A stretch of DNA of 64,000 bases. Origin: Nymphaea colorata (lineage: Eukaryota; Streptophyta; Magnoliopsida; Nymphaeales; Nymphaeaceae). Below, piece by piece: positions 1 through 64,000 of this stretch. How positions within the stretch are numbered: position 1 is the stretch's first letter; each line of letters opens with the position of its first letter. The translations under genes and the position numbers were made by a program. A model generated the notes under the pieces. It ran no database searches. It saw only the letters and a list, made by a program, of their open reading frames with translations, and was not told the origin of the DNA. The stretch spans positions 9,245,528 through 9,309,527 of the forward strand of contig NC_045142.1 in assembly GCF_008831285.2 (NCBI RefSeq), given 5' to 3'.

Positions 1-3000
1 CATGCTTTAATTCAATTTATTTTTGTAAAAAAAAAAAGATAAACTTTCTACTACCAAAATTTTGATGTTATAAGAGCAGTTCATTTTTTTTATTATTAAA
101 GAAACATTATTTAAGTAAGAAAATGACTAACTTAAAATGGTGTGGTTATATGACACAGTATTAAAGAAACATTATTTTAATGGGTCTGGCATTTGTTTCT
201 TACCAAATGCTCATATATATATATGAAGGAGACCAAGTGAAGAGACAGAGAGATGGAGCCTGACAACTAGTATTCAAAACATCATGAATGCGTACTATTA
301 AACAATTAATTAGGAAAGGTAGTAAGAGTAGTATTGAGTTATCCTATATTTAGTTGGCAAAGTTTTAGCTACGTCAATTATAATGTTGAACTATAGCACC
401 TCAAATGGATGAACTGCAGCTTCGCAGAAACAACAGCCAACAAACAAAGAGAAAAGAAAGAGGGGGAGATAAAGGACAAGTAAAACCTCACAAATTATTA
501 GGATTTCCAGCTTCGCTTCAAGGGGATAACTGCTTGACTCGATCAACCTCGTTCAAGAGAGCTGTTGGGCAATGCAAGAAGGCGTCCATTGGATTCCTCG
601 GCTGCCAAGAACTGCTGCCTATGCTTGGCAGCTAGAAAGCCAGTGGATATATATTTGCTTTCAATGTAACCATTTTGATAAGTTTTGGTTTTGACATAAG
701 CATTTTTATATGTGTCCAGTCATTGGTTCAACTAGCACCATCTTGATAATGACAAGGAGCATGACGATAATTCTGACAGAATTATTGTAACGGCAGTATA
801 TTAAAAGAGAAATTAAAGAAGAAACATCATACCAAATCATATCCAAATCATATTGAAAATATTTGTTAATTGTAAATCTTTCTTTGATGTACCTATTTAA
901 CGTTCCCAATGGATTAAGTCACATGGTGGAAGTTGTGTGTTAGTATAAATTTCTTCTTTTTTTTTTTTTCTCTTGTGGAACCATTCTCTATCACTAATAT
1001 GGTGTGCTTGTTGATGTGCACCAGAGGTTCTATTTGGCCATTCCTAAAACTTTTATTTTTATCATTTTCATTGTTTTCTCGAAATTCCCATGACTAGGCA
1101 TAACCTGTAACTTTCAGATGATGCTATGAATATGAGATGAATGATGAATCATTTTACAAACTAGATAAAAGAGAATCAGGCCTGTCCACCGTACTGCATC
1201 AGGGAGAAATTTTGTGTATTTTCTAATTTTTTTTTTCACTTTACAGCTGAACGAGAAGATCGACTTTCATGTTTAAAAATGAAGAACAAAAGTAACAGGT
1301 TCACGTGGGTATGATATTCCAACGCCCCTGATCATTGCCAGGGTTGGAAAACTCAAGCCGTTCAAGAAAATGAAAACAAAAAGGGACGTGAACGAGGTCC
1401 TTTAGAATCGGTCATCGATGCAGTTCTAAAAGTTACACTTTTCTGCAATAATTGGTTTGCCAATCCAATCTGCAAAAAACTGTGATCAATTGCTCGGCAA
1501 AAGCGTATTACAAAATATATTTAAAAGGTACTTAAAATTTATCATCTGGATTATGATAGGTTTCAAAGCATGCTCCATGCAGTACAATCATGTGGTAGTG
1601 GGTACATATAAGAGAGTCTCTTAAAGGCGGTGGAATGACAAAAAAAAAACCTTAAAATTACACAATTACAAAAAAAAACTTTAACCAAAGAAAATAACAC
1701 ATGGCCATTCAAATGGAACCATGTCAATTAATATTAAAAAATAAATAAAATATTACTTAATCAAACATGGCTATGCAAACTGAATTAATCGAAGTCTGAA
1801 CCATTTTATACTATTGAAAACGACCAAATGAGGCAGATGGCTTTAGTTTTTTTTTCATTTATTAATTTTTTTTGTTGGTGCATTTTAGAGGAAAAAGGTT
1901 TATTGCCTCATTAGCTCATCCCAAAAGCACTTTGGTTTCAACTTTAAATCAAAGCAAACTCCACGATTAATTTGATCATCGACTTAATTACCAGGACCCG
2001 ACATGTATCTTTAATTCTATAAGCTGCTGCATATATTTTTAAATATACAAAATTGAAATTTAAAGAACCATGTTGATGAATATATACAGTTTAAAAATTT
2101 TGAGTTGTGTTTGGATCACGCCTTTAATAATTGTGATTCGTGAAAACATGTGTTTGAACCATTTCTTAATATGGTTTGTGTGTTGCTTTTTGGTGAAAAA
2201 TCAACAGGCATGTATTCTCTAAGATTCTTCATTACCTGTCTTTGGATTATGACTGTTTTCAAGCCCTTGAACTTGTATTGCCAACTCCCTGAAATTGAAT
2301 CTGAAGTACTCTTGGGCTTGTGGCACGTGAAACACCTCTTTCTGCTGGCACAAGAGAGAGAGAGTGTGTGTGTGTGAGCCGATGAAATGGGAGTTCATTA
2401 ACAAAATTGGGTGACAAGTAGTCACAAAGAACACAAAAAGTCAGCAAAAATGCAAAGAAAATAAAGTAAACAAAGAAGCCACCAAACAATGAAGGAACAA
2501 AGAAGAGGGAGAAGAGAGATAGAGAGAGAGCACAGACCATGTAAGGCTCGGGGACAATGCGATTGATCATAAAGGAGAAAGGAACAGCCCACAGCAGCGA
2601 TGGAGGATGGTTGAGAATAAAGGCCGTAAGCTGATCATGCGCCCCATTAATAAAGGAAGAAAAGGTCCAACTTTCCTTTCTTTAGCCTCTCAGTCAATCG
2701 ATCTGATGCCGAAAGAAAAGGTCCAGTCATCGATGCTTTTGCTACTTTCATTCTTCATAAGACAAATATTTGATCAAACAAGAAAAAAGGACAAAACAAA
2801 CCTACCACAAACCTGGCCGGTTAAATTCCTAATGAACTAGCTTGGCCAAGAGCATGAACTGGGCTAAATTAATCGTTGTTTGATGTTGATCTTGATATTT
2901 ATCCGGTTCCTTGTCTCTCAATACTACACCCGATTCATTATATTGCTCAGCCAAATGATGCAGTTCTAATTCCATGTTGATAAAATATTTGTTTGTATGG

Positions 3001-3885
3001 ATATCCATAGTTAGTAGTAATTGAGAATACTGCAAAACCAGACCAGCTCCGAACAATCAACTCCTAATGAAATGGATGTAGTGGTGGCTTGCTGAAAACC
3101 CAAAGTTTTTTTAACTTGATTATATTAAATAGATGGATCTTATATGAATTATATGACTTGTTTTCAATATTCAGCTTGATCGAACCAAGCCTTCTGAATT
3201 TCTTTTATGAATGTGGCAAAAATAAAGGAAAGTCCATGAACCGACCCCATCATGATCTCAATCTAGTAGAAACTAAGAAACATCACCCCAATTCGGCATC
3301 CATGGGTCATGAACTGACCAGATACCCTATTTAATAAGTGGAACTCATTAGCTGCCCGCTCATTCGACGGACAGTAATCATACCAAATGTCATCAATTCA
3401 ATCCCTTTTTTAAGAATATGAGACATCAAAGCCGTACAAGTAAAGATACAAGATTCATCAATAAACCTTATTTTGTTAAGGAATATGCTTGCCTTCTTAT
3501 AGACCATATTGTGCGATGGACATGTTATGTAAGTACATTTGAGAAGACATATTTCCAACTACCAAAAATTATATACATAATATAATTTGGTGCTCAAAAA
3601 AGATATGAACATAGTCTTCTTACAGAAATTTGCTGAAATGGACGAATTTTATGTAAATGTACATTGTAAAACAAGTTCCAGATTGCAATAAAAAAAAAAC
3701 AATATAAAGTGCAGACAGTCACTCTATCAACAGATTTGTATAAGTGATATCAAGAGAGTGAAGAGATAAATAAACCAGTAGACAGAAAAATAGAGAAACC
3801 AAGTCACACGGAAGACACACAAATTGTGTGGTTCAGATAGGTTGTTTGCCTTCCTACATCCACGTGGAGAACTAAGCAGGATTTA

Positions 3886-3963
3886 TTATTATATGAAGCA
3901 TCAAGTACGGTGAAATCAGAGAAATTATTATATGAAATATCAAGTACGGTGAAATCAGAGAAA
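3886..3963. repeat. Tandem duplication, 39-bp unit, two copies
   Basis: The unit beginning ttattatatgaa at 3886 is repeated from 3925 with two mismatches (gcatc versus atatc). Both copies end in tcagagaaa. It is a local tandem duplication in otherwise unassigned sequence. Confidence 0.85.
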
Positions 3964-5657
3964 CTATCCCCTTACAAAATAATGCTTCTACACCATGACC
4001 CTCCGCCCCAAAATTCCTTTAGGTAAACCTCACCTATATGAAATGAAATGGACAATTCACCAGCTCACGATTGCAATGAATTGAGCTAAAATAGGTCTAC
4101 TTCCTACTAAAATGAGACAATCCTAGCTCGATTCTGCATCCAAATTTCAAAGAGTAAGTTTATTATAGCCAGCTCAATCTAACTTTAGTCGACCATGGAG
4201 TAAAATCCTCAATTTCTAGTTCAATGCAACCTAAACTAACCAAATTGACGTAAAATGGGACCATGTCTAATGAACTGATTCAATTCTAACATAATTCTAC
4301 AGTCAATTCCAAAACCAAGTTCAGGATGGATTAGTTGTAGCCTATGTCATAACTTTTAATGGTTAATGAAGTTCAACCAACCAGCACTAGCTCAAACTTA
4401 GCAAACCCTGTCATATGATGATCATTCCATTGAGTCAAACAGTAATTTCAATATTCCACCCAAATAGGTCTAGAATTGTGTTTCTCCGATTCCCTTGATT
4501 CAATCCTCAGCCCAAATTGAGTAAAAATGTTCTAGAAGTAGCTCAATTGGCTTTTCTTCATTCTAGCCTCTCTTGCTTCACTAATTCCACTTTGAGTGAC
4601 CTTTGGAGCTAATTTTTAGTTTGATATTGATCAAAATTCTTCAATTTATCATAATATGCTTGGCTTGGATTCCCCTAGTCCATCGTAAATTCAATTATCC
4701 AAATTCAGCTTAGTTTCAATCTTATAGGTCACTCAGGCACATCATACTTCTCAAACATTTCATGACTAATATTTAGCCACTGAACTCATTTCTAGCTGGA
4801 TCTAATGTGAATTTCCTGTTTTCAAGATCGATTTATAATAAGATATGACACGAGAGTATATTCTGCTTGAATGGGTGTAGTATGCCCAAAAATACTGTCA
4901 TTTCATGTTCCATTGATTATGTTTGGATTATGCAAAAAACAGTGTACATCTTTTTTATGGCTGCAGATGTCATAATTGTGGATTGTTAGCAGTTGTTAAC
5001 ATGTTCAGTTATAATGGATAATTTAACTATATATAATTATTCATTAGTACTCAAGCATGTTTAGGCTCTATATATGCTCTATTGGAGTTGTAAGGAACTT
5101 GCTTGTTTAAGCTTCTTAAGATTTATAGTTTTTGTTCAGTTTGTTGTTATTGCATGACAAGATGTGGATGTCACTTTTATGGTCTATTCTAGCCTATTTC
5201 AATGCATCATAATTGGTCAGTATTTCTTGTATGGTACACATTATTTTTGTCATGGTGAATTTCTTTATGATTATGCTCCCATGTTATTCCAACTCTTCTG
5301 AATAGTGCTATATATATGATATTGCAATGTTGTATTTTTCTTCATATAATTATTAATGATATTGTGCAATTTATCCAAATAGTGTTGCTGATACTTCTCA
5401 AACCAATATATGTCGAGAAGTTATTTTTTATTGTTGCTTATAGTATTCTTTTCTTGCTTCCTAATTAAAAAAGAAAAAGATAAAAAACAGACTCCATATT
5501 CTATCACATCATTTACCTCTAACAATGCACACCACATATATTGTTCATGATTATACAAATTAAATGCTAGGAAGTATGAAGTATCAACAATCACCAAGTA
5601 AAAACAATGGGTCAGACAACCCATGTTGTGCAAGGACAGACCTTATACAAAACGTAA

Positions 5658-5669
5658 CTCCTCTCTCTC

Positions 5670-5721
<52 letters not shown>
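5658..5721. repeat. (CT)n microsatellite
   Basis: About 31 CT dinucleotides with a single CTGT interruption near 5677. It produces artificial Ser-Leu / Arg-Glu reading frames on the two strands, which are not genes. Confidence 0.95.
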
Positions 5722-5725
<4 letters not shown>

Positions 5726-6278
5726 TGTAGAACTTTAGACAAAAAAAATGTCAAAGATGGAAATAACACATGCACTATTATGGCTGCTCCATGATGGACT
5801 AGTTGATTAAATCTCCTCTTTGATTCTTCGGTCCTACAACTCACATTTGAGATTCATTCTTAAATCATACAAGTCAAACCTAGTTTCTTTACGCTCGCAT
5901 TTTTTTGTCAAGTTATCTTATTTGTTTAATCATGGTTTTTTGCTTTCTTCTGGGCATTGTTGTGGGATAGTTGTTGGACAATGATCTCTGAAATTCAAAG
6001 TAAAGCTCTTTTGATGTCCATGTATTTTGTACCTAAGTTTGCTTTATTTGCATGATTTGGCTGTTGTAATTTTAACAGCAAAACAAAACCTTTTTCTCTC
6101 ACTTGCGCAACTATAGTCTCTTCTTTCATTTGATAATTTTAACATCATTCGCATGTGATTGTAATACTTAGTGTTTTTGTCATGGGCTTACTTTATTCGG
6201 CTCGTGCTGCATGATGGTTACTTGTCTGTCATAAGCCTTAGGGGACAAAAGAGTATGCAAATACTTGAAAACAATGAG

Positions 6279-6567
6279 TGTGTGCTAAAATCAAAGAACG
6301 TAAGGAAAGGAAGGGAGAAACTTGTAATAATCACAGATTGCATTCATCACAAGGGAAACGTAAGCAATGAGATTTGGAAAAAAAATCAACTTTACTTACA
6401 TAGGATAACTGAAGCTGTTTACATATGATTCAAATGTCGACCACCCAAAATGCAGAACCAACATGCATTGGGGTTGGTGGGAGGGGTGCACCATTACAAG
6501 TAAACACAAGCATAAACCAAAAACGTTATAAGCAAAAGGAAAAAAAGATAAAACATACTCAGACACA
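6279..6567 (-). repeat. 3' LTR of gypsy element G
   Basis: Begins TGTGTG and ends ACACA on +. It aligns along its whole length with 9913-10201, with many substitutions, so the insertion is old. Confidence 0.75.
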
Positions 6568-6599
6568 AACGAACAGGCTCCCCCTTCAAATCATGTGTC

Positions 6600-9500
6600 G
6601 TCATCGGTGCTAATTGTTGCATGGTAGGTCGAGATTTCCTCTAGGTGTCGCTGCCTTCAACTGGAAGGCATACTCCTGTGTCGGCTGCTCCTTGCCTACC
6701 CCCTTCACCAAGCACATTTTTGCCTCTCCAAAATAAGTGATTTCATGCAGAAAATTTTGTTCCATTTGTCAGTCCACCACTCTCTGTTTGCTGCTACAAC
6801 GTACTTCTCTACGAGTCTTTACCATCGGCATGGAAGGGCTTTAGGTTTCAAACATGGAACACTAAATGTACTTTAAGGTTTGGTGGTAGATCTAGCTTAT
6901 ATGCCAACTTCTTGACCCTCTTAACTATGATGAATGGTCTTTCATACTTTCGAATCAAAGAACTGCGTCTCCATGAAAGATTCATATGTAGTCTGGGTAT
7001 AGCTTCATGAGGACCTGGTCTTCGATTCTAAACTCTACAGGTTGTCGTTCCTTGTTGACCTACTTCTTTATCTTCTTGGCAGCTTTGTGTAACAATGTTT
7101 TAGCTAACTCCACTTGCTCCTACCAGTTTCTAACAAATTGGTAGGCGAAGGCTGTTCTTCCCCTCTTTTAAGCAACAAGAGTATGTATAATCAGCGGTTG
7201 CTGTCTAGTGGCTATTTCAAACTAAGTATGCATTGAAGGCTCACTCTTTTGTAGGTTGTAGTAGAATTGGGCTACATCTGGTAATTTCACCCAAATTTTA
7301 TAGTTTGTGCTAACAAAGTGTTGTAAGTATCATTCCAACAAAGAATTGTTCTGCTCAATTGACTGCCTGTTTATGGTTATATGCATGTTAAAAACAATAA
7401 GTCTGAGCCTAGCGATAAAAGAACTTCATACCAAAACGTGCCTGTGAACCAGGCGTCACAATCACTTACAATGATTTTTGACACTCTAATACTTCACTGT
7501 ATTCTTTATGAGCATTTTTACCATTTTTTCTGCATGACACTCCTTTGAGGTTTTGATAAAGGTGACATGTTTAAAAAATCAACACACAACTACAAAGATA
7601 AAACTAAAACCATCTACTTTTGGGAGGCTCACAATAAAGTCCATAGAAAGTCTTTCCCATGGACGTTCAAAAACATGAAGAGGTTCTAAGATGTTGGTAG
7701 TTTCTGATTCATCCCCTTGTTCTACAGGCAAATGAGGCATGTTGCACATAGGTCTCCACATCATCCTGCACATGTGGTCAATGATAACCAAGTTTGAGGA
7801 GTGCAAGGGTTCACTCCTTGCTAGGATGGCGTACCCACAATGTATCATGGTATTCCTTTAATAGCTCTCGTTTTGAAGATTGTCCCATCTTGACACAAAT
7901 ATGTGTTTGCCTTTGGTGAGGAGAAGTCCATCCCATAGCCACAATATCAAAGTCTTCCCTACTTCAGCTAGGGCCACTAGGTGCTTTGTCGTGGAGCCCT
8001 ACTTCTCATGAACATGTTCAAAAAGAACACCCTCTAGCTATGGTTCGGAAGCCTATGCCCGATTAGCCATGAGCTTCATACGACTTAGTGCATCGGCCAC
8101 AACATTGGTTCTTCCTGCTTTGTACTCTAGCACAAAATCGAACTCGGCCAATGGGCTTGCTTTAGGGCTAACTTCTTTTGACTTTGAAAATAATTTGCGG
8201 CCACATTGTTCATTTTCACAACAAATTGAGCTCCCAACAGATAATGTCTTCAGACACAAAGGCAATGCATGATAATCATCATCTCATTCGTACACAGAGT
8301 AGTGCCGCTTTGCATCCTTTAGGTTTTGGCTTCCATAGGCAACATGGTGCCCTCTTGCATTAATACCTCACTAATAGTAAAGTTGGAGGTATCAGTATGA
8401 ACTTCAAATAGTTTTAAATGATCAGGTAACTTCAGCACAGGCTCCTGCATATGGACCATCTTTAGCCTATGAAAAACATCTTAAGTTGGCCTTGCCTAGG
8501 CCCATGTCCTACTCTTCTTCTGCATATCAATGAGGGACGCAACAATCTGAGAATACCCCTTGATGAACTGCTGATAATAATTCACCAACTCAAGAAAGGG
8601 CTGCAACTCTTAAACTTTAGTTGGCGAGTTCTACTCTGCATTGACCTTCACTTCATTGTATCCATGCACAACTGACCTTATCCAACATGACCGAGAGAAC
8701 TTATTTCTTCTTGGTTGATGAGGCACTTTTCCTCTTCACATACAGATCATTTGCCTTCAAGACTTAGAACACCATCCATAGATATCCCACATGCTGTTCT
8801 AAGTTGTTGAATACTACAATGTTGTCGAGATAGACTATCACAAACTTGTCTAGATACATGTAGACAATCCTATTCATCAATGTTGAGAAGGTGGTAGGGG
8901 CATTCGTCAACCTAAACGGCATAACTAAAAACTTGTATGCTTCATAATGGGTGACACAAGTGGTTCAGCCCCTTCTTTCGGATTTGCAAATAACTTAAAT
9001 GAAGGTCCAATTTAGAGGAATGCTTGACTTGTTTTCTACTATCACTTTGTTCAGTTTTTGTTAGTCCACACAGAGTCACTTTAAGTTGTCATGCTTCAAT
9101 TGGAACAACATGGGGGCACCATAAGGTAGCCTCGGAGGGCCTAATGATTCCTCTTACTAGCATTTCCATTGAAGTTCTTTCAATTTCATGGGACCCATTT
9201 CATAGCCATGGTAAGTGGTTGTGCACTTCCAAGTCGATGGGTTCACTTCATGTCGATATGACAATCATCTCGGGAGTTTTGCAGCCATCATTTCTATGAA
9301 TTCTTCAAAGATAGGCGCAAGCACCTCTAAGACCAAACCAAGGAAATCATCAAACGCTTCCCTTTTTGCCACCAAGTATGTTTTGCCTACATGCTTTAGG
9401 AACTTCCTCAAGTGGATTGCTGCGAATGTTGGAACCATACAAAAGACCTTGTATCTAGAATGTCAATGGCTCTCAAATGCAGCATCGAGACCATCTTCGT

Positions 9501-9830
9501 TAAGTTAAGGAACTGCATGCCTAGAATCATCTTTGGGTGCCATAGAGAAATTGGTTTTTTCTTATTAACTCTCAATTATTATAGCCACACCTTGGGCTAC
9601 TCCACGGATGTGCTTTGCCTTTACTACCTTTATGTGTAACTCTCTATTCTCAAAGGTGAGATCCAATGTCTTCATCTCTTCTTTCGAGAAGAAGTTGTGG
9701 GTTGCACCTGTGTCCACCATTGCCTTCATGGACTTTTCATTTACAAGGATATCTAAGTACGTAAGTTCAGTAGTTGTTGTTGTTGTCACCTTTGTCATAT
9801 CCTTCAAAACATTTAGGAATTGGAATAGTC
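6600..9830 (-). pseudogene. Degenerate gypsy pol (protease, RT, RNase H, integrase)
   Basis: Read on the minus strand. Protease near 9,650-9,790 has the aspartic motif MVDTGATHNF. Reverse transcriptase near 8,790-8,960 reads EAYKFLVMPFRLTNAPTTF and then VIVYLDNIVVF, where the catalytic YLDD has become YLDN. The end of RNase H at 8,060-8,170 reads FDFVLEYKAGRTNVVADALS. Integrase around 7,600-7,850 contains PWERLSMDFIVSLP, and its C-terminal part continues with many stops to about 6,650. Numerous stops and frameshifts mean no product is possible. The domain order and the VADALS and LTNAPTTF signatures are typical of Ty3/gypsy, not Copia. Confidence 0.85.
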
Positions 9831-9912
9831 CCATTTGTGGGTCTTCATACTCTTGACCATGCACTGCATAAGCATATTGTTTTGAGAGTGCATAGACAAC
9901 TTGAAATGAGTA

Positions 9913-10201
9913 TGTGTGAAAATCAAAGAATGCAAGGAAATAGAGAGAGAAATTTGCAATGGACATAGATTGCATTCATCATAAGAGAGACGTAAGCAAG
10001 GAGACTTGGAAGAAATCTCAACTTTGCTTATATATTTTGGCTGGAGCTGCTTACATATGATTTAAATGTCAACTACCCCAAACACAGAATCCCAAACATG
10101 CACTGAGACTGGTGGGAGGATGCTCCATTGCAAGTAAACACAAGCATAAACCAAAGACATTATAAGTAAAAGGGAAAGAAGACAAAATATACTCAGACAC
10201 A
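9913..10201 (-). repeat. 5' LTR of gypsy element G
   Basis: Direct-repeat partner of 6279-6567. Its inner (left) edge is followed within about 100 bp by protease-containing sequence rather than gag, showing that the gag region has been lost. Confidence 0.75.
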
Positions 10202-10905
10202 GGAGAGGAGAGCAGTTTGAATGTTTTAGTCTTCTTTCTAACTGTTAAAGCATGAATTTCATCAAAATCAATGAACTGCAAGGATGTCTAAATGTTTTCT
10301 CCAATACCTTAAGTAAGGCAACAAATTATTTAGAAGATTTAGAGAGGCTGCAAAGGTCTACACAAATTTTATTTGCTAAAATTTCTAATTAGGGCTGCTA
10401 TTTTTGTCAAAGATTTATCCTCTTTTTTTGTGTCCTATTGACATATGAGGCCATTTTCTCTTGTCAAATAATTTCTCAATAACATTCATGTACACTTCTG
10501 AAATGATAACCCAAAAAAACTGATTTCAGAAAATATTTTGAGCACTTTGTGCAATTACCTACTATTTGAAAATGATGTGGACATGGTCCTACTGAGGAGC
10601 CGAAGGCATTCTATGAACAAAAATATGATGGAAGTCAAGACAGCAGTACCAAAAGAATTATCCCCCCAATCCAAGTAGATACCCTCTTGGGGATTTTGGT
10701 TATGGACCACATATATGTGTGACAAAATTTATATTTTATGATCAACTATTGTAATACACTTCTTACATGAATGTTATGATTTTTGTATTGTATGATGATT
10801 AGTTATATGTTGATAATTATGTAGAATGTAATGTTTCAAAGTGTACTTCTCTGGTACTATTTTATGCCAAAATTGCACTATGGAGAAATATATATCGATT
10901 AGGTA

Positions 10906-10935
<30 letters not shown>
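10202..10935. other. No gene; ends in an AT microsatellite
   Basis: AT-rich sequence between the gypsy element and the CACTA-like end. No reading frame with a recognisable motif. It finishes with a (TA)n run at about 10,909-10,935. Confidence 0.6.
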
Positions 10936-10936
<1 letters not shown>

Positions 10937-11473
10937 CGCGGCACCCTAGACTTGCCAACATGACATGCAAACATGTGCCACTAAAAGATTTTCAATGGCA
11001 TGCATTGTGTGTCACGGAAAAACCTTTTAGTGGCATGCTCAACTTGTCATAGAACGTCAATAATGGCAAGCAAACATGTGCCACCAAAAGATCTTAGATG
11101 GCATGTGTCATGTGTCACTAAAAGGCCTTTGGTTGCATGGAAAGCATACCATAGAAAGTTAACAATGGCACTTAATGTATCTCACTGAAGGACCTTGTCA
11201 GTGACATGTTTTTATATGCCATAAAGCACTTTTCTGACATGTAGTGGAAGACATAAAAAGCTTCAATGACACATTATATGCGTCTTTAAAAGTTTTTAGT
11301 GGCACAAATACTTTGCTATAGAAGACATGCATCTGTTGCACAAGCAAATAACGCCATTGAAGGGATTCACCCGCAGTACTTTCACTGACATTTTTTGTGG
11401 CACATATTTCTCTCCACTAAATGTTTACAATGACACTTGAAGAGCGACACTAAAAACCAGTACTCTTGTAGTG
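10936..11473. mobile_element. Terminal fragment of a CACTA (En/Spm)-like DNA transposon
   Basis: The right edge reads ACTCTTGTAGTG, which on the other strand is CACTACAAGAGT, the terminal signature of plant CACTA elements. For about 500 bp inward the sequence repeats degenerate units in both orientations, such as gtgtcactaaaag, tggcatg and agtggcac, as expected of CACTA subterminal repeats. No matching left CACTA terminus, 3-bp target duplication or transposase was found. This looks like a truncated end, or a non-autonomous copy with one end lost. The left limit is approximate. Confidence 0.55.
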
Positions 11474-12766
11474 GTTTGGGAGCAAGATGAGAGCCATTCA
11501 CAAACTTCATAAAACACAGGCTCATCCTTACAGATTGGATCTGCCACCTCCATAATATGAAACCGATTCAATCAAGCTTGATAGATACTAAGGAGGCAAA
11601 GGAGTTCCTCTCGTTGGACTGAGATATGAAGATTGAATATGATGATTATCATGATGATGCTGAATCAAGAATGCCATTAACAACGATACCATATAAAAGG
11701 GCTGCTACAGAAGACAGAAAGAGGGAAGAACCATATACAAGAAAACACAATGTTTATGCCGGTTCGCGCTTTTGTTAACCTTACATACACTTCAAGAATC
11801 TCTTCCTCTCTTTCCAACGTATCACTAGAGGGGAGAGGGATGATTATTCATTAAGTAGCATTCACAAGATACCAATGCATCTGTTCGACATCCTTTACAT
11901 TTTCGTTACATTTATCTTTGTATGGAATACACGTAACCGACCTCCTCTCCTTGCTCGTGCTAATCAGATTTGTTTGCTTGTCTTTTTTGAAGAAAAAATA
12001 AGATCGAAAAAGCTATTGATTAACCATGTAAATTTCATGAGTGTGAGTTTAATCAAGTGGGCAGCCATCGCCCAGCTATTGGATTTTGTTAACTTGGCCC
12101 AGCGTGCGCAAGGCTCGAAAGCTCTAGTTGGCTTCTGCTATTTCGTGTCATATGCTCAACTTTCATGAGGTGGGTGGTTGGTTGTGAAAGATTTTCAACT
12201 TGACGCCAAAGCGCCATATTCTTCTTGAAAAGACTTGTATAGGATAACTCAATTCTAATTTACCGTCAGTTTTATGGCAAGCAGTTCACATGTCCAACGA
12301 CCTTTCCAAATATCTTCGCAACTACCATATGTTTGCACGTGACAACTGCAGAAGAAGAAAGGAGCTATTTTTTCAGTATAATGTTTTCAAAGAAATATTT
12401 CTGGATAAACAGGCTTCAACTTAAAAAAAAAGAAAAAGGAAAGCACATTGACGTACGTATGTGTCATTTTCAAATGTTTGAATTAAACAAGTCATGCCTC
12501 GTGAAATAATAGTGAAATGAAAATTTAAGGTACGTCTATTATTTCATTTTTTCAAAAACTTGTGGTGCTTCTGTTACTACTATGAAAGCTAAGGACTCAT
12601 GTAGAATTTTCGGCAAATAATGCAGCTGGTGCCCCACATCCCCTCTGAGATCGAATATTGGTGGATCTCCCGAAAGCCCCCACAGAAGTAGGAAGCGTAT
12701 TTCTTCACCAGACTGGTCCATCAGGGCCAGTTCTTGAGTTTCACTTCCTCCCCACATTCTCCCACG
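11474..12766. other. Intergenic, upstream of the HSP20 gene
   Basis: No recognisable coding sequence. A 97-residue frame at 11,875-12,168 has no known motif. The last 170 bp contain the likely HSP20 promoter: a GAAnnTTC dyad at 12,604-12,611 and a perfect three-unit heat shock element at 12,767. Confidence 0.5.
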
Positions 12767-12779
12767 TTCCAGAATCTTC
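12767..12779 (+). promoter_or_regulatory. Heat shock element (TTCnnGAAnnTTC)
   Basis: TTCCAGAATCTTC is a perfect three-unit inverted nTTCn/nGAAn array, the binding site for trimeric heat shock factor. It lies 170 bp upstream of the HSP20 start codon, with an AT-rich TATA-like patch (atttaaatt) at about 12,789. Position and match support heat induction of the gene. Confidence 0.75.
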
Positions 12780-12948
12780 CTCTCTTCCGATTTAAATTTC
12801 TGTTTCCTCGTTGCTTCTCCTCTCAGCGTCAGTCAAGTTATTTACTGGTTCTTCTTGAAGGTCCCCTTGCTGCCTTGCAGTTCATTCACAACAATCTGCT
12901 CACACGTCATAGAACAGTACACCTTTATTTATCACTTCACCAGCGAGG

Positions 12949-13740
12949 ATGAGCATCAGCAGTGTAAAAGTCTCTATTCCCCTCTTCTCCGGAAGGAATT
13001 CGGCAACCTACCCACATCTTCGAACCACCAACTTGAGGCCGTTGGCTATGGGCGCAGACAGCAGGGATAGCCTGGATCACCTGCACGGAGTGAGCAAGCA
13101 GCACCAAAGGCACCACCAGCCTCCGTCTTCAGGTACCATCGTCCTTCTGTGCTAACTTGTTTGCTATTTGCTTCCTCCTTCTGAATCGCCTCTCTGATTT
13201 GCTTATAAAAATCGAAACTTATATGCCTTATAAATTGTGGGTATGGGAGAAACAGGGCTATGGGATCGGTTCCCGGCGGCAAGGGCCGTGCAGCAGATGA
13301 TGGAGGCGATGGAGAGGATGCCCGAGGACCCTTTTGGCTACCCGCCATCCTTCAGGGACGACGGGTACAGGCGGGGAAGGACGCCATGGGAAATCAGGGA
13401 GTCTGAGGAGGAGTTCAGGATGAGGTTCGACATGCCTGGGATGACCAAAGAAGACGTGAAGGTGTGGGTGGAGGAGAAGATGTTGGTGGTCAAAGCGGAG
13501 AAAATGACTACGAAGAAGAAGATAAATGAACAAAGACGGGAGGAAGAAGAAGGGCAGGAAGCGGAGGCGGAGGAGGGAAAATGGCCGGCCAAGAGCTACG
13601 GTAGGTACAGCAGCAGGATTGCTCTGCCTGACAACGCGCAGGTGGAGAAGATAAAGGCTGACGTGAAAGATGGGGTGCTTTACATTACCATCCCCAAAAC
13701 TAGAATCGCCAGTAGAATCTTTGGTATCAAAGTGCAGTAA
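12949..13740 (+). CDS. Small heat shock protein, HSP20 family, organelle-targeted type
   Basis: Two exons, 12949-13132 and 13256-13740, joined across a 123-bp GT-AG intron. The phases match and restore a Gly codon, giving 222 residues. sHSPs are ATP-independent holdase chaperones that bind unfolding proteins under heat. Residues 1-60 are Ser/Arg-rich and almost without acidic residues at the start, like a transit peptide, then GLWDRFPAARAVQQMM (about 62-77), a motif preceding the core in organellar sHSPs. The alpha-crystallin domain starts near residue 111 (EEEFRMRFDMPGM) and contains P-x14-GVL (PDNAQ...KDGVLYITIPK). The C-terminus ends with an I-x-V motif (GIKVQ), used for oligomer contacts. 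The Glu/Lys-rich loop in the middle is long. Mitochondrial HSP26.5-like is my best guess; plastid targeting is not excluded. A heat shock element lies upstream. Confidence 0.9.
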
Positions 13741-16256
13741 GGATCAAGGTTGGGCTATCCTGCCAATTTTCCCAGTAAAAGGATGAGATCAATGGCCATG
13801 TCAGGATTTGGCTTTTCTTCTTTTTCTTTCCCTTCTGCAGAAGAATGCCAAGCTCTCGTTGGTCCATATTTTTCACTTTCCTTTTCTGTTGCTATTTACT
13901 AATTCGTTTGTAAATTTGTTCTAAATTGGGTGTAATGACGAGCGTGGAGCAAGCAAGCCTTAGCCTATCGACAATAGATTCGCCTTTTTATCTCTTTATT
14001 TTTCTCTCGTCTTTCCATAAACTCTTCCCGAGTATTGTATCTGGTGCATTTGTATTACAATCGGTATCGAAATTAGGGCAGGTAAATTGGCCGAAGAATC
14101 GAACCGGAGCTCAGCTCATTTCTTGTACTGGGGCAAACCAGGTTCAAGCTTGTAACAGGAGTTAATTCAAAACATTCTTGAACTATTAAGAAAAAGTTTC
14201 ATTTGTCAATACCTTTGGAACTATGTACTAATTAAGCTCGGAGAACCGCCTACTTCAGAATATTATTCTTTCAACTGTTATCCAGCTAAATTTGAATTTC
14301 AGTTTATTATTTGGAAAAAGAAATTTTCGATGACTTTGGTCAGATTCTAATCGGATGTACTCTTTACCATATTTGGCTTTTCTGAATGTTTACATATTCA
14401 AATTTGGATTCACATGTGAATGAAGAAAATTTTACACAATATCTGAACTTACAATATGAATGCCATCTGAAGCGGATCTGTCTATTCACATCCATGTCTG
14501 TATTAAGACGCAACTTTCAAAATCTATGGACTTTGGACATAGGATGTTTATTTAAAACTATATCTAAATTGAATCAAGTCCAAATCTGATTTAATATTTA
14601 CTTACATTAGAATCCTAATCTGAACTTGATTGGATGTCATTTCTTAAATCTGAAAGTAATCCAAATTTTTGTCATATATCTTTTCTTATATCCAATTTTG
14701 ATTGAATTCAACCTAAATCAGATGTATTGACATCCTTAGATCTAAAGTGCTATATGTAAAATGAATTAAGCCAAATGTTGGTTGTTCCTTCTGTTTTGGA
14801 CTTTGAATTTCATTTCATAAGTTGGAACAAACTCTTTAGGGAACAAACTCTTTAGGGGCCAACAACGGGCGAAGTAGCAGGCAGTTCTCACTGCTTTCCG
14901 GCATTGACAATGCACTCAATCTACAAACGGTACATTAATACATACGTCAGTCTTGTACTTTGGTTTGGGCTTGGTAGCCTACACTGGGCATAAATGTTTT
15001 TGCCACTGCAAGAAAGCTTTCAAGGACAAACTCCTTCAGCGAGCCAGTTAAGAGAAAATCCTCGGTTCTGCTTTGACCATAACGCCTGCAAAGACGAGCT
15101 CAGGCTACTGAACGGTAGATGGAGAGTGTTGGAGGATTTTCAGCCTAAACAATTCCCTCTTACCATCCGATACAATTAGAACAGAACTAGTTCTTAAGGA
15201 AGGGTTTTGGATTGTCTCTTTAGATAATAAACCGTGAAACTCCAACTCAGATCCAGCTGAAGTTACACAGACAAAGAGAGGCCTAGATGAAATAGGAGAG
15301 AGAGAGAGAGAGAGAGAAGGGTTGCAAGTTTGACTTTCAGAAAAAATGAACTGTCCTACCCCGAGAGGGTTGGTGCAACAGCTTGGACTGGGGAGCTGAT
15401 ACGCAGACAGTCTATTATTCAAGTATTAGAGGTATCAACCTTTGGTACTGCAAAAAAGAGAGCCCCTAATGTATAAATTGAAACACACTAGAAGCAACAT
15501 CCCAAGGCACCAAAAGTAGTGTATTTCAGTATCCCAACTTTTTTCACAATACAACAGAAAAAAAAAAAGGAATCGTATAATCAGAGTCATAAAATGTATT
15601 AATTAAAATACATGAAACCTTTTTTTTTCAGCATATAGTTGACGGAAGTGGACGTTTCAGATCCACAATGGAATAATATCTACATCTAAATAATATCACA
15701 TTTTTTTAGTGATCACGCAAGCATTACCATATTTTTCAAGATATCTCTTTTGTCACCAAGGCATGGGAAAGGGACGATGACAAATCTTATTTGTTGTTTA
15801 TTCTTACGTCCCTCTCCTAGCTCCAAATTCATAACCATCAACAACAAGATGGTAGTTTACTAGTCTCCGTGTTCCTCCCAAAAGGTGTTCCACGTGAGCT
15901 ACTTTAGTTCCAAGGGTCGATAATGGTGTCGTTGAGGATGAAGTTCATCAATTAGCAACTTACGATTATAACTTTTTCTAAAGGTGATATAGATTACTTA
16001 CTAACGTGTTCACTTTCATGTTTTTAGTTTCGTCCGCCCTTTGGCCATGGTTAAATAGTCAGGGACCTCCGGCTCTTTTATTATGAACAATACAAACTCA
16101 ACTGCTACATGATAACGGATCTTAGGAGTTTCATCTTGCATCTAATAGCTGTATACAGCATTTAATCCATATCAGAATTCCAGAAACAGGAAGATGCTCG
16201 CTGAATTGATGAGCAAAAGGTTACTCCCCTGTTAAAAACACTATATATATATATAC

Positions 16257-16293
<37 letters not shown>

Positions 16294-17623
16294 TTTCTCA
16301 TAGAATATGCTTTTCTTATCTATTGACTGCAAAGAATTGTTTCTCTGTTCATTTCGCCATATGAAAGAGAGGAAAGATATCAAAGGAAAATATTTTCTTT
16401 ACAGGCACAAAGTTAATTTCAAAAATTAATAATGACCACGTTGTTAAGTGATGCTAAACTATGCTAAGTAAGGTCTTCACACCAAAAATAGCCTTAAAAG
16501 AAACACCAGCTTCACACTAAAATCAGGTCAGCAAAATGGCTTAGTGCAATCAAGACTAGCCAACTAAAAAATTGGGCATATCTCCTTTCTTTCAATTCGC
16601 CTGATTTCTACCATCCTTCCCACAATATATCTGTTGAATTGAATTTCCAGGGCTGCCCGCTGTAGTCGTGTAATAACCTGAACAGGAACTTCCCTGTTTT
16701 TTTATCAGCAGAACCCAGCATGTTCGATTGTCCGATGTCTTGAGTCTTACAAGGCCTGCTTCAGCAGGAAGAGACTTGGTTTCAAGCAGCCACGACACCG
16801 AAGCCAAAGTACTACTAACCAGTATGTATTAACGCATGGATCAAAGTTATATTTGATGAAATAGAACATTACCAGGCTTACAGAAGTCAGTTGTCTAACA
16901 GGATACGGGTTCAGAAGTTGGTCATCCAACAGGCTTACATACAGCAGTCTCCATGAGGAAGGAGCCTACATAACCAACTGCGTAGGCCCATGGTCTTAGA
17001 TGGAACTCTAGTTGGCTGCATGGTCAAACCTTTGTTTTCTAGGAAAACGACGAACCAAATTCAGACAAGCCACAATTCAAACCTCTCCTCTGTTAAGAAC
17101 TGAAAACCTTATTTAGCCAGCCAGACATAATAGCGATCCTGATGACGTACAAGTCTCGATTCTTGGACTACGCTTCTACCTGGGCTATGCTGCACACTGC
17201 CTGGATGATGCAAAAAAGATGGGATTGACTGTAGACATGCGTTACTTATCCTGGGGTCTCCAACATTGAAATCTTTATATAGAAATGCATCTAAAAAGGT
17301 ACTGAAGATGTAGAACACTTCAGGTATTATGCTCCGGATCTTACCTTTTCTGCTCCATAGAAAGTTTTCCTTGATTCACCCCCAGTACACAGAAAATTGT
17401 ATTTGTTTCCTACGTTTTATGATAAAGCCACTTCCAGTAGTTTGCAGCCTGTAGATCTAGTAAGTGCCATATCCCATTTTTGTGCAGATAGCAGATCAGC
17501 AGGCAGGATACACATCAATTTACATGAGCGATTACACACTGATAATATGACAGAATGGGGCATTACATTTATGAGCAACATAAAACTTGATTGATGCACA
17601 AATAACCTACGACAAATCTCATT
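13741..17623. other. Intergenic region between HSP20 and TELO2 3' ends
   Basis: The two genes converge here. The first few hundred bases should hold the HSP20 3' UTR and the last few hundred the TELO2 3' UTR (minus strand), but I could not place either poly(A) site with confidence. Only short unrecognised frames occur. There is a (GA)n run at about 15,296-15,318 and a (TA)n run at about 16,241-16,289. Confidence 0.5.
16241..16289. repeat. (TA)n microsatellite
   Basis: Nearly pure TA dinucleotides with one interruption (acatat) near 16,255. Confidence 0.9.
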
Positions 17624-17758
17624 TTACATGTTATACTTGAACTTGATAGACCCTTTCAGTAAATTGGAAATGCTTCCATCTGAAGAATCTGATGATTCAA
17701 CAGCTCTGAAAGCTTGAAGAGCCATTTCTGAGTGAAGTTGAAGGCATGCCATAGCCAT
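17624..17758 (-). CDS. TELO2: TELO2 last coding exon
   Basis: Acceptor TTGTGCAG before 17758, phase 0, 44 residues starting [15 protein letters not shown] and ending in FKYNM then TAA at 17626-17624. Homologous helices end plant TELO2 proteins. Confidence 0.9.
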   Translation of the reverse strand: MAMACLQLHSEMALQAFRAVESSDSSDGSISNLLKGSIKFKYNM

Positions 17759-20700
17759 CTGCACAAGTGGATTGAAGAAATATGCTGTCATAAGCATCTA
17801 AAGCAGAAAAGATGTAATCCAGCAACTTTTGATATGCAACAGCAATAGAACAAAAGAAAGGTCAAATTAATGCAGAAACAAATCATGATCAATAAGAATG
17901 AAAAACCAAGAACCGTTCAATTGTGTGTGCTCTATAAAATAGCTTGGCTAGAACAGCACTGATAAGAACCCCATTAATTAAGGAAAGAAAAAGGAAAATA
18001 CTTCAGCAGCTACAAATTACAGGTAATTTTCTCTTCGCATGAAAAAAAGAAACAGAAATCCTGGTTCAGAATTTTTCAGCATGATAGCTGCAAAAGTACA
18101 ACAAGAAATGTGCTAAATGTTACTGATCAAGAAGGAGCCAACAGGTAGCTTGAAAAAAATAAAAAAAGACTTAGAGAGGGTGGTTACAGAAAGGGATGGG
18201 AGTTGTATGGAAGTGATGTATCCTGAACCGTCACGTAAGAGTTTATTTTCAGTCTTCACTAACAAGATGCCAACTAATCTTTCTGCATTCTATCCAAACA
18301 TTATGCAATTCTTTGTTTTCCCATGAATTACTTTAGATGCAACACGAATGACTGCTTTATCACCCAGAAAAAAATAAGATAAAATAAAGTGTGGTACATT
18401 AAATAGACACTGTCAAAGGACCTAAAACTGATTTGTCAGACCTTGAACACATTGGATATGCTAATTAGGAAACGCACTGATCATGCTAATTCTAAAAAGC
18501 AAATTCAGTGCAAACTAGTTTATCTATGAACCATGAAAAAATTGTGAAGAGAGGAAATGAATGTAATCAGGAAATTAAAGCCTTTTCTCAGTAAAGTAAA
18601 CATACTGATGAACATTCAGTGTCTATGTCCGTTTCAGCAACATGAAGAATCCAAGTTCGTATCCACTCAAGTCCTCTGGCAATATCATTTCCTTGAACCA
18701 AGGAGGAAGCGATAAATGATGGATGAAGAGAAAGCAATATACATGAAGCCGTGAAAAGGGCTGATCTTCTAACAAATGCTTCAGCATGATGAGAAACCAT
18801 CCTGCACATTGACATATCAGTTAAATTGAGATATACACAAAAGGAACTGCAAAAGTCCATGTGAAGCAATAGTTTTTACCTTGAGCTAATTAGGTCGAGC
18901 ACTGGTGAAGCTAATGCTGATGCTTCTGGATGCAAAGCCATACATTTCATGCAAACTCCAAGCAGATGAATCAGTTTCCCAAGAACAATGAAGTCCCTCC
19001 CAAGTAGATCCACACCATGGATTTTCTTATCATATCCTTGCAAAATTGGAAGCATAAAAGCCGCAGCATACATCGGAAATCTGTTTTTTGTCCACTCAAG
19101 GTTTTCATGTATTTTCAATGATTGGCTGCCCCATCTTCGAGACTTTCCCATTTTGAGATGCACTGATTTAGTAGGGAGTTTCCTCTCATACCTATGTGAC
19201 CAACTCAGCAATGTGTCAGTCTCTGAAATCTCCTTCCAGGGGCCAGCACCAGCAGGTCCTTTGCTACTAGGAGCATACCATGGTCGACTTCCTAAACCAA
19301 CAACTGAAACAAGAGATTGATCTTGACACTTCACTCCTATAGTGCTCTTAGCATGAGAGAGTTCAAGAGCTCCATCTGTCAGCACATCAAGGATTAGGAT
19401 CCTTTGGCTGATATCCACATTTGGAGAATATAACAACTTAGTGAGAACATCCAAAGATTCAAATGGACATGAAAAAACCAATGCAACAAGTGCTTTTTGC
19501 CGCTTCTGCTCATCAGATTCTTCTTCCCCCTCAACAGCTATATCAGAGCATCGGACATGAACAAGTGCTTTAGCAAGATCTCCTGCCACATACTGAAGTT
19601 CATCTGGTGCTGCTCGTATGAGATTTTCAGCAACATAAAGAGCTCTTTCGACCTAAGAACAAGAAAAAATAGAAGAAAACATGCATGTCAAAGTTAACCA
19701 CAAACAAAGAGGACAATTTTGTTATATCAGTCCATCTCAAGTGTTGAAATTAGAAAGTTTATACTTAAGTGTGGTAGTTTCTTGATTATTTAAAAGTTAG
19801 AGTCTTCTTTAGTCATTTATATCTTTATGTGTCGACTCTGTCGAGTAAAGACTCTAGCCAACCCCTATTCTCTCTTTAAATAAGAGATTAGGGTTAGCAA
19901 TGAAGGGACGATAGTTTATTCTCATTCTCTTTCTCTCGTTCTCTTTTGTTCCCTCTCTTTTCTCCATCTTTTGTAATATCAGAGCCGGTGATCTCCATCC
20001 TTCTCCGGCGACGGTTGACGTGATTTTCTAGCGACATCTTCTCCTATCTCTTCCTATTTCTTTTCTTTTCTTTCTCTACCCTTCCTTTCTCTCTTCTCTC
20101 TGCTGATCGAAAACTAGTGGAGCAGCGTGGAAGGGGAACCTAATCACACGTGAGAGGTATGTGTGATTAGGTCCCCAACGTGGATGTAGTGCAGCATAAG
20201 CAACTACATGGAAGTTGCGCGTGGGAGTTGCAGTGGAACATTTTTTTTTTCTGATCTGGCACGTAGAACGGTAGAAGACTGCAAGGGCTTGTATCAAAAG
20301 TTTCTTAATTTCTGCTGTTGAAGAAGAAGTTCAGGCTAGATCTGGTCGTTGCTGTGTGGGAGATGACAAGATCAGTTCTGGAATGTGGATCATATCAGAT
20401 CTGATAAAAAAAAAATATCAATATCTGGATGTCGATACATTGAAGCCACGGACATCGACAGAAATTTATATGTGCAGCGGTGTGGCAGTCGACATTGGTT
20501 AATGTCTTAAGGACGTTTCTATCTCAAGACCGCTGACTGTAACATAAACATTTGGGGACCTACGCAATCTATTGTGGAAGTCATGGAATGACGCACAACA
20601 CTGTTTTCTTATGTCGTTGAAGTCTGAGGTCACGTTAGAAATTCTGAAGTTGCCTAAAAATAAGTTTTTGTTGGCTATCGTTAAATCTGCGCACAACTTA

Positions 20701-23700
20701 TGATATTACTGCTCACGTCTAACTTTGAAAAAGTATACATATACTTAGAAGATGTTGGCATAATCATCGTTGTGACATTAGTGGCATGTGGCAGTGGTGC
20801 TGCATGTGATATTGTTGATTTTTACTTTGTTGATCAGCCCTTTGACGAATGATATTGGTGCTGCGATAGCGAGTGATATTGTTGAGTTCTGTGCTATTGA
20901 TGGGCCCCTTACCTAACTGACTACTTATAAGTTGGACGTTCTTTTGTGTGTTCAAATTGCTGCAAAACTGTTTTGGTGCTCCCTGTGTTCATTATGGCTG
21001 AGACTAGCAAACCAGATGGTGGCAATGATTATAAAGGAACTAAGAATTCCTTCTCCTTTGGATCTACAGTCACAGTTAGCATTGACAAATCTGAATATGA
21101 GCAGTTTTTGGCACACAAAGCCCCACAGGCTTCAGCTTCCACTACTTTGATTGATCGAGCTCTCTCTACGGGTACATCCACTCCTGATTCAGATATCTCT
21201 TGGATTATTGACTCAGGAGCATCGAGACATTTCTGCAGTAGACTTGGTTTTTTCACTACGTTGCATAGATTCTCTCAGCCACGTCATGTCAAAATTGCAG
21301 ATGGTAGAATGTCACCTATATTGGGTTATGGAGATGCGAAGCTTTCTGAGTCTATGACCATTCCACATGTCTTATACGCTCCTGAGTTTCCATCTCATTT
21401 GCTCTCTGTTAAACAGTTGATTACTGATTTACACTGTCACATTATTTTTTACCTTGGTGCATGCTCATTTCAGAACTTACAAACTGGGAAGACTATTGGT
21501 GGTTGCTATGAAAAAGGGAGCGTCTACATCATGTCGGCCCCTATGAGTCTTGCTGCTACCACTTCTACATCAGATTCTACACCCTTTCAGTGGCATCTCA
21601 GGCTCGGTCATCCTTCAAGGTCCAAGCTCTGTTCCATCCTACCTCATCTTTCAATCCCAGAGCCATTTCAATGTGAGGCCTGTCAACTTGGCAAGCATAC
21701 TCGTAGTAGTTTTCCTTCGAGTCTTAGTCTATCAAGTCAAGGGTTGTTTGATCTTCTTCATGTTGATGTGTGGGGTCCTAGCAGGGTTGCTAGCTGATCT
21801 AAGTTTAGGTATTTTCTGGTTGTTGTTGATGATTAATCTCGAGTTAGTTGGGTATTTATTTTGAAAGAAAGGTCTACAGTAGTATCTATTCTCACAAACT
21901 TGATTATTGAAATAAAAGCTCAGTTTGGTTCTCTTGTTAAGTGTATTCGCATTGATAATGCTCTTGAGTTCAAATCATCTATCTTAATGACCTTTTATGC
22001 TGAAAATGGTATCCCTCCCCAATTTACATGTCTTCATACCTCACAACAGAATGGAGTTGCCAAACGAAAACATAGGCAACTTCTAACTGTTGCTTGTACC
22101 CTAATGTTTCATAATCATGTACCTGCATACTTATGGGGTGACGTCATACTCACGGCTTGTTACCTGACAAATCGTTTACCGTCATCCTCTATTGACAACA
22201 AAGTACCGATTAAACTTGTTTATCCCAATCGAAGTTTATTTCCTGTTGCACCAAAAGTATTTGGCTGTACTTGTTTTGTTCACAACCTCTGGGCCTAAAC
22301 GTGATAAACTTGTTGTTCAAGCCATTAAGTGTATGTTCGTTGGCTATCCTCGAAACCAAAAGGGTACAAATGCTTTAATCCAGTAACTCACAAAGAGTAT
22401 ATCAGTGCGGATGTTACTTTCTTCAAGTCTCAGTCCTACCTTAGTCCTACTTCTGTGTCATCTGAGATGCCATGTCCTATTCCTCTACCTATCCCTCCAG
22501 TCCCGTTGCAATCTTTTCCTTCTCCTACTCTGACTATGAATAGGTTTCAGGACCCTCCATTGGTATACACTCGTCGGCAGGATCCCTCTCATGGTCGACC
22601 ATCAGAATCTTCTCAGGATGTGAGCTCCATTGAAGTAAGTATACCTGACATTGATCCTTCTCAGGATTTGCCTATAGCCCTGCGCAAAGGCAAGAGACAG
22701 TATACTATGCATCTTATCTCACAATTTGTTTCCACTGACCACCTTGATGACAATTTGCAGCAATTTCTTCATGCCATGACAGTTCATACTGTACCAACTA
22801 GTCATCAACAGGCATTACTAGACTGTAAATGGCGAAAAGCCATGCAAGATGAGATGACTTACAACGTGGTACCTGGGAATTGGTTGATCCTCCTTCAAAT
22901 TGTGATATTGTTGACTCTAAATGGATCTTTACAGTCAAATATCATTCAGATGGGTCTGTAGAGAGATATAAGGCTCGATTAGTGGCTAAGGGTTACACCC
23001 AGACATATGGAGTTGATTTCTTTTATACTTTTTCTCTTGGCTAAGAGTTACACCCAGACATATGGAGTTGATTTCTTTGAGACTTTCTCTCCTGTGGCTA
23101 GGTTGGGTACAATTCGCCTCATTATCTCTGTTGCGGTACACTCTGATTGGCCTATGTATCAGCTGGATGTGAAGAATATTTTCCTATATGGTGATCTTGA
23201 AGAGACTATATATGCAACAACCCCCAGGGTTCGAGCGACAGGGGGAGTGTAGAAAAGTGTGTCGTCTGAAGAAGGCAATTTATGGACTTAAACAAAGTCC
23301 TAGGACGTGGTTTCACAAATTATCTGAGGTCGTTTCACAGTGTGGATTTGAAAGATCTCCTTTGGACCATTTTCTATTCATCAAGAAGACCTCCAAAGGT
23401 ATAGTTGTTATGGTAGTTTATGTTGATGACATTATCCTGACAGGTGATTGTGATCAAGAAATTTCGGTCACAAAGACTTTCCCTGAGAAGCACTTTGTCA
23501 CGAAATATCTTGGTCACTTGCGATATTTTCTTGGGATTGAGGTTGCCCATAACAAAGAAGGTGTAGTGTTGTCTCAGGGGAAATATGTGCTTGACCTACT
23601 GCAGGATACAGGGATGTTAGGAGCCAAGCCGGCTAATCTCCCGATGAATCCACGTCTTCATCTTCATGATGATCAATCGAAGCCAGTGGATTCAAGATCT

Positions 23701-26700
23701 TATAGGTCTCTTATGGGCAAGCTTCTGTATGTCACTATGACTAGACCAGACATTAGTTTTGTTGTTGGGAATTTAAGTAAGTTTATGAAAAAACCTAGAA
23801 AAGTCCATTGGGATGTTGCATTGATGGTTTTGAAATATCTAAAGTCATCCCCGGGCAAGAGCCTCTTTCTCAAGAAAGGTGAATCTTTAAAAATTGTTGC
23901 TTACAGTGATGTTGACTATGCAGGGTCAGTTGATGACAGAAAATCCACTACAAGCTTCTGTATCTTTGTTGGGGGCAACCTCATATCATGGAGAAGAAAG
24001 AAGCAAAATATAGTTTCGAGTTCAAGTGCAGAATCTGAATATAGAGCAATGGCTCAAACGGCTACTCAGATGACTTGGGTTACATCTATACTAACAAATA
24101 TGAGTATTGAAGTTCCCCTTCCTATGAAAATGTACTGTGATAACAAGGCTGCCACTTACATTGCAAATAATCCAGTATTTCATGAGAGAACAAAACACAT
24201 AGAAGTCGATTGTCATTATGTTCAGGATCTTATACAAGGAAGTGTTGTGTCTACCAATGTTATAAAAGGCGTAGCGTATCGCGTATCGGTCGGGCCGACC
24301 TATACGCCGTATCGTAATGTAGGGTAACGTATCATAAAATTATTTTTTTAATTTTAAAAATATTTAAAAATCAGAAAAAAATAGACAAAAATCCTTAAAA
24401 ATCTGAAAAAAATGAACAAAAAATCAGAAATCAAGAAAAATAAAAAATGTATTCAAATATAAAAAAGATCATCATACATAAGGAATATTCATGTGTATAC
24501 TATCAACAATACATTCAAAAATAAAAAATCAAATACTCAAATTAACATAATAAGCATCCATCACAATTTTAAACTTGAAAATTTTATAAAATTTTAGGAC
24601 TTAGAGTCTTAAGACTTGGAGTTTTAGGACTTAGATTACATCACAATTTTATAAGTTCAAACATACAGTTATCATCCTTCATGATTCAATGATGATATCT
24701 CCCAAATTGATGAATTCTCGGTTAATTTTTATGAAAATAGGCAAAATTTCTCCCTCCTATGTCTATTGGAGTCTTTAAATAGAAGAAGAGAGAGAGGGAG
24801 GAGTGTTTAAACTTATAAAAAATAAGAAATTTTATGTTTTCTCCTGTATCGTACGATACGGGGGTGTATCGCCCGTATCATACGATACAGGCCCCATATC
24901 GTACGATACGCATGCATATCGTGTATCGAACACGTATCGTATAGGTTTCTTCAACCTATACGATACGTATTGTACGATACGCGTGCGTATCGTACGATAC
25001 GGATAACATTGGTGTCTACAGTTCATGTAGCTTCTGAAGATCAAGCAGCAGATATGTTTACTAAGGCTCTTCCTATTGGTGATTTCTCTAGATGTTGTAA
25101 CAAGCTGAGCATGATTGATATCTATGCTCCAGCTTGAGGGGGAGTGTTGAAATTAGAAAGTTTATACTTAAGTGTGGTAGTTTCCTAATCATTTAAAAGT
25201 TAGTCTTCTTTAGTCATTTATATCTTTATGTGTCTCTCTTGTGTAAAGACTCTAGCCGACCCCTATTCTCTCTTTAAATAAGATATTAGGGTTAGCAATA
25301 AAGGGACGATAGTTTATTCTCACTCTCTCTCTCTCTTTCTCTCGTTCTCTTTTGTTCCCCTCTCTTTTCTCCATCTTTTGTAACATCAAGTAAAGTCAAG
25401 CATTGAAAAGAATCAAAATTTTCATGACAGGAAGGCAAATAGTGCATAAGAGCTTACACCATCAGGATCATCAGACTTGCGGAGAGCTGTAACAATATCT
25501 GTCAATTGAGAAAATTTTCTTCTTAGATCCATATTGTCATCCGACATATCATATGGTTGAAGAGAAGATTCGCTAGAAGCTTCAGAGTCCCTGCTTTCAG
25601 CATCGTCACTATCTTCCGCATAACGATGTTCATTACATAATGCTGCTGGATCTACAATTTCATCAGGATCAACTAAAGTGGTCTCAGATAGCTTTACGCC
25701 ACTGACAGGTACTCTACTATCTAAATTCTTGCTCCTAGCATGTTTAGAGGATTCAGTCATCATATCATCATTTGTTTCGTGCCTGACATCATCAGGTTGA
25801 ATGTTCAATTCTGAGTCGAGCATAGGGAAAGACTGCTCAGTCTCTACTTTGTTTTCTGTCTCATGCACATCAATCTTAAGCCCTTTAATTTTAGAAGGGA
25901 GGCCAAATTCCCAATCAACTGTTTCTTCCTTACACCTATCATCAAGGAAAAGAGGATTTTTTGGATCAACTACTTTGGAGAATGCCAAAGCCACACTGCT
26001 GGCCATTGTTCGAATCAAATGGTCTGGGTTCTCCAATCTATCTGAAAATAAGCATTCAAGAGAGAAAAAGAAACACAATCAGCAAGATGCGAAACTTTCC
26101 TTACACCTGAACTCATTGAGTTTGATTTGTTGACTATACTGCTAACTCCTTGAAGAAGTAAGTGTGACACATCTATTGCATCAAGACTTTCTTTAGAAAG
26201 CTTTTCTAAAATGAGACCAACAGCAGCAGAGATATCTAAGAAATATTTCAGGAAGTCAACAAATGGAACCCGAGTGGAGCCGAAAAAAATATACAAGGAA
26301 AAAGGATACATGCTTGTTGATCCATGGGAGATGATTGCACGAACTCCTTTTGGGACCATAACTTGATTAAGCTTCCAAAAATCCCTAGAGAGCATTGAGT
26401 GGCATGTACCTCACGCATATTTGTAGAAGGTGCACATTGGAAGACAGCAAACTGCAATATCCATCTCAAGCAAGGGATGGGGAACACTTTCCGAAGTAAA
26501 AACTTCTCAGTGAACAGATTCCTGTACAACAAATAGAACACTCAAAAAGGATCATGAAGCATGTTGTCTAGGTCCACCAAAGCCACATATGACAAGAACA
26601 CATACTTATCATCCTTTACCTACAAACTAAGACCTTCTCAGCAACCATGGTTAAGAAATCATTTTGACAATCAAAACAACACAGGATAAGCACATCACAT

Positions 26701-29700
26701 GGCCATAACATTGTGAGGAAGAAGATAAGTACTTGTTCATTTTTCATCCTCATTCCATTTGCATTGACAGGCTGAATCACATAATCATTCCTTTTAGTGT
26801 CATGGTTCTATAATCTATATATTAATGAGCCCCATGTGACTCTTACAATAACTGCTTAGAAGAGGATGTCCGGATAATTCCCCAAACTACAGTTTCTTTG
26901 CAAGGTTTAGGGTAACATGAATATTTGTCAATCCATAATGATTGTGAACAAATTCCTTGAGTTAAGAAATAATAATTCATGCAGACGTAAGAATTAAAAG
27001 GTTAATTTCACCAAGGTTTTCATTTCTTGCATTTTTAAAACAAAAGAAAATATTTTTATAGGAAAACATGATGAGATTTTCAATTTATCGCCAAAAATAA
27101 ATTTCTCAAGATAATATAGTAGCATTATCACAAGAAAAGAAGGTTTTTTAAAGCAAACATTTTTTACACTTTAGAAGTGGCAAAGGTGTAAAAGGAGAGA
27201 GAGAGACACACACACAGGAAGGGAGGGATAGATTTTAAAAGTTGAATTTAGAAAAAGCTTGAAACTCTTGTCCTTGAAAGTTGAAATTTTAAACTTTGAA
27301 TCTTGTTGATGCATTTTTACAATTTCCAAAGCAATGATTTGCTGATAGCTTGGTGTAACACTATGACTTATTAGTTGTTGGCTAACTTATGGTGCTTACG
27401 GTTAGTATTGATTGTTATCTCGTCACATGTTACTTGTTAGTTATTGACTTGTTTGATAATTGTTACATTAGCTTGGCTACCAAATTGTAGTCTTAACAAT
27501 TTTAGCTTTTCATTTATTTTATTTGTACCTTTTTTGTGCTTGTTTATCTTACCTTGAAAATTCCAAAAACTTTCCTGAGAACGACAACCTCACTAGCAAA
27601 TATCTGAAAAAATCCTAACCAGTTAAAACCCAATAACAATATTTGTGACTGCTCTTCACCAGCACCATAGGAAACAATTCAGATACACATAATAAAGGCC
27701 TTACCAAAGCTGTTCAACTCAACACAGCGAGGACATCATTTTTGACAGCCAATCACAATATAAGTACCACAGTCCAACAAAACTTTCTTGCATTTTAAAC
27801 GGCAAGGCTTTTTTTGAATATAATATGACGAGCTTGAAAAATACAGGAAAATTACGATAAAAATACTGTCAATCTTTACAAAATTAAAAAAATAAAAATG
27901 ATGGGAAAATAAAATAAGTGAGAAACTAATAACATAAACATCAAAAATAAGAAGATTTGCAACAAAAAAAAAATTAGAAAATGAAAAAAACAGATTGGAA
28001 TTAAAAAAAAACATGAAAAAGACGAATAAAATGAAAAAACGGAAAAAATGTGAGAAAAAAAAAGAAACAAAGCGTTTTTTTTGTGTTTTTTGCATTTTAA
28101 CAAATGGCGTCTTTTTTTAGTTTTAAACGGCTAATTTATTTACGCATTTTTTCATGTTTTGTTCGAGGAAAAATGCATTTTTTGTGACTATGATAAGTAC
28201 TTTATGCCATGCAAAGCCTTAAATAGTTAAATGGTATTTCTTAGCCAGTACACCCACCTTCATGCCCATATGGTAGTGGTGATGCTGGTTCCTCCTAGGC
28301 TCTTGTAACTAGGGCTGGATCCAAATAGCATGTATCTGGATTCTAAGCTTGCTTCAAATTAACAAGAGCACATTCATGTTCGGGCTATATACTTAAATCA
28401 CCCAAGCAAAAGCATGGTTGTTCCCCTAGATGTTCAGGATATGAGCATGAGGCTCTTATACATACATACAAATATACAAACACAAGACTTCATAATCAGG
28501 TCTGCAAAAAAATTATGAAATCTTGATTGAATGAAAAGTTGAAAGGACAATAAGCTGTATTAGTACCAGTGCACTCAGAAATAGAGCTGAAGAAAGTGAA
28601 TAGATGGAAAAGGAAGTCAAATGCCAGCCTTTCATGCCTTAGTATGCCTCCAGTCCTAGCAGCATAAGATTCCACAGTTTCCCACCATATTCAGGCCTCT
28701 CTTTCAACTTCATTGGCAGCACAATTACTCATTTACAGTTATGAAGTTCTGTCCTTAATGAATATTAACAAGGGGATCCATTTGTCTCAGTGGCAGCAAT
28801 GACATTTGGAGCTATGTAACTAAAATTGCACATCCAAGATACAAACAGCATACACATGTAATGCAAAAATAAACATGGGAAAACAGTCATCCACACCACC
28901 AAGTTCTGTAATGTGATCTATACACAGGTACGAATATGACCTTGTTGCCAGATCATGCTTAAGAGCTTTAGAAAAGAGAATCTGGAGTACGCCATATGCT
29001 TCTTCATCATTAATTTGCCTTCTGAACATCAGAAGCAACAATCCTTCAGAAAATTTTTCTACAGCATATGAGTCTTTTATTGCTCTGACCAAACCTTGCC
29101 AAACTACCACTCTGGAATTTGATTCCGTCAAACGTGAGGAATCAACATTGGCTAATAAACATCCACGCACATCGTTCAGTATAGAAAGAAACATCTCATG
29201 AAGTAGGATATCTGTAAGGAAAAAAGAGATCCACTTTCAGAACCATTTATTCCTTAGATTATAGATATAAGAATTATTCATCTATAGCCCCTCCAACTTC
29301 CCATTTATTGAACCAATATAAGTCCCCCGATAAAAGGACAAAGACTAGAAGTCATGAGAAACATAAAATTGGGCTTACAGCAACTATAAGCTATGACAGC
29401 AGTTTAAAAGGTGCCTCCCACAAAGACAAACAGCAATCTCCTCACAAACAAAGAGCTTTACAAATCACAACCTCAAGAACCACAAACAAACTTTAAAGAA
29501 TGTACAAAGAAATTAAACAAAATGTGTTCAATTTTTTAAGAAACGCTCAGCAAACACAAACAGCTGAAAAATGAATCATGTCGACAGAATGAGAGGGCTA
29601 GCCACTTGCTCACCCAATGTACAGAAAATCCAGCTGCATGGCTAGCCAACAGGTGGCAACTGTCGGTTGTCATTTGACAAAAATAACAGAAAAAATAAAA

Positions 29701-30498
29701 AAATAAAAATAAAAAAAACCAAGAAAATAAGAAAACAATAAATATGTAAATTGCAAAGCGTAGATAAAATTATAAACATATATATCACAAAATATATGTA
29801 GCTACCCAGGTTTGGTAAAAAAACAGAAAGCTTTTCTGCGGAGAGAAGAATGAATAAAAGCAAAAAAAAAACTATTGTTAAAGCACAAACCAAAGGTATC
29901 AATAAGTGTTCCAAACTGATCAATGATGTTCATAACTTAAGACCAAAGTCATAAAATATAAAACCTAGTAACCAATCAAACCTTCTTAAATTTTAACATG
30001 GGGAAGAGATACGTGATGGTCATAAAGTGGTTTTGATTGATGTCTTTATCTCAGGAACAAAAGGAACAAGAAATAACACAAACAGATACACTAAAAAGAT
30101 TACCAAAAAACCATAGTCAGCGAACGGCAAATTACAGAACTAACAATCAATAACTAAAGCTCTGGAATTAGAGCTTATGTGACAATTGGTGGAGCCACTC
30201 TTTAACCAACAGGTTACAAGTCTAAACCCTAAAAGTTCTATATCTTCACAAGCACCAACATAAATTGCAAACTAAATCATCAAAAACAGAAGGTAGACAC
30301 AGGTTGGTCAAGGCCTTAAAAGCCCAGATGGGATGAGTCGCTCCAACTCTATCCAAGTTGTTGTGTACATATTCTACGATATTAAGAATGTTGGACTCAA
30401 ATGTATATGTATATTTCACACATTATGTCTGCATATATTCTGTATATAAAAAGAGAAAGGTAGGTAACCTTCAATTTTCAGCCTGGTAGTTGATCCAC

Positions 30499-30545
<47 letters not shown>

Positions 30546-33500
30546 ACCCAAAAGATAGAGTTTGGGAGCGATAGTTTGGGTTTTATAGCTCATTTCTAAC
30601 TTCTGAAGAGGGAAAATCCGTAAAACATAGAAACAGCCTGGTTTTACCTTTCACAACAGGTTTTTAGTTTTCCAAGATTTATCCAGAATTTGTTTAAAAA
30701 ATGATAGAAAAATAATCATCAAATGTACCAAATTCTGGATAACTAAAGGGACCAACTCGGTCAGAATGACTTGCAGCTAACTAATCCCAAAACGGGCCCT
30801 GCTGACTTTGATGGTAGGGACTAGCATGCTAAATATTGACTAGCACCATTTGTCCCTATTTTGGCAATTTGCAACTAAGGAGTAAGGACATTTGAAAAGC
30901 CTTTATTTCAACTCTTTCAAGGATGTAGAAATGTATGTTTTCTATAATGTCATATATATCAAGTTCTTATAACATTTTCAACTTCACAAAAAGAGGGGGG
31001 GAACCCCTAAAGATCTCAAACATAACTTGAATAGAATTTCTGGAAATAATGATGCAGGTTTTATTTTTCAGCAGTCCTCGAGAGGTTTCTTAACTTAAGA
31101 CAAAGAACGTCATTGTTTCTAGAAGGCTTTTTTAATTTTCAAGGCAGTCCATCAAGACAATGTAAAAGAATAGATGCATGGAATCTTCTAATGCAAAATG
31201 AAAAATGGAAGGCAATAAAATTTCAACCAAGAATCGCAAATATCATCCTACAACAAAAGCAGCATTAACTTTGCTCTGGTGCAATTCTGATATCATGTTG
31301 GCAAAAATGGCACTCCCATTACCTGCTGAACCACGTCTACAAATGCGAGAAATCAACTGACTAATAAATGAAAAAGCACCATTTGAAGCAGAAGATAAAT
31401 CTTCTCCTCCAGAAACCGCTAGAACACTGTCTTTGATTACAGCAAGAATCTGAATAGAAACTTGCCTGAAGAACCAACTGGAAAGCTTTCTTAAGAATAA
31501 ACTTGGATTATCATTCTGGAATAAACACGTGAAAAAAGAAAATGCACTACAATGTGAAACCTGACAAGGTATGGTTCTTGCATATACATTCCAAATCATT
31601 ACAATGTGAAAGTTGCCAAGATATAGTTCCTGCATGTGCATTCGTCTGGAAGAAATGGTTGGCTCAAACAAATTTGTTATATAAGGCATCCAAATATGAA
31701 CTGAAAATTTGTGCACTGTGACATGTCTAGGATATAAGTAAATGGCAGAGATGAAAGCTAAAAATTTTGGAACAGAATCTCCCATTGCTTGATCAACCTG
31801 GACACTATACTTCCATCCACAGATCAAACATCAAGACTAAGTCCTCTAATTGGAAAGGATATAGAAGGTCAAAGGATTTCGACATGGATAGTTTACATCA
31901 GCAGGACAGGATTTGCTAGGTCTCTACCAATCAGCATAAAGAAACAGGAGTGATGATGAAGGAGCAGATATACAATCCCCATTACCGATGCATGGATCAT
32001 GACCTATCTCTTGTATTATATACTAATCTTTCAGTACAGGAAAAGAGAAACAATTGCCTGCTGTATAGAACAGAAATGCAGTAATGTCACATGAGATAAT
32101 AAACATGCCATACTTAAACAAATACTCGTAGCCATACTTAAACAAATACTCGTCTCTCAGATCTGAACCAGATTCAAAAGAAAATGGATCCAGATCTGGA
32201 ACATCTCAATAGCATCCGTTAAGAAGTGCATAGTTTTGAACCCTCGAAATATTGCCCTTCAAAACTAAAACTTCTGCTTTTCCAGGCCTTTCATGAATAA
32301 ATTAGCCACTTAATTTTCAATTCAATGACAATGAAGCTCAATCTTTTTGTCTTCAACGTTCTGCATCATGAAATCATCAATCTCTCAATGTGTTTCATCT
32401 GACTGTGAGGGATGAGATTGAAAGATATTTGTAGAGCAGTTAAATTGTTAAAAAATAGGGTTAATCTTGCAATAGATACTCCCAATTCAGTCAACAAATA
32501 TCCAGTCCATGTGACCTTGGTTGTTATAGGCTTATAGCAGTCATAGATCTATTTCTGTTTTCTCTCCGCTCCAAGACACTAGATCCACTCTAATAAAAAT
32601 ATAACAACTAGAGATCAATTGTCTTACATCAGGATGCTACACAATTTGCAGATGCATAGGCAATGATATTAAGTGTGGCATTTTTTAAATGTTGATTCAT
32701 TCAATAACTATATACAAGAGAAGGAGGAGATTGGGAGAGACAAAACAAACAAAGCAATAGTGAGAAGCAGATCTATTTGACATGCTTACATAAATATTAC
32801 AATTATTAGGGTACATTAATACCCTTGTATATTATAAATATATTACAAGAGCGCCATTAATGGGGTGCTGACTGATCAAGTACATATTAAACTGCTTGGA
32901 TCACACCCAATTGGATTTGTTAGAATATGTTGTTATGGGAACCGGGTCCATATCTGGACCCGGTTCTATGGGGCGCGGGTACCGAGGCGGGCTCGGTACC
33001 CTAGGCGGCTTCTCCTCTCTCCCTCTTTATATTGTCACTTGTGTTTAGTGTTGAATTAAGTGAAATATAATTTTCTCTCTCCTAGGGTTGCGGTGAGCCC
33101 CTAGGTCAAAGCCTCCCCGTGGTTTTTCACCTCTTTCTGAGGTTTTCCACGTAGATTGTGTGTTTGTTCTCCACTCTCTCTCTTTGTGGTTCGTGTTTCT
33201 ACATGGTATCAGAGCCAGAGGAGTTGGAGAAGCGTTTTTTCCGAGGATCGTCAAGTTTTTTCGTCGCCCGACGCCGTTGAAGTTCCGGCGCCGCTGCTGC
33301 CCGTTTGTTCCGCCGCCGCTGTCCTTTGTTCCGCCGCCGCCGTCCTCTGTTCCGGCGCCGCTGCTGCACTTGTGACGTCGCCCTGCTCTGCCGCCGCCGT
33401 CCTTTTGTTCCGCCGCCGCCGTCCTCTGTTGCGCCTCCGCGGTCCTCCGTTCGGCCCGTTCTTTGTTTCTGCCACCGTGGGTGGCCTCTGTGTTGCGCCG

Positions 33501-36500
33501 TCGCCTGCTTTCCGTTGCCGCTGCCTCATTCCCGCCGCCGTCGCCGCTGCCTCCTTCCCGTCGCCGTTGCCTCATTCCCGCTGCTGTGCCTCTTGTTGCT
33601 GTGTGCTTGTTTGTGATGGCAGAAGCGATGGGGACTCAAAAAGATGCCGTTCTTGACACGGGCAGCGCCTCCAAGACTGAGAACGTGCCGCTCCAGGTCA
33701 CCTCCATCCGTCTGACCAAGGACAATTACCTATCTTGGTCTGCCGCTCTCGAGATTGGGATTACTAGCCGTGGGCGTCTCTCTTACATCACTGGCGACAA
33801 ACCTGCGCCCATCAAATCTGATCCTCAATGGGCAACGTGGGCGTTGGAGGACAGCCAAGTGAAGGTGTGGATTATCAGCTCCGTGTCATCCGATATCCAG
33901 CCCCTCATTCTGCGGAAGCCGACCTCTTTTGATATGTGGACTGTGCTTGCAAAGATGTATGGTCGCAAGAAGCGACATCTGCGCACCTATCAGATTAAAC
34001 GCAGTATTTACTCTCTGACACAGGGTGATTTATCTGTTGCTGCCTTCTATGCTGCCCTGAAGACCAAATGGGAGGAGCTAGATTATCATGTGACTGATGA
34101 GTGGACGTGCGGTTCAGATCATTCCCTCTACTGGGAAAAGGAATGGATGGACCGTACGTTTCTGTTTCTGGGAGGCCTGCGGGATGAATTTGAGTCTATT
34201 CGTAGCCAGATTCTTAATGGTGATGAGATTCCGGGGATAGAGGAAGTATATGCTCGTGTTGAGTCTGAAGAACAACGTCGCCAGGTGATGCATCTTGACA
34301 CTGGTCATGGCCCTTCTGCCTTTGTCAGCCGTGCCTCAGGGACTGGGCAGCGTCCTGCCCGACATTGCACTCATTGCCACAAGTTGGGGCATTCGGTGGA
34401 TTTCTGTTGGGATCTTCATCCCGAGAAGAGACTGGTCAGAGGTCGTCCTCTCTCTGGCAAGCGTAGCCCTACTGTGTCTGATTCCAGTCAGAGCAATTCT
34501 TCTAGTGGTGCAAAGTCCAAGTTGTCTCCTGCTCAACTCAAGGAGCTACAGGCGTACATCAGCCGTCTATCTACTACCCCTGAGGAGTCCTCCACGTCTG
34601 AAGGGGCTCAGCTAGCCCAAGCCCTCGTTGCCTCGACTGATCAAGGTAACCCTTCTCTTGGTGATTGGATTGTTGATAGTGGAGCCACTCACCACATGAC
34701 AGGGGACTCTAAACTCTTTCAAGAATATCAACTTTCCTCTGGCAAGCAACGCGTGTCTATGGCAGATGGGTCTTCTATCTCTGTAGCTGGGAAAGGGAGC
34801 TTGTCCCTGCTGAACAAATACCATCTCCACAATGCCCTGCATGTTCCAAATATTCCTGTGAACTTACTCTCTGTCAGCAGTATTACTAAAGAATTAAACT
34901 GTAATCTAATTTTCTCTGCTGATCATTGTTCCCTGCAGGACTTGGTGACGGGGAAGAAGATTGGGATTGGTTCGGTTACTGATGGGCTCTACAGGCTGCC
35001 GGTACAAGTTGCTTCAGCGTTGATTTCTGCCACGAGTGGTCACTTGTCTGGTGTGAATGATAGATCTACTGTTCTGCGATGGCACGAGCGTCTTGGACAT
35101 CTCCCCTTCCAGTTAATAAAGAAGTTGTTTCCTCATTTGTTTGCTTCTGTCTCCATTGACTCCTTCGCTTGTGAAGTGTGTCAATTGGCTAAACATGTCA
35201 GGGCTTCATACCCTATTTGTTTGAATAAATCCACTCATCCGTTTGCCTTAGTTCATTCCGATGTTTGGGGTCCTTCTGGAGTACCCACGTGTGGTGGTTG
35301 TCACTATTTTTTGACGCTTATTGATGATTACTCTAGATGTACGTTCGTGTACTTGTTGCGAGAACGTAGTGAGGTTCCAGCAGTTGTGAAAAACTTTGTT
35401 GCCTTTGTTGAGACTCAATTCCATACTACTGTTCAAGCTTTCCGTACGGATAATGCAAGAGAATATGTCTCTCAATCCCTTGATGAATTCTTGAAAGGAA
35501 AGGGTATTGTTCATGAAACCTCTTGTAGTTATACCCCTCCTCAGAATGGTATAGCTGAACGTAAAAATCGTCATCTATTGAATGTTACCCGGGCCATTAT
35601 GTTCCAACGTCATGTCCCGAAGCGGTATTGGGGTGATGCACTTCTCACTAGTGCACATCTCATTAACCGTATGCCTACTAGAGTGCTGGATGGTCAGTCT
35701 CCTTATTCTACCCTGTGGCCTACTCAGAATCCGTGGCCTCTTACTCCTCGTGTCTTTGGGTGCAGTTGTTTTGTGCATAATCATAGCCCTACTCTCAAAA
35801 AACTTGATCCCCGGTCTATTAAAGGAGTTTTCTTGGGGTACTCTTCCACTCAGAAGGGGTATAAATGTGTGGATCCCACTACTTCCAAAGTATATGTTTC
35901 GAGGGATGTCACATTTCATGAACATGAGTCGTATTTTCCGGTGAATACTCTTCAGGGGGAGTGTCTTGGGAACAAAGGGGAAGAGTATTCCTCTAATCAG
36001 CTGATTCAGTTTATGGAGTTTTTGGATTACAAGGTTAGTCCCAGTGTGATTGACACGGTCACGGTCAGTAATGAGAAGGGCAGTCATATGGAAGGGGTCA
36101 CGGTGGATGCTCAGCCCACTGTTGCCCGGGATCACTTGTTTGGCAAGGTTTATGTCAGAAAGGAGAAAGCTACTATGGAAGATGTTGGTGATGAGGATAG
36201 AACCAATCCCAATCTTGTGATCTCCCCGGATGACCCAAGTTCATCGAATGAAGAGCTCCCTATTGCTTTGCGCAAAGGCACCAGGTCATGTACTTCTCAC
36301 CCTATTCAGAGATTTGTTTCTTATGCTAAGCTCAGTACAAATTACAAATGTTTTATCACAACCTTATCCAAAGTTGTTATTCCCAGGTCGGTGGATGATG
36401 CTAAGGATGATCCCAAGTGGTTACATGCTATGACGGAGGAGATGGGTGCGTTAGCTAAGAACAAAACATGGGAAGTTGTTGATATCCCTAAAGGGACACA

Positions 36501-39500
36501 CTTAGTTGGCTCTAAGTGGGTTTACAACGTGAAGTACAAACCTGATGGCACTGTAGATCGATATAAAGCTCGTCTGGTTGCAAAGGGGTTCAGCCAGAAG
36601 TATGGGATCGACTATCTTGAGACCTTTGCCCCTGTTGCAAAGTTGAAGACTGTGAGGGTTATTCTTGCTCTTGCTGTGCACAAGAAGTGGCGCATGGACC
36701 AGCTTGATGTTAAAAATGCGTTCTTGAACGGCCATCTGGAGGAAGAAGTCTATATGAGCATGCCTCCCGGGTATGTTCAAGAGGGAAAATGTTGTCACCT
36801 CAAGAAAGCTTTGTATGGCTTGAAGCAGTCGCCTAGAGCTTGGTTTGAGAGACTAAGGATCGTTATGAAGTCTACTGGGTACAAGCAAGGAAATGGAGAT
36901 CATACCCTATTCATAAAGCAGAGAGATGGTCTGGTGAGTCTTCTCCTTGTCTACGTTGATGATATGATTGTCACGGGCAGTGATGAAGAAGAAAACAGAA
37001 AGATGAAAGAGAGATTAGCTAAAGAATTCGACCTCAAGGATCTGGGTAAGCTGAGATACTTTTTGGGGATAGAAATTGCTCGATCAGAGACAAGGCTGGT
37101 TATGAATCAAAGGAAGTACACTCTTGACTTACTAAAGGAGACAGGTAAACTTGGTTGTAGGCCCTATCTTACTCCTATGGAGTCGGGAACTAAGATAAGT
37201 ATCAAGACGGGCACCACTCTGGATGAGGAAGGAAAAGGGCGATATCAGAGGCTAGTCGGTAAGCTTATCTATCTTACTCTAACTCGCCCTGATATCACGT
37301 ATGCGGTAAATGTGCTAAGTCAATTTATGCATGCTCCCACGGATTGTCATTGGAAGAGTGCAGAACGAGTGTTGGGGTATCTAAAGAATGACCCAGGAAA
37401 AGGGCTGCTGTATACTCGACAAGACAAACTTACTATTGAGGGCTACTCAGATGCAGATTGGGCAGGTTGCACTGACACAAGGAGGTCTACTACAGGGTAT
37501 TGTATCTTTCTTGGAGGTAACCTAGTGGTTTGGAGAAGTAAGAGGCAAGAAGTATGTTCGAGGTCTAGTGCTGAGGCTGAGTACAGGGCTGTTGCAATGG
37601 GGGTTACAGAGATGCTGTGGCTGAAGATTCTTTTGACTGATATTGGTGTGGAACTGGGAGATAAAATGAAGATGTACTGTGACAACAAATCTGCGATTAA
37701 TCTTGCCAATAATCCAGTTCTACATGACAGGACCAAACATGTGGAGATTGACCGTCATTTTATCCGGGAACGCATTGACTCAAAGGAGCTGATTCTGCCA
37801 TATATGAAGTCTGAAGATCAAGTTGCAGACGTCCTAACTAAAGGGCTTTGTACTTCTTCATTTGAAAAGAATGTTAGCAAGCTTGGCATGTTTGACATGT
37901 ATGCCAAGCTTGAGGGGGAGTGTTAGAATATGTTGTTATGGGAACCGGGTCCATATCTGGACCCGGTTCTATGGGGCGCGGGTACCGAGGCGGGCTCGGT
38001 ACCCTAGGCGGCTTCTCCTCTCTCCCTCTTTATATTGTCACTTGTGTTTAGTGTTGAATTAAGTGAAATATAATTTTCTCTCTCCTAGGGTTGCGGTGAG
38101 CCCCTAGGTCAAAGCCTCCCCGTGGTTTTTCACCTCTTTCTGAGGTTTTCCACGTAGATTGTGTGTTTGTTCTCCACTCTCTCTCTTTGTGGTTCGTGTT
38201 TCTACAGGATTCAACCCAAAACAAGCTCCGACATATTTTTTTTCAGCTTTACCCAAGCAATTCCTTGTTGATAAGAGTCTATCGACAATAGTTCCTTTCA
38301 AGCTTCCATATGTCTTCTATCTGGCTCACACATAAAATAGTGACACATGATGTAGTTTCTTGTAAAAGCAAGATACTGAAAGGATACTCAGAAGGTCTTG
38401 ATACCTTGCATGGTCATCGTAAAGACCTCCATTTTGAGAGCTAAGCTTTTGATTGGTCATACTAGGGGTTGCCAAAGATTTGTCTCGAGAGTTATTTTTG
38501 GGTAATTTAGAGGTTTTCAGTAATTTGGTAAAAGTTGTAACAAGTTACTTTATTATTTTTATGTCATTGTGGACTTAATCCATAATTTTCTTTAGCCAAC
38601 TCTAAACCCCATGAAATATGGGATTAAGGCTAATAAAGATACATTTTCTTTTCCCTTTCAACCATGCGTAACATGGCATCAGAGCTGTTCAGGTCTGGGA
38701 CTGCCTGACAGCAGGTTGGTTGAGAGATCTTGTTCATGCCTTCTTCCTCTTGCTTTTTCTTTCTCTTCCTCTCTTCTTCGTTCTTTCTGCTTTTGTCTGG
38801 CTGAGGTTGTGTACCCTAAATAGCTGCTGTGTGTGGGTGATTAGGGAACTAATCACCGCTGATAACAATGCAGTAGTGATTAGATGCCCTAAATTCTGTC
38901 ATTGGTGCTGGTGTTAGTAAGTCATGGTGGACTGTTGGAGGTTGAGATTAGTTGGGCATGATTAAGAAGAATTTCCTATCATTGATGAATGGCTGCATTC
39001 ACGTTGGAAGTGGTTGCTGGTCATGGTTGGTGTGGAAACATGCTGCCTTTGCCTATGAAGGATCTGACATCTCCAACAGTGAGCACAATGTTCACTAGAA
39101 GTTGAAAAGTTGCCCAACTGCTTGTCATCTAGGTGGTAAGGTTCAAAAGTTGCCCAACTGCTTATCGTCATATGTGGTAAGGTGTTGTCCCCTTCTATCT
39201 CATATCTCCCCTTCATTAGGCCTGGAGAGATATGGAAGGTGTTGATTGTGGAAGTTGCTGACATTAGTCCTTTAGCAGAGTTATTGGCTGTCGTGGGGCA
39301 GTAATATCGTTGCTGAATTTGATATACATTTTGTGGTGTCAGTCATTTGTTTTGGTGTACTAATCCTGTTGATGATTTATAGCTGTTTTTTCTTCTTCTT
39401 CTTTTTTTTCTTGCATTAGAAGATCAAGTCTGATTTGTGTTGATGACAAATCTGGTTCTGTAGAAACCGTGCAGTTTGCTTGTCCTTTTATGCTGCCGAG

Positions 39501-42500
39501 TTCTATTCTTGATCTCTGGTGGTTGTTCTATATTCCATTATATAGCTGGGGTTGCTGAAGTGACTGTGATCTATGGCTAAGGATAAGAATATCAAAAAGG
39601 GATTCAAGCATGACTATAGCAGATTACAAGGCATTTGTGAACCCTTTTCCATAAGGGTCTTATGTCAAATTAGATGACACCAATTATGAAAGGTGCCATG
39701 CAGCTTTATGATGTCAGTAGTTGATCACCAGAAGGAGCATATTATCTTTGAGGAGGAGCCAAAAGAGATGGTAAGTATGCTATATGAAAATAGGATAATA
39801 GCATTGTCATGGCCTAGATTATGAATAGTGTCTAGGTGGATATTGCAAATGGCTTGTCTATTATACTACAACCAAACAGATGTGGGAGTACAGCATGATA
39901 CATACTCAGAGGAGAAGAATCTTAGCAGGATTCTACAAGTTGAAGAAGATTTTTCAGTTGCAACAAGGAGATTAGCACCTTGCCCAGTATTTTGCCTCTG
40001 TCAAGTCTGCCTATGAGAGGCTGAATTCAATGAGACCACCATGTAAAAGAACTCATCAGGAGCAGACTATGGTGGCCAGATTCCTATCTAGATTATCTTC
40101 GGATTAGGTTGTCATGAAGGTTCAGATGCTTACAGTTGTGGAGATTCCCGACCCTGCATAGGCATATAATTGACTCAGTCAACTGATTGTCACCCTTCCT
40201 CAGGCACCTGAGTCTCCTGCCTCAGTGTTGGTAGCCACAGGTGGACAGGGACGTGGCACACCCATGTCCTTAGGGATCGTGGCAGAGATGGTGGTGGTTG
40301 TGGCACATCAAATGCACATACTGTGGCAAGCAAAGCCACCTTGAGGACAGGTATTGGGACAAGCATGGTGCCCCCTTTCATCCTCTTGTGGCAAGGGATT
40401 GCTATTCCAAAAATTTCCCCTTTAGATGTAGAAGTTTACTATGATGCAGATTAGGCTCGGTTGATGATAGGAAGTCTAAATCTGATATCATGGAGGAGTA
40501 AGAAGCAAGCAGTTGTGGTCAGATCTAGTGTTGAATCATAATATAGAGCAATGACCTAAATGGCTGCTGAAATGACATGGATAAGAGCTATGGCTTAGCA
40601 ATTTATGAGTCAAGGTGAAGTTGCCTATGGAGATGAGGTGTGATATCAAGGCAGCCACCTAGATTGTCAATAATTTTGTATTCCATCAGAGTACAAAGCA
40701 TATAGAGGTGGATTGTGTAATGTCCCAAATGTTTAGTCCTATATCGAAGATTGTGAGGAATCTTCAAGGGTTTATAAAAGGGGTCATTGATGAGAAAATT
40801 GTCCTGGTTCCTAGCCTTTTTGGGGTTGGAATCGAAACTGCTAGGGGGTGGGTTGGAATCCGTCGCACCAGGGGCCCGAGCCCAGGAGTGGGTCAGGTTG
40901 TTACAGTGGTATCAGAGCCAGTTTCAACACTCGAACCTAGGATCTCACACGCGCGGACGCGTGTGCCTTAAGGGTGGTAGATTGTAATGCCCCAAATGTT
41001 TAGTCATGTATCGAAGATTGTGATGAATCTTCAAGGGTTTATAAAGGGGGTCATTAATGAGAAGATTGTCCTGGTTCCTAGCCTTTTTCGGGTTGGAACC
41101 GAAACTGCTAGGGGGTGGGTTGGGATCCGTCGAACCAAGAGCCCGAGCCCATGAGTGGGTCGGGTTGTTACAGATTGTCACTACATTTGTCACTTAGTTC
41201 AAGCAGGAGCTATATCAGTTGTCTATGTCTCTTCAAAAGACCAAGTTGATGTCATGTTGATATGCTCACAACGCCTCATTCTATTGGAGATTTTACAAGA
41301 TGTTGTAACAAGTTTCGCCTGATTGATATCTATGCTCCAGCTTGATGGGGAATGTTGAGACAATAGGTCATATAAGGAGGTCTTTAGTAAACTATTAGAC
41401 GTCTTGATTTTATTTTTATTATTGTAAAAGGTCCTCTTTATTATTTATCTTTTTTGCATGGACTTGTTTTGTAATTTTATTGCAGCTCCTAATCCCTTTT
41501 AACGTGGGATTAGGGTTAATGAAAGTTTTAGTTTCTTCTCTCTCCCTCAGTCGTTTCCCACAATAAATATAACCAACTGTTTCATGGTTATGAACATTAA
41601 AAGAATAATTGTAGGTACTCTGTTTAAACCACACAGTAGTGGTGTTTATCACTAATCATACTTTTTCTCAACCAGAAAAGTTGATTTTTCTATCAAGTTT
41701 TAATGTGGAGTTATTAAAGTTCTAATGGTGTAACAGTACCTCTAAACACAAAAAAATTGTCAAAAAAGAATTTTTTAGAGAGTTGAAAAAATATATTGGC
41801 ATTTGGCAGGTTACGATCAAGAAAAAATCTAAGAATCTACTTTTTTAGTCTTGGAAATTGTAGAAGATCAAATTGTTTCGGATCCAGCAACCTACAAGCA
41901 GCATGTGTGCATATACGATATAGCTATTAAAGAATGAAATTCTACCATAGATCAAAGTGGTTATTGATAATCAAGCTAACAAGTTAACAAATACATTACC
42001 ACATACAACAAAAGATAATCAGACAAAATGACTGAAATCTTAAACGAAATCAAGGATACTATGCAGAAAGTGCATCTAGGGCACCAATTCTAGCTTTGTC
42101 AGGAATAGATACCACCATCTGTGCTACCTTTGATTCAAACACCAGATTATGTTCTGTCAGTAGCCCACCAGTACAATCAGTCACCACTGATGGAGTGAAC
42201 TCTTTTACTAGACGACATACTCCTTGATGCTCAAACAAACAAAGCACCAACAGCCTAAAACAAATGCTTAAATTGTAATGGCATGTAGGTACATAGAAAA
42301 CTATCCGTTTAACAGAAATGCTAACAAAGGAATTTAAGAATTATTCACCTAAAATTTCACCAATCAGCACAATTGAATCATTAGCATTGCAAAATCCCAT
42401 GTATGAAAATGGCCTAAAGATCACCTCACCCCTAAAAATTTATGAAAATGTTGTCCATATACACCTATGCAGCTATGCCTAATTACTATCTTATCTCTTG

Positions 42501-43334
42501 GTTCGTTGTCTTTTTCGGTTTCCAAACGGAAATAGGCTATAGGGCAGGAACAAAATCCACCAGGCACATACTCGTTCAGTTTCATATTTTGACACTGATA
42601 AAGTGGGAACTTGAAACCCATGTCACACAAGTACCTCTATTTGGGGAGGTATCCATGTCGACATGGTGCAACATGGATGTGGGAAAAGGAATGCCCCTAG
42701 ACATGGCCCCAACACAGCTCTGACCATGTCAAGTGCAGTCAACACACCCACGTCCATGTCTATCCATGTTTGGGCTATGTCAATTTTAACCAAGTCCAAA
42801 TCTGTCCAAATTTGGGGCTGATTTTTTTGTTATTATTGTATAAGCCCTTCTCCTAGGACCCAAACTCATCCACACTGCCATAGTTTTCCGGCAAATCTTT
42901 AGGTGATGCAGATCAGTCTTATTTTTCATTGTCAATCTTCTGTGCTTGCATATGCCCTCTCTTGTTTCAGTTTCTTTTTTTTTTCATGTTTCTTTGTTTT
43001 TCACTTCTCCATGTCGTGTCTGTTCTTGTTTATTTCTTCTTCTCATTTTTATCATATGAAAATGATATGTTTTGGGCTTTGGCAGTTATAATCTTATTGT
43101 TAAGTCTGTTGACTGTTCATCTCATGTTTTATCAGATTTTGTAAATGAAATACAGGGTAGGGTTTCAGATTTTAAGTCTATTCATCTCTAAGCAAATGTA
43201 TCAACTATCAAATGATCAAAATGCATTTTGTAAGATTGTCAAATGTATCTTTGTTAGTGAACTTAGTCGGCTTTTTGCAATTTTATAAATTATAAACCAT
43301 GAAGGCATGAACACAGTGGTCATTATACATATAT

Positions 43335-43369
<35 letters not shown>

Positions 43370-46300
43370 CATATACACACACACTCTCGTGAGATACCAA
43401 AATCAATTTTATGCTATCACTTATTGACTTATAACCAGTCCTACAGGGTGCGGTTTACGTTGAACAGGATGACAAGCACATAAGCACACTAACAGAGAAA
43501 TGGAAGAGCTTATTGGCATTGATTTTTTCCACCACTACATTAAGAATTGAGAGCTTATAATTGATATAATATAGCTATTTTCACTTGTCCACTAATGAGT
43601 TTTCACAGATCATGCTATATAAGGCAACTATACCTTTTAGCAAATTGTAATGGTGTAAACCCATTCCCCAAAGATTGATTCCAGGGTCGATATATCAAAG
43701 AAAATAATTTCACATCCATCAACCCACACTGCAATACCTAAATAACGCTGTCTGATTCACACATTTTACAATGACATTCAAGACCACACTAACTGGTATA
43801 TGCTCCTAAATGGCCACCATAGACAAGACAGTTTATACTAAAGCATGCAAATCTGATTCGACGATCTTAAGAACTTCACAGCCAACCCCACACACCAGAA
43901 AAAGACCATGAACTGATGAGAGTAATGATGATGAAACCTCACAAATAGTTACTTTTGATAGAACCATGGAATACAACTGCCTCCCATCGACCTGCTAAAT
44001 AGCGGCTTCTCCATAGTTGTTTCACAGAATGCAAAGAAGAATGAAAAATTAAAAGTTTATTACAGTAAACCTAAAACTGCTGATCTGGAAAAACAAAAGA
44101 TGATATGAGAATTCTTGGCAACAAGATCTTAAATGCTGAATAGGCCACCGTATTGGTCATTCCACAAACGTAACATTGGAAACCCTTAGGTTGCATTTGA
44201 TAGCCTCGAATCTTAGATCTGACGCTGTATAAAAAGGTGTGTTTTAGTATATCCTCAGCTTAAACAAACTGAGGATCTCAGTAGCATGGGCAACCTTAAA
44301 TTCATGGCACCACAAATCTCATATCTGCGGTGAAACAAATACAACCGTATGGACAAAGCACAAAGTCCATGCTAAGAAATAGTTCCAAGGCTCTCATGTA
44401 ACAGAAGGATATTTCTCAGTAACCTATTAATAGGAGATAAAGTGTAGTGAATTTGAAGCAACATGACAAAGATAATACAGATATCATTATGAACTCCTGA
44501 AAGTATAGCATCATACCTTTCAGCATTTGAACAAACAAGATCTAGATTAGCTCTCTTGTCCAAGCCACTTTGTTTGTTAGATAAGGCAGGAATTAATGCC
44601 TGAATAGCCTCACTTGGAGGTGCATTAACAAAAAAAGAATCAAAAACAAGTGTCCTTGCCGTCAAAGGAAAACAAGGCAGCCAGTTCAGAGCAATATCTG
44701 CAAATACAAAAGTCATTACTAGCAAAGTCATATACAAACAGCTCAAAGGAGTATATGCAAATGCAAAAATTGTTACTAGCAAAGGCATCTTCAAACATCA
44801 TATCCAAGTGTTAAATGAGAAGTACATAACTCTTATTATCATATTTAACAAGACTCCAGTCCTCAAGGGAACAACATAATGTAACTGTGACCCCAAACCA
44901 GTAAAGCAAGTACTAAAATGCCCTTTTTAATGGTTTAAGACGATTGAGGAGATGATGCTACTTAGGACCTAACCAACATCTCATGCACATACACAGGCAA
45001 ACCTACATATATACAGACCTAGGTGTTCACATAGATATTAGAGCATCAAGGTTTTAGAAAAAAAAGGGAAGAAAAAGGGAAAGAAAGCAGCCTCTGAGTT
45101 TGTTTTAGGCCCAACAAGTTTGTTGGACAAGCCGACTGGATTGCATAAGCATTCTTCAAACCAATGTTATCCGTATCGTACGATACAGACGCGTATCGTA
45201 CGATACGTATCGTATAGGTTAAGAAAACCTATACGATACGCTGTTTAAAGACGATACGCATTTGTATCGTACACGTATCGCACGATACGTGCGATACGGG
45301 GGCCGTATCGTACGATACGGGCGATACACCCCCGTATCGTACGATACGGGTTAAAACACAAAATTTTTTATTTTTTAAAGTTTAAACACTCCTCCCTCTC
45401 TCTCTTCTTGTATTTAAAGACTCCAAGAGACGTAGGAGGGAGAGATTTTGCACATTTTCATCAAAAATAACCAAGGATTCATCGATTTGGAAAATATTAT
45501 CGTTAAATCATGAAAGATGATAAGTTGATAACTATATGTTTTGAACTTATAAAATTGTGATGTAATATAAGTCCTAAAACTCAAAGTCCTAAGACTCTAA
45601 GTTTTAAGATTCTATAAAATTTTAAGTTTAAAATTGTCATGGATGCTTATTATGTTATTTTGAATATCTAATTTTTAATTTTTGAATGCGTTGTTGACAC
45701 ACATGAATGTTCCTTATGTATGATGATCTTTTTTATATTTGAATATATTTTTCTTGATTTCTGATTTTTTGTTTATTTTTTTAGATTTTTAATAATTTTT
45801 CTCTATTTTTTATGATTTTTAAATATTTTTAAAATTAAAAAATTAATTTTACGATACGATACGCTACGTTTGCGATACGTTACGATACAGCGTATAGGTC
45901 AGCTCGACCGATACGCGATACGCTACGCCTTTTATAACATTGCTTCAAACTGAAAATGGCATCCAAAGGCCCAGAACATCCCATGGGTAGTAAATTGGAG
46001 CCAAAGAATTTTTCTATTATACCCCATCCGTCTATAAACTAGAGCTTATGGAATCCTGCTAGAAATATAGTAAAAAATAATCCTTCTCAGGTTTCTAATA
46101 GTGAGGTTTTCTCAAGTATTTTTTGACAAAGCTGTTTTGCTTAGGAAAATCTCGGCAATCTTTTAAAAATGAAAAAGCCCTAAAATTAAGCAAAAGTGAC
46201 AAGAATGAGAAACTGCAATAAGAAGTCATAAACAATAACTAGATAAAATAGTAAAAATAATGTTTCAATAGTGATACAAGTGACAATGAATAATTTCACT

Positions 46301-49300
46301 TAATTTTAATGATTAATCCATGATGATATTAACATTAAAAAGGAGAAAATAAAAATACGTGGTAAGAATGCACTAAATTTATTTTCATGCTTTTTATAAA
46401 AAAACACTTCTTTTCATGTTTTTAATATCAATCTCTTTTCTAAAGTTAATAGAATTTTTCTTTGAAAAGCATATGATATATCTGGCTATGCCAAAGATCG
46501 ATTAGCATGTCCGCATTGAACATGCATTTTGAAGTCCCTATAATTGTTGTACACCCTGTGTTAGATATCAGGTACTGGATCGCGGGTCGGGTCCATTGGA
46601 CTGACCCAAAACAAAGGGTCAGCGGGAGAGGCATCGAGCATTTGAGAAAGTCTTTCATCGGGGAGGAAGAAAATCAGGGAGGAAGAAACTCTAGTCTGGA
46701 ATTAGGGGGGGGGGGGGGGGGGGGGGGTGCATTGTAATCTTAGGTCTCCTCTTGCAAGGGCTATGCTTGTTAGCAGGGGGCTAACAATGGTATCAAAGCC
46801 AGCAACCAGCAGGCCGTTGCCGCGGACGAACATCCATGGGCCTCTTCAACTATCAGACGAGATTCCAAAAGACTACATGCTTCTGCAGCTTGGATTCCAG
46901 GTATATGGCTGTTAGAATGTATGTATTTCAAATGTATACATATATATATACTTGTATATATATTACATATATTAGTCATCTAAGATATGTCTTATATGTA
47001 TATATATATATATATTTTCTATGTATTTGGATACTTATGTAATTTTTCCTTTTTTTATGTATTTTTATTTTCCCTTTTTTACCCCTTTCTTTTTCGTTAT
47101 TCCCAAAAGGGGTCTAGTCCCAACGGCTAGTATTCTAGCCATTGGAACTAGTCCCAATGGCTAGCTCTCTTCTCCTTTGGCTCTATCCTTTATAAATAGT
47201 GTACATTCTCCACTATTTTACTTATGGCCTTTTAAGCCACATCTTGTATTTTTTGTTGAGATCAATATATGTTTTATTCTCCTCTTGTTTGAGGTCTCTT
47301 GAGTATTACCTTGTTAAGTTGGTGGGAGATTCAAGAGTGATATTCTTGAAGTATTTGCCTTGTTTGGGCCTGATTTACATGGTATCAGAGCCATGTGTTA
47401 GCTCATCGTCATGTTGTCCTTCAAAGTTTGAAGTCTTCAGCTCATTCTCTTTCTTTGAAGCTGTGAAGCACTCCAAGTGTTTGATATATTGCTAGTTGTA
47501 GTTTGAGTGAAGAAGGTGTTGTTTTTCTCCTTTCTTGAGGGTTTAAAGTGATCTAGGTGACGGGATTGTGCACATCTTATCAAGCTTCCGTGGCTACCAA
47601 AGTTGTGATTGTTTTCATAGTAATATCTTCCCTCATGGCAGCAAGCTCTTCACATTTTTGGACTGCCTTCTTGCTGTTTTTTAGTCGCTGATTTCGTGGA
47701 TTTTTCACCAACGTTGAGAGTTGTTTTGGCACTATTCTTGTGGCTACCTCAACTTCATCTTATAAAGTACACATTATGGATGATAGAACTTCTTCTACTC
47801 CTCTCCCTAAACTCACTTCATCAAACTATGTTTATTGGGCAAAAACTATGGAACATTTCATTAAAAGCAAAGGTTTATGGGGATTTGTTGATGGGTCCAA
47901 AAGTGAACCACAATTAGTCCTAACCAAAACCATAGATGGAAAATCCCATGAACTAGAAGGAGTTGAAAAAGATAAGGTTGTCAATGAATATGAGAGAAAA
48001 TGGAAAGAGTGGAAGATAGGACATCACAAGATTATTACATGGATTATTGCTTGTGTCGATACTACAACCATGGGTCAAATAGCTAAGTATAATTTTGCTC
48101 ATGAAGCTTGGGAATTCCTCAAAAAAATCCACACTATGAAAGATGTGGCTTACATGTGCAATCTTCAAATGAAGATTGCAAGTCTCCAACAAGGGAATAA
48201 GTACATTAAGGAGTATGTTAGAGAAATGGAACAATTATGGGATGAACTTGCTCTAGTTGAACTCGAATGGTATGATCCAAGAGACATTAAAGTAAGAGAA
48301 AAACAAATCCAAAGGGAAAAATTTTATAAATTCATTTTTTGTCTTAAACCACAATATGATGGAATCAAAACTTCCTTGCTTCATAAACATAAAATGTCAT
48401 CTATGAATAAAGTCATAGCGGAGCTTCAAATGGAAGAAAATAGACTCAATTTTTCTAAAGAAAAAAATGAAAGCGTTCTTGCTACCTCAAGACCCGGTGC
48501 TCATATGAGAACTTATAGACCTCCACACTTCAACCAGATAAATGAAGGAGCAAGAAAAAGAATTATTTGTTATCATTGCCAAGAAGAAGGACATACAAAA
48601 CCCAAATGTCCAAAACTAAGAACTTAGGACAAGAGAAGCAATGTGGCGGCTCCCATCCAAGAAGAAAGGAAAGAAACAAGCACCTTTCAACTTGATCAAC
48701 TTGTAAGTGCTCTTCAACCTAAGCTTATTGAAGCCCTTCAACCTTTGCTCAAGGGAGGAAGCACACCTTCAACATTGGGGGCTAAAGTAGCATCTACTTC
48801 TTCAAGTAAGTATTCTTGGCTTATTGATTTGTGGATCCCTTCTCACCAAATGCACCAAAAATAATTCATATCCATTTGTCAAAACGGCCGATGGAACTTC
48901 TCTTGAAATTGATTTTGTTAGAAATCTTGATCAAACTTTTCAATCAAAAGTTTTAAAAGTACCTCAAGTAAGATGTATTCCTAAACTAAACTTAAATTTG
49001 TTGTCCGTTTCTCAAATGGCTGACCTTGGTTTTGATATAATTTTCTCACAATATAAATGTTTGATACAGGACCGTCTATCCAAGAAGACGATTGGAGAAG
49101 GTTTTAGAACAAATGACCTCTACTACATAGATTTTTTGGACCTCTCAAGACCTTCATGCAAAATCATGAAAGAATGTGACATTCAAACTTGGCACCAAAG
49201 ACTTGACATTCAAATTTAGAAAAAATGTCTCATCTTCCCTTCGTGGAAAAGTATTGTCAAAAGAACTTTTGTTGTAATGATTGTATCAAGGCAAAAATGA

Positions 49301-52145
49301 AAGTCTTACCTTTTGATACTAGAAAATTTGTTACCCAAATGTCTTTTAATTTGGTGCATTCAGATGCGTGGGACCCGCTCCTATTATGTCAAAATGAAGA
49401 TTATTGTATTATGTGATCTTTATTGATGATTATTCTAGACACACTTGGGTTTATTTTCTCAAACACAAATCGGAGGTATTTGTTAACTTCAAGAATTTCT
49501 ATAACATGATCATAACCCAATTTGGCTTCAATATTAAAATTTTTAGAAGTGATTCGGGAGGAGAATTTATGTCAAATGAATTTCAACAATTTCTAAAAGA
49601 TAAAGGCATTGTGCATCAAAGATCTTGCCCAAACACTCCACAACAAAACGGAGTGGCTTAAAGAAAACATAGGCACATTATTGAAACCACAAGAGCACTT
49701 CTTTTATCCAAAAATGTTCCTAAAAACTTTTGGGCCGAGGCTGTTTTGACATCAACCTATTTGATTAATAGAATGCCTACCAAACTTTTGAAATATATTT
49801 CTCCATTTGAAAAATTGCACAACATAAAACCTAATTACGATAGACTTAAGGTTTTTGGTTGCAAATGTTTTGTGTTAAGTAACAAAGATGATAAGCTTTC
49901 TTCCAAAGCTATTATTTGTGTGTTTATTGGATATTTAGAAACACAAAAAGGCTATAGATGTTATGATATTAAACAAGATAAAGTTTATGTTACTAGAAAC
50001 GTTATCTTTTTGGAAAACAAAGATGGTTTTAAAAATGAGCCCAAGCAACTAGAAGATTATGTTTTTCTTTGGATGGATTATGATGATGATGCTGATAATG
50101 AGGAGCAAATGGAAGAAGTTATAGAAGATAGTCCTACTAATCCTCCAAGAGACATTATAGTTTATAGGAGAAGAGATCATGCAACACAAGAAAATGATCA
50201 AGTCAATCCTAGAAGGTCCCAAAGACACATAAGGCCTCCTCAAATATTCATGAGTCTTTTTCTCCTAAACATAGAGTTTGTCTTATGGCACATCATTCCT
50301 TTTAAGAGTCATCGTCTTATCTTGATGCTAAGGATGACCCAAATTGCATTGATGCCATGAATCAAGAACTCAAAGCCCTTGAAAGTAATGAGACTTGGGA
50401 TATTGTTTATCTAGCTTTAGGAAAAAAGACAATAAGATGTAGATGGATCTATAAAGTCAAAACAAAGAGTGATGGGACCTTGGAAAGGTATAAGGCTAGA
50501 CTTGTTGCTAAGGGTTATGTCCAAGAATATGAGATTGACTATGAAGGAACTTTTGCTCTTGTTGCCCGTATGACCTCTGTTAGAACTCTTATTGTTGTTG
50601 TCTCTATCAAACAGTGGCTCATTTTTCAAATGGATGTTAAAAATGCTTTCCTAAATGGCCATTTAAATGAAGAAGTTTTCCTGAGTGCTCCTCCTAGACT
50701 GGATCTACCTCAAAACAAGGTTTTGCAACTTAAGAAAACACTATATGGTTTAAAACAAGCTCCCAAGTCTTGGTTTGACAAATTTAGTAGTGTCATGATT
50801 AATAAAGGTTTTAAATCATGCTACTTTGATTCAATCATGTTTGTGAAAAATACTTCAATAGGTATAATTATTTTATTATTGTATGTTGATAATATGGTAA
50901 TTACTGGAAGTGATGAAAAAGGAATCATAGAAATAAAACAATTTCTTAAGAAATGTTTTCAAATGACTGATCTGGGTCTTAGAATTGAAGTTGGAAATAG
51001 CAAACAAGGTTATCTGCTTTCTCATATGAAGTTTGCTAGTGAATTGATTGATAGAACAGGTATTTCAGACAACAAGATTGTAGATACTCTAGAAGCACTG
51101 GGAGTAAAAATGAAGATCAATGATGGAGAGATATTAGAGAATCTCACTCTTTTTTGGCAAATTGCTGGTGCTCTCTCTTATATCTCCATTACTAGACCAG
51201 ATATTGCTCATATCGTTCATGTTATAAGCCAATTCCAACAAAGACCCACTGCAATGCACATGAGAGACACAATCAACAAAAAACTTTTTTGTCTTCTTCT
51301 TTTCTATTAGAACTAGTTGCTTATACAGATGCTGATTGGGGTGGAGATCCCAATAATAGGCACTCCACCACTGGCTTTTGTATGTTTTTAGGTGATTCCT
51401 TAATTTCTTGGCGATGCAAGAAATAGAATAAGGTGTCTCTATCATCAACAGAAGCTGAGTATCGTGCCATGGCATCTACAACAATGGAAATTGTGTGGCT
51501 CAAAAGTTTGTTGAATGATATGAGAATTCATATCACGAATCCTGTCAAGTTTTGTTATGACAATAAAAGTGCAATATATATTGCTAGCAATCACACATTT
51601 CACGAAAGAATAAAGCATATAGAGATGGATTGTCATTATGTTCGTGAAGAATTCCTTCAGAAAAACATTGATCTCTCCTATGTTCCATCCGAGTATCAAC
51701 TTGACTATTTTTTCACCAAAGCTCAGCCCTAAGTATTGGAGCCCAGTTGTAAATGAGGCCCAATCTTGAGAATACAAATGCTTCAAGAGATACACTCTTG
51801 AATGTTCCAGCAACTTCAATAAATAATACAAAGCCAAACCTCAAACTTGAGGAGAAGATGCCAAATATATTGATCTCAAGAGAATATACAAGAGAGACCT
51901 AAAAGCCTTAACAAAACAAGGGACAATAGTCCCTTATTTATAGTACAAGAAAAAGAAGAGAGGAAAAAGGGAGATGGTTGTTGGACTAACCTCCAACGGT
52001 TAGATTTCTAGCCATTGGAGGCTGGTCCAACAACTATATGTCCTTTAATAATAAAAAAGATGAAAAATAAAAGAAAAGAAAAAGTACAAAAAAGAAAGAT
52101 AAAATTACAAACACGACCTAGGTACCCTAAACTATACACACACAC

Positions 52146-52204
<59 letters not shown>

Positions 52205-55200
52205 CACACTAATATATGTAATATACATATAGATATATATATATATATAGATAGGAATACAAACATTCTAACACCCCACCTCAAACTTACGGTGTGATAA
52301 CCGAAAGTTTGCCAAGGAGAAAATGAAACCTGGCAGGTAAAGAAATCTCCTAGTTGATATTCGGATGGAACATAGGAGAGATCAATGTTTTTCTGAAGAA
52401 ATTTTTCACGAAGATAATGACAATCCATCTCTATATGTTTTGTTCTTTTGTAAAATGTGTGATTGCATGCAATATAGATTGCATGAAATATAGATTGTAC
52501 TCTTGTTGTCACAGCAAAGCTTGACAGTCTTTCAACAAACTTTTGAGCCACACAATCTCCATTGTCGTAGATGTCATGGCTTGATATTCAGCTTCAGTTG
52601 ATGATAGAGACACCTTGTTCTATTTCTTTCATCAATAGGAGATTAACGAATTACCTAAAAACACACAAAAACCAGTGGTAGAGTGCCTATTATTGTGATC
52701 TCCACCCCAATCAACATCTGTATAAGCAACTAATTCTAATGTAGATGAGGAAGATAAGAAAAGTCCTTTGTTGATTGTGTTCTTCACATAACGTACAATG
52801 TGCATTACTACTCTCATGTGTACTGAAGTGGGCCTTTGTTAGAATTGGCTTATAACATGAACTACATGAACAATATCTGGCCTGGTGATAGAGAAATAAG
52901 AGAGAGCACCAACAATTTGACGAAAGGGAGTGGGGTTTTCTCATATCTTTCTATCATCAATCTTCATTTTTACTCTCAGAGCTTCTGGGGTGTCTACAAC
53001 TTTGTTGTCTGAAATACCTGTTCTATCTGTTAATTCACTAGCAAACTTCATTTGCGAAAACAAATAACTTCTTTTGCTATAGGCAACTTCAATTCCAAGA
53101 AAATATGTTAGTCTACCCAAATCAATCATTTGAAAGCAATTTTTAAGAAATTGTTTTATCTCTATTATTCTTTTATCATCACTTCCAGTAATATCCATAT
53201 CATCAACATACAACAATAAAACAATTATACCTATAGATGTATTTTTCACAAACATGGTTGTGTCAGAATAACAAGATTGGAATCCTTGATCAAACATGAC
53301 ACTACTAAATTTGTCAAACCATGCCTTGGGGGCTTGTTTTAAACCATAAAGAGCTTTCTTAAGTCGTAACACTTTGTTCTGAGGTATATCAAGTCCAGGA
53401 GGAGCACTCATAAAAACTTCTTCATTTAACTTGCCATTTAGAAAAGCATTTTTGACATTCATTTGAAAAATAAACCATTGTTTAATTGAAACAACAACAA
53501 TAAGAGCACTAACAGAGGTCATACGAGCAACAGGGGCAAAAGTTTCTTCGTAATCAATCCCATATTCTTGGGCATATCCTTTAGCAACTAGTCTAGCTTT
53601 ATATCTTTCAAGTGATTCATCACTTCTAGTCTTGACTTTATATATACACCCACATCCTATTGTCTTTTTCCTGATAGGAAGAGACATAAAGATCTAAGTT
53701 TTATTGTCTTCAAAGGCTTTAAGTTCATTATTCATGGCTTCAATCCAATGTGGGTTAGTTTTGACTTCAAGATAGGATGAAGGTTCATCAAATGAGTGAC
53801 TAGCTAATAAGCAAGCCCTATGTTTTGGGGAAAAAGACTCGTAAGAGACAAATTTTTGAGGTGGATGAATTTCTCTTTGAGATCTCCTAAGAGTAGGTTG
53901 AGACTCTTGGATGTTTTGTTGAGACCTTCTCCTATAAACTATAACTTCTCTTGGTGGTCTATCAAAAGAAGTGCTATCAAAATCATTTAAAGCATCATCA
54001 TCATCATCATTTATCCACAAGAAAGAATAGTAATGTGGGTTAGTTTTGACTTCAAAATAGGATGAAGGTTCATCAAATGAGTGAATAGCTAATAAGCAAG
54101 CCCTATGTTTTGGGGAAAAAGACTCGTAGGAGACAAATTTTTGAGGTGGATGAATTTCTCTTTGAGATCTCCTAAGAGTAGGTTGAGACTCTTGGATGTT
54201 TTGTTGAGACCTTCTCCTATAAACTATAACTTCTTTTGGTGGTCTATCAAAAGAAGTGCTATCAAAATCATTTAAAGCATCATCATCATCATCATTTATC
54301 CACAAGAAAGAATAGTAATCTTCATGCTTGGGTTTATTTTCATTAAACGTCATTTTCTTCTAAAAATATCACATTTCTTGAAACATACATTATCTTTTTC
54401 AATATCATAGCATCTATATCCTTTTTGAGTTTCAAAATAGCCAATAAAGACACATTGAATAGCCTTAGATGAAAGTTTGTCATTTTTGTCATTTAGAATG
54501 TAACATTTGCAGCCAAAGACTTTAAATCTTTTATAAATTGGCTCCAAATTAAAAAGTTTTTGAAAAGGTAAAATGTTTTCTAAAACTTTAGAGGGCATTC
54601 TATTAATCAAATAAATAGATGTTAGAATCGCTTCAGTCCAAAAAATTTTTGAAACATTTTTTATATAAGAAAGCTCTTGCTGTTTCAAGAATATGTCTAT
54701 GTTTTCTTTCGAGGACTCCATTTTGTTGAGGGTTTTTGGGACGACTTTTGGTGTATAATTCCCTTTTCCTTCAGGAATTCTTCAAATTCATTGGAAATGA
54801 ATTCTCCCCCGAAATCACTGCTAAAAATTTTAAGGTTTGCATCAAATTGTGTTTTGATCATGTTGTAAAGTTTTTGAAATTCATAAAGATTTATGATTTG
54901 CGTTTAAGAAAGTAAACCCAAGCATATCGAGAGTAATCATCCACAAAAATGACATAATAAAGCAAACCACCTTTAGACATAATAGGAGTGGGACCCCATA
55001 TATCCGAATGCACTAATTCAAAGGGTGTTTTTGCAACAAAATTTCTATTTCCAAAAGGTAAAGCCCTAATTTTGGCTTTAATACAATCATCACAAGAGAT
55101 CATTTCTTTACATTTATCCTCCAAAAAAGGGATACAAGACATTTTTCCTAAATTTGAACGCCCAAGTCTTTGATGCCAAACTTGAATGTCACTTTTCTTG

Positions 55201-58200
55201 ACTACATTGCAAGTAGCGTTAGAAAGATCCAAATAACTAACATAGTAGAGATCATTTTTCCTAGAACCTTCCCCAATCATCTTCTTGGAAAGATGGTCCT
55301 ATATCAAAAATTTATTTTGTGAGAAGACAATATCACATCCATGATTGGTTATTTGAGAAACCGACACGAGATTTAAGTTAAGTTTGGAAATAAATCTAAC
55401 TTTTGGTATTTTGAAAACTTTTGAATTAAAATTTTGATCAATATTCCCAACACATTTGATTTCAATAGGAGTTCAATCGGCGGTTTTAACAAAAGGGCAT
55501 GATTCTTCCTTAGTGCATTCAGTAAGTAGTGAACTACAAGGGGTCATATGAAATGAAGCTCCGGAATCAAGTATCCAAGAGTACTTACTTGATGATGTAA
55601 ATGCTACCGTTGCTTCGAAAATTGGAGAAGCCCCTCCTTTGAAAAGTGGTTGAACCGTTGAGGAGCAACAATAAGCTTTGGTTGGAGAGCACTTACAAGC
55701 TTGTCTAGGTCAAATCGATTGTTTTCTTCATACATTGTCCCAGCCACACTAGTCTTCTTATCAAATCTCTTCAATTTAGGACATCTAGGTTTAGTATGTC
55801 CCTCTTCTAGACAATGAAAACATATAATCATTTTGTTGCCATTATTGTTATCCTCATAATTTTCGATTAAAGTGAGGAGGCTTATAAGTTCTCATATGAG
55901 TGTCAGGTCTTGAGGTAGCAAGAACACTTTCACTCTTCCCTTTAGAAAAATTGAGTCTATTCTCTTCCATTTGAAGCTCCGCTATAACCTCATTTATAGA
56001 TGGCACTTTATGTCTATGAAGCAAGAATGTTTTGACCCCATCATATTTCGGTCTAAGACCAATAATAAATTTATAATTTTTTTTCCTTTGAATTTGTTTT
56101 TCTCTTACTATAATGTCTCTTGGATCATACCATTCGAGTTCAAATAAGGCAAGTTCATCCCATAATTGTTCCATTTCCCCAACATACTCCCTAATAGACT
56201 TATCCTTTTGTTGGAGACTTGCAATTCATTTGAAGATTGCACATGTAGGCCACATCCTTCATAGTATGGGTTTTCTTGATGAATTCTCAAGTTTCATGAG
56301 CAAAATTATGTTTTGCTATTTGACCTATGGTTGTAGTATTAACACAAGCAATAATCCATGTAATGATTTTGTGGTGTCCTATCTTCCATTCCTCCCATTT
56401 TTTCTTATATTCATTCACAACATTACCCTTTTCAACTTCATCTAGTTCATGGGTTTTTCCATCTATGGTTTTGGTTAGGACTAATTGTGGTTCACTTTTA
56501 GAATTTAGACCCATCAACAAGTTCCCATAACCTTTACTTCTAATGAAATGTTCCATAGTTTTTGCCCATGAAACATAATTTGATGAAGTAAGTTTAGGAA
56601 GACGAGTAGAAGAATTTCTCTCATCCATGATGTGTACCTTGCATAGATGTAGTTAAGGTAGCTACAAGAATAGTGCCAAAACAGCTCCCAACGTTGGTGA
56701 AATATCCACGAAATCGGCTACCAACAAACAGCAAAAAGGCAGCTCCTAATATATGAAGAAGCTTGAAGACAGCACCTTCTTAAGTCAAATCACAGCCAGC
56801 AATATATAGAATACTTGGAGTGCTTCAAAGCTCCAAAGGAAGAGTACGAGCTGAATCTTCAAACTTTGAAAGACAGCAAGACGAAGTCCTAAAACGAGCC
56901 TTTGATACCATGTAAATCAGGCCCAATCTTGAGAATACAAATGCTTCAAGAGATACACTCTTGAAGATTCCAGCAACTTCAATAAGTAATACAAAGGCAA
57001 ACCTCAAACTTGAGGAGAAGATACCAAATATATTGATCTCAAAAGAATACACAAGAGAGGCCTAAAAGCCTTAACAAATCAAGGGACAATAGTCCCTTAT
57101 TTATAGTACAAGAAAAAGAAGAGAGGAAGAAGGAGATGGCTGTTGGACCATCTCCAATGGCTAGAAATCTAGCCATTGGAGGCTGGTCCAACAGCTATAT
57201 CTCCTTTAATAATAAAAAAGATGAAAAATAAAAGAAAAGAAAAAGTACAAAAAGAATGATAAAATTACAAACACGACCTAGGTACCCTAAACTATACACA
57301 TAAATATATATATAGAAGACATATATTAGCACACTAATATATGTAATATACATACATATAGATGTATATATAGATAAGAATACATACATTCTAACACCAG
57401 TAATGCCCAAAGAGTATGGCAAATACATTTGTAACCTTGCAAGCTTCAGTTTATGGCTTCGGTGGACATTGTTCTTCTTCCTGGGCAGGGAGCACTACCA
57501 GAAATCTTGTATTCCTGAGGGAGTCACCTTGTGGCCAATCTGGCCCAAGGAGCAGCCCTCAACGATGGTTGGAAGAAGAAATAGAGAGGTTAAGTAATGG
57601 GTATTGGTGGTTAGGCGTGAAACCAAGAAGTAAGGGAAATCTATTATAGTTTCCAAGGCCCATTTGGGCACCACCTAAGCACAAGCCCAAGCTCAAGAGT
57701 CAAGACCAGGCAGCAAGTGATTGACGGCATATTGAAGCAATTAGAAAAACATGAGCAGAATTGGCAAAAACAAGAATGCAACAAGAACCTTGATCAACAG
57801 GAAAACAAGGAGTGGAGAAGGAGTTGAGGTGCATAATTCAACCCTGTTGGAGAAGGCAAACCAGGGAAATGTCGACTATGGGTTTGCTACCGAGATGCAA
57901 GAGGAGTTGGGTCCGTGCAAGAAAAAAAAGGGAGGAAAAATGGGTCGGCTGCCAACCATCAATTTTTCCCTGTCATATGTTGCAAAGAAGGCGAAAGCAG
58001 GATCGCATGTCACTGTGACTGCCCTAAAACCAGTCTTGAATCTCCAGGTCGAAATCGCTAGGTCATCCCTGATGTACATCGAGTGGATGAAGAAGTTGCA
58101 GATGGCTAGGGGATTCACAAGCCAAGCCATTACACGACACGACCATCGATGTTTTTCTGTACAACCTTATTTATGTTGATGTAAGCTGCTCTAGACACAT

Positions 58201-60802
58201 GGGGTATCTTGACAGAAAATGGTAATGATGAGAATTACCTCACCAGGTGGCCAAAGAGGTTCAATGCTGCACATGATCTTACGGCAGCTAAGAACACGTG
58301 CCATAACCTTTTCGTAAAAATGGTTGACTCAAAAGGACTTTGCACCTTCTCGATTCTTCTTGGGAAACAGCCTCGGCAAAAGAGGCTCAACCATAGAAGA
58401 TAACGAGAGCGCCTGAGATGTAAAGGAATGAAGCTGAAAATTACAGAAAATTATCAGGTGTTATAACCCACCGCCAGCTTGGCTAAATGCCCGTGTGTGG
58501 GGCTAGTTCAGTCGGCCAGGAATTGCCTTGCTCAGGTTCATCTTGGAAGTCCTATGTTGTCTAGACATGCAACAAGGGAATATCAAGAAGCACAAACATT
58601 CCATGAACTATGGGTTTTACCTAAAGATTCTGACTTCAGCCATTTAAGGGAGGATACTCTTGAAAAGAAAACTAACATCTTACACCTTGAGATCGTCGTG
58701 AGGACTGTTGGAGGCTCCCTAATTAAAACAGCTTTCCTAGCCTTAATAACTCCATCGGTCAGGCATTAGTACCTTCCTCGAGCCCTAGTTGATGCAGTGT
58801 CATCTACAGCTGAATCTTCAAGTTGCATTCCATGAGTAAATTATTTAAAGGTTTCATTTGCACATAGATTCCTTGTAAGTAATGATCATCAAAATACTCT
58901 TGAGTTAGGCCCTGCCGCTGCCCAATTTCTGTCTCGTTTTGGATGTGCTTCTGGGGACCTGCTGCTATGGGAGTGGGTGAATGAGGTTAATATACTACAA
59001 ATTCCTTGTAAAGGATGGACATAGCTTTGTTTTTACCTTCTGAAGAATAATCTCATACTATGCTTGAAATGAGGTCAACTGATGAACAACAGCTGCCTCA
59101 GGCACCACAATTGCAGAATTATGGTGGGGATGTCCATCCTTTACAATGCATTCAGGTTGGGTTGCAAGTCTGGACGTGTGGTGATCATCATTTGAACAAT
59201 GATGGTTGGGTGGCTGTTAGGAGGGCAAGTGGAGGTGCATGCTCACCTGAGATAGAAGATTTGCTTCAGCATACTTCATCTGGAACAAGGTGGGAACTGA
59301 TCCATTGGACGTATCCTTGCAAATCAGCAGCTAGAATATGCTATGAGGTTGAGGGAAAAGATATAAGATTAGTCTTGCTACGAGGACTGAAAAACATCCT
59401 GCAGTTCTCCATTCTTAAGATCACTGGACGAAACATTCTCCTTGTTGAACTTTACAGTTATCCCAAGGTAAGGACAAGGCAGGTGGCAGAAGGATACCCA
59501 TCCAAGGAAATGCTACAAGAAGGCAGGTGGTAGAACCAGGGGGAAGTGGGGGGGGGTGGCAGGCACATCGAGCATTGAGAGTCTCTTTCCTCGGGAAGGA
59601 AGAAACACTAATCTGGGATTAGGGGGTGTGGATGTGTTGTAATCTTAGGGTTTCCTCTTGTAAGGGCTACGTCTGTTAGCAGGGGGGTTAACACTCTGAC
59701 TTGCCTATTCTTCTTACAGAAGAAGATAGAGTTTCTAGGGCTCCATGGGCCCAAATCAAGAAGTGGAAAAAGACATGAACTGTTTCCAAATAATGCAAGG
59801 AGACTCTGATCAATAACCACCTGCATCTCGAAGAATGATGCCAGTGACTCATAGGCAGTGGCTTGGTTAAGAGAACCCACAAGAGCCATAGTGAAAGCAA
59901 GTCTCCATAGGCATAGGGCAACTGTCACTGTTTATGGACATGAACCTAGGCAATCTACCAATGAATAGGATGAAACTTGGACAAAACTAAGTGGTGGTTC
60001 ACAGGTTCAGACGGACTGATGTTGAAGGTAATAGTCAAAAAAGCATCATTATTTATATAAAAAAACTTTCTTTGAGGTTGATGCTTCTCTTGGCAGCAGA
60101 CCCAGCTCTTAGATGAATCTATCAAAGCAAGACAGGCAAAATGCAGTTCCATTTGTTTCACAAAACACCGATACAATAAACAAGCATGTGGATGTAATGA
60201 AGACAATAGAAGCATATATGAGAATGGTACTATTAAGTATTAACCAAGTTAAACAAGTGAACATATAACCAGATAAAGCATAAGAAAGGAAAAGTAAAAT
60301 ATCTACAATCTTAAAAGGAAGCAGATCAATGCAGAAAGAACATATGGCAACCAGTTGCTATTTTAACAGGAAAGATGCCACCATCTGCTCTATCATTGAA
60401 CTGAGCTTCAAATTAAAATTTTCTCAGTGGCTCAATTAGACACTTGCTAACATGGATGAACTTTATTATAGGTCCAGCACACTGGAAAGGGCAAAACTTA
60501 AACTATGAATCCATTTTCTAGGCAACTATCACCTCCTAAATCTGTGGACATCGACCGCAACAAGCAAGAACAAGATATGAACTTGCTACAATATTCACAA
60601 CAAAAACAATCATCACAGTAACTATAGAATGATGACAATAAAAGAAAAAAGTTCAGGAGTTTACTATGATAAGCAACATAAAACTATTTCAACCAATACC
60701 ATAGAGTAAAATCTTTGCAAATGCTGCAAAAGGAGATCCTTGGTAAAAACAGCGCCAATAAACTTCCCTGCTAGCAAGACTTGGAACCTTCACCTGAGTG
60801 AC
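17624..60802 (-). CDS. TELO2: TELO2/TEL2-like telomere length regulation protein (5' end not found)
   Basis: TELO2 is the HEAT-repeat scaffold of the TTT complex (with TTI1 and TTI2). With HSP90 it stabilises PIKK kinases such as ATM, ATR and TOR; the Arabidopsis homologue is EMB2423. Eleven exons: 60700-60802, 44517-44697, 42060-42254, 31323-31477, 28941-29211, 26310-26521, 26107-26235, 25458-26041, 18880-19652, 18606-18801 and 17624-17758. All ten introns are GT-AG with matching phases, giving 977 codons and a TAA stop. Segments typical of plant TELO2 include [74 protein letters not shown] and the C-terminal region from [19 protein letters not shown]. The first exon, about 80-90 residues, is missing and probably lies past 64 kb. 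Introns 1, 3 and 8 are inflated by retrotransposons, yet the frame is intact, so the gene is probably functional. Confidence 0.92.
18606..18801 (-). CDS. TELO2: TELO2 exon
   Basis: Acceptor GTGCAG and donor TCATCA|GTATG. It contains [17 protein letters not shown] and [18 protein letters not shown], a strongly conserved C-terminal HEAT segment. Enters in phase 2 and leaves in phase 0. Confidence 0.92.
18880..19652 (-). CDS. TELO2: TELO2 exon (largest)
   Basis: The acceptor CTTAG precedes [19 protein letters not shown]. It continues through [15 protein letters not shown], a [19 protein letters not shown] segment, [10 protein letters not shown], and [19 protein letters not shown]. The donor is CTCAAG|GTAAAA. 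257 codons plus 2 nt without a stop. Confidence 0.94.
19737..19741. repeat. Target site duplication TCAAG, left of Copia B
   Basis: TCAAG directly precedes the TGTTGAAATT start of the left LTR and recurs at 25386-25390 directly after the right LTR. Confidence 0.85.
19742..19978 (+). repeat. 5' LTR of Copia B
   Basis: 237 bp. Differs from its partner by small indels (for example tcgactctgtcgag versus tctctcttgtg) and a shorter CT stretch near its end. The junction with the primer-binding site appears to have lost a few bases (TAATATCAGAGCC instead of ACATGGTATCAGAGCC). Confidence 0.85.
22984..23093 (+). repeat. 55-bp tandem duplication inside the RT domain of Copia B
   Basis: ggctaagggttacacccaga starting at 22984 recurs from 23039 (ggctaagagttacaccc). 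The period of 55 is not a multiple of three, so the duplication shifts the reverse transcriptase frame. Confidence 0.88.
24255..25011 (+). mobile_element. hAT-like non-autonomous element, copy 1, nested in Copia B
   Basis: 757 bp. Terminal inverted repeats are CAATGTTAT at the left and ATAACATTG at the right, flanked by a perfect 8-bp duplication GTGTCTAC (24247-24254 and 25012-25019). Removing the element and one duplication restores the Copia B RNase H frame. The ends, particularly the right one, are packed with overlapping palindromes of the type CGTATCGTACGATACG and with a hairpin (cgtatcgtataggtt ... aacctatacgatacg). The middle is AT-rich with no coding potential for a transposase. An 8-bp duplication and CA...TG ends fit the hAT superfamily; the family itself is not one I recognise. 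Confidence 0.85.
25145..25385 (+). repeat. 3' LTR of Copia B
   Basis: 241 bp, TGTTGAAATT...TTGTAACA, followed by TCAAG. Preceded by the polypurine tract ttgagggggag at about 25,134-25,144. Confidence 0.88.
25458..26041 (-). CDS. TELO2: TELO2 exon
   Basis: Starts with [16 protein letters not shown], then [20 protein letters not shown] and [11 protein letters not shown] long acidic, Ser-rich, presumably disordered linker follows, ending in [16 protein letters not shown] and the donor GATGGT|GTAAGC. TELO2 proteins have such an acidic linker at this place, phosphorylated by CK2 in animals; whether that applies here is inference. Confidence 0.92.
26107..26235 (-). CDS. TELO2: TELO2 exon
   Basis: Acceptor TCTTAG and donor AGTTCAG|GTGTAAGG. 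Reads [20 protein letters not shown] and a [11 protein letters not shown] segment, matching the plant TELO2 region before the conserved Asp-Pro-Lys-Asn-Pro block. Confidence 0.9.
26310..26521 (-). CDS. TELO2: TELO2 exon
   Basis: Acceptor GTACAG and donor CAAGCAT|GTATCC. Reads [31 protein letters not shown] and [20 protein letters not shown], one of the best conserved stretches of the family. Confidence 0.93.
26522..28940 (-). other. TELO2 intron 5 (2.4 kb)
   Basis: AT-rich. A region at 27,800-28,110 is rich in A on the + strand and yields artificial Phe-rich frames on the minus strand. No element with ends was identified. Confidence 0.6.
28941..29211 (-). CDS. TELO2: TELO2 exon
   Basis: A strong polypyrimidine tract and ACAG acceptor precede [19 protein letters not shown]. 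Continues with [20 protein letters not shown] and [15 protein letters not shown], with donor GCAACAAG|GTCATA. The phase 1 entry joins the preceding exon to read RRGSADILLHE, which matches the plant family pattern. Confidence 0.9.
29212..31322 (-). other. TELO2 intron 4 (2.1 kb)
   Basis: AT-rich with a (TA)n/(GA)n microsatellite near 30,499-30,545. No recognised element or gene. The frame reading past the donor at 31,323 (residues NGSAIF...) is intronic. Confidence 0.6.
31323..31477 (-). CDS. TELO2: TELO2 exon
   Basis: Acceptor TTTCCAG and donor GCAG|GTAATG. Reads [17 protein letters not shown] and [17 protein letters not shown]. The ICRRGS motif is characteristic of plant TELO2. Confidence 0.92.
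32913..32917. repeat. Target site duplication GGATT, left of Copia A
   Basis: GGATT precedes the left LTR and recurs at 38207-38211 directly after the right LTR. Confidence 0.95.
32918..33203 (+). repeat. 5' LTR of Copia A
   Basis: 286 bp, TGTTAGAATATG...TTTCTACA. Contains an inverted repeat (gggaaccgggtcc ... ggacccggttc) near its start and a TATA-like ttatattg about 120 bp in. The expected promoter and R region cannot be delimited from sequence alone. Confidence 0.95.
33204..33216 (+). other. Primer-binding site of Copia A
   Basis: TGGTATCAGAGCC begins at the first base after the 5' LTR and is complementary to the 3' end of plant initiator methionine tRNA, the usual Copia primer. Confidence 0.92.
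33616..37926 (+). CDS. Copia gag-pol polyprotein of element A
   Basis: 1,436 residues from [10 protein letters not shown] at 33616; the frame is open further upstream but is CG-repetitive leader. Order of domains: gag ([15 protein letters not shown], about 35-50); CCHC zinc knuckle [14 protein letters not shown] (about 250-263); aspartic protease [11 protein letters not shown] (about 350); GAG-pre-integrase ([10 protein letters not shown]); integrase HSDVWGPSG near 545, with a second Asp in FRTDNAREY and the catalytic Glu after it, and [15 protein letters not shown]; reverse transcriptase [20 protein letters not shown] to [10 protein letters not shown] near 1,111; RNase H DADWAGC near 1,278, [11 protein letters not shown] and [12 protein letters not shown] near 1,355. 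Integrase before RT defines Copia. Catalytic residues all appear present. The stop TAG at 37924-37926 falls inside the first six bases of the 3' LTR, so the protein ends ...LEGEC. Confidence 0.97.
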   Translation: MAEAMGTQKDAVLDTGSASKTENVPLQVTSIRLTKDNYLSWSAALEIGITSRGRLSYITGDKPAPIKSDPQWATWALEDSQVKVWIISSVSSDIQPLILRKPTSFDMWTVLAKMYGRKKRHLRTYQIKRSIYSLTQGDLSVAAFYAALKTKWEELDYHVTDEWTCGSDHSLYWEKEWMDRTFLFLGGLRDEFESIRSQILNGDEIPGIEEVYARVESEEQRRQVMHLDTGHGPSAFVSRASGTGQRPARHCTHCHKLGHSVDFCWDLHPEKRLVRGRPLSGKRSPTVSDSSQSNSSSGAKSKLSPAQLKELQAYISRLSTTPEESSTSEGAQLAQALVASTDQGNPSLGDWIVDSGATHHMTGDSKLFQEYQLSSGKQRVSMADGSSISVAGKGSLSLLNKYHLHNALHVPNIPVNLLSVSSITKELNCNLIFSADHCSLQDLVTGKKIGIGSVTDGLYRLPVQVASALISATSGHLSGVNDRSTVLRWHERLGHLPFQLIKKLFPHLFASVSIDSFACEVCQLAKHVRASYPICLNKSTHPFALVHSDVWGPSGVPTCGGCHYFLTLIDDYSRCTFVYLLRERSEVPAVVKNFVAFVETQFHTTVQAFRTDNAREYVSQSLDEFLKGKGIVHETSCSYTPPQNGIAERKNRHLLNVTRAIMFQRHVPKRYWGDALLTSAHLINRMPTRVLDGQSPYSTLWPTQNPWPLTPRVFGCSCFVHNHSPTLKKLDPRSIKGVFLGYSSTQKGYKCVDPTTSKVYVSRDVTFHEHESYFPVNTLQGECLGNKGEEYSSNQLIQFMEFLDYKVSPSVIDTVTVSNEKGSHMEGVTVDAQPTVARDHLFGKVYVRKEKATMEDVGDEDRTNPNLVISPDDPSSSNEELPIALRKGTRSCTSHPIQRFVSYAKLSTNYKCFITTLSKVVIPRSVDDAKDDPKWLHAMTEEMGALAKNKTWEVVDIPKGTHLVGSKWVYNVKYKPDGTVDRYKARLVAKGFSQKYGIDYLETFAPVAKLKTVRVILALAVHKKWRMDQLDVKNAFLNGHLEEEVYMSMPPGYVQEGKCCHLKKALYGLKQSPRAWFERLRIVMKSTGYKQGNGDHTLFIKQRDGLVSLLLVYVDDMIVTGSDEEENRKMKERLAKEFDLKDLGKLRYFLGIEIARSETRLVMNQRKYTLDLLKETGKLGCRPYLTPMESGTKISIKTGTTLDEEGKGRYQRLVGKLIYLTLTRPDITYAVNVLSQFMHAPTDCHWKSAERVLGYLKNDPGKGLLYTRQDKLTIEGYSDADWAGCTDTRRSTTGYCIFLGGNLVVWRSKRQEVCSRSSAEAEYRAVAMGVTEMLWLKILLTDIGVELGDKMKMYCDNKSAINLANNPVLHDRTKHVEIDRHFIRERIDSKELILPYMKSEDQVADVLTKGLCTSSFEKNVSKLGMFDMYAKLEGEC
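37921..38206 (+). repeat. 3' LTR of Copia A
   Basis: 286 bp, identical to 32918-33203 as far as I can compare. Its first six bases encode the last Cys codon and the stop of the polyprotein. Confidence 0.95.
40716..40905. repeat. Left terminal repeat of the TRIM
   Basis: 190 bp. About ten differences from the right repeat by eye, for example ccaggggcccg versus ccaagagcccg. Confidence 0.9.
40983..41172. repeat. Right terminal repeat of the TRIM
   Basis: 190 bp, same length as the left repeat, followed by the GATTG duplication. Confidence 0.9.
42060..42254 (-). CDS. TELO2: TELO2 exon
   Basis: Acceptor TTTTAG, then [20 protein letters not shown] and [20 protein letters not shown]. The donor is GCATA|GTATCC. 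The junction with the next exon gives SAYWFFRQ in frame. Confidence 0.9.
42255..44516 (-). other. TELO2 intron 2 (2.3 kb)
   Basis: No mobile element with recognisable ends. Contains a (CA)n(TA)n microsatellite at about 43,333-43,384 and pyrimidine-rich stretches near 42,960. Confidence 0.6.
43333..43384. repeat. (AC)n / (TA)n compound microsatellite
   Basis: Alternating acacac and tatata runs, typical simple repeat. Confidence 0.9.
44517..44697 (-). CDS. TELO2: TELO2 exon
   Basis: Acceptor TTTGCAG and donor GAAAG|GTATG. The join to the upstream exon reads [20 protein letters not shown]. Continues with [20 protein letters not shown] and VCSNAER. Confidence 0.93.
45162..45942 (-). mobile_element. 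hAT-like non-autonomous element, copy 2
   Basis: 781 bp, homologous along its length to 24255-25011 but in opposite orientation. Ends are CAATGTTATCCG and CTTTTATAACATTG. It is flanked by a perfect 8-bp duplication CTTCAAAC (45154-45161 and 45943-45950). The left end carries the same dense cgtatcgtacgatacg palindromes and the cgtataggtt/aacctatacg hairpin. The other end carries gtatcggtcgagctgacc/tatacgc sequence. The AT-rich middle has no transposase frame. Two independent 8-bp duplications prove mobility of this family. Confidence 0.9.
46559..46786 (+). repeat. 5' LTR of element E
   Basis: 228 bp, TGTTAGATATC...CTAACA. Contains a run of 23 G at 46705-46727 where the right copy has only five. 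Confidence 0.75.
46705..46727 (+). repeat. Homopolymer G tract (G23)
   Basis: Twenty-three consecutive G in the left LTR of E. The homologous position in the right LTR reads ttagggggtg, so the tract expanded after insertion or is a sequencing/assembly effect. Confidence 0.9.
46910..47389 (+). repeat. 5' LTR of Copia C
   Basis: Same family as both LTRs of D (ttgagaccaatggctag-like core, ending gatttaca). Contains AT-rich microsatellite stretches near 46,935-47,015. Confidence 0.88.
47776..51732 (+). pseudogene. Degenerate gag-pol of Copia C
   Basis: gag starts [20 protein letters not shown] at 47776 and runs to a zinc knuckle [14 protein letters not shown], then an in-frame TAG at 48625-48627. 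The same frame resumes ([15 protein letters not shown]). The protease site is destroyed: the sequence reads YSWLIDLW, whereas D has [11 protein letters not shown]. Integrase has FRSDSGGEF and QQNGVA followed by a stop. RT runs from 50357 ([17 protein letters not shown]) with YVDN instead of YVDD and a deletion before RIEVGNS. RNase H at 51,310-51,732 contains [23 protein letters not shown] and [13 protein letters not shown]. Non-functional. Confidence 0.9.
51743..51747. repeat. Target site duplication CCAGT, left of Copia D
   Basis: CCAGT at 51743-51747 and again at 57397-57401, directly abutting the two ends of D. Confidence 0.9.
51748..52273 (-). repeat. 3' LTR of Copia D
   Basis: 526 bp. 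Longer than its partner because of an expanded (CA)n(TA)n tract at about 52,133-52,200. Confidence 0.92.
52300..56628 (-). pseudogene. Degenerate gag-pol of Copia D
   Basis: Minus strand. gag starts [20 protein letters not shown] at 56628 and has several stops. The zinc knuckle [14 protein letters not shown] lies at about 55,780-55,820. The protease motif [11 protein letters not shown] at about 55,560-55,590 is intact. Integrase HSDIWGPTP is at about 54,990-55,020. A 285-bp in-frame tandem duplication lies between integrase and RT (53,751-54,320). RT from 53,687 carries [20 protein letters not shown] and [14 protein letters not shown]. RNase H fragments at 52,632-52,850 include [12 protein letters not shown]. 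Stops and frameshifts separate these blocks, so no intact polyprotein is made, but it is less damaged than C in the protease and RT catalytic sites. Confidence 0.92.
53751..54320 (-). repeat. 285-bp in-frame tandem duplication in Copia D pol
   Basis: tgggttagttttgacttcaa at 53751 recurs at 54036, and the two units are nearly identical throughout. The encoded 95-residue block ([20 protein letters not shown] ... [14 protein letters not shown]) therefore appears twice in one open frame. Copia C has a single version of this region. Confidence 0.93.
56911..57396 (-). repeat. 5' LTR of Copia D
   Basis: 486 bp, close to the 3' LTR except for a much shorter microsatellite (cacataaatatatatata) and scattered substitutions. 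Confidence 0.92.
57402..59560 (+). other. Interior of element E right of the nested insertions; unrecognised frames
   Basis: Several medium open frames on + (57,751-58,179, 142 residues; 58,479-58,769, 96 residues; 59,060-59,533, 157 residues) separated by stops. None shows Copia or gypsy motifs or any family I recognise. The first includes a Lys-rich patch ([13 protein letters not shown]), the last a segment [11 protein letters not shown]-like and [14 protein letters not shown]. Composition is less AT-rich than the intron around it, which suggests old coding sequence. This could be a decayed retroelement body or captured host sequence. Confidence 0.4.
59561..59693 (+). repeat. 3' LTR remnant of element E
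   Basis: About 133 bp aligning with the last part of 46559-46786, ending gttaaca. The first part of this LTR is not recognisable. A purine-rich tract (gggggaagtggggggggtgg) lies just upstream. Confidence 0.7.
60700..60802 (-). CDS. TELO2: TELO2 exon, most 5' one found
   Basis: Acceptor CTTTTACAG and donor CTATG|GTATTGG. Reads [20 protein letters not shown] then [14 protein letters not shown]. In plant TELO2 this segment starts near residue 80-90, so an upstream exon with the start codon is missing from what I can see. Confidence 0.9.
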
Positions 60803-61329
60803 CTGTAAAAGATATAATTCATGATTATCACTTTCTTCTTCTCAATTACTTCTGAAAGAGGGCTTCAATGAACTTGAAGAAATGGTAAGATTGGCAATTG
60901 CTGCTGTATAAACAATGAATAAAGTGAAAAGTGATGACAAAAAGGACATCAATAAGAGCAAAATCGAGAATTCACCAACAGCCACTGGCACGCTGCTCCA
61001 GTGCCCAAACATATTTAACAGCCAGTTTGAGTAATTTGGTCTTACAATTGAAAGTATGATTGCCCTACTCTTTGGCATGAAAACTGTGATATATTATTTG
61101 GGATCATTAGGCCCCATTTGCTTCACCTACTCTCTTGTCAAAACCTACTGTTTTGCAGTTGTAACTCATCATGGACGCACTTTTGTGAAGATAATTAAAG
61201 TTCCATTTTACTTTTAATTGTGATTTACTTGCATGAGGTTTAATGCTCATTTGGGAACTATCTTTTCAGATGTCATTCTATTCTTTCAAAAGAATCTTTA
61301 CGTTTGGACTCAAATTTGTATCTTTTACA

Positions 61330-61342
61330 TGGCATCAGAGCC
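61330..61342 (+). other. Possible retroelement primer-binding site
   Basis: TGGCATCAGAGCC directly after TTTTACA, the same arrangement as at the LTR/primer-site junctions of elements C and F. A paired LTR was not found. Confidence 0.4.
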
Positions 61343-61451
61343 TTGATACTCAATTCTTAGATAACTTTTCCCATATCATGAAGCTGTCCGTATATTCACA
61401 TGTTACAGTGCACAGATCCTTATTTTTGGTGGAATAACTTGTGATCCAAAT

Positions 61452-61600
61452 GTCTTCATCATTGCCATCAACAAAGCTTCGCCAGAATATCTATGAAGAA
61501 CAGAATCATCATTGCCATCAACAAAGCTTCACCAGAACATCAACAAAGCTTCTTCTTCTTCTTCTTCTTCTTCTTCTTCTTCTTCTTCTTCTTCTCAAAG
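61452..61600 (+). repeat. Short duplication followed by (CTT)n microsatellite
   Basis: tcatcattgccatcaacaaa occurs at about 61,452 and again at about 61,506, each followed by gcttc(g/a)ccagaa. A (CTT)n run of about 15 units follows from 61,550 to 61,595. Confidence 0.85.
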
Positions 61601-62660
61601 CCTATATGTTGCAAGGTTTAGGCTTAGTAATTTTAGACAAAATTGGTCGCTTTTATAATCTGCTTCTTCTTCTTCTTTTAATTGCCAAACCTATACCTCA
61701 CAAGGTTTAGGCTTAGTGACTTGGGACCAAACTGATATAGCTTCTAATTTAAATGAGAGGTTTTCAATTTTACATGTTATACTTGTTTTCAGCACATGTA
61801 CATATGTGTGCACAAACACATAAATATATGCACGTGCAGGTGTATGTCACCATGTGGACCCCACTCACTCCCCCATAACCACAATTTCTCAATTTGTAGT
61901 TTCAAACCAATTCACATCTGCAAAACACCCCCACCACCCCACCCCATACAGGGTAACTCAAGTTTCAGACTATGGTCACTTTTTTAAACAAGGCAGGGTA
62001 GCTCGGTAACAATCATACTTAACCAAATCATCTTGACACAGCTTGTGCAGGCCACCAGCTTATTGAGTCAAACTCAGGTGACCTGACCATGGTACAAATT
62101 GAGATGACTCAAGAGATGAGACAGATCAATTCTGAGCCTGACTTTACTTGACTTAAAGTACCAAATCATTTGCTTTTTGTCCCTCTCTAATTTAGACCGT
62201 CAACAATCAATAAGATGCTGTAAGATGGACTGGATTAGATCCAGATCTGATCCAGATCCAAAATGTATTACCCAATGAATTGTATAGAGCATCTTTCTAA
62301 GGATATTTCTGAATGATTCTGTTGTATTGCAGGACATAAACTGTTTATTGAAAATATTTTCAATCCTCATACATAATCATACATCACAATACATACTGGA
62401 AATGGTGAGAGGTTGTCCCCAGATCTGTATCTTCTCTCGTGTTGACAAATTTTGGAGTTGCTTTCTAGACCTAAGATGGTATCAAAAGGCATTATAAATA
62501 ATCTGGCCACTAAAAAACACAGGGTTCAGGATAAAGGCAAAATGCAGCAGAAATTGAGTGGCTTTGGTCGTTTGGGGCCAAATTAACAGTCTGAAATGTC
62601 ATGGAAGAGCATCAGTGCGGATTCCAATGTTCAGTCTGATCCTCATCAATTTTTTACTAA

Positions 62661-62872
62661 GGAGTCACTTTTGGGCATGGGGGTGGAGGAAAGACATTTC
62701 ATGGAAGAAGAGGTCAATGTAGAAATGCAGATCATCCCATTCCTAATATGCCGCCTAATCCCAATGAATGGGAGTCTCTTTTGCATATGGGTGTGGAGGA
62801 AACACTTTTCCAAGCAGTCAAGGTAGAAATGCAGGTCCTCTCATTACTAATATGCTGCCTAATACCAATGAA
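62661..62872 (+). repeat. Tandem duplication, about 110-bp unit, two diverged copies
   Basis: Unit 1 starts ggagtcacttttgggcatgg at 62661 and unit 2 ggagtctcttttgcatatgg at 62771. Both continue with gtggaggaaa, gtagaaatgcag, taatatgc(c/t)gcctaat and ccaatgaa. Small indels between units change the reading frame, so present protein-coding function is unlikely. Confidence 0.85.
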
Positions 62873-64000
62873 GGAAATAAGAATCAAAGGGACGTCTCAA
62901 CATCCTTCTTGTGTAACAGAAGGGGCATATTGAAGTCAATTTCTGGTTTAATTTCCAAAAGAAAAGAACGTTCTCAAATATAAATCCCACAAACAGTAAC
63001 ACTGCAAAGATTGTGAAGATACTTTTATTGGCTGCAGTACCTAGATTAATTTTGAAGACAGAATGATTAATGGTTATAGTATGTTGATTTTAAGGCAGTA
63101 ACTCATGTTATAGGTGATGTTCATAAGCTCTTGAATCAAATTACCTGTATAGAACAGTATAGCAACTAGAAATTGATGTTACTACCCCATTTTTCATGTT
63201 GGAAATGCAATTATCCCTTTACCGAAATAATCTATCAATTTGTCAAATGTCATTCATTATCTTAATACCAGAGAAAATATTACTCATATATCTCTTTTTG
63301 TTTGTGTTGTACATGTTGAGTTCATTTCCCCTTGTATCTGTCAAGGATCTGCAAATGAAAGAGACTGTTGCTAGAGGAACGTGAGAATGAAATATGTACA
63401 CACTTGCATGATTTTGGTCCTGACTCCTTTAGCGGAGTCTAAGTCTCTTTCAGTCTCTGTTGTCCTCGTTGTATACTAAGTTCTTTTGTCATTTCATAAT
63501 TCTTATAATTTTGTCTAAAACCATTTGTCTACAAATATCTTGCATTTCCAATGTAATGGCGACAAGTACTTTTCAGCCCATTTTATTTCATTGTATCACA
63601 AACAATTGAATAAAGAATAGCGTCTCTTATCACATGGAATTGATGAAAAGAATATTAACATATATATGAAAGTGTGCACGATGGTAACATCCCCATTGGT
63701 TTGTAGACATAACAGCTTTCTTTTGGGAGTATGCATGTATCATAAACCATATTGGATGGCAATTCTAGAGAATAATCCCCTCATTTCACACTTTTTTGTG
63801 TTCATCCTGATTAATAATTTGTCACGTACGGATGCATTTGTTATGTGCAAACTAATGGTGCTTTGGGAGATAAATTTCAAAAAAGGTTTCCAAGCGCAGG
63901 TTTGTGGGGTATATGATGATTGGAATGGGTATTATGATATTAGTGTAATGAACCAGTGATCAAGCATGTTAAATTCTCAAAAAATGTGGTTTTTCATGAG

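Follow-up and report, generated by a model that had tools for sequence, protein, structure and literature searches.

A young hAT transposon family with abundant non-autonomous copies and palindromes conserved at one end

Like the elements described here, Tag1 of Arabidopsis has terminal inverted repeats (TIRs) that begin CAATGTT, and the Ac-type target consensus is nTnnnnAn. According to PMC3143072, short subterminal repeats are targets of the Herves, Ac and Tol2 transposases and of that of Tag1, which recognizes them at both ends but with unequal affinity. For Hermes, PMC10368747 describes two BED domains on a quasi-palindromic repeat pair at the left end and recognition of the right end through its TIR. 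The Buster family has the target consensus nnnTAnnn (PMC3517528).

The window, by which we mean the whole stretch of 64,000 nucleotides analyzed, carries two non-coding elements, copies A and B, with the following features.

23188..24254, plus strand: Copia pol ORF (RVT_2), interrupted by A
24247..24254, no strand: left target-site duplication of A, GTGTCTAC
24255..25011, minus strand: copy A, non-coding hAT element, 757 bp, palindrome-rich end at right
24255..24263, plus strand: 9-bp TIR CAATGTTAT of A, AAAAGGCG-type end
24846..25000, minus strand: five GTATCGNNCGATAC palindromes of A, at 24846-24859, 24875-24888, 24896-24909, 24967-24980 and 24987-25000
24932..24968, plus strand: hairpin of A, 16-bp stem, z -8.7
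25003..25011, minus strand: 9-bp TIR of A, CCGTATCG-type end
25012..25019, no strand: right target-site duplication of A, GTGTCTAC
45154..45161, no strand: left target-site duplication of B, CTTCAAAC
45162..45942, plus strand: copy B, non-coding hAT element, 781 bp, palindrome-rich end at left
45162..45170, plus strand: 9-bp TIR of B
45173..45347, plus strand: five palindromes of B, at 45173-45186, 45193-45206, 45275-45288, 45305-45318 and 45334-45347
45934..45942, minus strand: 9-bp TIR of B
45943..45950, no strand: right target-site duplication of B, CTTCAAAC

Both copies are hAT-type insertions. The sequence-only reading had described two copies of about 760-780 bp within perfect 8-bp duplications, and its coordinates prove exact to the base: both duplications are perfect, and both elements terminate in CAATGTTAT/ATAACATTG, which form 9-bp inverted ends. 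The two lie in opposite orientations and share 84.9% identity in an end-to-end alignment; the palindrome-rich right end of A is the counterpart of the transposase 5' side in the coding copies described below. In line with the same reading's claim that neither has coding capacity, the window's ORFs of at least 150 amino acids include none wholly inside A or B; an ORF at 23188-24327 merely extends into A from the Copia pol gene. When A and one duplication are removed in silico, the Copia frame continues to its own stop, and by our reading the continued frame appears to pass through an RNase H-like tail. This restoration shows that A inserted after the retrotransposon was in place. The host Copia element is itself flanked by a minus-strand pair of ORFs matching Telomere_reg-2 and TELO2_ARM (window 18876-26078), so that there seem to be nested insertions, with A inside Copia and Copia inside a TELO2-like gene. 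Elsewhere in the window, 33463-37926 is occupied by a stop-free Copia polyprotein ORF of 1487 amino acids with gag, integrase and reverse transcriptase matches.

One end of each copy had been described as packed with palindromes, and enrichment of the subterminal motif is borne out by 300 dinucleotide shuffles: A contains 14 and B 22 occurrences of GTATCG or CGATAC, against a shuffle maximum of 4 for each copy. Only 8 further occurrences lie elsewhere in the window, and CGTATCG is absent from the window outside A and B. A has one exact instance of the 16-mer CGTATCGTACGATACG and B has three, the remaining units being near-matches. Defining a palindrome site as at most one mismatch to GTATCGNNCGATAC, sites start 12, 32, 103, 124 and 153 bases from the end in A and 12, 32, 114, 144 and 173 bases from the end in B. 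The hairpin noted earlier is real in A, and what did not hold up is its generality: the exact stem pattern occurs in 11 of 32 sampled non-coding copies and in none of six coding copies. It is therefore a feature of a sub-lineage of some non-coding copies and no requirement.

The window's own genome (407.8 Mb in 783 contigs) was searched for further copies. Exact matches number 212 for CAATGTTATCCGTATCG, at the palindrome side, and 138 for CAATGTTATAAAAGGCG, at the opposite end, against none for the reversed-pattern controls of both. With the 757 bp of A as query, the best 40 of 1360 first-look candidates were scored. In all, 48 loci were examined for paired ends, one of which (L031) repeats another (L004); 37 are distinct elements with both ends and at most one mismatch in the 8-bp duplication, two gave only pairs with 4 mismatches, and eight gave no pair. 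Adding copy B yields 38 distinct two-ended elements, 34 of them in perfect 8-bp duplications and 4 in duplications with one mismatch, the chance expectation for a single pair being 2.4e-5. No match was seen at the flanks for duplication lengths other than 8 bp. The proposed 8-bp duplication thus extends to the other copies. Position 2 of the duplication is T in 25 of 38 elements (p 8e-6) and position 7 is A in 27 (p 6e-7), while T at position 4 (11/38) and A at position 5 (15/38) are not enriched, which indicates an Ac-type target preference rather than the Buster preference.

The 32 non-coding copies sampled measure 432-809 bp and have a mean pair identity of 91.4% (68-100%), in a sample biased toward the best matches of A. 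Being shorter than about 1 kb, non-coding and present in many copies, they are MITEs, and they share one end with a coding family. Two of them, L010 on C13 and L011 on C6, are identical over 788 bp and sit in different duplications at unrelated sites. Since non-coding copies that are 100% identical occupy unrelated sites, movement was recent. The CA/TG ends are likewise conserved, as had been proposed, MITEs and coding copies alike having the 9-bp inverted repeats CAATGTTAT/ATAACATTG. The hAT family is thus genuine and young, and MITEs are plentiful in it.

A coding hAT with the same ends had been suggested as something to look for, and a transposase family with CAATGTTAT ends was found. Together with the 8-bp duplications and CA..TG ends, these transposase genes uphold the original assignment to hAT. 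The first coding copy, L070, came from pairing of genome ends; one of its ORFs has Pfam matches to zf-BED (4.2e-06) and DUF659 (1.5e-57) and another to Dimer_Tnp_hAT (4.2e-14), these domain matches sitting on separate ORFs with a middle ORF that has no Pfam match. Near-identical ORFs occur in L073-L077. For the first ORF of L070, the best 96 of 1546 candidates were scored and at least 100 genome matches are listed; more than 60 of the listed rows are at 78% identity or above, and 16 have a stop-free frame of at least 649 amino acids with 96-99% identity. Six coding copies picked beside exact CAATGTTATCCGTATCG ends measure 3428-3500 bp, all six in perfect 8-bp duplications, and share 97.8-99.8% identity with one another; one of them, L078, has a stop in exon 1. 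Ratios of dN/dS are 0.17-0.30 for L073-L076 against L077, values for the closest coding copies being noisy (0 to 1.35). By motif reading, DGWTD and TDNA are present in the exon-1 ORFs of L073 and L079 (a sister-family copy) and GCERNW in L073-L077; these may be the sites of the hAT catalytic D, D and E residues. Sequence search of the PDB matched no Hermes chain to the 438-amino-acid ORF, and for P0001 it returned a single irrelevant match (E 0.09).

The palindrome-rich end is linked to the transposase gene. Of 29 exon-1 matches that begin near the protein start and lie where the listing of ends (100 of them) is complete, 16 have an exact and correctly oriented CAATGTTATCCGTATCG end 353-481 bp upstream, with about 0.01 expected by chance; the other 13 have no exact CAATGTTATCCGTATCG end nearby. 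The end pairings checked were the first 100 places listed for each of the AAAAGGCG and CCGTATCG ends, and no coding copy with the MITE AAAAGGCG-type end is among them. Three long AAAAGGCG/CCGTATCG pairings that might have been single elements are nests or neighboring copies. L072 is two neighboring copies rather than one long element. L071, a candidate for a 7-kb autonomous element, proves to be a MITE interrupted by a second hAT element, which has an 8-bp duplication of its own, CTTTAAAG. This second element (G000:C4:3605500-3614500, 1379-7623) is hAT-like, 6245 bp long, ends CTATG..CATAG and contains a DUF659 ORF; GTACCGG repeats number 4 in its first 400 bp, 8 in its last 1200 bp and 0 between, and its sequence indicates the same design as in the present family with a different motif. 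The L069 end adjoins a PF05699 match, which made an autonomous element conceivable; it belongs to a 672-bp TATCACT-type MITE with its own duplication, ATTGCTAA (G000:C5:13329500-13339400, 7755-8426), lying beside the dimerization domain of another hAT gene. For L070, read by eye, a 5.6-kb element is less likely than a coding part of about 3.5 kb (reverse-complement, about 3170-6672) whose left end has decayed; beyond it there is a piece of another copy. The 30 PF05699 loci L039-L068, taken with 1.5 kb on either side, contain no element with both ends.

Palindromes are conserved at this end. Across 39 elements (32 MITEs, 6 coding copies and 1 sister copy) there are 1 to 7 per element, none in any interior and one element with a palindrome at the other end. 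The site starting at base 12 is present in 28/32 MITEs and 6/6 coding copies, and the second, at base 32, in 19/32 and 6/6. The sister copy, L079 (G000:C12:12408700-12413100), is 3480 bp long with TIR CAATGTTGTA and duplication CGTAACGC; rows of the sister family, at 57-60% identity and many with a stop, are found among the listed matches to the L070 ORF. L079 has the same palindromes as the present family, but a different end sequence follows. Its palindromes start at 12, 32, 124, 145 and 174, compared with 12, 32, 123, 144 and 173 in L073, L074 and L078, so that spacing agrees within 1 bp in three of six coding copies; L075, L076 and L077 differ in number or spacing. Comparing L073 with L079, the one sister copy used, 67/70 positions are identical within palindromes and 74/134 in the end sequence around them (Fisher p 1.4e-10), and the sites are thus far better kept than their surroundings. 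Exon 1 of the same pair has 65% amino acid identity, with dS 1.39 and dN 0.25. As the palindromes are kept in the sister family despite diverged surroundings, the comparison suggests that they are candidate binding sites for the transposase, through BED.

We think it probable, with good confidence, that A and B belong, as non-autonomous elements of MITE type, to an Ac-type hAT cut-and-paste family and are moved in trans by a transposase whose BED domains recognize the palindromes. The transposase of the coding family would move the MITEs, its N-terminal BED zinc fingers binding the half-sites GTATCG and CGATAC; as half-sites would be bound in pairs, two BED domains would sit on each palindrome, for which the Hermes left end is the precedent. 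The array at one end would nucleate the transpososome, and the other end, almost without palindromes, may be captured mainly via its TIR. The MITEs themselves would have arisen from a coding relative by internal loss and a changed AAAAGGCG end.

The main doubt about trans-mobilization is the far end of the MITEs. The palindrome-rich end is common to MITEs and coding copies, yet the other diverges right after the 9-bp TIR, reading TATAAAAGGCG in MITEs versus TATCACTGCCG in coding copies; TATAAA follows the TIR in 31 of 32 sampled MITEs and TATCACT in L069 alone. Such ends would suit MITEs that are hAT elements moved by another, unseen hAT transposase with AAAAGGCG ends, the coding family being merely a relative, and the scoring of the best 96 among the 1546 first-look candidates leaves room for one. 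We nevertheless judge this unlikely. Not only are the palindrome-rich ends the same, but about 210 bp at the start and about 320 bp at the end of coding copies are homologous to the MITEs (it is the MITE middle, about 185 bp, that has no counterpart in coding copies). Moreover, the palindromes recur in the sister family although another end sequence follows there, which implies that this stretch is not tightly constrained, and the pairings checked hold no AAAAGGCG-ended coding element.

Less likely still is that the palindromes serve the transposase gene as promoter or operator sites and are found in MITEs only by descent. The array does lie in the expected promoter place, between the end and exon 1, with the end 353-481 bp upstream of the start of the match. 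Non-coding copies need no promoter, yet most keep the first site and 19 of 32 the second, and the recently moved MITEs L010 and L011 have all five; hAT relatives, moreover, bind subterminal repeats (PMC3143072, PMC10368747). The two roles, transposase site and promoter, could coexist. That the repeats are a functionless by-product of hairpin or replication-slippage expansion, homogenized in place, is very improbable, for although site number varies and the end folds into a very stable structure (z -9.1), sites are confined almost wholly to one end and are nearly unchanged relative to those of a sister family, where the DNA between sites has 55% identity; repeat homogenization is a possible source of the likeness between L073 and L079 sites.

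Returning to BED recognition of the palindromes by a trans-acting transposase, a more elaborate and rather doubtful version would make the array a graded docking platform. Several BED pairs would load on the one-end array, its sites set at a constant helical distance (20-21 bp within pairs), and their occupancy would both build the transpososome and repress the transposase gene, a dual role suggested by the position of the array, which is also upstream of that gene. The geometry would have persisted between families despite synonymous saturation of their transposases, and a fuller array would let a MITE outcompete others.

A literature text search for the GTATCGTACGATAC palindrome gave no match, and among the listed literature matches to CAATGTTAT no title concerns plant transposons; neither result shows the family to be unpublished. 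In this system a high-copy plant MITE and a young coding family occur together in one genome. Its sister families, whose proteins have diverged while their sites have hardly changed, offer a natural test of BED-to-palindrome recognition, and so the Hermes model of asymmetric end recognition becomes testable in plants.

Among known systems, the closest likeness is to hAT elements of the Ac/Ds kind, with 8-bp duplications, short CA..TG TIRs, and BED and hAT C-terminal dimerization domains. The autonomous and deleted pair of Ac/Ds resembles the coding copies and their non-autonomous partners, and both have subterminal repeats. The GTATCG/CGATAC motif and the TIR are, as far as seen, particular to this family group, Ac having been compared by description. 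The Tag1 motifs given in PMC3143072 are AAACCC and TGACCC, in contrast to the GTATCG palindromes found here. BniHAT-1/2 of Brassica nigra and Mar of Drosophila likewise have short non-coding copies with 8-bp duplications (PMC7385995 and PMC3517528); Mar, however, is Buster-type (nnnTAnnn, PMC3517528), and positions 4 and 5 are not enriched in our family. Hermes of the housefly has one high-affinity end (PMC10368747), and here too nearly all palindromes lie at one end; its core site, AAGT, is mostly single, compared with up to seven full palindromes in these elements.
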